In this document: positions 1 through 42,092 of the stretch, in pieces | How the letters are laid out: every line of letters starts with the position of its first letter | Numbering within the stretch: the first letter of the stretch is position 1 | Assembly (NCBI GenBank): GCA_028715625.1 | Contig: JAQURL010000015.1 | Span: 1-42,092 of the forward strand | Origin: Candidatus Margulisiibacteriota bacterium | GTDB lineage: Bacteria > Margulisbacteria > Riflemargulisbacteria > GWF2-35-9 | Direction of reading: 5' to 3' | Length of the DNA stretch: 42,092 nt | Notes under the pieces: generated by a model | The model's database searches: none | The model's input: the letters and a program-made list of their open reading frames with translations, nothing else | Told to the model about the DNA's origin: nothing | Position numbers and translations under genes: made by a program

Positions 1-269
1 TTTATAATAGAAATTTTGGCATTTAACATGTCGACATTTTTATCATCCGGTCTGTTCGCTGATTTCAAATATTCCAGTCCCGGGATATCCCAGAGTAATT
101 CTCTTAAAGAAATACCCTGTACTTTCAAATTCAGCAAAAGACTCATTGTTTCATTCGCGTTAGGGCCGCTAAAAATATTTTCCCCGGTTTCCATTACTGA
201 CAAATGTTTACTGAAAGCCTTCATGAGACTGATAATGCTGCGGCTGGCAATAATTTTTGTAAAAAGCAT
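1..269 (-). CDS. Ankyrin-island paralogue, N-terminal fragment cut by window edge
   Basis: This gene runs off the left edge, so only 89 residues are visible. It starts with ATG at 269 behind a good ribosome site (AAAGGA, about 5 nt upstream) and reads MLFTKIIAS, which is the island's N-terminal tag. The rest is the first half of the shared N-terminal domain: a NIF motif (ENIFSGPNA), the helix with LLLNLK..G and the closing L-x-YLK. I expect the second half of the domain and ankyrin repeats beyond the edge, but that cannot be seen. A CGATATAT-type promoter element lies about 25 nt upstream, so this gene probably begins its own transcription unit. The plus-strand reading frame over the same bases is a shadow. 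Confidence 0.85.
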   Translation of the reverse strand, partial: MLFTKIIASRSIISLMKAFSKHLSVMETGENIFSGPNANETMSLLLNLKVQGISLRELLWDIPGLEYLKSANRPDDKNVDMLNAKISII

Positions 270-294
270 ATTGATCCTTTTTAGTTAACCATTT

Positions 295-325
295 ATATAT
301 CGAAAAAATACCAGCGGGATTTCAG
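295..325 (-). promoter_or_regulatory. Island promoter element, site 1
   Basis: Read on the minus strand, CTGAAAT is followed by exactly 16 nt and then CGATATAT. The element ends 25 nt before the ATG at 269, in the gap after the stop of the next gene. Five other island gaps carry the same two boxes at the same spacing. Assignment as -35 and -10 boxes of an alternative sigma factor is inference; an operator is the main alternative. Confidence 0.65.
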
Positions 326-374
326 TGAATTTAACAATAGCGGTCATACCCGACTTGATCAGGAACCTATAAAT

Positions 375-1541
375 TTATTTTCTGATACCGGCTGACTGAA
401 GTAAATTCACCATAGCTTTATTTTCTTGAGTGACAGCATATGAATGTGGCGTATTGCCCTCATTATCCGGTTGACGCAAATCAGCGCCGGCTTTAATCAA
501 TTCTTTCATGATATCCATGCGTTGCAGGTAAGACGCTTTAAGCGCAGAGGTTTCACCGTTAACATCCCTGGTGTTCAGGTCGCACCCCCGGCTAATGAGC
601 TCTTTCACACCCCGGAAATTATCACTTATTATCAGGTAATGAAGCAGACTGAACCTGTTCCGGCACTGAGAATTCTTATCAGCGCCCCGGTTCAACAATT
701 CAATAAATATAGCCAGGCCGTTATCAGTATAACAATGCTGGACGGCCATATTTATCAATTTTGTACCACTCTTGTTTACAATGTTGATTGCCGCTCCCGA
801 CGCCAGAAGTTCCTTTGTATATCTAATATTAAGGTCCTGAACCGCCAGCCATAAAACAGTGTGGCTCTCAGTATCTTTTGCTTCCAGGTCCGCGCCCTCA
901 TTAATGAGTTCTTTGAAAATTTCCCATTTATTTTCGTAAAAAGCTCTAAACAGCGCTGTTTGCCCTTTTTTACCAGGCGTATTTAGATCTACCCCTACTT
1001 CGAGTAATTTTTTCACCATGTCCAGGTCTCCCTCATTTACATAGGTCATGAGCAAGGTATATTCATCGTCATTTAGGGCCTCAGTATCTGCCCCTGCGCA
1101 GACCATTTCCATTACCCATTCGTCCTTGCTCTGCCTCTGGGCCATGTGCAGAGTATCTACCCATTTATTTTCTTCCCTGGGCTTTCTAAACATTTTAAAG
1201 CCCAGTTTTTGCATGTCTCTGGCCAGTTTCGGCAAAATAATCTCATAATTTTCCTGTCTGAGGTTTTTCAAACAGGAGACTAAAGATTTTCTGGCTAAGC
1301 TTTCTTCACTATTGTCAGTTAATATTTCCTGATCCTTTAAAAATTCCAATGCAGGGTATCTGGCAAGTAAACTAACCAGGTCAACACCATCATCTTTTAA
1401 AACCAGCAAACGCTTTACAAGTGCCATTGCTCTTTTCGCTGAAAATACATTTTTTTTATCATGAAGTGGAGACAGTAGCACAGCTGTTTCTAGCGGTATT
1501 ACTATTTCTTTATCACAGGCAATTATCTTTCTGGCGATCAT
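375..1541 (-). CDS. Ankyrin-repeat protein with island N-terminal domain (388 aa)
   Basis: The protein begins MIARKIIAC, the island tag. Residues about 20-115 form the shared N-terminal domain: NVF motif, LLVLK..G helix, L-EFLK, then the A-KSLVSCL..L block and the LARDM..LGF ending. From about residue 125 there are roughly eight ankyrin repeats, several degenerate; the clearest read GQTALFRAF and AGADL. The start is supported by AAGGAG 7 nt upstream, which overlaps the stop of the preceding gene, so translation is probably coupled. It is the last gene of a five-gene unit (genes between 6221 and 375). Function is unknown; ankyrin repeats are protein-binding scaffolds, so a binding or adaptor role is inferred. 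Confidence 0.9.
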   Translation of the reverse strand: MIARKIIACDKEIVIPLETAVLLSPLHDKKNVFSAKRAMALVKRLLVLKDDGVDLVSLLARYPALEFLKDQEILTDNSEESLARKSLVSCLKNLRQENYEIILPKLARDMQKLGFKMFRKPREENKWVDTLHMAQRQSKDEWVMEMVCAGADTEALNDDEYTLLMTYVNEGDLDMVKKLLEVGVDLNTPGKKGQTALFRAFYENKWEIFKELINEGADLEAKDTESHTVLWLAVQDLNIRYTKELLASGAAINIVNKSGTKLINMAVQHCYTDNGLAIFIELLNRGADKNSQCRNRFSLLHYLIISDNFRGVKELISRGCDLNTRDVNGETSALKASYLQRMDIMKELIKAGADLRQPDNEGNTPHSYAVTQENKAMVNLLQSAGIRK

Positions 1542-1552
1542 TTCAATTCTCC

Positions 1553-2539
1553 TTATAACCGATATATGTCCTGAAAATACTCCTGTAATAATCTATATGT
1601 ACTCTTATCCAGACTATGCTTGGATAATTCCAGAAATTCCCAAAATTCTTCATCCGGGGACGCTGTATACCTGCCCGATCCCAGAATAATCTTTATAATT
1701 TCCGGGTGTTTGTGCAAGATAGCAAGGCCCAAAATATCATAACCGATATTGTCTACCTGATTAAGTTTGGCGCCTTTATCAATTAAATGTTTTACTATCC
1801 GCTTGTATCCCTTGATAACAGCGATCATCAAGGCAGTACAATCATCCATGTTTTTTAGCTCCAGATTAGCTCCGGCGTTTATCAAAAGATCAACTATCTT
1901 TTCCTGATTCTCAGTTTTTTTTGACATTCCGTCTAAGGCTAGCATTAAAGGACTATAACCGAACTGATCCTGCATATTTACCAGAGGACACAACTTGATC
2001 AAACATTCCAGCATCGGATAATTACATTGCCAGGCTGCCTGCATCAGGGGTGTCAAACCTTCTTCATTTTTTATTTCCAGGTCAGGATTTTTTTCCAGCA
2101 ATTCTTTAAAAAATTTTTCATCTTCTGCCTCAATTGCCATAAAAAGAAAATCCGTATCGCAAGCAGCTATCTTGGCATTTGTCATCTTCTTATATCCTAA
2201 AATATCAAAATCTCTCGACAATTTTCTGAGTATCAGAAATTTATTATTATTATTCAAATTTCCCAGACAATGATAAATTGAGGTCCAGGCTATTCCTGTT
2301 TCATTGTCTTTTGTCAGATGATCTATATTCATAAGCACAGTTTTATCGGTTAATCTGCTGAAAATCTCTCTGACGTTTCCTCCCCTGTTTTTTAAATATA
2401 ACAAACATTCTAGGACTCTAATTGCATGCGGTCCTGTAAAAATATTCCGGTTTTCTCTTAACAAATGTATTTGTTTTGGCAAAAATTCTAACAGCTTTGA
2501 TTCATTTATCGTAGCAACAATTTTATATTTTCCAGACAT
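1553..2539 (-). CDS. Ankyrin-repeat protein with island N-terminal domain (328 aa)
   Basis: The tag is MSGKYKIVA. The N-terminal domain (about 20-117) has NIFTG, LLYLKNRG, a SIYHCL..LN block with a run of four Asn, and ends LSRDFDILGY. About five ankyrin repeats follow (roughly 129-290), for example EEGLTPLMQAA and NAGANLELKN. The last 40 residues are a non-repeat, aromatic-rich tail. The gene overlaps the end of its upstream neighbour by 17 nt and has GGGGAG just before its ATG, so the two are translationally linked. No catalytic motif is visible. Function is unknown. Confidence 0.9.
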   Translation of the reverse strand: MSGKYKIVATINESKLLEFLPKQIHLLRENRNIFTGPHAIRVLECLLYLKNRGGNVREIFSRLTDKTVLMNIDHLTKDNETGIAWTSIYHCLGNLNNNNKFLILRKLSRDFDILGYKKMTNAKIAACDTDFLFMAIEAEDEKFFKELLEKNPDLEIKNEEGLTPLMQAAWQCNYPMLECLIKLCPLVNMQDQFGYSPLMLALDGMSKKTENQEKIVDLLINAGANLELKNMDDCTALMIAVIKGYKRIVKHLIDKGAKLNQVDNIGYDILGLAILHKHPEIIKIILGSGRYTASPDEEFWEFLELSKHSLDKSTYRLLQEYFQDIYRL

Positions 2540-3746
2540 AAACTCCCCTTGCCTGCTCCCTCGCTTTCAAATAATCCGCGATCTTAAAATATTCAGCGTT
2601 TTGCGCGAAATGAAAAGCTTTTCGTTTGTCACAAAATTCATATTTCTTTTTCAGACTTACATTAGCTCCGGCCTCAACCAAAAGATGTACTATCTTTAAA
2701 GCCCCATTTCTCGCGGCTTCCATTAACGGTGTAAACCCGCTTGCATCTCGCCAGTTAATATAATTTAGCAAATTTATCTCGTCCCCTCTGCTGCTGCCGC
2801 CGAATGTTTCCAAAGCCGCAGCCTCCAACAATCTAGTATTGCCGTAGTAATTATTCAAAATACCCCTGGACTTAATATTTTCTTTTAAAATATTTATGAT
2901 CCTTTCAACCAAAGCCTTATTCTTGCTTTTAGCAGCCAGCAGTAAGCATGTTTCCTTTTTATTATTGCTGCGGATGATATCAGCGCCTTTATCAAGCAGC
3001 AGATTGGCAATTTCAATTCGTTCAGCTTTTATCGCGATCATTAAAGCCGAATTTCCCTGACGAGTCCTGTAATTAATATCTGCTCCTGATTTTATGAGTT
3101 CCTTCACAACCTCTATATCTCCCTCACAAATAGCATGTTGTAAGGGCGTAATCGAATCGTTATCGGAATAATTCACATCCGCGCCGGCGTTTATCAATTC
3201 CCGGATAATTTCCATATTACATTTCTTTGCAGCGTAAATCAGCGCGGTATCGAACTTTTCATATATTTCATTTACATCAGCACCTTTTTTTATAAGTTCC
3301 TTCAGAGTAATTAAATCTCCGGATTCTACAGCATTTTTCAGGTCTTCACTCAGATATCCCGGTTCTCCATATCTTTCATCCAGTTTTTCAAACTCTAATA
3401 TTTCCAGATTTCTGGACAGTGTTTGCCTGATTACCTGCAAATTATCTTCCCTTAAATTAGTCAAACAGGTAAAAATAGATTTTTGTGCTTTGGAAACCGG
3501 GGATTCATTTAACGCATCCAACCTGTCTGTGTCAGACAAAAATTTCAGTTTTTCCACGCTGGACAAAATTGGCAGGATATTTTCTCCTTTATTTACTATA
3601 TCCAGCAAATTAAGCAAAAAATCCATTGAATCTTCAGCGCAAAAAATGTTTATACCTTTATCTAATTGATATAATTTACTTTTCAATGAAACCGGTGTAA
3701 TAACAGTTTGTTTCTCGGCTATAATTTTCCTCATAAATCCTGACAT
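2523..3746 (-). CDS. Ankyrin-repeat protein with island N-terminal domain (407 aa)
   Basis: The protein starts MSGFMRKIIAE. The first Met has AAGGAG 9 nt upstream and is chosen here; the second Met (residue 5) would also keep the tag. The N-terminal domain has NIFCAED, L-KFL and AQKSIFTCL..LREDN, but its last motif is altered to LSRNLEILEF. A linker reading PGYLSEDLKNAVE, found in many paralogues, joins it to about eight ankyrin repeats. A loop of about 40 residues (near 290-330, Gly/Ser-rich) interrupts the stack before the last canonical repeats. The C-terminus is basic (KAREQARGVYVWKI). It belongs to the same tightly packed five-gene unit. Confidence 0.9.
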   Translation of the reverse strand: MSGFMRKIIAEKQTVITPVSLKSKLYQLDKGINIFCAEDSMDFLLNLLDIVNKGENILPILSSVEKLKFLSDTDRLDALNESPVSKAQKSIFTCLTNLREDNLQVIRQTLSRNLEILEFEKLDERYGEPGYLSEDLKNAVESGDLITLKELIKKGADVNEIYEKFDTALIYAAKKCNMEIIRELINAGADVNYSDNDSITPLQHAICEGDIEVVKELIKSGADINYRTRQGNSALMIAIKAERIEIANLLLDKGADIIRSNNKKETCLLLAAKSKNKALVERIINILKENIKSRGILNNYYGNTRLLEAAALETFGGSSRGDEINLLNYINWRDASGFTPLMEAARNGALKIVHLLVEAGANVSLKKKYEFCDKRKAFHFAQNAEYFKIADYLKAREQARGVYVWKI

Positions 3747-3763
3747 TATATTTTTCTCCTTAT

Positions 3764-4948
3764 CTAAGGAACAATATAAACAACTCCAGCAGCCTCCAAC
3801 ATTCTGACTGCCTGTTGGTTGTTCATGAAATAAGCCAAATCCAAAGGAGTAACCCCTGTCGAAATACAGAAATTTACATTAGCACCTTTATCCAGCAAAA
3901 GCTGCAAAGCTTCCATGTTATTCTTTTCAATTGCCAGGTAAACGGCAGGTCGACCCATGTTGTCAGTTTTATTAATGTTCGCTCCCGCAGCAATAAGAAA
4001 TTCCATTTGCTCCTCGCGATCGGGTATTGTCGAGGCCAGCATTAAAGGAGATAACATTTCATAGTTATATTCATCCAGTTTGGCTCCGCGTGATTTCAGC
4101 ATATCAATAATTGTGCTGGGAAAACCTTTCCTTATCAAATGATGCAAAACCGTATCCCCTTTGACGTCACTGTGATTAACATCCGCGCCAGCCTCTATGA
4201 GGTCCCTAACCATCTGCAAATGGAGCCCCAGCACTGCAAGAATTAACGCGGATTGACCCTCATTATTTTCTTCATCCAGGTCTACTCCTGCCGCCATTAT
4301 TTTTTTTGCGCAGCTGTATTGGCCCCAGCGTGCTGCTTTCAGAAAAGCAGTATCACCTTTTTTATCTTTTATATTCAGATCAGGCCCCCGGTGTAAAATC
4401 TCCTCTATTATAAAAAGATCCCCATATTCCACAGCCAGGGTCAGGACATTGTGTGATCTTTGAGAAATACTTTCAGGTATTTTTGTATTAACACTGATCC
4501 CCATATCCAGAAGTCTCTTTAATTCATCAATGTCACCACACATTATTGATTTGTAGAGTTTGTTCAATAACTCATCAGGAAAAACTGTATGAAAGCCCAT
4601 TATCTGGAAATCCCTTTGCAAACGGCGCAAAATGTCGGCTTTATTTATTTCGTTCAGACCTTCCAGACACGTATATATTGATCTCTGTGCTAATTGAACA
4701 GGGTCATGGTCTTGTACATCAGGTTTATCGCCATATAAAAAATGTAATGACTTGATATCAGGGAACAAATTCCTGATATCCGCGCCTTTTTCCTTCTGCT
4801 CCATCAATCCATTGACTATTTGCATCCCATATTTTTCCATAAATATATTTAAATTTTGTTCCAAAAAGGCCAATTTTTCCTTTAAAAATACCAATGGACA
4901 TGTTTCTGTCTGTAAAGCGGTTATTTTTCGTTTAATTGTTCTTATCAT
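3764..4948 (-). CDS. Ankyrin-repeat protein with island N-terminal domain (394 aa)
   Basis: The tag is slightly displaced and altered: MIRTIKRKITA, with Thr in place of the second aliphatic residue. The N-terminal domain reads NIFMEKYG, L-HFLY, AQRSIYTCLEGLN and LQRDFQIMGF. About eight ankyrin repeats fill residues 130-390, with a longer first loop (IPESISQRS). The ribosome site is modest (CAGGGAT). It is separated by 17 nt from each neighbour and is co-transcribed with them by position. No enzymatic motif or membrane segment is visible. A protein-binding role is inferred from the repeats. Confidence 0.9.
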   Translation of the reverse strand: MIRTIKRKITALQTETCPLVFLKEKLAFLEQNLNIFMEKYGMQIVNGLMEQKEKGADIRNLFPDIKSLHFLYGDKPDVQDHDPVQLAQRSIYTCLEGLNEINKADILRRLQRDFQIMGFHTVFPDELLNKLYKSIMCGDIDELKRLLDMGISVNTKIPESISQRSHNVLTLAVEYGDLFIIEEILHRGPDLNIKDKKGDTAFLKAARWGQYSCAKKIMAAGVDLDEENNEGQSALILAVLGLHLQMVRDLIEAGADVNHSDVKGDTVLHHLIRKGFPSTIIDMLKSRGAKLDEYNYEMLSPLMLASTIPDREEQMEFLIAAGANINKTDNMGRPAVYLAIEKNNMEALQLLLDKGANVNFCISTGVTPLDLAYFMNNQQAVRMLEAAGVVYIVP

Positions 4949-4964
4949 ATTTTTTTAATCCCTG

Positions 4965-6221
4965 TTATTTGGTTAATTCTGCCTTAATCATTTCCGCGAT
5001 TTCATCCAGCCCGTTTGCTTCGGCAATTTGCAGCGGACTTTTGCCGAGTGTATTTACCACATCAACCTGCGCTTTTCTAGCCAACAGTTCCTTGACAGTA
5101 CTTTTCAGACCTTTTCTCACAGCCAATATCAAGGCTGTATCACCCTCCTTATTAACCAGATTCACATCAGCTCCAGCCTCCAGCAAATCAATCGCTATTT
5201 CTGTATAACCCTCCCTGGCGGCAAACATTAAAGGAGTGAACAGGTTTACATCTCTGTCATTGAGATTGGCTTTCAGTCTTATTAATAGTCGGACTACCGC
5301 AGGCATTCCTGCCAATGAAGCTCTGAGCATGGGGGAAAAGCCAGACTTGGTCTTAGCATTGACCTTTGCCCCACACCTCGCCAATTCGGCAATCATTTCT
5401 CTTTTTGCACATTTAACTGCGCAAAAAAGAGCTGTTTCACCTTTATTATTTTGCATGTTTACTTCTGCACCGAAATCAATTAATTTTTTTAAAAGATTGA
5501 GGTCATTATTCCCGTTGGCTACCTGCATTAACGCGGTTGTGCCCCAGATTGACCTGGCTTTAACGTCAGCGTTTTTTTCCAATAACAGATCAACGATTTC
5601 TGTATAACCCCGAAAGGCAGCCCACATCAGCGGAGTTGTCCCTGTATTGTCTATAGTATTTACATCAGCGCCATTTTTGATAAGCAATTCCACAATCTCT
5701 TTGTGGCCATTAAACACAGCAGTTGGCAGGGCAGTCCTGCCATTGTCATCTTTCATCTCTATAGGTATACGCTTGTGAATAAAACTTTTTACCGTTTCCA
5801 GGTCTCCGTTTGAAGCGGCCTCAATCCATTCTTTACAATAGGATAACTGTTCTTCCACAGTGCTGAAATGCAAAATTTCCATGTCCCTGGTTAGTTTCCT
5901 CAACACATGATGTTTATTGTCGGTATTTAAACCCTTCAAACAGGAAAGCATTGATTTTCTGGCTATAGCTTCTGCGTCCCGCTGATCGGAAGCGATTATA
6001 TTATTGTCATTCAGAAAACCTAAAGGTTTGTACGAGGCAAAAAGCTCTATTATATTACCGCCCGTGGATTTGAACTCCAGAACAGCATCTATGATACTCT
6101 CAGCCATTTTGCTCTTAAAAATATTTATATTGTCTTCTAGGGGGTTTAAGTAATGACCAAATATTTTTAAAAATACCTGCTTATTATTCGGATAATTTTC
6201 TGCAATTACTTTTCTTGCCAC
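4965..6221 (-). CDS. Ankyrin-repeat protein with island N-terminal domain (418 aa, GTG start)
   Basis: I place the start at a GTG (6221), giving MARKVIAEN. This restores the island tag at its normal position and has GGGAG 7 nt upstream. The longer frame opening at an ATG at 6254 takes that ATG from an intergenic palindromic repeat and would push the tag to residue 14. The N-terminal domain has NIFKSKMA, L-GFLN, ARKSMLSCLKGLN and LTRDMEILHF. About eight very regular ankyrin repeats follow, for example NGRTALPTAVFNGHKEIVEL and TGTTPLMWAA, among the most canonical in the island. First gene of a five-gene unit ending at 375; its promoter-like element lies 130 nt upstream. Confidence 0.88.
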   Translation of the reverse strand: MARKVIAENYPNNKQVFLKIFGHYLNPLEDNINIFKSKMAESIIDAVLEFKSTGGNIIELFASYKPLGFLNDNNIIASDQRDAEAIARKSMLSCLKGLNTDNKHHVLRKLTRDMEILHFSTVEEQLSYCKEWIEAASNGDLETVKSFIHKRIPIEMKDDNGRTALPTAVFNGHKEIVELLIKNGADVNTIDNTGTTPLMWAAFRGYTEIVDLLLEKNADVKARSIWGTTALMQVANGNNDLNLLKKLIDFGAEVNMQNNKGETALFCAVKCAKREMIAELARCGAKVNAKTKSGFSPMLRASLAGMPAVVRLLIRLKANLNDRDVNLFTPLMFAAREGYTEIAIDLLEAGADVNLVNKEGDTALILAVRKGLKSTVKELLARKAQVDVVNTLGKSPLQIAEANGLDEIAEMIKAELTK

Positions 6222-6249
6222 AAAATGGCTCCCGTATTGTTGATGTTTT

Positions 6250-6331
6250 GTCATCTTGAGCTAAGTCGAGAAATCTTAAGATTATATGTTGTAAATAATT
6301 TAAGATCCCTACACTTCGGTCGGGATGACAT
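6250..6331. repeat. Palindromic intergenic repeat (REP/MITE-like)
   Basis: The element is bounded by TGTCAT and ATGACA inverted ends. An inner pair, AATCTTAAGATT and AATTTAAGATCCC, can also base-pair. It resembles the small palindromic repeats with GTCATNCTGAGC ends that are scattered between genes in many bacteria. It sits between the promoter element at 6351-6381 and the GTG start at 6221, so it is part of the 5' leader of that mRNA and contributes a spurious in-frame ATG. Confidence 0.6.
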
Positions 6332-6350
6332 TGTATATTTCTTTCCTCTT

Positions 6351-6381
6351 ATATATCGAAAACAGTAATAAATAATTGCAG
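6351..6381 (-). promoter_or_regulatory. Island promoter element, site 2
   Basis: On the minus strand CTGCAAT, exactly 16 nt, then CGATATAT. It begins 17 nt after the stop codon of the preceding gene and precedes the five-gene unit starting at 6221. The 130 nt distance to the gene is explained by an intervening palindromic repeat. Same boxes and spacing as the other sites. Confidence 0.65.
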
Positions 6382-6397
6382 TGATTGTTAGCTGTTT

Positions 6398-8170
6398 TTA
6401 AGTATTTATCATAAACTCTTTTAAGATTTTTCTGATGTGAGCACAATCCGGTCCGCTGGCGGTATCAAAAGGGGTTTTTCTTTGCTTGTTAACTATATTC
6501 TGATTTGCTCCGGCTTTAAGTAAAAAACGTACCATTTTGGGTTTTCTGGCCCTGATCGCATGAAACAAGGCTGTATTGCCATCCTTATCCTGCATCTCAA
6601 TTTGCGCCCCTTTGGCCAGTAATCGTATAACTACATCCCTGTCGTCACTTCTGCATGCCGACATAAGACTTGTCATCCCAGTTTCGTCCTGAATATTTAC
6701 ATCAATATCATGTGCCAGAAGAGCAGGTAATAATGAGGACTTGAAAGATGAGATTTTCATAACATAATTTAGTAAATATACGTCAGAAATTTTTATATTA
6801 GTATCCGCTCCAGCCTTGATCAAAATACCGATAATATCGGCTTTACCTTCTACAATGGCAGTAGCCAGCGGAGTTAATCCATTACTATTTTTATGATTAA
6901 CATCTGCACCTGAATTAAGCAATTGATCAGCGATAAGATTAAGACCATTCCTGACAGCAAAAAATAATGTACTTTCACCTTCATTATCCTCCTCATTCAC
7001 GATATCCGAAATTTTTTTACCTGCGCCCAGCAACATACCAATAACAACCGAATCACCCTTTTTTAGAGCCAAAGCCAGAGGAGAAAGTCCGAAAATATCT
7101 TTTACATTTAAATCTACTTTCTTTTCAAGAAGCTTCTGCACAAAATATGTTTTTCCATCTCTGATAGCATAAATTATAGGAGCGATTCCGCTATTATGTT
7201 TTTTGTTTATATCCGCTCTCAAATTTATTAACTTATCAAATAAATCCGTCATATTTTCTCTAATTGCGTAAAGAAGCGGTGTGTTTCCATATCCGTCTGC
7301 CAAATCTATATCCGCTCCGACATTTATTAACATATCCAGCATATTCCACCTTTTATTGGTAATTGCCTGCATCACAGGACTCAATCCCTCTTTGTCCTGC
7401 GCATTAATATTCACGCCGGCATCAATCAAAATTTGTACAAAATTCTGGTTGTTGGCAATAATTGCATACATCAAAGATGTCAGACCTTCTTTGTTCGGCA
7501 AATCAGCATCCGCACCCTGCTCAATAAGAACAGAGACAAATTTCTTGCGACTATTAATAACTGCGTGGGTCAGCGCTGACTTGCCATTATTATCCAGCGC
7601 ATCCATATCCGCCTGTTTTTCCAACAACAAATTAACAATCTTATGATTATTTTTTAGCACAGCCGTCATTAATGGTGTGCGGCCGTTTTTATTGGGCTTA
7701 TCAATATCGGCTCCCTGATTAATCAAATTTTGAACGATCTGGAAGTCGCCTTCTCGTATTGCCCTTGCCAGCCACTCAGAATGGTATCCGGGCTCTTTTG
7801 GCTCATGCCCCATCCTTTTATAACCTAGTATTTTCAAAGCTTTGGCCAGTTTTTCATGTACCTGACCTTTATTATTTTTATTCAAACCCCTTAAACAATA
7901 GTAGAGTGAGGTTGTCGCCTGCGATAATACATCATGAGCATGCGCAAGCGGCCTTGCCACATCCGATAAATAATCAAAGTCCGGTAACGCTGCGAATTCC
8001 GGAATATAATCAAATCCGCTTTCTTTCATGAGTAAAAGATTACTGATGAGGGTTTTGGCTTCTTTTCCTGTAAAAATATTCTTGTTACTTTTCAACTGAA
8101 TTATTTTTAATTGTAAAAATTCCTTCAGCTTTTGAATTTGTGACACTAAAGATATAAGTTTGTTGGCCAT
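6398..8170 (-). CDS. Ankyrin-repeat protein with island N-terminal domain (590 aa, longest of the family)
   Basis: The start at the ATG at 8170 gives MANKLISLV, with AAAGG 7 nt upstream; an in-frame TTG two codons earlier is less likely. The N-terminal domain has NIFTGKEAK, LLLMKESG, ATTSLYYCLRGLN and LAKALKILGY, with the Arg-Asp of the usual LARDF replaced. The PGYHSEWLARAIREGD linker leads into about 13 ankyrin repeats, regular and often with TPLM or SPVMQAI openings, separated by one longer loop near residue 385 (IVNEEDNEG). This is the longest repeat stack in the island. It closes the unit that starts at 11696. Confidence 0.9.
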   Translation of the reverse strand: MANKLISLVSQIQKLKEFLQLKIIQLKSNKNIFTGKEAKTLISNLLLMKESGFDYIPEFAALPDFDYLSDVARPLAHAHDVLSQATTSLYYCLRGLNKNNKGQVHEKLAKALKILGYKRMGHEPKEPGYHSEWLARAIREGDFQIVQNLINQGADIDKPNKNGRTPLMTAVLKNNHKIVNLLLEKQADMDALDNNGKSALTHAVINSRKKFVSVLIEQGADADLPNKEGLTSLMYAIIANNQNFVQILIDAGVNINAQDKEGLSPVMQAITNKRWNMLDMLINVGADIDLADGYGNTPLLYAIRENMTDLFDKLINLRADINKKHNSGIAPIIYAIRDGKTYFVQKLLEKKVDLNVKDIFGLSPLALALKKGDSVVIGMLLGAGKKISDIVNEEDNEGESTLFFAVRNGLNLIADQLLNSGADVNHKNSNGLTPLATAIVEGKADIIGILIKAGADTNIKISDVYLLNYVMKISSFKSSLLPALLAHDIDVNIQDETGMTSLMSACRSDDRDVVIRLLAKGAQIEMQDKDGNTALFHAIRARKPKMVRFLLKAGANQNIVNKQRKTPFDTASGPDCAHIRKILKEFMINT

Positions 8171-8181
8171 ATGCAAACCTT

Positions 8182-9729
8182 TCAGCTTATCTTTCCAAGC
8201 GCTTCTATCAGTTCCCTGTTCCCTTTATCTCGCACAATATCTCTGATAGTTCTGCCATTTTTATTTTTAATTTCTATGTCAGCTCCGGCCACCAGCAAAA
8301 CTTTAAAAGCCTTAAGATTAGTCTGGTTATCTAACGCATAAAAAAGTGCGGTATAGCCATATTTATCTACCGCGTCAATATCCGCTCCGGCCTTGATCAG
8401 CCTGATCAAAGTACGTACTGCCAGATCGCTGTTTACAGATGCCGTGAACATCAACGCTGTGGTCCCGCTTTGACTTTGGGAGTACTTGTCACAACGAGGA
8501 TCATTGAACAAGGCATTCAAAACTTCCTCTTTGCCTGCTTTTATTGAGACAAAAAAAGGAGTTAAACCTTCGTTGGTTTCGCAGTTAAGGTCAATCCTGG
8601 GATCGTTTATCAGGATTAATGCTTTTTTTTCAGCTGATCTGTTTATAGCGATTATTAATGCTGTTTCCCCATATTTGTTTTTGAAGTTTACGTCCAGGTC
8701 TTGTCTTTTTAAAAATTCCTTAACCACTTCAGTATCACTATGCAATACAGCCATCATCAGAGCTGTTGTACGAAAACCGAAACCGGTTTCAATTTCATTA
8801 ATATTAACAGTTTTTTGTAAAACAAGTTTTATTAGCTCACTATCATTTTTATATCGATAATTCGAGTCACTCAAAACCATCATCAGCGGTATTTTGCCGC
8901 TCGTATCTTTACAGGTTAAGGAAACATTTTCTATCTGCAATACATGCATAGTGAGGTCCTTTTGATTTTTCTCTATTAAAATATGCGCGGTAGAAATACC
9001 CTGATTATTGGCTAAATTTATATCAGCCCCGGCCCTGATTAATAATTCCGCTATTGTCTTTATAGAGCGTACATATTCAGCGTCTCTGGCATATGGTATT
9101 GGGTCTAATAAACCGATAAGATGCATCAAAGCTGTATAGCCCTGACTTTCTTGTATATCAATACTAGCTTTTCTATCAAGAAGCAATCTGACTATTTCCT
9201 CTTTTCTGGCTCCTGCCGCGCAAATAAGCAAAGTTTTGCCTTCTTCATCCTGCATATCAATATCTTCACTGCCGGCCATGTCCAGTAATAGTTTAAACGT
9301 TTCAATATCATTCATTGCGTCTTTCAACAGTTGCATTAAAAAAACCCGTCGTTTTATGTCTTTAAAACCCAGTATTCTGAAGCTGTTGGCCAGTTTCTTA
9401 AAAATCTCCGGTTTGTTTTGAGGGTTGAGATTACTTAAACATGAATAAACTGATTTTATTGCTTTTGACTTTTCATCATCAGCGTTTACCTGTGGGGCCC
9501 TTTTTGAAGTCAGGTCATTTAATCCTTCAAGAACAGCAAACTCCTTCAATAAATTGATCCCTTTTTCGTTCAGTTCACACATCGTGTCCAGTAATTGTTC
9601 CGCGTCGCAATCTGTAAAAATATTTTTACCTTTAAGCTTCATATACTCTAATTTTTGACGTAAAAAATCCGTTTTTTGCTGAATTTCTTTCTTTTCAATA
9701 TCCATAGCCGCTATTATTTTTTTCTTCAT
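8182..9729 (-). CDS. Ankyrin-repeat protein with island N-terminal domain (515 aa)
   Basis: The ATG at 9729 gives MKKKIIAAM and lies one base after the stop of the upstream gene, with AGAGG 6 nt before it; a longer frame starting inside that gene lacks the tag position. The N-terminal domain contains NIFTDCDAE, L-DL, AIKSVYSCLSNLN and LANSFRILGF. The linker (RRVFLMQLLKDAM) differs from the common GYL type and matches the gene at 11767-13158, as does the first repeat (DIDMQDEEGKTLL). About ten ankyrin repeats follow, some with long inter-repeat loops. The close similarity to the 11767-13158 gene points to duplication within the island. Confidence 0.9.
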   Translation of the reverse strand: MKKKIIAAMDIEKKEIQQKTDFLRQKLEYMKLKGKNIFTDCDAEQLLDTMCELNEKGINLLKEFAVLEGLNDLTSKRAPQVNADDEKSKAIKSVYSCLSNLNPQNKPEIFKKLANSFRILGFKDIKRRVFLMQLLKDAMNDIETFKLLLDMAGSEDIDMQDEEGKTLLICAAGARKEEIVRLLLDRKASIDIQESQGYTALMHLIGLLDPIPYARDAEYVRSIKTIAELLIRAGADINLANNQGISTAHILIEKNQKDLTMHVLQIENVSLTCKDTSGKIPLMMVLSDSNYRYKNDSELIKLVLQKTVNINEIETGFGFRTTALMMAVLHSDTEVVKEFLKRQDLDVNFKNKYGETALIIAINRSAEKKALILINDPRIDLNCETNEGLTPFFVSIKAGKEEVLNALFNDPRCDKYSQSQSGTTALMFTASVNSDLAVRTLIRLIKAGADIDAVDKYGYTALFYALDNQTNLKAFKVLLVAGADIEIKNKNGRTIRDIVRDKGNRELIEALGKIS

Positions 9730-9730
9730 A

Positions 9731-10651
9731 TTAAACCTCTGGCACTTCGGTGTCGGCTCCGGCATTAAGCAACAGTTCTACCATATCTGTTCTTTTGTAA
9801 TGAACAGCAATCATTAACGCTGTTTTGCCTTGATTATTCCGCGCCTCAATATTTACGTCGCGTTCCAGCAGCATGCTCAATAAGTCTTTATGACCCAGCT
9901 TGATTATATTCATTAATACAGTATCGCCATTCATGTCTGCATCATTAATATCCGCCCCTGCCTGTATCAGAGCCGCAATCATTTTTTTAAATTCACCCAT
10001 GCTGTTCTCCAGCCCTTCGCGCCATTGCTCCTCAATACTTGTTATATGAGCAAGCCCTCTTAATATAGACAAATCTTTATTTGTGTATCCCACGAAATAT
10101 TTAAAAGCAATCTCATTACCGCCATAAACGGCTTTCATCAAAGCTGACAAATTATTTTCATCCTTTACTTGCACATCAGCTCGAAGAGTAATATATTGCT
10201 GTACGTTTTGAAAATTTCCCATTCTTATAGAACACAAAAGTTCATTTTTGAACAAATGTTTATCATCATATGGTTTGGTCTTCAATAATTTTTCTTCCGC
10301 AGTTTCAGGATCAATAAATCCCAGCATTCCAAAATTCCTGGCCAAAACCAACAAAATAATATTTTGATTATCTTCTCTCAAATTATGTAAACATGAATAT
10401 ATTGCGGTTATGGCTTTGGAACGCGTGTTTTCACCTGGTTCCGGTTTATGTTTTGTTAAAAAATTCAGTGTTTTATATTGCGAGAGCAGTTCTATTCTAT
10501 CCCTAACAGAACCGCTATATTTTATCAGTCTGTCTATAAAGGCTGTGCCATTATCACCCGCAAAAATATTGAAACCCTCATCCAGCAACACCAGCTGTTG
10601 TCTAAGAAATTTTTCTATATTCAGATTGTTCGTTGATATAATCTTGTTCAT
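9731..10651 (-). CDS. Ankyrin-repeat protein with island N-terminal domain, C-terminally shortened (306 aa)
   Basis: The ATG at 10651 gives MNKIISTNN; an in-frame TTG three codons upstream is possible. The N-terminal domain reads NIFAGDNGT, L-FLTK, AITAIYSCLHNLREDN and LARNFGMLGF. It is a close paralogue of the next upstream gene (10698-11696): both have an unusual segment, LRG(L/M)(A/G)H(I/V)TS(I/L)EEQW, between ankyrin repeats. Here the protein stops after GADTEVPEV, whereas the paralogue continues for another 35 residues. The next gene starts two bases after this stop, so the missing end appears to have been deleted. About four to five ankyrin repeats remain. Confidence 0.87.
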   Translation of the reverse strand: MNKIISTNNLNIEKFLRQQLVLLDEGFNIFAGDNGTAFIDRLIKYSGSVRDRIELLSQYKTLNFLTKHKPEPGENTRSKAITAIYSCLHNLREDNQNIILLVLARNFGMLGFIDPETAEEKLLKTKPYDDKHLFKNELLCSIRMGNFQNVQQYITLRADVQVKDENNLSALMKAVYGGNEIAFKYFVGYTNKDLSILRGLAHITSIEEQWREGLENSMGEFKKMIAALIQAGADINDADMNGDTVLMNIIKLGHKDLLSMLLERDVNIEARNNQGKTALMIAVHYKRTDMVELLLNAGADTEVPEV

Positions 10652-10697
10652 ATAAATCAAATTATCATTTCCAGTCTTCTATCAAGACTTCGTTTCG

Positions 10698-11696
10698 TTA
10701 ACGATTTCTCGCTGTCCTGGCATTATTTATTAACTGCACCAGCTCATTTTGCGTAATAGGAATAGGTTCTGCCAGGGCATATACCATAGCCGGGCATCCT
10801 TCATTATCCAGCACTTCAGTATTGGCGCCGGCATCCAGCAGCAATTTTACAATGTCAGGTTTCTTGTGTATAACTGCGGTCATAAGTGCTGTTTTCCCTT
10901 CATTATTTTGCGCTTCAAAATTTACACCCCGCTCCAGCAGCATTTTTACAGTATCCGTATAACCCAGCTTAATCGCGTTCATTAAAATTGTGTCCCCATT
11001 CTGGTCCGAATCTTCTATGTTTGCTCCGGCTTCAATTATCATCTTAACCATTTCTTCTGCTTCGTTTAAACTTCTATTCAAATTCTGCCATTGTTCTTCA
11101 AGACTTGTAACATGACCCATCCCTCTTAGTGCAGAAATGTCCTGATTACGAAAAGCAATTGAATAAAGGAACAACTGTTCATCACATCTGATAATTGCGT
11201 TCATTAATATTGATATATTATTATTATCTCTGGCATTTATATCTGCTCCTTGTTCGATCAAATCCTTAAGCAGCGTTTTGTTTGTTATTCTTAAGGCATC
11301 CAATAATTTGTCTTTTAAAAAATCAGGTTCAGCTTTTGACCCTTTTAATTTCATATTAAATCCTAACGCGGAAAAACTTTTAATCAAAACCTGCAATACA
11401 GCTTCTTTATTGTCCGGACGCAAATTATGGAAACAGGAATAGACAGCTGTCAAGGCTCTGGAATGTGCGTCACTCAGAGGTTGTGGTTTTGATTTTTTCA
11501 GAAAATAAAGATTTTCATATCTGGCAAGCAGTTCAATTATGTCCCTGCCCATTTGTTTATATTTAAGCAGATTATCGACTATCAGCGTGCCGTTTTTGCC
11601 TTCAAATATATTCACATACCCTTCAATCGGAAACAGTTTTTCCTTGAAGAACTCTTCCAACTGCTCAATACTTGTAAACGCAATGATCTTATTCAT
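10698..11696 (-). CDS. Ankyrin-repeat protein with island N-terminal domain (332 aa)
   Basis: The protein starts MNKIIAFTS with AGGGAT upstream of its ATG. The N-terminal domain has NIFEGKNGT, LLKYKQMG, L-YFLKK, ALTAVYSCFHNLRPDN and a diverged end (LIKSFSALGF). About five ankyrin repeats follow, with the family-specific insert RGMGHVTSLEEQW between the second and third. The last 30 residues are a non-repeat tail ending NNARTARNR. A promoter element ends 18 nt before the start, so this gene opens the unit covering 11696 to 6398. Nearest relative in the island is its immediate downstream neighbour. Confidence 0.9.
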   Translation of the reverse strand: MNKIIAFTSIEQLEEFFKEKLFPIEGYVNIFEGKNGTLIVDNLLKYKQMGRDIIELLARYENLYFLKKSKPQPLSDAHSRALTAVYSCFHNLRPDNKEAVLQVLIKSFSALGFNMKLKGSKAEPDFLKDKLLDALRITNKTLLKDLIEQGADINARDNNNISILMNAIIRCDEQLFLYSIAFRNQDISALRGMGHVTSLEEQWQNLNRSLNEAEEMVKMIIEAGANIEDSDQNGDTILMNAIKLGYTDTVKMLLERGVNFEAQNNEGKTALMTAVIHKKPDIVKLLLDAGANTEVLDNEGCPAMVYALAEPIPITQNELVQLINNARTARNR

Positions 11697-11713
11697 ATGT
11701 TATCCCTGCGACA

Positions 11714-11744
11714 ATATATCGAAAGGCGGGGTTAAAAATCTCAG
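11714..11744 (-). promoter_or_regulatory. Island promoter element, site 3
   Basis: On the minus strand CTGAGAT, exactly 16 nt, then CGATATAT. It ends 18 nt before the ATG at 11696 and starts in the gap after the stop of the preceding gene. Same architecture as the other island sites. Confidence 0.65.
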
Positions 11745-11766
11745 CAAAAATCTTGGAAATATAAGT

Positions 11767-13158
11767 CTATTCTTCTATTATTGACGCTAAAAACTCTTCA
11801 ATTGCGGGATACTGAAGTTCCTTTGCTACATCTCTCGCTGTTTGCCCTTTTTTGTTTTTCAGCTGCGCGTCGGCACCGGCGATTATCAGAATCTGCCTCA
11901 TATCATCATCTCCATGGCGAACAGCATACATCAGGGCTGTTTCTCCCTTGTTGTCCTTTGCGTCAGGATCAGCGCCGGCGATTATCAGCTTTAATAAAAT
12001 GCCCTTGCCGTCAAGTGTGCCGGCAGCCAGCATCAACGGTGTAACACCTGAGTTATTACTTATATTCAGATCACATCTGCGGTCAGCTATTAAAAGGTCT
12101 ACCATACCTTCATCTTTTTGACTTACAGCCTCATACAAAGGTGTGCAACCATCATTATTCCGAATATTCGGGTCCAGGTCTTCCCTGGCTAAAAGCATGG
12201 TTAACAGCTCCTTATCGGATTTGTTTACAGCCATGTATAATACTGTTTGTCCTTTATTTGATTCACGGGTATTGATATTTATTGTTTTATCAATAAATAA
12301 TTTAGTCATATCCTTGTCACCATTATGATAACCATGCGCTATAAATTGCATAAGAGGAGTCATTGCCCCTTTGGTATTTGAATCAAAGTTTCCCGGATAA
12401 TTTTTTACCAGGGCTTTAAAAAAGTAACCTCTCCTTCCTACTATACTGTAATTTAAAGGTGTTTCCCCATTCTCATTTGCTTGATTAATATCAGCTCCGG
12501 CTTTTACCAGAAGTTCCGTCACTTTTATCTGAGTTTCCGGCTTTCTTGATATTCTGAGGTCCCACATCGAGTACATCAAGGCCCCATTATTTTCATTGCC
12601 CAGAATATTTGGGTCGGCTTTACGCTTCAGCAGTTCTTCAGTAGCCATAACATTGGAACTCATTGCCGCCCACATAAGTAGTGTTCTGCCTGATTCATCC
12701 TGCTGGTTAATATCCGAATTATCGATCATCTTCAGCATTAGCTTGAATTTCTCCTCGTCATCCATCAACGATTTCAATGTCTCAAAAAGCAGCTTGCTTC
12801 TTTTAATATTTTTATAACCAAGTTTTCTGAAAGCCTCAGCCAAAGATACCAAAACTTTTTCCTGATTACTATCGTTTAAATTTTTCAAACAATGATATAT
12901 AGAATTAAGGGCTATTGTGCTTTCCTTCGCAGGGTCGAGTTCCGGTTTGAAATCATTTTTTAAAACATCGCATTCAGGAAGTTCAGCAAATTCCTGACAT
13001 AAATTTACACCCGCTTCTTTCAGCTCTATCATTTTTCTGACCAGTTCTTTGGCGATAAACAACGTAAAAATATTCTTGCGGGTGGTCTGCATATCCCGCA
13101 GTTTATTTCGTAGAAATGTCAACAAACTCACGGTATTTATAGAAATTACTTTATACAT
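11767..13158 (-). CDS. Ankyrin-repeat protein with island N-terminal domain (463 aa)
   Basis: The tag is MYKVISINT, with AAGGTG 4 nt before the ATG. The N-terminal domain has NIFTLFIAK, LKEAG, AE-LPECDVLK, ALNSIYHCLKNLN and LAEAFRKLGY. The linker RSKLLFETLKSLM and first repeat (DINQQDESGRTLL) closely match the 8182-9729 gene. About nine ankyrin repeats follow, including SGVTPLMLAA and KGETALMYAV, ending with a capping-like helix (QTARDVAKELQ). It appears to be a single-gene unit, with a promoter element 35 nt upstream and another at the next gap. Function unknown; a binding role is inferred. Confidence 0.9.
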   Translation of the reverse strand: MYKVISINTVSLLTFLRNKLRDMQTTRKNIFTLFIAKELVRKMIELKEAGVNLCQEFAELPECDVLKNDFKPELDPAKESTIALNSIYHCLKNLNDSNQEKVLVSLAEAFRKLGYKNIKRSKLLFETLKSLMDDEEKFKLMLKMIDNSDINQQDESGRTLLMWAAMSSNVMATEELLKRKADPNILGNENNGALMYSMWDLRISRKPETQIKVTELLVKAGADINQANENGETPLNYSIVGRRGYFFKALVKNYPGNFDSNTKGAMTPLMQFIAHGYHNGDKDMTKLFIDKTININTRESNKGQTVLYMAVNKSDKELLTMLLAREDLDPNIRNNDGCTPLYEAVSQKDEGMVDLLIADRRCDLNISNNSGVTPLMLAAGTLDGKGILLKLIIAGADPDAKDNKGETALMYAVRHGDDDMRQILIIAGADAQLKNKKGQTARDVAKELQYPAIEEFLASIIEE

Positions 13159-13192
13159 TTTTCACCTTATCAATACAACAATTTCTCCTACT

Positions 13193-13223
13193 AAATATCG
13201 TAGGGAAATCAGAATTATTGCAG
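13193..13223 (-). promoter_or_regulatory. Island promoter element, site 4
   Basis: On the minus strand CTGCAAT, exactly 16 nt, then CGATATTT (one mismatch to CGATATAT). It ends 35 nt before the ATG at 13158 and begins 8 nt after the stop of the upstream gene. Same architecture as the other island sites. Confidence 0.6.
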
Positions 13224-13230
13224 GTAATTA

Positions 13231-14097
13231 TTATTTACTTTTTGTGAGCATGTACCAGAATATAAGGTACTCAAAACGGACAAGTGTCATGAGTAATGTA
13301 GGAATACGGTAATCCGCACCTGCTTGTAAAAGGTCTTTTATTATTTCCCTTCTATTTATTTTGGAATTAGAAGCAAAGTCATAGAGAGCATACATTAAGG
13401 CTGTTTTCCCCCAATCATCCTTGGAGTCAACATCCACTCCGGCCTGAAGCAATTCCCGGACCATTTCCGATTTTCCAGCGATAACGAACCACATTAAAGC
13501 AGTTTGCCCTCTAAGGTTCTTTTTATTAATATTAACTTCAGACTCCAGCAATAAACTTAGTATTTCCAGTTTGTCCGCGTATATTAAAACGCTTGTTCCA
13601 TTTTTATCAGTATCAACCGCATTGGGGTCAGCGCCCTGTTTAAGCAGATTTTCTACTTCAGCCGAATTATCTTTTTTTACAGCTTTTATTAATTTCCTTC
13701 CCAGATAACCGGGACTTTTGGTCGAATATTTATTGTTCTGAAAGCCCAGCAAAGGAAAATCACGGGTTAACTTTTTCAGCACGCTATCTTTGTTTGTATC
13801 GTCAAGTTTTTCCAGACATGTCCATACGGAGACCATCGCTCCTGACCTGCGCAGGCTTTCTTCACAGGTTTTATCTATTTGCGGTTTGCTGTCCGATTTT
13901 AAAAATTCAAGTCCATTGCATTTTGAAATTAATATTCTCAGATTCACTCCGGACTTGCGCAAAGCAACCAGCCCGTCCAGCAGCCGGTCCGCGTCGGACA
14001 TGGAAAATATATTACGGTTTTCCTTTAAAAGCCGGATTTTTATTTCCAGGAAACTTGTTAAAAAATCTTGATTTAATATTGCGATAATTTTATTCAT
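13231..14097 (-). CDS. Ankyrin-repeat protein with island N-terminal domain (288 aa, shortest complete member)
   Basis: The protein starts MNKIIAILN; its ATG overlaps the TGA of the upstream gene (ATGA) and no strong ribosome site is visible, so translation probably relies on coupling. The N-terminal domain has NIFSMSDADR, LRKSG, L-EFLKS, SGAMVSVWTCLEKLDDTNK and LTRDFPLLGF. The linker SPGYLGRKLIKAVK is typical. Only about four ankyrin repeats follow (roughly 135-265), and the end is an aromatic-rich non-repeat tail (FEYLIFWYML). It closes the unit starting at 19476. Confidence 0.88.
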   Translation of the reverse strand: MNKIIAILNQDFLTSFLEIKIRLLKENRNIFSMSDADRLLDGLVALRKSGVNLRILISKCNGLEFLKSDSKPQIDKTCEESLRRSGAMVSVWTCLEKLDDTNKDSVLKKLTRDFPLLGFQNNKYSTKSPGYLGRKLIKAVKKDNSAEVENLLKQGADPNAVDTDKNGTSVLIYADKLEILSLLLESEVNINKKNLRGQTALMWFVIAGKSEMVRELLQAGVDVDSKDDWGKTALMYALYDFASNSKINRREIIKDLLQAGADYRIPTLLMTLVRFEYLIFWYMLTKSK

Positions 14098-14975
14098 ATT
14101 TCATTTTTTTTATTTGATCTTAATAGCCAGCTGGCTATAAATTTCCCAGAAAAAAAAGCAAAACTTTGAGCATCAAACCCTGCATTGTTTGTCATGGTTA
14201 CATTTGCACCGCAATTTTTTAAAATCTTTATTATTCTGATTTGTCCCTTCTCAGCAGCGTACATTAAAGCTGTCATCCCGCTCTCATCCTGACTATTTAT
14301 CGCAGAAATTGCTCCGGATTCCAGCAGTAAATTAACAATTCCAGGATTACCACATTTAGCGGCAGCCATGAGCGGTGTGGCTTTAGCGATGTTGGGCAGA
14401 TTCACCTCAGCACCCATCGCGATCATGTCCCTGACCAATTCTGAGTTCTCTTTAAGGATCGCATATATTAAAGGCGTATTCTCATCATATTCAGCTAATC
14501 GATAATTCAAATCAGGATGTTTACTCAATATATAATAGACTTCTGAATAATCTTCATTAACGATAGCGTTCATTAATTCTTTAGTTAAATAAGCTGCCGG
14601 TAATGGCTCCTCGGCCGGACTTCGAAACCCCAATTTTCCCATATCACGCGCCAGATGTCCCAAAATCTGAGTTTTGTTATCCTGACGCAAGTTCTTCAGG
14701 CATATATAAATCGATTTCCTGATTTGAGTTTCAGGTTGTTCTTCTCTTACAACAGGTTCGGTCATATCCAGTAAAAAAATTAATTTTTCATTAACGGCCA
14801 GCAATTCATTAATCGATACGTTTACTGCTTTCAAATCTAACAACAAATCATATGTTTGCTCAGCGTCTTCCAGAACAAATATGTTTTTGCCATTCCTTAA
14901 AAGTTCCAACTTCTCACTTAACAATTCAGGTATTACGACTTCATTTTTATTCGCGATAATTTTATATTTACTCAT
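14094..14975 (-). CDS. Ankyrin-repeat protein with island N-terminal domain (293 aa)
   Basis: The ATG at 14975 gives MSKYKIIAN; an in-frame TTG one codon upstream is closer to the GGAGG ribosome site, so the exact start is uncertain by one residue. The N-terminal domain reads NIFVLEDAEQ, LKAVN, L-FLLD, IRKSIYICLKNLRQDNK and LARDMGKLGF. The linker AAYLTKELMNAI leads into about four ankyrin repeats, ending SGKFIASWLL. It overlaps the downstream gene by 4 nt and lies 8 nt after the upstream stop. Confidence 0.88.
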   Translation of the reverse strand: MSKYKIIANKNEVVIPELLSEKLELLRNGKNIFVLEDAEQTYDLLLDLKAVNVSINELLAVNEKLIFLLDMTEPVVREEQPETQIRKSIYICLKNLRQDNKTQILGHLARDMGKLGFRSPAEEPLPAAYLTKELMNAIVNEDYSEVYYILSKHPDLNYRLAEYDENTPLIYAILKENSELVRDMIAMGAEVNLPNIAKATPLMAAAKCGNPGIVNLLLESGAISAINSQDESGMTALMYAAEKGQIRIIKILKNCGANVTMTNNAGFDAQSFAFFSGKFIASWLLRSNKKNEI

Positions 14976-14983
14976 CAAATTTG

Positions 14984-16222
14984 CTATCTGCCTCCGGCTC
15001 TTTTTATTATCTCGATTATTTCACCGCTCCTGTGTTTGCGTGCGAGCTGTAATGCAGTTTCTCCTGCATAATTCTGGTAATTTATGTCTGACACCCTGCT
15101 TATCAATTTTTTTACTATTTCCTTATGTCCTTTTATTACGGCCATATTAAACGGGGTGTTCCCTTCATTATCTTCAGCTTCAAGAAATGCGTCTTTTCCC
15201 AGCAAATAATCCACTATTTCCATATGACCTCCTTCACAGGCTTTCATCAAAGCTGTTTGGCCTTTTTCATCTTTAGCATCCAGGTCCGCGTTTAATGTTA
15301 CAAGTTCTTTTACAGTTTCCAAAAAACCTTTTTCAGCAGCTTTTATTAACGGTGTTTTCAAACTTTTAGTACGATCATTAACATCTGCTCCGCCTTTTAT
15401 CAGCTCTCTTATAACTAATGGCTGATCGTGAAATGCAGCGGCATGCATGGCTGTCCATCCTTCATCTGTATATCCCTTCTCGTTTACATCTGCCCCATTT
15501 GCAATCAACAAAGCAACCAGTTTGTTCTGTCCATTCCAGGCAGCCAGCATTAAACTGTTAAAACCGCTGATACCTGGATTTTTATAATCCGGATCAGCTC
15601 CTCTTAATATTAAATCTGCTGCTTCATCATATTGTTTATTAAATATAGCCTTCAGCAATTCTTTTCCCAATTCATAGGATTTCTCAACTACACATATGTT
15701 CTGAAAACCCAGAATTCCGAAATCCCTGGCTAATCTGCTCAAAACATTTTTCTGGTTTTCATTATTCAACTGCTGCAAACAAACTGCGACAGATTTTTTA
15801 GCTCGCTGCAGAGAATCTGTATCCTCCAATTCAGCCTCCTCATTAAGCAGTGAAAAAAAATCAATATCTGTGAATTCGTTCAAAAGCAAGCACAAATCTT
15901 TCCCTTCTTTTTTAACATCCAGCAAATCCTGTAATAAAGTTTGGGCGTTCTCGCCGGTAAAAATATTCTTTTTCTCCTGCAGTAAGAGTAATTGCTTTCT
16001 AAGCTCAGGTTTAATGGTCCTGTTTTGATTGAAACTTTCTATTTTTAACACCAGTTCATCAAGATTTACCCCTGATCTTTTCAGCAACAAAGCTATTCCT
16101 ATAAAGTTTCTCAGGTCCTGATCAGATAAATTACCACCTGTAATTTGGCTTAAATTGCATTCTTCATCCAAAAACTTTTGCAAATCATCATTAACGCCAA
16201 TTGCTATTAATTTATTAAACAT
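14984..16222 (-). CDS. Ankyrin-repeat protein with one and a half copies of the island N-terminal domain (412 aa)
   Basis: The tag is MFNKLIAIG. Residues about 10-67 look like the first half of the N-terminal domain (LLLKRSGVNLDELVLKIESF) without its NIF motif or second half. A complete copy follows at about 70-180: NIFTGENAQ, LLDVKKEG, AKKSVAVCLQQLNNEN and LARDFGILGF. About seven regular ankyrin repeats then run to the C-terminus, including GQTALMKACEGGHMEIVDYL. AAGGAG lies upstream of the ATG and overlaps the preceding gene's stop. The extra half domain makes this an intermediate between ordinary members and the two-domain protein at 22002-22928. Confidence 0.9.
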   Translation of the reverse strand: MFNKLIAIGVNDDLQKFLDEECNLSQITGGNLSDQDLRNFIGIALLLKRSGVNLDELVLKIESFNQNRTIKPELRKQLLLLQEKKNIFTGENAQTLLQDLLDVKKEGKDLCLLLNEFTDIDFFSLLNEEAELEDTDSLQRAKKSVAVCLQQLNNENQKNVLSRLARDFGILGFQNICVVEKSYELGKELLKAIFNKQYDEAADLILRGADPDYKNPGISGFNSLMLAAWNGQNKLVALLIANGADVNEKGYTDEGWTAMHAAAFHDQPLVIRELIKGGADVNDRTKSLKTPLIKAAEKGFLETVKELVTLNADLDAKDEKGQTALMKACEGGHMEIVDYLLGKDAFLEAEDNEGNTPFNMAVIKGHKEIVKKLISRVSDINYQNYAGETALQLARKHRSGEIIEIIKRAGGR

Positions 16223-16228
16223 TATTCA

Positions 16229-17791
16229 CTAATCTCCTTTCAAAAGTTGTTGTAACTTCAGATATATCTGCCAATATTTATCATCAACTGTTAAAAATCT
16301 TTTCGCGTACTCCATACCCGCCTCCATGTCCGCACGAGAAACTCCTTTTTGCAACATAACATCCACGACTTTTGTCATTTTCCAACTTACAACCTTTCTA
16401 AATACCGAATCAGTTGTTTCATAGGATAATTTGTCATTAATATCCGCCCCGCCGTTTATCAAGGCCAGTACAGTATCCTCGTCGCATGGGTACTGGTCTG
16501 CTTCCAGGGCATTTAATAACGCTGTTCTGCCTTTATAGTCTCTGAGCCTCACATCAGCTCCTGCTTTCAATAGCTCAACAACAATTGCTGACCGGCGTCT
16601 ATAGGCTGCGCAGATGAGGGGGGTATCCTTAACCATAGAATTTTCATCTACAACATTAACATTTATTCCTTCTTTAATAAGTATTTTTATGATGTCCAAA
16701 TGGCCGTGGTAAACAGCCGAACCTAACGGAGACTTACCTAAATGCACATCAGCCTTGTTTTCCAGGAGTATACGTACGTTGTAAATTTTGCCTCCAAAAA
16801 CCGCCCTGAATAAAGGTGTCCAACCGTTTTTACATATATGATTAATCTTTGCACCGGCTTTAACAAGCATATTCAGCAAAGCTGGGTTGCCTTGCTCTGC
16901 CGCTGTCATCAGCGCAGTCCAGCCAACGCGGTCTTCATCATTTACTCGTGCTCCTTTGCTAAAAAGTAGCTTAATAATATTCATGTTGCCTTTTTCTACG
17001 GCTAATGTAAAAACCGGCTTTTCTCGTTCCCTGTCTCGGGCATGAATATCCGCGCCTCTTTTTATCAAGTCCCGTACAAACTTTTCCTGATTATAATAAA
17101 TCGCGAACATTAAAGGAGTATGTTTATCATTATCCCTATAATTCACATCTGCTCCCGCATTTATCAACAATTTGTAAATCTTATCGTTATTCTGTTTTAT
17201 GGACTTAATTAAAGCCGTATCGCCATGATCAATAAAAATATCTGATGTACCTTTTTCGAAACCGTTTATATCCACTCCCGCATTAATCAATTCCTTGACC
17301 AGGTTATCGTAATTTAGTTCTGTTGCCCTGATCAAAATGCTTTTACCCTCTTTGTTTTTATAATTAATATCAGCGCCTTTATTTATAAGTTCCTTTACCT
17401 GTTTACTGTCCGCCAATTCTATAGCCTGATAAAGCTCCTCGCCCAGATAACAGTTCCGACGAAATCCCAGAACAATCAGATCTCTCGCCAGTATCCCAGT
17501 GATCTGCTTCTGATTTTTGTCATTCAAATTTTCCAGGCAGATATATATGGACTTTTTAGCTTTGCTGGTTCGATCCTTGGCATCAATATCAGGAACATTA
17601 TTATTTAATAAAAAATCCAGTTCTTTAACCTGCCCGAGAATATTTCTGATGTTTTTGCCAGAATCTTTTAATAATAATAATTCTTGAATAAATCCTTCAC
17701 CATTTATAAGGAATGGATTCTCCTTTTTGACCAATTCTTCCAAAAGCAATGCAGTTCTGGAAATAACCATTGAAACGATTTTTTTATTCAT
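16229..17791 (-). CDS. Ankyrin-repeat protein with island N-terminal domain (520 aa)
   Basis: The protein starts MNKKIVSMV with GGAAGG 7 nt upstream. The N-terminal domain is compact; the usual NIF motif is replaced by NPFLINGE, but LLLLKDSG, L-DFLL, AKKSIYICLENLN and LARDLIVLGF are clear. The linker (YLGEELYQAIELADS) leads into about eleven ankyrin repeats, for example HTPLMFAIYYN and GWTALMTAAEQGN. The last 50 residues are a helical non-repeat tail ending LKLQQLLKGD. It is the second gene of the unit starting at 19476. Confidence 0.9.
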   Translation of the reverse strand: MNKKIVSMVISRTALLLEELVKKENPFLINGEGFIQELLLLKDSGKNIRNILGQVKELDFLLNNNVPDIDAKDRTSKAKKSIYICLENLNDKNQKQITGILARDLIVLGFRRNCYLGEELYQAIELADSKQVKELINKGADINYKNKEGKSILIRATELNYDNLVKELINAGVDINGFEKGTSDIFIDHGDTALIKSIKQNNDKIYKLLINAGADVNYRDNDKHTPLMFAIYYNQEKFVRDLIKRGADIHARDREREKPVFTLAVEKGNMNIIKLLFSKGARVNDEDRVGWTALMTAAEQGNPALLNMLVKAGAKINHICKNGWTPLFRAVFGGKIYNVRILLENKADVHLGKSPLGSAVYHGHLDIIKILIKEGINVNVVDENSMVKDTPLICAAYRRRSAIVVELLKAGADVRLRDYKGRTALLNALEADQYPCDEDTVLALINGGADINDKLSYETTDSVFRKVVSWKMTKVVDVMLQKGVSRADMEAGMEYAKRFLTVDDKYWQIYLKLQQLLKGD

Positions 17792-17886
17792 TTTCCAACC
17801 TTCCCAAACATATTATTTTTCACCAAACCTCCAACCTTCTAATAATCCAATTTCTTCCTTCTTTTTCGTTTCACCTATCACTTATT

Positions 17887-19476
17887 CTAACTCTCCACTG
17901 CTCCTGCGCCTTTGAGTATATCAATAATTTCCGTTCTTTTTTCCATTATTGCCAGCTGCAATGGAGTAGTACCTTTATTATCCGTAATATTTATTTCAGC
18001 ACCTTTAGCCACTAAGGACCTGACTGCCTTTTTATTGTTGGTTTTAATAGCATAAAACAAAGCAGTCCTGTTCCAGTTGTCTTTTACATTTACGTCAGCG
18101 CCGGCTTTAAGTATTAATGAAAATAACTGACCGCGATTATATTTTAAATCGGACATTAAAGCCGTAAGTCCCTCGTAATCCTGCAAATTCAAATCTGGTT
18201 TTTTGGAAATAATTAATCTGGCCATATCCTGTTTGTAACATACAATTGCCAGGATAAGAGGAGTAAGCTGATGTCGGAAATCAGACCTGCACCTTATGTT
18301 TATATCTGCCTTGCGCCTTAATATCTCTTTCACCAGATCATAATAATTTTTTATTATGGCCATACTTAAAGCCGATTGATATTCTTCGCCTGATTGAATG
18401 TTCAGCTCGGCTCCGCTTATAATAAGTTTTCCAGCGACTTCCTTATGTTCCTTGGATAAGGCCAGGGTCAGCGCAGTCCAGTTATCTGCGTCCTTAATGT
18501 TCTTATCAGCCTTTTTTTTCAACAGCATTTCCACTATATCTTTATGGCCGTTCACAGCCGCGAACATTAAGGCTGTCCATCCTCCATTATTACGGGCATT
18601 AATATCAGCTCCGCCTTTTAATAGCACCTCGAAAAGCTCCTTTTTACCTATTTGCGCAGCGAACATTAATGAGGTAGTATTGGTAATATCTTTGTGATTT
18701 ACATCAGCGCCGGACTTTAAAAGCTTTTGAACATTCCTGACATGTTTACCAAGGACAGCCTGCATTAAAACGGAATAATTGTTTCTTTGCGTATTAATGT
18801 AATTAACATCAGCCCCCTTTGCTATGAGAAGGTCCAGCACATCTTCACCGCCCCATAAGCCTGCTGTTCTCATCAAAGCAGTATTATTGTCATTATTAAC
18901 TGCTTCCAGATCAGCGCCGACCAGTATTAGTTCTTTAACAACATTCACGCATTCCCAGCAAGCCTGAATTAAAAAAATATTGTCTTTTGGTCCATACTTG
19001 GTTTCAACACGGGTACAAAGAAAATCCGCTCCCATCCTGATAAGTTTTTTAGCTTTAACAGTATTTTTTTGTTCTATAGCCTCAAATAATTCTCTGGCAA
19101 GATATCCATCTTCTTTAATATTCAGATATTTCAGTACTCTAAAATCTCTGGCCAGATTCTGTAAAACCTTTGATTTGTTTGCGGAATTCAATTGATCAAG
19201 ACATATATAAATAGATTTTTTCGCTTTGGCTGCCGGATCTTTTTCCTGTACAACCGGTGGTTCCTGCATTGCAAGGAATTCCAAGCCTTTGATCCCGCTT
19301 ACCAGCTCTCGCAGATCAATACCCTTGATCTTCGCTTCTAATAAGTTGTCAATTAAACTTTCAGCTGTAAAGGTGAAGAAAACGTTTAATCTTTTGTCTT
19401 CAAGTAGCTTGAGGCGTAACAGTATAGAATCTGTTAATCGTTTCTTTGTTCCAATTGAAATAATTTTTCTTTTCAC
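17887..19476 (-). CDS. Ankyrin-repeat protein with island N-terminal domain (529 aa, GTG start)
   Basis: The start is GTG with AAAGGTG 4 nt upstream, giving MKRKIISIG. The N-terminal domain has NVFFTFTAES, LLEAKIKG, L-EFLA, AKKSIYICLDQLN and LARDFRVLKY. The linker DGYLARELFEAIEQKN precedes about twelve ankyrin repeats, among the most canonical in the island (GGWTALMFAAVNGHKDIVEM). It opens a five-gene unit ending at 13231, with a promoter element 125 nt upstream. The gap between carries cacttatg-type short repeats. Function unknown. Confidence 0.9.
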   Translation of the reverse strand: MKRKIISIGTKKRLTDSILLRLKLLEDKRLNVFFTFTAESLIDNLLEAKIKGIDLRELVSGIKGLEFLAMQEPPVVQEKDPAAKAKKSIYICLDQLNSANKSKVLQNLARDFRVLKYLNIKEDGYLARELFEAIEQKNTVKAKKLIRMGADFLCTRVETKYGPKDNIFLIQACWECVNVVKELILVGADLEAVNNDNNTALMRTAGLWGGEDVLDLLIAKGADVNYINTQRNNYSVLMQAVLGKHVRNVQKLLKSGADVNHKDITNTTSLMFAAQIGKKELFEVLLKGGADINARNNGGWTALMFAAVNGHKDIVEMLLKKKADKNIKDADNWTALTLALSKEHKEVAGKLIISGAELNIQSGEEYQSALSMAIIKNYYDLVKEILRRKADINIRCRSDFRHQLTPLILAIVCYKQDMARLIISKKPDLNLQDYEGLTALMSDLKYNRGQLFSLILKAGADVNVKDNWNRTALFYAIKTNNKKAVRSLVAKGAEINITDNKGTTPLQLAIMEKRTEIIDILKGAGAVES

Positions 19477-19499
19477 TTTTCACCTTTCACAATTCACTA

Positions 19500-19575
19500 A
19501 TTTCTGCCAACCTTCCAACCATCTAACCCTCCTGCACTTATGCACTTATGCACTTATGACACTTAACACTGATCT
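19500..19575. repeat. Low-complexity intergenic spacer with short tandem repeats
   Basis: This gap contains the phrase ccaaccttccaaccatctaa followed by several tandem cacttatg units. Similar phrases occur in the gaps at 17795-17860, 22940-23005 and 32590-32820. Transcribed from the minus strand they are purine-rich. I see no coding potential. Confidence 0.45.
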
Positions 19576-19600
19576 CCTAACACATCACGATCAGCCGTAT

Positions 19601-19631
19601 ATATATCGGAAATTTGTTGTTTTTATTTCAA
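19601..19631 (-). promoter_or_regulatory. Island promoter element, site 5
   Basis: On the minus strand TTGAAAT, exactly 16 nt, then CGATATAT. It lies 125 nt before the GTG at 19476; the spacer between holds low-complexity repeats. Same architecture as the other island sites. Confidence 0.62.
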
Positions 19632-19684
19632 TATTTTTGGAAACGCAACTTATAGCAAAGAACCCCAAATTGAAACCCTTTATG

Positions 19685-20830
19685 CTAATTGCCCGGACTT
19701 TTGTCTGTAGCTGTGTTTAGCAAACGGATTATTTCTTCTATTTTTTTATTCCATTTATTAAAATCCTCAACACTTATTTTTTTCTTTTTATATTGTTTTT
19801 TGAAGTAATTTAATTCGTCTTTAATTATATCCTGCGCTGTTTGTCCTTCTTTGTTTTTTAAAAAGATGTCAACTCCGTTATTAACAAGTATTTGAACAAT
19901 ATCTTGATATCCAGATCTCGCGGCTAACATCAACGCAGTCATTCCTTTGCCATCCTGCACATTCAGGTTTGCACCGGCCTTTATTAACAATTTCAGCAGA
20001 TAACAGTTATTATCATAGGCGGCAAAAGTAAGGGCATAATTTCCTTCCTTATCTGCTATATCTACCTTGGCCCCAAGGGAAATTAGCTTTTCAACAATCT
20101 TTTTCATTCCGGAAACACGAATAACTTCCAAAAACGCTGTGTTCCCTCGAAGATTCTTTTTATTAATGTCAGCACCAGCCAGAACAAGTTTTGACAATGT
20201 TTCTCGCCTGCCATAAATAGCAGCATAATGAATGGCTGTTTCTCCTAAGTCATCAGGCATTTCCAGATCAGCGCCAAGATTTATGAGTTCTTCAACTATC
20301 TCTGTTCTAAACACTCTAAGTGCTTCATGTAAAGCAGTGCGGCCCCTGGAATTTTTGTCATGGATATCTGCGCCTGCTTTTAAATAATCCCTTATCTTTC
20401 CATACTCTCTTTTCATAATGGCACTTCTTATTTCTTTACCCAGATACCCTCGTTTTATAGGCACATATACTTTATTTTTGTAACCAAGCAGTTCAAAGCT
20501 TTTGGCTAACTGTTTTAAAACTTTATCAGCATTCTCTTGGTTCAATTTCCTCAGACAAAAATATATAGCTGTCCTTGCCTTAGATTTGATGTCTGAGCTG
20601 TCTGTTTCAGACCTGTGTTCCGATCGTAAAAATTCCAAATTTTTTGTTTTCGCAAGAACCACAATATAATCAATACCTGACATTTTCATTAATAGAAATT
20701 GATGAATAACATCTTTAGACTGACTTCCTGAAAAAATATTTATGTTATTATCTAGAATTTTTTTTTGTTCGTTTAAAAAGTTAACAAGAACTTTTTCCAA
20801 ATAATCAAAAGATACCAGCTTGTGAGCCAT
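19685..20830 (-). CDS. Ankyrin-repeat protein with island N-terminal domain and basic C-terminal helix (381 aa)
   Basis: The tag is MAHKLVSFD, with GGGGAGG upstream of the ATG. The N-terminal domain has NIFSGSQSK, LLMKMSG, L-EFLRS, ARTAIYFCLRKLNQEN and LAKSFELLGY. The linker RGYLGKEIRSAIMKRE leads into about six ankyrin repeats (roughly 130-320). Unlike most members it ends with a Lys-rich helical tail of about 50 residues containing KKKKISVEDFNKWNKK. Last gene of the unit that begins with the JAMM protein at 30971. Confidence 0.9.
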   Translation of the reverse strand: MAHKLVSFDYLEKVLVNFLNEQKKILDNNINIFSGSQSKDVIHQFLLMKMSGIDYIVVLAKTKNLEFLRSEHRSETDSSDIKSKARTAIYFCLRKLNQENADKVLKQLAKSFELLGYKNKVYVPIKRGYLGKEIRSAIMKREYGKIRDYLKAGADIHDKNSRGRTALHEALRVFRTEIVEELINLGADLEMPDDLGETAIHYAAIYGRRETLSKLVLAGADINKKNLRGNTAFLEVIRVSGMKKIVEKLISLGAKVDIADKEGNYALTFAAYDNNCYLLKLLIKAGANLNVQDGKGMTALMLAARSGYQDIVQILVNNGVDIFLKNKEGQTAQDIIKDELNYFKKQYKKKKISVEDFNKWNKKIEEIIRLLNTATDKSPGN

Positions 20831-20862
20831 TTAATAACCTCCCCTTATTAAATCACTTTATT

Positions 20863-21966
20863 TTACGGGTCCAGATAAACCATCATTTCCTCATTACCAT
20901 GATGGCGGGCCCAGTACCAGGCGGTCATATCCTCATTATCTCTAAGGCTCTTTTCTGCTCCGGCCTCAACCAGTAATTTTACGGACTCAAAATCATTATT
21001 CCGTACCGCTGCTATCAGAGGGGTAATCCCACGTTTATTAGCGGCATTTATATTGGCTCCGGCATTGATCAACGCCTCTATCAAGTATGGCCTTCTAAAG
21101 TTCCATGCTATATAAATAAGCGGCGTATCGTCTTGCTCATCAAGAAGAGTATCAGGATTAGCGCCGGCTTCGATTAATTTCAAAGCCATATCATATTTAT
21201 AGTCCTTTAAAGCAGACATTAAAGCCGTACTGCCATCTTTGGCTTTGATATCCAAATCAGGTTTTTTACTTAGCAAAAAATCTACAGCATCTTCATTAGC
21301 TGAACCTATAGCATAAAAAAAAGCAGTTTTCCCGCTGCTATCCTTATCATTGATATTCGCTCCTCTGGATAATAAGCTGTTGATTATTCTTTTAATATTT
21401 TTAATATGTTCATAGTTTGTAGGATTATCAGGTTCAGTAGAATTCTCTATAAAGTTTATCCATTTACGCACTGCATAAATAATCGCGGTTTGATCGAAAT
21501 TATCTTTTTTATTAAAATCAGCGCCTTTTTCCAGCAGTTTGATAACCAGTTCAAAGTTGTTACCATTAAAGGCTTTCACCGATTCTTCGCTCAAATAACC
21601 GTTTTTACTGAAGCCTGTAAACCCCAGCAACTCAAAATCTCTACCTAATTTTTTTAGAACAACTCCTTTATTCGAAGAATTTAACCCTTCCAGGCATGAC
21701 CAGACAGATACCATGGCCTTTTGTTTCTCCGGGTCCCGGTCTGATAACTCTGTTTTACTCGGGGCGTATAAAAATTCCAAATCGTTTATTGTCGCGAAAA
21801 TAGCACGCAAATCAGTTCCTGTTAGTTTTAATATCAGCATATTTTCCATGAGTACTTCAGCTTCTCCGGGCTCAATAAAAACATTTTTGTTAGCACTGAG
21901 CATTTTCAGTTTACTGTTCAGCACAACTAAAGGTCCCTGCTCTGTTGATATTATTTTAGTCAGCAT
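20863..21966 (-). CDS. Ankyrin-repeat protein with island N-terminal domain (367 aa)
   Basis: The protein starts MLTKIISTE with GAGGA upstream of the ATG. The N-terminal domain reads NVFIEPGEAE, LLILKLTG (written MLILKLTG in the protein), L-EFLY, QKAMVSVWSCLEGLN and LGRDFELLGF. The linker NGYLSEESVKAFNGNN precedes about six ankyrin repeats; the second contains a charged insert of about 20 residues (IENSTEPDNPTNYEH). The stack ends with MTAWYWARHHG. It sits 32 nt from its downstream neighbour and 35 nt from its upstream one. Confidence 0.9.
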   Translation of the reverse strand: MLTKIISTEQGPLVVLNSKLKMLSANKNVFIEPGEAEVLMENMLILKLTGTDLRAIFATINDLEFLYAPSKTELSDRDPEKQKAMVSVWSCLEGLNSSNKGVVLKKLGRDFELLGFTGFSKNGYLSEESVKAFNGNNFELVIKLLEKGADFNKKDNFDQTAIIYAVRKWINFIENSTEPDNPTNYEHIKNIKRIINSLLSRGANINDKDSSGKTAFFYAIGSANEDAVDFLLSKKPDLDIKAKDGSTALMSALKDYKYDMALKLIEAGANPDTLLDEQDDTPLIYIAWNFRRPYLIEALINAGANINAANKRGITPLIAAVRNNDFESVKLLVEAGAEKSLRDNEDMTAWYWARHHGNEEMMVYLDP

Positions 21967-22001
21967 ATAAGTTATTCCTCGTTAGTCTTGTCATTCGCAT
22001 G

Positions 22002-22928
22002 TTATCCGCCGAGTCCTCCATCGATGTCCCTGCTCGTATCCGTCAAAAATCTTAATAATCTTAAATCTCGACTATCTTCCGGTTTAGGCAACCTGTAACC
22101 CAAATCAAAAAAATATCGTTTCAAATCCTCAGCCACCATGTTGATGTTTTTAGACCCATCGAGTATTTTTAAAGCAATAAAAATCGGTTTTTCCATTAAT
22201 CGACTGTCCATCAGTAAGAATGTCTCTCTATGAGTCATCAATTCCAGTAATTCCAACCCCGGTATTTTGCACATTAGCTGAGTAATTATATAATTCTCGT
22301 CGTCAGGATGTTGCTGCTTAACTGCCAAAAGTTCAGCAACAACTCCTGCAGCGTCATTACCGGCAAAGACATTAATCTTGCGAGCCAGCAAATCCAGTCG
22401 CGTTTTCAAAAAATCAGATATTACAGGGCCTGCGTCGGTTTGCTCTGAGCCACTTGAAGATATATCCTCAAGACCAAGGCTTCTAAATGCTTCTCCCAGC
22501 TTCTGCCCCACTACCTCGTAATTATCAGGTTTCAGGCCTGTTACACAGTTATAAATTTTAGTAACCGCTCTGGATAGAGGATCGTTTTTGTTAAGTTCGG
22601 GTTTGTTACCTTCCCAGATGGGCCTGAGGTACTCAATATCTTGAAAAAAACTCCAAATATCTCCACCCGATTCTTTTTGTTTCAGTAATTCTTGCACCAA
22701 TTTTATGGTTTCAGGTCCTGCGAAAACATTTTTGTAACCAATTAATAGTTGCTTTTGTTCGTTAATTGAAAATACGTTTTCTTTAACCTCGGCATCAGCA
22801 ATATTGCCTGCCGATTTTAACGGTTTCAGATAAGAGACAACCGTTTTCAAGGTATTTGTTAACAGTCCCTTAAATCCGGTTTCTTTTCTACTCTCCACAA
22901 AATTTATCGCTATAATCTTGTTCTTCAT
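22002..22928 (-). CDS. Two-copy island N-terminal-domain protein without ankyrin repeats (308 aa)
   Basis: The tag is MKNKIIAIN, with AGGT before the ATG. No ankyrin repeat is present. Instead the N-terminal domain occurs twice. Copy one (about 60-152) has NVFAGPET, LLKQKESG, AVTKIYNCVTGLKPDN and LGEAFRSLGL. Copy two (about 168-285) has NVFAGNDAA, LLAVKQ, IPGLELLELM and LKRYFFDLGY. The C-terminus is a short Asp/Gly tail (SRDIDGGLGG). This shows that the N-terminal domain is a unit separable from the repeats. It lies near the ATPase in the same unit, so a core role such as bridging or oligomer nucleation is possible but is inference. Confidence 0.88.
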   Translation of the reverse strand: MKNKIIAINFVESRKETGFKGLLTNTLKTVVSYLKPLKSAGNIADAEVKENVFSINEQKQLLIGYKNVFAGPETIKLVQELLKQKESGGDIWSFFQDIEYLRPIWEGNKPELNKNDPLSRAVTKIYNCVTGLKPDNYEVVGQKLGEAFRSLGLEDISSSGSEQTDAGPVISDFLKTRLDLLARKINVFAGNDAAGVVAELLAVKQQHPDDENYIITQLMCKIPGLELLELMTHRETFLLMDSRLMEKPIFIALKILDGSKNINMVAEDLKRYFFDLGYRLPKPEDSRDLRLLRFLTDTSRDIDGGLGG

Positions 22929-23008
22929 ATTTAGTACCTGCTATCTTCCAATCATCTAACCTTCCTAACTTCTGCATTTACGCACTTACGCACTCCTGCA
23001 CTTTTCCC

Positions 23009-23035
23009 GTCATCCTTCGTCAGGCTCAGGATGAC
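23009..23035. repeat. 27-nt palindromic intergenic repeat, copy A
   Basis: GTCATCCT and AGGATGAC arms flank TCGTCAGGCTC. The surrounding bases (cttttcccgt before, ttaccccttatct after) are also repeated in copy B, so a unit of about 45 bp is duplicated. In the minus-strand transcript it would form a hairpin between two genes of the same unit. Confidence 0.65.
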
Positions 23036-23067
23036 TTACCCCTTATCTCTTATCTCCTGCCACTTAC

Positions 23068-24231
23068 TCACGGATTATCCTGCTTATACGTATATTTCAA
23101 ATAAAAGGTCATCTCCTCGTCTTCATTAGATTCAGCTATACCTATAGCCATTTTATTGTTAACCCCGATATCAGCCTCGGCTTCCTCTACCAGAAAAATT
23201 ACAGCATCCATATGGCTGTTTTCAACCGCTTTTGTCAGCGCTGTATCTCCTACCCAATTCTGATAATCCACATCAATTCCAGCAGCCAGAACTTCTTTTA
23301 GTTTACCTATATTACCTTCCGCTGCTGCTTGTAGGAATTCACTTCCCAGCTCTTGCTCTCTCCTTTTTAATATTTCTACAACTTCCATCTTTCCTTCCGA
23401 ACGTGCTATATCAATAGCTTTTTTTCTGTTAGAGTTGCGCATGTTTAATTTAGCTCCTTTGGCCAAAAGTAACTCCACTGTTTCTTTATATCCCTTTTCA
23501 GCGGCCCTCATAAGAATTGTATATCCATTAGTTTCCTGTTCGTTAATATTTATTCCATGCTGAATAAGGAGTTCTACCATCGAGTTGAACCCACATATCG
23601 TTGCTTGACTGACAGGTTTAAAGCCAAATTTATCTTTCGCTTCAAAATCTGCACCATATTTTATCAATAATTTGGCTGCTTCCAGGCATATTTGCCGGTT
23701 TACTAATTGTAAAGAACCACGAAATACAACCTCGCGAAATGGTGTAAATTGACTTTCCGTATTTCGATATTCCAAATCTGCGCCCTGGTTCAAATAGGCC
23801 TCTAACTTATCAACGTCACAATTTTTTGCAGCCTCCATCATTTCATCACCTAAATAACCGTTTTCTTTTGCCTGATGAGTATAAAATATTTTAAGTTCCA
23901 GCATTTTTTCCTGAACTTTAGAAAATATTAGATCAGGATTTTTAGAAAAATTCTGCAAGCTGTGCCATAAACCGATACTATTCGGATTTGAAGTTTCTAT
24001 AGCTGATGGGCTTTTTGCTTTTAAAAACTCAAGTCCGTTTAAAGTCGCGAAAACTTGGCGAAGCGATTCTCCTCCGCCTTGCAAAGCGACTTCCAGCATC
24101 AACTGTTTCAGGCGCTCATCTGCCTTTACTAAAACGCCGCCTGATAATTCTGTAATAATCTTTTTGAGGTTTTCTTGTTCTTGGGTAAACGTCCAATTTT
24201 CCTGAATATTAATTGCCAGTATTTTATACAT
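23068..24231 (-). CDS. Divergent ankyrin-repeat protein of the island family (387 aa)
   Basis: The protein begins MYKILAINI with GGAG 8 nt upstream of the ATG. The N-terminal domain is the most divergent of the set: no NIF motif, but L-EFLKA is kept, followed by SIGLWHSLQNF in place of the SIYxCLxxLN block. The linker NGYLGDEMMEAAKN is typical. About six ankyrin repeats follow in two groups (roughly 137-290 and 295-375) separated by a charged helix (RREQELGSEFLQAAAEGN). It is the first ankyrin gene after the AAA+ ATPase, with a palindromic repeat on each side. Confidence 0.88.
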   Translation of the reverse strand: MYKILAINIQENWTFTQEQENLKKIITELSGGVLVKADERLKQLMLEVALQGGGESLRQVFATLNGLEFLKAKSPSAIETSNPNSIGLWHSLQNFSKNPDLIFSKVQEKMLELKIFYTHQAKENGYLGDEMMEAAKNCDVDKLEAYLNQGADLEYRNTESQFTPFREVVFRGSLQLVNRQICLEAAKLLIKYGADFEAKDKFGFKPVSQATICGFNSMVELLIQHGININEQETNGYTILMRAAEKGYKETVELLLAKGAKLNMRNSNRKKAIDIARSEGKMEVVEILKRREQELGSEFLQAAAEGNIGKLKEVLAAGIDVDYQNWVGDTALTKAVENSHMDAVIFLVEEAEADIGVNNKMAIGIAESNEDEEMTFYLKYTYKQDNP

Positions 24232-24294
24232 CTTTTGTGCTCCACATTTCTACCTTCTGATGAAATTTCCTTCATCCTTCGTCATTCATTTTCC

Positions 24295-24321
24295 CGTCAT
24301 CCTTCGTCAGGCTCAGGATGA
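24295..24321. repeat. 27-nt palindromic intergenic repeat, copy B
   Basis: Identical core to copy A (GTCATCCT and AGGATGAC arms) with the same flanking phrase on both sides. It lies between the AAA+ gene and the first ankyrin gene, so as RNA it would place a hairpin just after the ATPase coding region. Confidence 0.65.
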
Positions 24322-24357
24322 CTTACCCCTTATCTTCTACCCCTTATCTCTTATTCC

Positions 24358-27300
24358 CTAATTCGCGATATACCCAGTATAGCTAAGCCTCCAACTGCTT
24401 TCACTGGACGAACCATTGGTTATTTCTACTCTCACTTTTGTCTGACCGTCTTTGCCTGCTCCTGCTTTTTCCACTGTCATATAATAACCTGCGCCTCCTC
24501 CGGTCTTTTGCATAAAATCTCTGAAACTTAAAGTTTGTCCATTACTGCGCGATTCATTCACGGGCATACTCTCATTATTTTTCAACCCTGCAACTAACAG
24601 GTCAGCGACTTTTTGGGCTGTTTCCACAGCTTGACCGGCTATTAAATTATTGGCTATTATCATTACTTCCGTTCCTCTGCTCCTTACACCACCCATAAAA
24701 TATGAAAGTTCTTCGGGAAATGCTACAGTTTTACCCTTGAGCTCACCGATCTTGCTTTGCATCTGAGAAACCCCGCCCAGAATCTCAACGATCTGAGGCT
24801 TGATATTTTCAAAAAACTTCCCGCTGGCCGCTTTCAAAATCTCATCAATTATTTTTTCCAAAGGTTTAAGATCAAGATTTTCAGGGTCTTTCTTCAGCAT
24901 ACCTCTTAATAAATTCTCCATGAATACCGTAAGCATTGTTAAAAAAGTTTCCTGTAAATCTTCTCTCTTCTGCGCTGAAATAGCTTCAGCCATACTCTTT
25001 ATGGTATCAAGGTTGATTACCTGTTTGCCGGCAAGTTGGTTTACCATATCACTACTTGCCAGCCATTTTTTAAAAGTTTTATTGGTTTCACTAATCGATG
25101 TTGATTCACATATCAGTTCAGTCATGGTATCAGACAAAAATCTGTCTCCTGTTGAAACCAAATAATTGATTTTTGCTTTCAAATTTTCCAGACTGTTTAC
25201 ATCACCTTCCTTGCTGTTGTCATTGCTGTCCAAATTTTTGATAAATTCCGCCCAGTTCTTGAATTGCTCAGCAAAAGTTTTATTAGAAAAACTGAATTCC
25301 GGCATGGTCTCTACAGACTGCCCCGCATCACTGGAAACAACCCCGGTATGAGCAAAAACACTGTTCAATAATAGTTCCAGCAGTTTGAAGCTTTCAATTA
25401 TCCCTGCCTTAACTTTAATTTCTTCCAAAAAGTTATCTTTAGCCGTTATTGTTTTCAATAAATTAATAATCTCAATGACCAGAGGCTTAAATTCAGTGGA
25501 ATTTTTGGGAATATTTCTCAATTTGTCCAGGTTATTTTGCAGACTTTTGATATCCTCCTCATCATTTATATTGCTTACTTTGTCCAGAGGTATGGTTAAA
25601 TGGTCTTTTATCTCTCCCTGAATACTAAAAATATATTCCTGACCTGTTTTTGTTAAAGAAATTTCACAATCCGCACCTTTTATTAAGGAAATCAAATAAG
25701 GATTGTTATTAATTATTTGCAGCATATTTGTCTTTTCCAGTATTTTCTGTTTATCTGTAATCCTTTCCTGGGCCGCGCGTAACTCTATTTCCGGCTTGGT
25801 CTCGGAATAAGTAACAGGTTCTATGCTGGCTATAACGTCATTCAAAATTTTAATATTCTCATTGATCTTGAGTTTGTTTTTCTGTTCGTTTTGTTGATCG
25901 GACTCCAGCTTATGCTTGAACTCGCTCATTAACGCGGTAGGTTTGGGCACCCATTTGGTCAGGATGTCCCATAATAACGAACGTGTATAAGTGTCCAGAT
26001 AACGCTTAAGGACTTCTTCCAGCAGTTCGTCTATCAGACTATCGGGAATTTCGCTGGCAATGGACCTTATGCTCACATCAAAAACCTGAATATTGGTCAT
26101 TTCTTCCTTTAAACCCAGAGTATTGCGGAAATCTTTACCGTTTAACATATAGAAAAGAAAAGAAGTAAGTTGTTCTTTGTTAGTATTTTCCAGCAATTTC
26201 ATCAATTTGCCGGAAAATGATTTAAACGTATCTTCCATATTGGAAACCTGATCTCCGTAATCATAAATTTCTTTAAAAATAGCCATGTTATCTTTATCAT
26301 ATTTCTTGTGATCTATTTCAGGAACTTCCTGGGTTGACACTGTCTTAAAGGGTTCTACCTTTTGTGTTTTGCTGCTTATACTGGATAGGTCTACCCAGTC
26401 TTTTTGCTTTATAGTTTCAGGCAATTCAAATGTACCCCAGAGTACGGATCCGTTGTTAAGATCAATTTCATAATCCAGTATCGGCATAAATGCCTCGTTT
26501 TTGTCCTTAAACAGTTCTATAGTGTTCTTGATAAAAGGTTCGGACACATAAATCCCTTTTGCTTCCTGGTCTTTCTGTTCTTTGTTGGAATCAATTTTTT
26601 CTCCGGCACGCAGACGTTCAATTAGTTTTTTATAATATTTTATTCCGGAAATAGAGGACCTGGTAAATTTTTCATGGAATTCAATACGAAAACGCATTTC
26701 ATTATCCTTGACCTCCCACTTTATTTCCAGGGCTTTTTCATTCAGACCGGGTATAATATCTTTAAGAAGTTGCTTATCACGTTCCTGTAAAAACGGGCTC
26801 TTGGGTTTATTCTTATCTGTTATGGAATGAAAAGAGTCCTCTACGCCCCGTTGTTTAATTGTCTGTTCAGCTGCGGTAAGCTGTGCCATATAGATCATGG
26901 TACGCAAAAAACTGCCTTCACCGCTAATAATTTTTTGCATTGCCGGCTCGGATAAATCATATAGGGACTGGAACCTTCTTTTGGTTGCTCCCACAATCTT
27001 TGCCACCGGGGTGGTGGGACCGGTTTCGGGCATCATTCCCTTCAGGGTTATGTTGCCTTGCGGTTCAATTAATTGTTTATTGCCCAGATCGATAATGCTT
27101 TTTTTCTTCATCATCTTTCTTACATCTTCAATTGTTATTTTGGCCCCTGCGTCGTAGTAATCGGGCAGCAGCTTCAATTGCTGAATGATGAACTGTATTA
27201 CATCTTCAGCTTCATTGGGATTGTCATATGATACCGATAATTCCTGCTTTTCCTTTTCAGATATGAGCACAAGAATCTTGTTTTCCAGCGTCGGATCATC

Positions 27301-29928
27301 GCTGAGCTTAATAAGAACATCCAGGTCCTTATTTTTACCCAATTTGGTTAAGGCATCACTGAATGGTTTTCTGACTTTATCTTCAATCAAAGTACGCATA
27401 TGTCTTCCACCCTGAGTTTTATCATGGAACTGTTTCAGATATTCATATACCTCATCAGTTACGATAATATCATTGTTTCTCTCTATCTTTTGCGGTTTTT
27501 TCAGGTTCCTGATCATAATTCTTTCAGCTGTTTCCCTGAGCATATCATTGGACATACGATTAAAAATCGTAATACCTCCACCGGCCAGTATCCTGTTAAT
27601 AATTTCCGGCTTAAATTTAGCGGAGAAACGAGCCTTAACTTTTTTAGCATTATCCTGGATAACCTTTTCTGTTTCCTGATCGCGTTTGGACAATTTGCCG
27701 TGAGCAATGTTATAGACATCTCTTTCTTGTTCCTTATAATCATCAATTAACTGATTAATCTCATTGAAATCATTCAGGGGAGCTATAATGTCAAAAAAAC
27801 TGTCAGGCAGATAATCGCCGGTTTCCAGCAGGTTTTCCAGGTAAGCGGCATTTGTATTTTCTATAAGCGTATAAGCATCCTTAAATTTGTTTTTTAACGT
27901 ATCAAAAAAATTTTGCCTTATATTCTTTATTTTTTCTTCATCACTTATAGCACTTTCTTTTTCCTCAGTACCGCTTAATTCTTTGATTCTCTTTTCCTGC
28001 GCTTTTACCATTTCTATAATTTGATTAATATCTCTCATGGGCACTTTTACCATATGATCCGGATAATTCTCTCTTGTTTCAATATTCACTTCCAAGATGT
28101 CCTCATACTCAGGATACTCTCCGCGTTCAATATTTCTGTTGTTTAAAATACTTATTAATAATTTTTTCTTTTCTTCCAAACCATAGACAATCTCATTTTT
28201 GTCTTCCAACTGTTTCTCGCGGCTTTCCTCTTCTACCTTGGTAAGCAAAATGTTCAGTTTTTCCACACACTCCAGCCTGGACCTGTGAATTTCTTCCTCA
28301 TTTTGCCTGGCTTTTCTGGACTTCAGATACTGGTGTACACCATCAACATATTTAACATCTTCCGCGCCCAGATTTGATGTAAAACCTATATAAACCTGAT
28401 TGAAATTAACTTCTCCTTCTTTTGTGGTACTGCTCTTGGCACGGTCCAATATATTCATTAAAAATTCAAATAATTCCGGACATGCTTTCTCGACTTCATC
28501 AAATATTACAACACAGGAAGGATTGTTCTTTACAAACTGCAAAAGCTTTGACCCCTCCTCATACCCTACGAAACTGGGAGGAGCGCCGACTATCTCGGAC
28601 AATTGATACTTGTCCATTATTTTATTACAATCTACATAAAACTCAGGTAAACCCATCTTTTCCGCGAAAAGCTGAAATGTAAATGTTTTACCTGTACCGG
28701 TGGGCCCGGTAAAAACACCGTTAAAAAGCGGTCTGTTGGGGTCCATTAGTCCCAAGGCGTTTTGTCTGGCCACCGACATAAGCTGTTCCACTGGTTCATC
28801 AGCGCCGACTATTTCTTCCTTCATTTCTTTCTCAATCTGGGCCAACCTCGCCATTATATTAATATCTACCTTATTTCTATCCTTACCGGCCATTTCCGCT
28901 ACATTTTCTATAACCTGGTCTTCTGTAACATCAACTTCTCTGTTGCCATTACTTTTCATTTCTTCTTTTTCCAGATCAATAATACTCTTAACCAGTTTTT
29001 TCAGTATCGGTTCCAATTCGTCAAAAGCCTGCTGGTCTTTCTCTTTAATGGCCGTAAAAAGATTGTTAATATCTACCAGCAAATCTTTGTAGAATGAGGC
29101 TATTCTTCTTTTAAACGCTGTTTTTTGAATATTGATTTTGGTTATAATTGTTTTTAAAACCCTGATGCTTAATTCCGGGTTAGCACCGGACAGATGTCTC
29201 CTGGAAAGCTCATAAATCAACCGTATAATATTGTTGGAAATTCTTATCGGTAAATCCGAATATTTGAAAGACTTTTCCAGCCAGGAATCATTTCTAAATA
29301 GCTCTCTGATATGTTTTAAAATATTAATAGTTTCCAGCCTGCTGCGTTCCGGGATGACAATTGTTTTTAGTCGACGGTCAAGCGCGGGAAGCCCTTCAAC
29401 ATATTTTTGCGCTTCCTGCGTAGTTGTGGCGAATACGAAACGGCTGTCAGTCGAGGTTAAAAATGTTTTCATTTCATCAAAAATAATGGTCGGCGCGGCC
29501 GGGTTTCTCTGGCCCCAGCGATGAGCCTCATCAACCATAACTATCATTTTCGGATGTTTTTCTATAAATTCTTTAAGCGCATTCAATTTGTCATTGTATG
29601 TACCGCTCCCGTCATTATGCAAAAAATCGCAGGCATCGATGAAGCATACTCGAAAACCGGGAAGTTCTCCTCTTTCGATCATGGCGCCGACGTGCTGCAT
29701 AACCGTAGTTTTTCCTGTTCCGGGAAGACCTTTTAACAAAACATTGGCTGTATCATGTTCCTGCAGTCTGGCCAGTACCTGTTCGGCAACTTCGGTAATA
29801 CCTATAGCTTCATATACATTGGGATCAACAGTCTTGTAATTTTCACGAAAGGTTTTTATTTTTCCTTTTAGAATGTCCGGGATTTCCAGTTCCTTGTTCC
29901 CATTTCCCAAAGCTACAATTTTATTCAT
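24358..29928 (-). CDS. Giant HSP100/Clp-type double AAA+ ATPase (1856 aa)
   Basis: The ATG at 29928 gives MNKIVALGN, the island tag, with GAGGGG 10 nt upstream. D1 (about 40-260) has Walker A GLPGTGKT at 67-74, a pore-loop Tyr near 111 (GTYND), Walker B MIVMVDEAH (D133, E134) and an arginine-finger region ALDRRL. D2 (about 370-880) is clearly ClpB-like: Walker A GPTGTGKT at 408-415, pore loop GAPPSFVGYEEG, Walker B VVIFDE (D477, E478), TSNLG, arginine finger FKPEIINRI (R779) and sensor 2 GGR at 840-842. An insert of about 245 mostly helical residues splits D2 between TSNLG and the arginine finger. The Clp N-domain is missing, and about 950 unrecognised residues follow D2. HSP100 proteins unfold and thread polypeptides; the substrate here is unknown. 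It follows the JAMM gene closely. Confidence 0.92.
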   Translation of the reverse strand: MNKIVALGNGNKELEIPDILKGKIKTFRENYKTVDPNVYEAIGITEVAEQVLARLQEHDTANVLLKGLPGTGKTTVMQHVGAMIERGELPGFRVCFIDACDFLHNDGSGTYNDKLNALKEFIEKHPKMIVMVDEAHRWGQRNPAAPTIIFDEMKTFLTSTDSRFVFATTTQEAQKYVEGLPALDRRLKTIVIPERSRLETINILKHIRELFRNDSWLEKSFKYSDLPIRISNNIIRLIYELSRRHLSGANPELSIRVLKTIITKINIQKTAFKRRIASFYKDLLVDINNLFTAIKEKDQQAFDELEPILKKLVKSIIDLEKEEMKSNGNREVDVTEDQVIENVAEMAGKDRNKVDINIMARLAQIEKEMKEEIVGADEPVEQLMSVARQNALGLMDPNRPLFNGVFTGPTGTGKTFTFQLFAEKMGLPEFYVDCNKIMDKYQLSEIVGAPPSFVGYEEGSKLLQFVKNNPSCVVIFDEVEKACPELFEFLMNILDRAKSSTTKEGEVNFNQVYIGFTSNLGAEDVKYVDGVHQYLKSRKARQNEEEIHRSRLECVEKLNILLTKVEEESREKQLEDKNEIVYGLEEKKKLLISILNNRNIERGEYPEYEDILEVNIETRENYPDHMVKVPMRDINQIIEMVKAQEKRIKELSGTEEKESAISDEEKIKNIRQNFFDTLKNKFKDAYTLIENTNAAYLENLLETGDYLPDSFFDIIAPLNDFNEINQLIDDYKEQERDVYNIAHGKLSKRDQETEKVIQDNAKKVKARFSAKFKPEIINRILAGGGITIFNRMSNDMLRETAERIMIRNLKKPQKIERNNDIIVTDEVYEYLKQFHDKTQGGRHMRTLIEDKVRKPFSDALTKLGKNKDLDVLIKLSDDPTLENKILVLISEKEKQELSVSYDNPNEAEDVIQFIIQQLKLLPDYYDAGAKITIEDVRKMMKKKSIIDLGNKQLIEPQGNITLKGMMPETGPTTPVAKIVGATKRRFQSLYDLSEPAMQKIISGEGSFLRTMIYMAQLTAAEQTIKQRGVEDSFHSITDKNKPKSPFLQERDKQLLKDIIPGLNEKALEIKWEVKDNEMRFRIEFHEKFTRSSISGIKYYKKLIERLRAGEKIDSNKEQKDQEAKGIYVSEPFIKNTIELFKDKNEAFMPILDYEIDLNNGSVLWGTFELPETIKQKDWVDLSSISSKTQKVEPFKTVSTQEVPEIDHKKYDKDNMAIFKEIYDYGDQVSNMEDTFKSFSGKLMKLLENTNKEQLTSFLFYMLNGKDFRNTLGLKEEMTNIQVFDVSIRSIASEIPDSLIDELLEEVLKRYLDTYTRSLLWDILTKWVPKPTALMSEFKHKLESDQQNEQKNKLKINENIKILNDVIASIEPVTYSETKPEIELRAAQERITDKQKILEKTNMLQIINNNPYLISLIKGADCEISLTKTGQEYIFSIQGEIKDHLTIPLDKVSNINDEEDIKSLQNNLDKLRNIPKNSTEFKPLVIEIINLLKTITAKDNFLEEIKVKAGIIESFKLLELLLNSVFAHTGVVSSDAGQSVETMPEFSFSNKTFAEQFKNWAEFIKNLDSNDNSKEGDVNSLENLKAKINYLVSTGDRFLSDTMTELICESTSISETNKTFKKWLASSDMVNQLAGKQVINLDTIKSMAEAISAQKREDLQETFLTMLTVFMENLLRGMLKKDPENLDLKPLEKIIDEILKAASGKFFENIKPQIVEILGGVSQMQSKIGELKGKTVAFPEELSYFMGGVRSRGTEVMIIANNLIAGQAVETAQKVADLLVAGLKNNESMPVNESRSNGQTLSFRDFMQKTGGGAGYYMTVEKAGAGKDGQTKVRVEITNGSSSESSWRLSYTGYIAN

Positions 29929-29933
29929 AATAC

Positions 29934-30971
29934 TCACGCCCCTCTCGCATTATTATTGTTTTGATCTAAATCTATGTTTGCCGGAGCCGACCCACCGGTC
30001 TTGCCTCCGTTCTTACCAGCCCCGTTATTATGTTGATTTTCACTAGCCAGTATCTCTTCACTTTTTTGTTTTATAGAATTCAAATCCGTTATCACGGAAT
30101 CCACAAAAGAATCCTTGCCGCCATCTGTTAAGCTTTTTTTAACAGCATCTAATAGTTCTGTTTTGAAATCCATATCAGATGTATCAAGGTCGTAGCCGAT
30201 ACCATATATTTTCCCGGCCAGCATATCAGCCAGTTTATTCAATTCCTGCTCATTTTTATAATTTCTGAAATCAGGATATTTTTCCATAAAGTCTTCAATG
30301 ACATGCGATAAATCATGATCATCAAAGCTCAAATTATCGATAATATCTTCAGCAGCGCTGCCGAATTTATTGCGCAGCCACTTTTTTATTTTGCCGGGTA
30401 GTGAATTTTCATCTTCCTTTTCGCCACAGAATTTTCTTATTTTCGTTTCCAGCGATAAAAGCTGATCCTCAAGCTTGTCAGCTATTTTTCTCATCTGATC
30501 GTTATTGATCCCGATAATTTTGGCTATAGATAAACCAGCAACCCTTTTTATGTTGCAGTATTCATATTCCGGATCGTAATCAGTTGTTTTATTTGTATCG
30601 AAATGCGGATTCTTATATAACCTGTATTCACCGTTGTCAGTATAAACAATTACAGCGAAGATATTCGGACAGTTCTTCACAGTTTTTTTATCGGTAGAGG
30701 ACATTTCCAAATCGCCATTACGATGGTAATGCGCATCAACAAAATACTTGCCCGCGTATTTTGATACCAGAGGTGCGACAATTCTGTCTTGTTTTCTGGT
30801 AATATTTATCGAGGGAGCATAATTTTCAAATTTTCCCAACTCATCAACAGAGAATCTGATCAGAATTTCATAGCCACGTTTTTCTGATTCTTTGGCTGCT
30901 GCAGCAAAAATTTTCTGCAGTTGTTTGCTGCTTATTCCATTTATAATATTTGCTATAATTTTCCTGAACAC
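29934..30971 (-). CDS. Putative JAMM/JAB-fold metallopeptidase at head of the island (345 aa, GTG start)
   Basis: The start is GTG with GGGGTG 4 nt upstream; the protein reads MFRKIIANI, the island tag. At 81-94 it has HYHRNGDLEMSSTD, matching the JAMM zinc site H-x-H-x7-S-x2-D (H81, H83, S91, D94). This is followed by IFAVIVYTDNGEYRLY, a strand pattern usual after the site in JAB and DUF4329-like domains. The upstream catalytic Glu is not certain (E44 is a candidate) and the Pro after HxH is Arg, so activity is not assured. Residues 150-310 are helical and charged; the last 35 are Asn/Gly-rich and probably disordered. JAMM enzymes cut peptide or isopeptide bonds. As first gene before the ATPase, processing or de-modification of island proteins is an inferred role. 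Confidence 0.7.
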   Translation of the reverse strand: MFRKIIANIINGISSKQLQKIFAAAAKESEKRGYEILIRFSVDELGKFENYAPSINITRKQDRIVAPLVSKYAGKYFVDAHYHRNGDLEMSSTDKKTVKNCPNIFAVIVYTDNGEYRLYKNPHFDTNKTTDYDPEYEYCNIKRVAGLSIAKIIGINNDQMRKIADKLEDQLLSLETKIRKFCGEKEDENSLPGKIKKWLRNKFGSAAEDIIDNLSFDDHDLSHVIEDFMEKYPDFRNYKNEQELNKLADMLAGKIYGIGYDLDTSDMDFKTELLDAVKKSLTDGGKDSFVDSVITDLNSIKQKSEEILASENQHNNGAGKNGGKTGGSAPANIDLDQNNNNARGA

Positions 30972-31000
30972 TTTTCACCCCACTTTTCTGGCTTATATTA

Positions 31001-31031
31001 ATTTATCGGCATGTTTTGAAAATAGTTGCTG
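31001..31031 (-). promoter_or_regulatory. Island promoter element, site 6 (variant)
   Basis: On the minus strand CAGCAAC, exactly 16 nt, then CGATAAAT. The first box matches CTGCAAT at five of seven positions and the second matches CGATATAT at seven of eight. The extended second box, GCCGATAA, equals the known sigma-28 (FliA) -10 consensus. It ends 30 nt before the GTG at 30971 and would drive the JAMM/ATPase unit. Confidence 0.5.
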
Positions 31032-31103
31032 AAAAATTACATCTTCTATGAAAACCTTATAGTATTTATTGGCAATTTATATTAGAATATTTCTGAGCGT
31101 AAT

Positions 31104-31502
31104 ATGAAAACCTGCCCGAAATGTAATAAAAAAAACGAAGACACCATTATTACCTGTGAATGCGGTTATGATTTCAGGGAAAACGTGGGTCAAAAATTAT
31201 CCAAGTGGACCAGATTTTTTCACTACCATCAGCTGAACGCCAAATATAGCGCTCTTTTTGTAATCGCTTTGATTTTTGACATTTTTGCTATTATTTCACT
31301 AATCTTTATTATTTTCGGAGTTATACGTGGTTTTCACAGCGCTTCTTTTATGATGGTAATTTCCGCGATTCTTTTTGGTGTGCTGAGTTATCTGGTCTTA
31401 AAAGCATTTTCCGAAACCATCATTCTTTTTATAGGAATTGAGGAAAATACCAGTAAAACCAACGATATCCTGGAAAAAATACTGGAAAATTCAAAAACCT
31501 AG
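31104..31502 (+). CDS. Small zinc-ribbon membrane protein (132 aa)
   Basis: The N-terminus has four cysteines, C4-x2-C7 and C18-x-C20 (CPKC and CECG), as in a small zinc ribbon. Two hydrophobic segments follow at about 49-73 and 82-112, then a short charged tail. It is a plausible two-pass inner-membrane protein with the ribbon in the cytoplasm. The ribosome site is weak. It is divergent from the JAMM gene with a 132-nt shared gap, so common regulation is possible, but it lacks the island tag. I do not recognise a specific function. Confidence 0.72.
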   Translation: MKTCPKCNKKNEDTIITCECGYDFRENVGQKLSKWTRFFHYHQLNAKYSALFVIALIFDIFAIISLIFIIFGVIRGFHSASFMMVISAILFGVLSYLVLKAFSETIILFIGIEENTSKTNDILEKILENSKT

Positions 31503-31771
31503 TCAACCTGAGTTCGACCAAATAATCCTTTAATTCCGCCTCTCTCTGTCACTTCCCTTCGACTAGGCTTGTATGATAAGCGTATCCTGTAAAATAGAGT
31601 TTACTCAGGGAACCGTTAAAAGCCATACTTCCCTTCGACAAGCTCAGGGTAAACTAGCTCAGTATGACTTTTTTGTCGTCCTTCCTCCTTCGTCTTTCTT
31701 CCTTCCCTTTCTCCGCGGGCGGAGAAGAGCTGGCCAAAGGCCTGAGAAGAGGCGGCATTATCAAACTCAGG
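31503..31771. repeat. Gene-free spacer with degenerate palindromic repeats
   Basis: This stretch has no credible gene. It carries two related repeat copies beginning acttcccttcga (31551 and 31627), the second with aagctcagggt and ctcagtatgac. Further right are two perfect short palindromes, CTCCGC-GG-GCGGAG at 31711-31724 and GGCC-AAA-GGCC at about 31732-31742. The latter lie downstream of tlyA on the minus strand and could form RNA hairpins, but no U-run of terminator type follows. Confidence 0.5.
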
Positions 31772-32566
31772 TTAGTTATCTTTTTTTAAGTGCAAAAAAA
31801 TTTCCTGATTTCCTTTTGAACCTTTAACCTTACTGGGAATAGCCTTTACATATATATAATTACTGCTCTCGCAGAACTCGATAAAATCAGCCAGGGTTTT
31901 AGCTACCAATTTTTCAGATTTAATTATACCTCCATCAGGAACTTCCTCTTTCTTAACTTCAAACTGCGGTTTGAATAACAACAGCAAGTCACCGCTCTTT
32001 TTTATCATATCTCCGATAGCCGGCAAAATAAGTCTAAGGGATATAAAAGAAAGATCGGCGACTATAAAGTCAGCAGGTAAATCGACAGTCGTCATAGTAT
32101 TTTTTTTATGTTTCTTAACAAGCTGCCTCAACTTTGTCAGATCAAGTTCACGGATATTGACCCTTTCAATATTTATGACGTCAGGATTCACCCTTAATTT
32201 ATGCGCCAGAAGACCGTAATTCACATCCAGCGTAATTATTTTGCCGGCGCCATTCTGTAGTAAATAATCAGTGAATCCGCCTGACGAAGCGCCGCAATCA
32301 ATCCCTGTTTTACCGATGATATCCATATCAAACTCCATAAATACAGACGCCAATTTATCGCCACCGCGACTGACATAACTTGCCTTTTCCTGTTTAAGTC
32401 GGACCTTATCTTCTTCATTGACTTGTTCATGAATGGACGTAAATTTTTTATTCTGGCTGACCACATTCCCGCTAAGAACCTGGATACGTGCTTCCTCCGT
32501 AGTTTGCACCAGCTTATTTTGCAACAAGTATTCGGCTAAAGTCAGTTTCCGTTTCCTTTTTTCCAT
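31772..32566 (-). CDS. tlyA: TlyA-family 23S/16S rRNA (cytidine-2'-O)-methyltransferase
   Basis: TlyA methylates the 2'-hydroxyl of cytidines in rRNA using S-adenosylmethionine; the family was once called hemolysin. An S4 RNA-binding domain covers about 5-60 (LTLAEYLLQNKLV). The methyltransferase domain has SRGGDKL (67-72, K71), the SAM-binding motif DCGASSGGFTDYLL (90-103), VADLSFISL (169-177) and LLLFKPQFE (195-203, K199), ending QEIFLHLK. Total 264 residues is the usual family length. I chose the ATG at 32566 because the upstream in-frame extension to 32629 has no family similarity; the ribosome site AAGGTGG is rather distant, so a start two codons earlier is possible. It stands alone on the minus strand between repeat-rich gaps. 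Confidence 0.93.
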   Translation of the reverse strand: MEKRKRKLTLAEYLLQNKLVQTTEEARIQVLSGNVVSQNKKFTSIHEQVNEEDKVRLKQEKASYVSRGGDKLASVFMEFDMDIIGKTGIDCGASSGGFTDYLLQNGAGKIITLDVNYGLLAHKLRVNPDVINIERVNIRELDLTKLRQLVKKHKKNTMTTVDLPADFIVADLSFISLRLILPAIGDMIKKSGDLLLLFKPQFEVKKEEVPDGGIIKSEKLVAKTLADFIEFCESSNYIYVKAIPSKVKGSKGNQEIFLHLKKDN

Positions 32567-32681
32567 GATCATATAAGCATACACTTTCCACCTTAAGCCT
32601 TCAACTTCAACTTTCAACAATTTTAACACTTATCACTTATCACTTATCTCGTCCTGTATTTATAACTTCTCATTCATCATG

Positions 32682-32737
32682 CTTCGTCAGGCTCAGTATG
32701 ACACTAATTGTTCCCTGTCACCCTGAGCTTGACGAAG
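32682..32737. repeat. 15-bp imperfect inverted repeat
   Basis: Two divergent copies of the local palindromic repeat face each other, with one mismatch in the 15-bp arms. They could form a cruciform or, in RNA, a long hairpin. The location between divergently oriented genes is usual for such elements. Confidence 0.55.
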
Positions 32738-32839
32738 GGTGGTTATTCACATTTAATTAATATGAGCCAACCTTCTCATCACCCTCTCAATCATCTACCC
32801 ATTCACCCTCCAACCCACTCACTCTTTTTACTTAAAACC

Positions 32840-32869
32840 TTGCTATAAAGCCCTCTCCGGTATTACAAT
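32840..32869 (+). promoter_or_regulatory. Possible sigma-70-type promoter for the Ig-like protein operon
   Basis: TTGCTA and TACAAT are separated by 18 nt and lie 20 nt before the TTG at 32889. The boxes match the housekeeping consensus at four and five of six positions. In AT-rich DNA such matches are common, so this is tentative. Confidence 0.35.
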
Positions 32870-32888
32870 TTTTATAAACAAACCGGAT

Positions 32889-35800
32889 TTGGGGGATCAT
32901 AATAAAAACCTTAATGACAGTAATACAGATGTATCTTTATATATACAAGATAAACCTATGACAAAAAGAATTATTAAAATCATGATTATTACCTATGTAG
33001 TGATCATGCTGCTTCTGCCATTATTTTATTACCTGTTTGAGCGTGAAACCTCATCGGTAAAAATAACAGTAGGTATAAACCTGGACCAGAAGATACTCAC
33101 CATCTTCGGGGATCCTTTCGCGCTTAACGATTTACTGTTGGACAATCAGCGGCTTCTTATTATCCAAAACAATAACACCTATACAACCGATGAAATAAAA
33201 ATCAATCCCGCTGAAACTCATGAAGTCAGGATCAAAGACAAAGAAAATAAGGAAATTCAAATACTGTTTTCCCTGATAACCAATGAATTTAAAAAAATAG
33301 AAAAAATTAAAGTGCTGAGCAAATTTAATGTCAATATGCCGCGGATATCCATAAATAATACCAGACAGTTTGTGGACGAAAATAACACAGTAGATGTGGA
33401 ATACAGCCTGATAGGTGAAAATGACGTTTATATCGATTTTCTCTATGGTAAAGTCCCGCTTAACAAAAAAATAACCAAACTTGCCGTATTTGCCGCCATT
33501 AAATTGAAAGAACTGGCAATCCTGACCGAAAAAAATTTACAAAAAGCAGCCATCTATTCCTGGCATCTTGCGCTTGTTGCCGGGAAAGTCTCATGGCAAG
33601 CATTAATACACCTAAAATCATCACTGGCATCTGCTTATAACCATATACTGAAAAAAGATCAAAGTGGTACTACTCATCCGGATATTACATTCCGGGAAAA
33701 CTTCGATCGTAACTCTTTTTTCGCGGGAGAAACTGCCCAATCGCTGGAATTCCAATTGCTGAATAAAGACTTTTTACCCATAACAAATAAACAGGTCAAA
33801 ATAAAACTGCTAATCTCTAAAAAAACCGGTACCCAGCTTGCGGGAGCGTCCGATGCAATAACCGATTCCAATGGTAATATAAAATTTTTTGTGAAGCCCG
33901 GCATAAAAAATGGCTGGTTCAAGCTGAAAATTGTTGCAGGGAAAAAATCACATACTTTTGAATATTACATTTACCCCGGCGACCCCTGGGTTATAAAAAA
34001 TATGAAAGAAAGCGTGATTATAAACGCGCCTATTGGAAAACTTATTAAGAATGCCTTCATTATGAAAGTTGTCGACCGTTATGGTAACGCGGTTCCCGGG
34101 GCGCTTGTGGAGTTCTGGGAAAAAAATATAAATGATCAGGTAACAGCGAAATACGCCGAAATCAAAACAAATAATGACGGCTGGATCAAGCTGGATTATC
34201 GCATGGCAGACGAAGCCAAACGTTTTTTTATCATTGCGGTGCTTAAAGATTCTTCTTCACACATAACTTATACAGTGCAGACACAAGCTAAAAAACCGGA
34301 AAATATTGAGATTGTCGGAGCCGAAGAAAGGCAGGCTATTGTTGGACTTCCACTGAAAGAACCTTTTGTTATCAAACTGAAGGATACATATGAGAATCCC
34401 GTGTCCGATATCCAGGTTGTGTTTGTTTTGCGTAATGATCAGGGAGATGACCTGGATGAAAAAACCATAAGAACCAATATGTCCGGCCTCGCTTCTGCCA
34501 AGTTCAGTACACCTAAAGCTATAGGAGAATATTCAGTTGTAATTTACGTTGAAAACAAACCCGAACTGGAAGCTGGTATTTCTTTGCTCGTATTACCGGG
34601 ATCAGCAGCTAAAATGAAAGCTCTTTCAGGTACAAATCAGGAACTGGAATGGGATAAAACGATTGATGAACCTTTAAGGGTAAAACTCTTTGACGCTAAC
34701 GAAAATCCTATACCCGATGTTGATATAGAATGGAAAAAATCACCATTTCTAAACTGGGTCGAAAAAGATGACAAAACAGATACAGACGGAATTGCCAGAG
34801 CTATTGTCAGCGCCAGGAAAACCGATCTTAAAGAACAATATGTCATAGCCAGCGCCGGAAAAACAAAAACAGTTTTCAAGATCAAAGTCAAGGAACCCAG
34901 CAAATATCAACTGTACTTGCTATCCTCTCCGGTTATTAAAGTTTTTGCTGACCAGCGTTTACCGGAAGATATAGTTTTTTCGCTAAAAGACCAATATGAT
35001 CACAAACTTCCGAATACTAAAATCGAATTTGAATATACTGTTACTCGCAGAGGTATTAATTATCAGCAGAATATTACCTCGCAAACGGATAAGGATGGCT
35101 TGGTCTCCATAAACTTTACAGTAAGCGACCAGCAGGATGAGATTAATTTTAAGGGGAAATATTATGACGGGAAAGTACCTATTATTACCTGGGTAAAAAT
35201 TGATGTTATACCTGAAGGTATTTCCTTATTAAAGGTCAAACCCGATATCATGATATCTACTGTCAGCAAAAAAGTAGCCAAACCTTTTGAGATTTTTGTA
35301 GGGGACAACAATGAACGACCCATTGCCAACTTAAACCTGGATATAAGCCCCTTGAACGTTCCTGGAAAAGAAAAAATAAATCCTGTACGTGTTAAAACCA
35401 ATAAAAAAGGTTTCGCTTATTTTTATCCGGAAATTGAAAAAACAGCAGGCAATTATGTTTACTTAATTAAGCTGAATACACTGACCAAAGTAATGACTGT
35501 GAATGCTCTGGCTGATGAACCCACAGAAATTAAAATACTGGAAAAAGGTAATAATATATATCCGGTTGGCAATTATGTTAAAAATCTTAAATTTACAGCC
35601 TATGATAAATATCACAACATTGTGACACAGGGTAAATTTCTTTACGGAGTAAATAAAAGTAAAAAAATATTGAAACACAAATTCAATCAGCCGGCCGTAT
35701 TTACAGATACCGGGCTGGGATTATGCAATTTTTACATACCGGAAAAAGCAGGCAGATATTATTTATACATAACTGATTATAAATATAAGACCAAGGCGTT

Positions 35801-37862
35801 TTATCAGTTCAAGGCCAGAGGGATAAATATTAAAGCTATCGAGTTACAGGAAAAAATGACCGTTCCCCCTAATTTTGTCGTTGGAATGGAAAGCAAGGGA
35901 ATATTACCTTTCAAAGTACTGGACCGCTTCGGTAATCCTATCCGCAAAGTAAAAATGAGCCTGGATATTTTCCCGCTCGGTTCAGAAAAGTCCGTAGCAG
36001 GAGTGGATATTATTACAGACGGTGGAGGCAAAGGAAAATTTTCCATTTTAATGCCGGAAAAAACCGGTACTTATCTGGCTAAAATTTATCCGGCTGAATT
36101 TAAGCAAAGCATCGAAAGAATTATTACCTTTAATCTTCTTGCCAAAGGTGTACAAAGCGCGACTGTTATCACTGGTGACAACCAACTGGTAAAAGCCAAT
36201 ACACGACTGAAAACCGATCTTGTAATGCTGGCCAGGGATTCCTATGGCAATCCGGTTTCCAACGCCGAAATTCGCTGGTCCTACATAGTAAAAGCAAATG
36301 GTGAAGAACGTTTCCTAACTTACACGACCAAAACAGATTTTAATGGTCTGGTCACCTTTAACTATATTGTTGATAACGAACCCGGTATCAGGGAAATAAA
36401 AGCTAATTATTTACAGAATAAAAAATGGAATTTTGTTACATTCTATATAAAAATCATAGCCAGCGCTGTAGATTCTCTAAACAAACTTGGTGGTGACAAT
36501 CAGCAGGTAAAGGGAGGAGAAGAGCTAAGGGACGTCATTGCTGTAAAAGCCCTGGACAGTAAAGACGGCCCAGTACAAAATCTGCCTGTTTCCTTTGTTA
36601 TTAAATCTCAGGCCGCGGATAATCAGGAAAAATCCAACCCTCTGGTTTACTTTACAGACGAGCAAGGTATAGCCCGGGCCAGATTGATCGCTCCTTTTAA
36701 AAAAGGTAATTATCAGATAGAAGTTTACTCCCAGAATAAAAAAGTAGTTTATAATCTTCGCGTACTTGCCACTACCGAAGCTATTCCTGCTGAAAAACCG
36801 GAAGTGATCGCCATTACAAGTCCGGTAAAAATAGAGGGAAAAATTCAGCCACCCACATCCAATACGCTGCCGGAAACCAAAATAACCAAACAAGAACTGT
36901 CGGAGCAAATGACCAGTAAAATTGAAATAAGTTTAAATAAACGGACTTTTTCTTTTGTCAGCTCTGACAATGTAAAATTGTATACTGAGGGAGAACCTCT
37001 GCAAATTTCCATTCATAATAATAATCCGCGGATGAATAAACTGCTTTTTCAGATAAACGAACGCAAATGGAAAAAACAGGTTATTTTGCATGCGCAGGGA
37101 AGTACACAGATAAAAATACCGCCGGCATATGCTCCGGGTTATGAAAATTTAAAGATTTATAAGTATTTGGGTGTTGGTGTGCTCAGTATCAAATATAAGA
37201 TTAAGGAATTCCGTATAAATACCTATGATTCCTCTAAATTTTCTTTAACAGCTCAGGATGACGTACAAAAAAACGCTGAAGTTTATGAAAACGTCAATTT
37301 TGAATACAAAATTGATACTGATGAATCTATAGAAAACAATATCTTGCCGGTAATTTTTCAGGTTAAAAATTTCAGTACAGGCAACGAAATCATCAGCACT
37401 GACATAAAATGGCAGCAAACCAACCATATGCAGATATTTAATTACATTTTCGAGAAAACAGGAGCCTATATTGTTGAATTCAATTCTAATTTTTCCAAAA
37501 ATAAATTATCCTATTATGTTAATGTTCAACCCTCCTCTATCATAGTTCAAAAATATCAACCAGCAAAAGATATTGGCATTGATAAAATGAAATCACTTAT
37601 ATCCATACCGCTAAGCTTCAGGCTGACCGATGCGCATACTCACCTGCCGCTGGCAAACGAGCCGGTGCACTGGGAAGTCAGTAAATGGCCGGAAAAATCT
37701 TTTATTCAATTTGCAGAAAAAACTCAAACAGACAAAACCGGCCTGGCTCAAAACACATTTGTTATAAACAATATTCCAGGAAAATACCAAATCAGGGCAC
37801 GTCGCATGTCGAAAATCAACATTCCTATTGAATTTGAGTTTAACCTCAATTATTATAAGTAA
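32889..37862 (+). CDS. Very large membrane-anchored protein of tandem Ig-like (Big_1/invasin-type) domains (1657 aa)
   Basis: A single hydrophobic segment at about 32-49 (IITYVVIMLLLPLFYYL) with positive residues before it marks an uncleaved signal anchor; the rest should be extracytoplasmic. From about residue 270 at least nine Ig-like units of about 90-100 residues follow. Each shows the Big_1 pattern: a D-x-x-(G/E)NP(V/I) turn, then V-F or W strand, T-(D)-x-x-G, and G-x-Y-x-(V/I). Clear examples are DRYGNAVPGALVEF, DTYENPVSDIQVVF and DSYGNPVSNAEIRW. Such domains build stalks in invasin-like adhesins, but no outer-membrane barrel or LPXTG anchor is visible. The start is TTG without a good ribosome site; the ATG at 32958 is a real alternative. 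First gene of a four-gene operon. Confidence 0.85.
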   Translation: MGDHNKNLNDSNTDVSLYIQDKPMTKRIIKIMIITYVVIMLLLPLFYYLFERETSSVKITVGINLDQKILTIFGDPFALNDLLLDNQRLLIIQNNNTYTTDEIKINPAETHEVRIKDKENKEIQILFSLITNEFKKIEKIKVLSKFNVNMPRISINNTRQFVDENNTVDVEYSLIGENDVYIDFLYGKVPLNKKITKLAVFAAIKLKELAILTEKNLQKAAIYSWHLALVAGKVSWQALIHLKSSLASAYNHILKKDQSGTTHPDITFRENFDRNSFFAGETAQSLEFQLLNKDFLPITNKQVKIKLLISKKTGTQLAGASDAITDSNGNIKFFVKPGIKNGWFKLKIVAGKKSHTFEYYIYPGDPWVIKNMKESVIINAPIGKLIKNAFIMKVVDRYGNAVPGALVEFWEKNINDQVTAKYAEIKTNNDGWIKLDYRMADEAKRFFIIAVLKDSSSHITYTVQTQAKKPENIEIVGAEERQAIVGLPLKEPFVIKLKDTYENPVSDIQVVFVLRNDQGDDLDEKTIRTNMSGLASAKFSTPKAIGEYSVVIYVENKPELEAGISLLVLPGSAAKMKALSGTNQELEWDKTIDEPLRVKLFDANENPIPDVDIEWKKSPFLNWVEKDDKTDTDGIARAIVSARKTDLKEQYVIASAGKTKTVFKIKVKEPSKYQLYLLSSPVIKVFADQRLPEDIVFSLKDQYDHKLPNTKIEFEYTVTRRGINYQQNITSQTDKDGLVSINFTVSDQQDEINFKGKYYDGKVPIITWVKIDVIPEGISLLKVKPDIMISTVSKKVAKPFEIFVGDNNERPIANLNLDISPLNVPGKEKINPVRVKTNKKGFAYFYPEIEKTAGNYVYLIKLNTLTKVMTVNALADEPTEIKILEKGNNIYPVGNYVKNLKFTAYDKYHNIVTQGKFLYGVNKSKKILKHKFNQPAVFTDTGLGLCNFYIPEKAGRYYLYITDYKYKTKAFYQFKARGINIKAIELQEKMTVPPNFVVGMESKGILPFKVLDRFGNPIRKVKMSLDIFPLGSEKSVAGVDIITDGGGKGKFSILMPEKTGTYLAKIYPAEFKQSIERIITFNLLAKGVQSATVITGDNQLVKANTRLKTDLVMLARDSYGNPVSNAEIRWSYIVKANGEERFLTYTTKTDFNGLVTFNYIVDNEPGIREIKANYLQNKKWNFVTFYIKIIASAVDSLNKLGGDNQQVKGGEELRDVIAVKALDSKDGPVQNLPVSFVIKSQAADNQEKSNPLVYFTDEQGIARARLIAPFKKGNYQIEVYSQNKKVVYNLRVLATTEAIPAEKPEVIAITSPVKIEGKIQPPTSNTLPETKITKQELSEQMTSKIEISLNKRTFSFVSSDNVKLYTEGEPLQISIHNNNPRMNKLLFQINERKWKKQVILHAQGSTQIKIPPAYAPGYENLKIYKYLGVGVLSIKYKIKEFRINTYDSSKFSLTAQDDVQKNAEVYENVNFEYKIDTDESIENNILPVIFQVKNFSTGNEIISTDIKWQQTNHMQIFNYIFEKTGAYIVEFNSNFSKNKLSYYVNVQPSSIIVQKYQPAKDIGIDKMKSLISIPLSFRLTDAHTHLPLANEPVHWEVSKWPEKSFIQFAEKTQTDKTGLAQNTFVINNIPGKYQIRARRMSKINIPIEFEFNLNYYK

Positions 37863-37869
37863 AGCTGGT

Positions 37870-38619
37870 ATGACAAACGCTCTGCAATTAAATCTTTTTA
37901 TTCTGTTATGGTTTTCCCATGCTTTAGCCGACTTTCCATTACAGACCAACACTATATTCCGGCTGAAGGTTAAACATATTTGGGGTATTTTTGTTCATGC
38001 CCTGATTTTTCTGGCCATAGCCATAGTTTTCACTTATCCTGTTTCTATAAAATCTTTACTGTTTATAATCTGGTTAATAGTTGTTTTCCTGTCACATGTG
38101 CTTTTTGACAAAATCAAACTGGTTTTCAGCCATAATATTATCCAAAAAGAGTTGCAATATTTTATTCTGGACCAGTTACTACACATAGGCGCTCTGGCAA
38201 CAATTTTTCTTCTCCCCCTAAATCTTAATCCGACTTTACTGGAACAGAATATCGTTCTCCAAGAGTTACAAAAAGCAATGCTGGTCAAGGATTTACGCAC
38301 TTTTATTGTTTACGCTTTTGTGGGTATTATTTTTATTTACGCCACTTACGCAATTGATGTTATCCTTTATTATTATGACCGGACTATCAATACCAAACTT
38401 CAAAAATTAAAATATAATTTGATTTCCATGTTTTACAGAGGTTTGATAGTACTGTTATTTATAACGTCGTTTTACTGGTTGAGCATCTTGTTGATCCCTG
38501 TTAATTATTTTATCAACAAAATGACTTTGATATACGATAAACGCAGGTTTATTATCGAAAGCACCTTAATTATTATTTTACTAATGACACTAATGATAGG
38601 AAGCAGAGGTTTATTATGA
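37870..38619 (+). CDS. DUF3307-family integral membrane protein (249 aa)
   Basis: The N-terminus has the family signature H-A-L-A-D-F-P-L-Q-T (H17 to T26) in the first membrane helix. About six to seven hydrophobic segments are visible, for example ALIFLAIAIVFTYPV and TLIIILLMTLMI. DUF3307 proteins have no established biochemical function. I use the ATG 7 nt after the previous stop; an earlier in-frame ATG would overlap the preceding gene by 35 nt and add non-family residues. The stop overlaps the next start (ATGA), so translational coupling is likely. Confidence 0.85.
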   Translation: MTNALQLNLFILLWFSHALADFPLQTNTIFRLKVKHIWGIFVHALIFLAIAIVFTYPVSIKSLLFIIWLIVVFLSHVLFDKIKLVFSHNIIQKELQYFILDQLLHIGALATIFLLPLNLNPTLLEQNIVLQELQKAMLVKDLRTFIVYAFVGIIFIYATYAIDVILYYYDRTINTKLQKLKYNLISMFYRGLIVLLFITSFYWLSILLIPVNYFINKMTLIYDKRRFIIESTLIIILLMTLMIGSRGLL

Positions 38620-39116
38620 TATTTGATGCTTTATGGACAAATTTTTTCAACAAACAACATTTGAACATCAGAGACTATCTCAAAAAAGTTCCTGTATTTA
38701 ACGACATCAACGATAGAGATTTGAAACGTATTGAGCGTTATGTTATCCGCAGGAAATTTCTGACAAACGAATATATTTTCAGAGAAACCGAACCCGGAGC
38801 CGGGATGTATATCATCATCAGTGGTGAGGTTAAAATCCAGCTGGAAAGCGGCAAACAGGTCAAAGAGCTGGCTTGCCTGAAAGAAGGTGACTTTTTCGGG
38901 GAAATGGCCTTGCTGGACGAATCGCCACGGTCAGCCTCCGCCCTTGCTGTCAGTGACACGGTAGAACTTATTTCTTTTTTTAGAGGTGACCTGCTCAAGG
39001 TAATCGAAGAATATCCGAATATTGCCTGTAAAATCTTATGGAATATCGGTAGTGTTATCAGCGAACGTTTAAGAAAAAATAATGAGCTTCTGCATATGTG
39101 CCAGAAGAATAATTAA
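38616..39116 (+). CDS. Stand-alone cyclic-nucleotide-binding (CRP/PKA-type) domain protein (166 aa)
   Basis: Residues 21-145 form a cNMP-binding beta-barrel. The phosphate-binding cassette reads FGEMALLDESPRSASA (94-109), with the ligand-contacting E96 and R105 both kept. There is no DNA-binding helix-turn-helix after the C-helix; the protein ends at about residue 166 (NNELLHMCQKNN). It therefore most likely acts as a signal-sensing partner rather than a transcription factor. It overlaps the DUF3307 gene by 4 nt and precedes a permease, so sensing linked to these membrane proteins is a reasonable inference. Confidence 0.9.
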   Translation: MIFDALWTNFFNKQHLNIRDYLKKVPVFNDINDRDLKRIERYVIRRKFLTNEYIFRETEPGAGMYIIISGEVKIQLESGKQVKELACLKEGDFFGEMALLDESPRSASALAVSDTVELISFFRGDLLKVIEEYPNIACKILWNIGSVISERLRKNNELLHMCQKNN

Positions 39117-39117
39117 A

Positions 39118-40209
39118 ATGAACAATCCGGTCCGAACAAATTATAATCTGATACGCGACATAATAATCCTTGTAGTATTAATTGTACTCGTCATTTTTTT
39201 TACTATAAAATTTTGGAGTGTTTTTTTCCCGTTTATTTTGTCTGTGATTATTGCTTATCTTCTCAATCCGCTTATCGGCAAACTGAATATAAAGTTCAAT
39301 ATGAACAGAATTTGGGCTGTACTACTGATTTATTTCGTTTTTTTCCTGGGAGTTGGTATTTTTATCTATATATCCATACCGATGGTTATCAAAGAATTTT
39401 TTACTATCCAGCATAATCTTCCTTCCTATATTTCTTATATAAAAGAATATTTTGACGCTCTGGCTGTTAAAATTCACGGAATCTTCCCTAACATTTCCGT
39501 GCAAGACCTGAATGTAGTAAATAAATTTCTTAATAATAGCGACAGCACTTTGTTCAATATATTCAAAAATGTACCTATGCTTATTCAAGGTTTGATAAAT
39601 CTATTAATGCTTTTAATCCTTGTACCGTTTATCACTTTCTTTTTATTAAAAGACGGTCAGATCCTCAAAAAACGTTTGTATGAATTGATACCCAATCAGT
39701 ACTACGAATTATACAGGAACCTTGCGTACAGAATGGATAAACAGCTGGGCAATTACATTCGCGGTCAGGCTTTGGATGCTTTGATCTGCGGTATCCTCAC
39801 CACAATTGGTTTATGGATTATCGGTGTAAAATATTTTGTTATTATCGGCATGCTGGCCGGTATCGCGAACCTTATTCCTTACTTCGGGCCATTTATTGGT
39901 TTGATAATGGCAGTAAGCGTATCTATTCTGGATAAAGGTTTTAACATGCAGTTCATCCTGGTCATCGGTGTAACTATATTAATAGTCCAGCTCATTGATA
40001 ACCTGCTGGTCAATCCTGTTGTTGTGGGAAAAAGCGTAGATTTGCATCCTCTTGTAGTTATGATCGCAATCATGCTGGCTGGGGAAATAGGAGGACTGCT
40101 GGGCATGCTGCTGGTTGTTCCCTTTGTTTCTGTTCTGAGGATCGTGATTATTGAGTTAAGTTCGGAATTCAAATACAGAAAATATATCAAACTCAAGCAA
40201 TCTGATTAA
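39118..40209 (+). CDS. AI-2E/PerM-family permease (363 aa)
   Basis: The family pattern is clear: two N-terminal helices (IIILVVLIVLVIFFTIKFW and the helix around SVIIAYLLNPL), a cytoplasmic stretch, then the C-terminal block with GPFIGLIMAV, DNLLVNPVVVGKSVDLHP and GGLLGMLLVVPFVSVLRI. About eight membrane segments and 363 residues are normal for the family, whose members export small solutes or exchange ions. The ATG at 39118 follows the previous stop by one base; an earlier in-frame ATG lies inside the preceding gene. The specific substrate cannot be told. Confidence 0.9.
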   Translation: MNNPVRTNYNLIRDIIILVVLIVLVIFFTIKFWSVFFPFILSVIIAYLLNPLIGKLNIKFNMNRIWAVLLIYFVFFLGVGIFIYISIPMVIKEFFTIQHNLPSYISYIKEYFDALAVKIHGIFPNISVQDLNVVNKFLNNSDSTLFNIFKNVPMLIQGLINLLMLLILVPFITFFLLKDGQILKKRLYELIPNQYYELYRNLAYRMDKQLGNYIRGQALDALICGILTTIGLWIIGVKYFVIIGMLAGIANLIPYFGPFIGLIMAVSVSILDKGFNMQFILVIGVTILIVQLIDNLLVNPVVVGKSVDLHPLVVMIAIMLAGEIGGLLGMLLVVPFVSVLRIVIIELSSEFKYRKYIKLKQSD

Positions 40210-40217
40210 TTTTGTAA

Positions 40218-40223
40218 TATAAT
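40218..40223 (+). promoter_or_regulatory. Possible -10 box upstream of the PfpI/epimerase pair
   Basis: A perfect TATAAT hexamer lies 36 nt before the ATG at 40259, in the only gap between the permease and the PfpI gene. No good -35 box is seen at 17 nt. The PfpI/epimerase pair may have its own transcription start, but read-through is equally possible. Confidence 0.3.
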
Positions 40224-40258
40224 AATCTTCTGACTAAAGCAACAAAGGAGTGTTTTCA

Positions 40259-40771
40259 ATGCCTAAAATTGCTATCATTATAGCTTTCCAGCGTTTTAGA
40301 GACGAAGAGTTTTTTGTACCTTATGAATTATTTATTAAAGAAAAATATCAGGTAACGGTTTTTTCCTCACAAAAAGGAATAGCTACGGGTAAACTTGGTA
40401 AAAACTTTAACGTGGAACACACCATCGATGAACTGAATGTCTCCGGATATGATGCTGTAATGTTTGTGGGGGGGTCCGGTGGTTATGATTATATTGGAAA
40501 TGAAACAATCAAAAAAATCATTATTGAAACTGTAGCGCAAAACAAATATCTTACTGCTATCTGTATGGCGCCTCTTTTGCTGGCACAAAGCGGTGTTATG
40601 AAGGGGAAAAAGTCGACCGTCTTTTATGATGAAAAAGATAACATAGGTAAATATGAAGCAATATATATCGACAAACCTGTCGTCACTGATGGTAAAATAA
40701 TTACAGGGAATGGGCCGGCCGCCGCCAAAGCTTTTGCTGAAACTATTATAAGCAGGCTTCATGGCTCATAA
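40259..40771 (+). CDS. DJ-1/PfpI-family protein (170 aa)
   Basis: The nucleophile elbow TAICMAPLLL places the reactive cysteine at C102, with the conserved acidic pair near E16/E17 and the glycine-rich turn FVGGSGGYDY. The ending GPAAAKAFAETI fits the family, and 170 residues is its normal length. Members include deglycase-like, chaperone and peptidase proteins; the exact activity is not predictable. The ATG at 40259 has AAAGGAG 8 nt upstream; the longer frame starting at a GTG inside that ribosome site is rejected. Its end overlaps the start of the epimerase gene by 11 nt. Confidence 0.9.
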   Translation: MPKIAIIIAFQRFRDEEFFVPYELFIKEKYQVTVFSSQKGIATGKLGKNFNVEHTIDELNVSGYDAVMFVGGSGGYDYIGNETIKKIIIETVAQNKYLTAICMAPLLLAQSGVMKGKKSTVFYDEKDNIGKYEAIYIDKPVVTDGKIITGNGPAAAKAFAETIISRLHGS

Positions 40772-41696
40772 AAAAATCCTTATTACCGGCGGTGCGGGCT
40801 TTATCGGCTCACACCTGGCACAGGAAGCGTCATACGACGGGCTCAACGTTGTAGTTCTGGATAATCTGAGTAGTGGCAAGCCGGAGAATTTAAACGGTTT
40901 AAATAATATCGAAATAATTGAGCAGGATATCCGCAACGCTGATTTTATTAATAAACTTTTTGCTCGGGAAAAATTTGATCTGGTGTTTCATGAAGCTGCA
41001 ATAGCATCAGTTCAAAAATCAATAAGTGATCCGAAAAATACTTATAATGTAAATGTTACGGGAACGAACAATATCTTTAAAGCAGCATTGGACAATGGTG
41101 TAGAAAAAGTTGTATTCGCTTCTTCCGCCGCAGTCTACGGCAACGATCCGTTATTGCCTAAAAAAGAAATATATACCCCGCGACCTGTTTCTCCATATGG
41201 CCAACATAAACTTGAAAATGAAAATACAGCCAAAAAGTTGAGTGCGAAAAAGAAAACTGACTTTGTAGCTTTGCGTTATTTTAACGTTTTCGGCGAACGA
41301 CAAGACCCTGACAGTGAATATTCGGGCGTCATTTCCATTTTCATGAATAAAATTTCCAAAGATTTGCCCATCAATATCTATGGTGACGGACAACAGACAA
41401 GAGATTTTATCTATGTAAAAGACATAGTTAAGGCTAATTTCCTGGCAGCAGAAATAAATACCGACAGCTTTTCTTCATTTAATGTGGGTACAGGCATACA
41501 AACATCCATTCTGGAAATGGCTAAAATAATTTATAAGTCTTATCAGAAAAAAGAACAAATAAATTTTTTGCCTGGCAGAAAGGGTGACATAAAACATTCA
41601 CTGGCCGATATAACAGCCATCAAGACATATTTGGACTTTTTTCCGGAATGGCAAGTAGCATCTGGTATAGATCAAATTGTTAAACACAACGGTTAA
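40761..41696 (+). CDS. NAD-dependent short-form sugar-nucleotide 4-epimerase (311 aa)
   Basis: This extended SDR enzyme has the Rossmann motif TGGAGFIG (9-16), the SSAAVYG strand with catalytic Ser near 122, and the Y-x3-K pair Y146/K150 (YGQHK). RYFNVFGERQDP and YSGVISIF, plus GDGQQTRDFIYV, are typical of the UDP-GlcNAc/UDP-glucose 4-epimerase (GalE/WbpP-like) group, acting on surface-polysaccharide precursors in the cytoplasm. dTDP-sugar enzymes are a less likely alternative. It overlaps the preceding PfpI gene, so the two are co-translated. Confidence 0.88.
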   Translation: MAHKKILITGGAGFIGSHLAQEASYDGLNVVVLDNLSSGKPENLNGLNNIEIIEQDIRNADFINKLFAREKFDLVFHEAAIASVQKSISDPKNTYNVNVTGTNNIFKAALDNGVEKVVFASSAAVYGNDPLLPKKEIYTPRPVSPYGQHKLENENTAKKLSAKKKTDFVALRYFNVFGERQDPDSEYSGVISIFMNKISKDLPINIYGDGQQTRDFIYVKDIVKANFLAAEINTDSFSSFNVGTGIQTSILEMAKIIYKSYQKKEQINFLPGRKGDIKHSLADITAIKTYLDFFPEWQVASGIDQIVKHNG

Positions 41697-41745
41697 AGCT
41701 TGCACGATTAATGTATCAAGTATTTTCAATATAAATTTTTAAAGT

Positions 41746-41774
41746 TTGCCAATTTCATTTTTGTGTATTAAAAT
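41746..41774 (+). promoter_or_regulatory. Possible sigma-70-type promoter before the right-edge gene
   Basis: TTGCCA and TAAAAT are separated by 17 nt and lie 40 nt before the ATG at 41815. Both boxes match the housekeeping consensus at five of six positions, and the gap after the epimerase gene supports a new transcription start. Confidence 0.5.
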
Positions 41775-41814
41775 GTTTTCTGAATTGGGGGTCAAAATAA
41801 AATAGGAATACACT

Positions 41815-42092
41815 ATGCCGGAATATCAAACAGTTGATCAAGACAAAATTCTGGAATTCGTAAAATCTTATTTAGATATAATAAGCACTAATGTCATAGA
41901 GATTTCCCACAAAAGAAATACACTGAAATCCAGAGTCAAACAGTTATCCCTCAATTATAAAATCCCAAAAGACTTTGCCAACTATATTTCATTGTTTCTG
42001 ATGGTAACCAAGTTTATATATGTGGAAAATAAAATCTGGAAGGTCAACGGTTCATTAATAGAAAAACTTGAACGTCCCGGACTTCTTTCCAA
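41815..42092 (+). CDS. Unrecognised protein, N-terminal part cut by window edge
   Basis: The open frame starts MPEYQTVDQDKILEFV with AGGA about 8 nt before the ATG and runs 92 codons to the right edge without a stop. The visible part is mostly helical and charged, without a signal peptide or membrane segment, and has no motif I recognise. The segment SRVKQLSLNYKIPKDF hints at a small helical DNA- or protein-binding fold, but that is only an impression. A plausible promoter lies upstream. Confidence 0.65.
   Translation, partial: MPEYQTVDQDKILEFVKSYLDIISTNVIEISHKRNTLKSRVKQLSLNYKIPKDFANYISLFLMVTKFIYVENKIWKVNGSLIEKLERPGLLS

Follow-up and report, generated by a model that had tools for sequence, protein, structure and literature searches.

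ClpB/Hsp104 ATPases combine two AAA+ modules, equipped with Walker A and B motifs, sensors and arginine fingers, with an N-domain, a long M-domain coiled coil and aromatic pore loops in both D1 and D2. In ClpA and ClpC, a tripeptide of the IGF/FGF type constitutes the docking motif for ClpP. Protein export by the PTEX system of Plasmodium involves the ClpB-like unfoldase HSP101, a membrane pore and a motif-processing protease. PTEX unfolds and translocates proteins bearing the short N-terminal motif PEXEL, which is found in about 10% of the Plasmodium proteome (PMC8896661). In the contractile injection systems of Photorhabdus, cargo with an N-terminal signal is loaded by Pvc15, a tandem AAA ATPase of which only D2 is active (PMC11495950). 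Here we compare with these systems a giant Hsp100 of the Margulisbacteria (GTDB usage, corresponding to the WOR-1/Saganbacteria phylum); one member of this phylum, Ruthmannia eludens, lives as a symbiont inside the cells of Trichoplax (PMC6784892).

The giant is encoded at positions 24358..29937 on the minus strand of the window, the whole stretch of 42,092 nucleotides that was analysed (contig JAQURL010000015.1), and the coordinates given below for its parts and for its neighbours refer to the same strand unless otherwise stated. The interval reported in the first-pass annotation of this DNA is a real open frame: it is uninterrupted, has its stop at 24358 and may start either at GTG 29937 (1859 residues) or at ATG 29928 (1856 residues). 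We prefer ATG 29928 because the Shine-Dalgarno stretch GAGAGGGG lies about 10 bases before it; all residue numbers are counted from GTG 29937. The proposed identification as an HSP100-type ATPase agrees with the placement of two Clp-kind AAA+ modules by Pfam (AAA and AAA_2) and by PDB searches (ClpC/ClpB, residues 36-530), in which the best sequence match is ClpC (6em9) and strong similarity stops near residue 530. The Clp N-domain, said to be absent, is indeed missing, as D1 begins by about residue 40 and the Pfam scan returns no Clp_N, while the M-region has the length of that of ClpC/ClpE and is shorter than in the ClpB-like copy that the same genome carries on C70. With its 1856 residues the protein is about twice as long as ClpB, and its C-terminal portion of about 980 residues, which the first-pass annotation had put at 950 residues and in which it recognised no motif, has no known relatives.

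We then aligned the giant with its four full-length relatives and with the three canonical Clp ATPases of its own genome. Walker A and B are retained in both AAA+ modules, as expected of a member of the Hsp100/Clp superfamily: they correspond to residues 70-77 and DE136-137 in D1 and to GPTGTGKT (residues 411-418; 28684..28707) and DE480-481 in D2. Both modules also retain their arginine finger, that of D2 being R782 (27592..27594), and D2 sensors are found at N522 (sensor 1) and in the GGR of residues 843-845 (sensor 2, R845; 27403..27411). The earlier statement that pore-loop residues are kept in both modules holds for D2, the loop of which (GAPPSFVGY, residues 451-459; 28561..28587) or its variants preserve the aromatic-hydrophobic-glycine pattern in all five giants compared, but not for D1 (residues 40-340; 28918..29820), where the aromatic of KYRG type is gone in the same five proteins. 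Given that the Walker pairs and arginine fingers of both modules persist together with the pore loop of D2, threading is the likely activity of the giant, as had been suggested; a hexameric ring that would thread its substrates at the expense of ATP agrees with the arginine fingers and with the D2 loop.

A helix-rich insert occupies residues 525-770 (27628..28365), between sensor 1 and the arginine finger of D2. The stretch from TSNLG (residue 520) to FKPE (residue 775) spans 255 residues in the giant and 222-314 in the four other full-length relatives, versus 29-41 in the three canonical Clp ATPases of the genome, so that the net insertion amounts to some 215-225 residues, a little below the 245 or so originally reported for this position. 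Its helical character is in line with AlphaFold models, which predict mostly long helices with low confidence. The insert can be aligned inside each of the two subclades of giants (E = 9e-5 and 1e-30) and not between them. In the corresponding segment, IGF and FGF tripeptides are present in two Clp ATPases of the same genome, and a tripeptide of the [LIVMF]G[FL] type is missing in four of the five giants; a single LGF is present in the G016 protein, and the window giant has YGL only. Since the insert occupies the segment of the ClpP-docking tripeptide, it probably forms an arm on that face of the D2 ring from which substrates exit. The giant resembles ClpC/ClpA/ClpE in the length of its M-region and in having ClpC as top PDB match, but differs from them by an insert in place of the docking segment. 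A shorter helical insert is seen at the same D2 position in L046, another extended Hsp100 of the phylum.

The C-terminal half of the protein (residues 881-1859; 24361..27297) shows no significant match in Pfam, PADLOC or PDB. About 300 residues following sensor 2 can be aligned across all giants of both subclades (hhalign E = 6e-12), whereas the rest is mostly alignable only inside subclades: over the last 700 residues or so, giants of the window subclade are no more similar to those of the Saganbacteria subclade than a reversed control, although the last 120 residues or so of the window giant match those of G032 (E = 4e-7). AlphaFold runs with three sequences gave an unusable model of the C-terminal half (pLDDT 38.5) and, for the N-terminal half (pLDDT 53.7), a model in which only the AAA cores are usable. 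The alignment that the first-pass annotation had named as capable of overturning its conclusions, namely one with ordinary ClpB relatives, was carried out and did not overturn them: neither the insert nor the C-terminal half occurs in canonical Clp ATPases, be they from this genome or from others of the phylum. We also considered homology of the C-terminal half with a further group of extended Hsp100s found in the phylum (L041, L043, L044, L045 and L046; 1043-1420 residues, with small upstream genes of their own), and set it aside since the similarity is weak once the D2-small region is removed (pairwise E = 1e-3).

Among 74 genomes of Margulisbacteria, the giant is present in six (G000, G014, G016, G032, G054 and G066), the relatives of the window protein comprising four full-length sequences of 1841-2015 residues plus one split over contigs. 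These genomes belong to different GTDB families, save for G054 and G014 that share one, and within the family and order of the window's genome no second giant is found in this sample; two of the bearing records are labelled Ca. Saganbacteria bin.592 and WOR-1 bacterium RIFOXYB2_FULL_46_45. A scan of GTDB contigs with the single giant sequence found no relatives, and a profile scan of GTDB contigs found two, both in Margulisbacteria; plasmid matches cover D1-D2 only. In a tree of the D1-D2 region, the five complete giants form one clade with 100/100 support, separate from canonical ClpB/C/E and from the second set of Hsp100s of 1043-1420 residues. The existence of these relatives and their grouping in one clade show that the long frame is not due to chance.

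Directly upstream of every giant lies a gene for a small partner protein, hereafter abbreviated as SP, which is present in two tandem copies in G054. The SP of the window (345 residues, starting with MFRKIIA; 29934..30971) overlaps the GTG start of the giant by 4 bases and contains an invariant D217-x-H219-xx-S222-H223 motif (30303..30323), with a D-x-H-x-x-SH core. An SP profile matches the same six of 74 genomes as the giant and none besides (Fisher p = 5e-9). The giant and SP are a strict two-gene module, and the giant represents a new subfamily of Hsp100s, constantly accompanied by its partner. Two further genes follow the module in four of the genomes other than that of the window, the first encoding about 110 residues and the second a protein of 462-496 residues with an invariant HELNH (L055:7349-8770, L037:3107-4597, L038:5809-7197 and L056:7949-9373). 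This putative zinc metalloprotease shows 50-59% identity between genomes, far more than the giant encoded two genes away; it is only weakly linked to the module because distant HExxH relatives, the wider HELNH family, occur in 38 of the 74 genomes. Elsewhere in the window's genome, a HELAH protein of this metalloprotease-like family lies near an uninterrupted open reading frame of 5313 residues (L109:2995-18936).

The giant could be viewed as a diverged ClpB-type stress disaggregase that bears lineage-specific extensions and has a function unrelated to its tagged neighbours in the gene row. Its tandem AAA+ architecture and its similarity to ClpB/ClpC, which reaches about 24-31% identity with ClpB/Hsp104 over D1-D2 and extends to Walker motifs, sensors, arginine fingers and the D2 pore loop, speak for such a role. 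However, the set of features typical of ClpB, namely the N-domain, the long M-domain coiled coil and aromatic pore loops in both D1 and D2, is not found in the giant, which has no N-domain, has a short M-region, has lost the D1 pore loop, and adds the D2 insert of about 220 residues, the 980 or so C-terminal residues and the constant small partner gene. Considering further that the genome already has three canonical Clp ATPases and that the giant is tied to SP and to the tagged proteins described below, we deem a disaggregase of this kind improbable.

SP and the giant head a row of 21 close-packed genes on the minus strand (375-30971), with gaps ranging from -35 to 208 bases. Nearly all of the 19 proteins encoded downstream of the giant (375..24231) have a common N-terminal domain of about 140 residues followed by ankyrin repeats. 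The row runs past the end of the contig; as positions 1-374 of the window nearly repeat L068 (contig C107) 1-870, with a few differences, the array probably continues on C107 with two more members. Twenty of the 21 proteins, including SP and the giant, carry a short N-terminal tag, defined here as K-[ILV]-[IV]-[AS] within about 10 residues of a plausible start (allowing R for K is not needed). Eighteen of the 19 downstream proteins have it, the one at 3764-4948 reading KITA instead, and the box of the giant is MNKIVA (29911..29928). Both the order of the genes and the N-terminus of the giant itself thus tie the new subfamily to a set of proteins defined by the tag. The first-pass annotation mentions neither this tag nor the strict pairing with SP.

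Of 1378 N-terminal Met contexts, 55 show the tag, compared with 8 of the 6584 internal contexts (odds ratio 34, p = 5e-34), and controls with internal Met and with reversed patterns rule out that it is an artefact of AT-rich start codons. It is present in 51 of 910 unselected open reading frames (5.6%) over 1.19 Mb of sequence from the window's own genome, where tagged genes cluster, with 12 adjacent pairs versus 2.6 in shuffles (shuffle maximum, 9). Further boxes in this genome are found at L094:2865-4907, L095:2797-4371, L138:11044-12438, L072:10881-13385, L130:16156-18021 and L136:999-2867. The carriers are unrelated to each other and include PFK, iPGM, PGK, PGM, a TIM-aldolase fusion, NDK-Maf and CoaD-CoaE, as well as ADK, NAD synthase, SET, PLD, CofD and HAD proteins. 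The SET domain is known from proteins modifying eukaryotic chromatin, and a tagged protein with this domain is encoded at L065:12469-13134. The tagged PGK, TIM and PFK are divergent, and canonical, better-scoring copies without the tag are encoded elsewhere in the genome.

Comparable rows are present in G066 (L141, L142, L143 and L144) and G054 (L056), beside the module or elsewhere in the genome, in which same-strand genes encode proteins starting with M-x-x-x-K-L-[IV]-[AS]-F, continuing with L-R-x-x-G-[FVIL]-[PA] and then with SUMF1-like, WD40, HEAT or LRR-like domains. The association of a common N-terminus with differing domains of the binding type, seen also in the window row as one domain of about 140 residues plus varied ankyrin repeats, might suggest that the array proteins are substrate adaptors, an enlarged set of the ClpS/MecA type. 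Their common N-terminus would dock on the giant while ankyrin, WD40, HEAT or SUMF1-like domains would each bind a different target for unfolding. Yet the tag is present also on SP, on the giant and on whole enzymes that are unlikely adaptors (PFK, TIM plus aldolase, PGK, iPGM, NAD synthase and CoaD/CoaE), and we therefore regard the adaptor function as improbable. For the ankyrin proteins, a role as partners or clients that share the tag with the giant is a better reading than that of mere stimulants of its ATPase, in which they had been considered initially.

Across the phylum, matches to the tag patterns are most abundant in three genomes with the module, G000 (80, control 3), G066 (49, control 2) and G054 (42, control 1), the 42-49 tags of the latter two reading K-L-I-[AS]-F, and no genome without the module exceeds 27 matches. 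Conversely, G014, G016 and G032 have the module yet only rarely match either of the two patterns that were tested for the tag, while G005 and G006 have no module yet encode genuine tagged NDK-like and aspartase-like proteins, as judged by eye. These proteins show that the tag does not strictly depend on the giant, which cannot be the sole machine reading it; together with the rarity of the tag in three module genomes, they indicate that the tag is older or wider than the module. Moreover, the tag-like box on the giant itself implies that it may be cargo rather than motor. In that case the tag system would handle the giant as one of its clients and convey it, along with SP and the array proteins, to a compartment or host cell, where it would keep tagged proteins folded or remodel complexes, a separate machine reading the tag. 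Besides the tagged proteins of genomes without the module, this possibility is favoured by a K/R-x-[IV]-[AS] box that can be recognised by eye near the N-terminus of all six giants, by the box of SP in the window and G032, and by the divergent glycolytic copies bearing the tag beside untagged canonical ones, a pattern that would fit a destination having a proteome of its own. The box is weak, however, in G032 (RRVA) and G066 (KTIA), and no other tag-reading machine was found; we consider it rather unlikely that the giant is such a client.

We tentatively favour, without strong confidence, a different reading in which the giant and SP are the motor of a module dedicated to tag-marked proteins, working by threading via D2 and docking to a receiver. 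The giant would form a hexamer and pull polypeptides through the D2 ring with ATP, while D1 would bind and probably hydrolyse ATP, having lost its usual grip on the substrate. The D2 insert on the exit face, the C-terminal half and SP may dock the ring to a receiving partner other than a protease, be it a membrane, a pore or a compartment. Recognition of the tag would select the protein set for a common destination, the tagged ankyrin proteins encoded behind the giant being unfolded or remodelled en route to it or at it; other tagged proteins may be handled, too. In favour of this reading are the conserved D2 motifs with the lost D1 pore loop, the position of the insert, the strict pairing of SP and giant, the enrichment of the tag, the gene order, the presence of the module in the three genomes richest in tags, and the precedents of Pvc15 and PTEX. 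Against it, neither a pore nor a membrane partner nor an injection machine was found.

We infer a dedicated Hsp100 that would serve a tag-defined protein set in the manner of HSP101 in Plasmodium export. The resemblance to PTEX consists of a ClpB-like unfoldase accompanied by many proteins with a short N-terminal motif (here the tag and the rows), which is found in about 10% of the Plasmodium proteome as PEXEL and in 5.6% of the open reading frames sampled here as the tag. The motif is different, though, and the sequence relation is limited to D1-D2, the pore and the processing protease being PTEX features. The giant is comparable to Pvc15 in being a tandem AAA ATPase set beside proteins with a common N-terminal tag, but differs in that no contractile sheath accompanies it: Phage_sheath_1 has no match in any of the 74 genomes, whereas three control genomes were positive, and a motor for contractile injection (eCIS/T6SS) was rejected on these grounds. 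A role in anti-phage defence was likewise rejected, as PADLOC gave generic AAA and ankyrin-type matches only.

Taken together, the giant, its partner and the tagged row suggest a dedicated protein-sorting system that is still undescribed. In its full extent, which we consider possible though doubtful, this unreported system would use a four-residue tag to direct about 5% of the proteome, including the divergent second glycolytic set, the ankyrin arrays and eukaryote-type domains, to a single destination, be it a compartment, the surface or a host cell, with the giant and SP as motor. If this were true, a phylum close to cyanobacteria would use an Hsp100 to drive a tag-defined proteome along a route of its own, much as in the export of proteins by malaria parasites or in import into peroxisomes, and the cargo of this route could be listed straight from sequence via the tag. 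Whatever the mechanism, the strict pairing with SP, the arm at the ClpP-docking position and the loss of the D1 pore loop render the module a natural test of the roles of D1, the docking face and C-terminal extensions in Hsp100s. On the strand opposite to the array, the window further encodes a protein of 1657 residues with group 1 bacterial Ig and macroglobulin-type domains (32889-37862).
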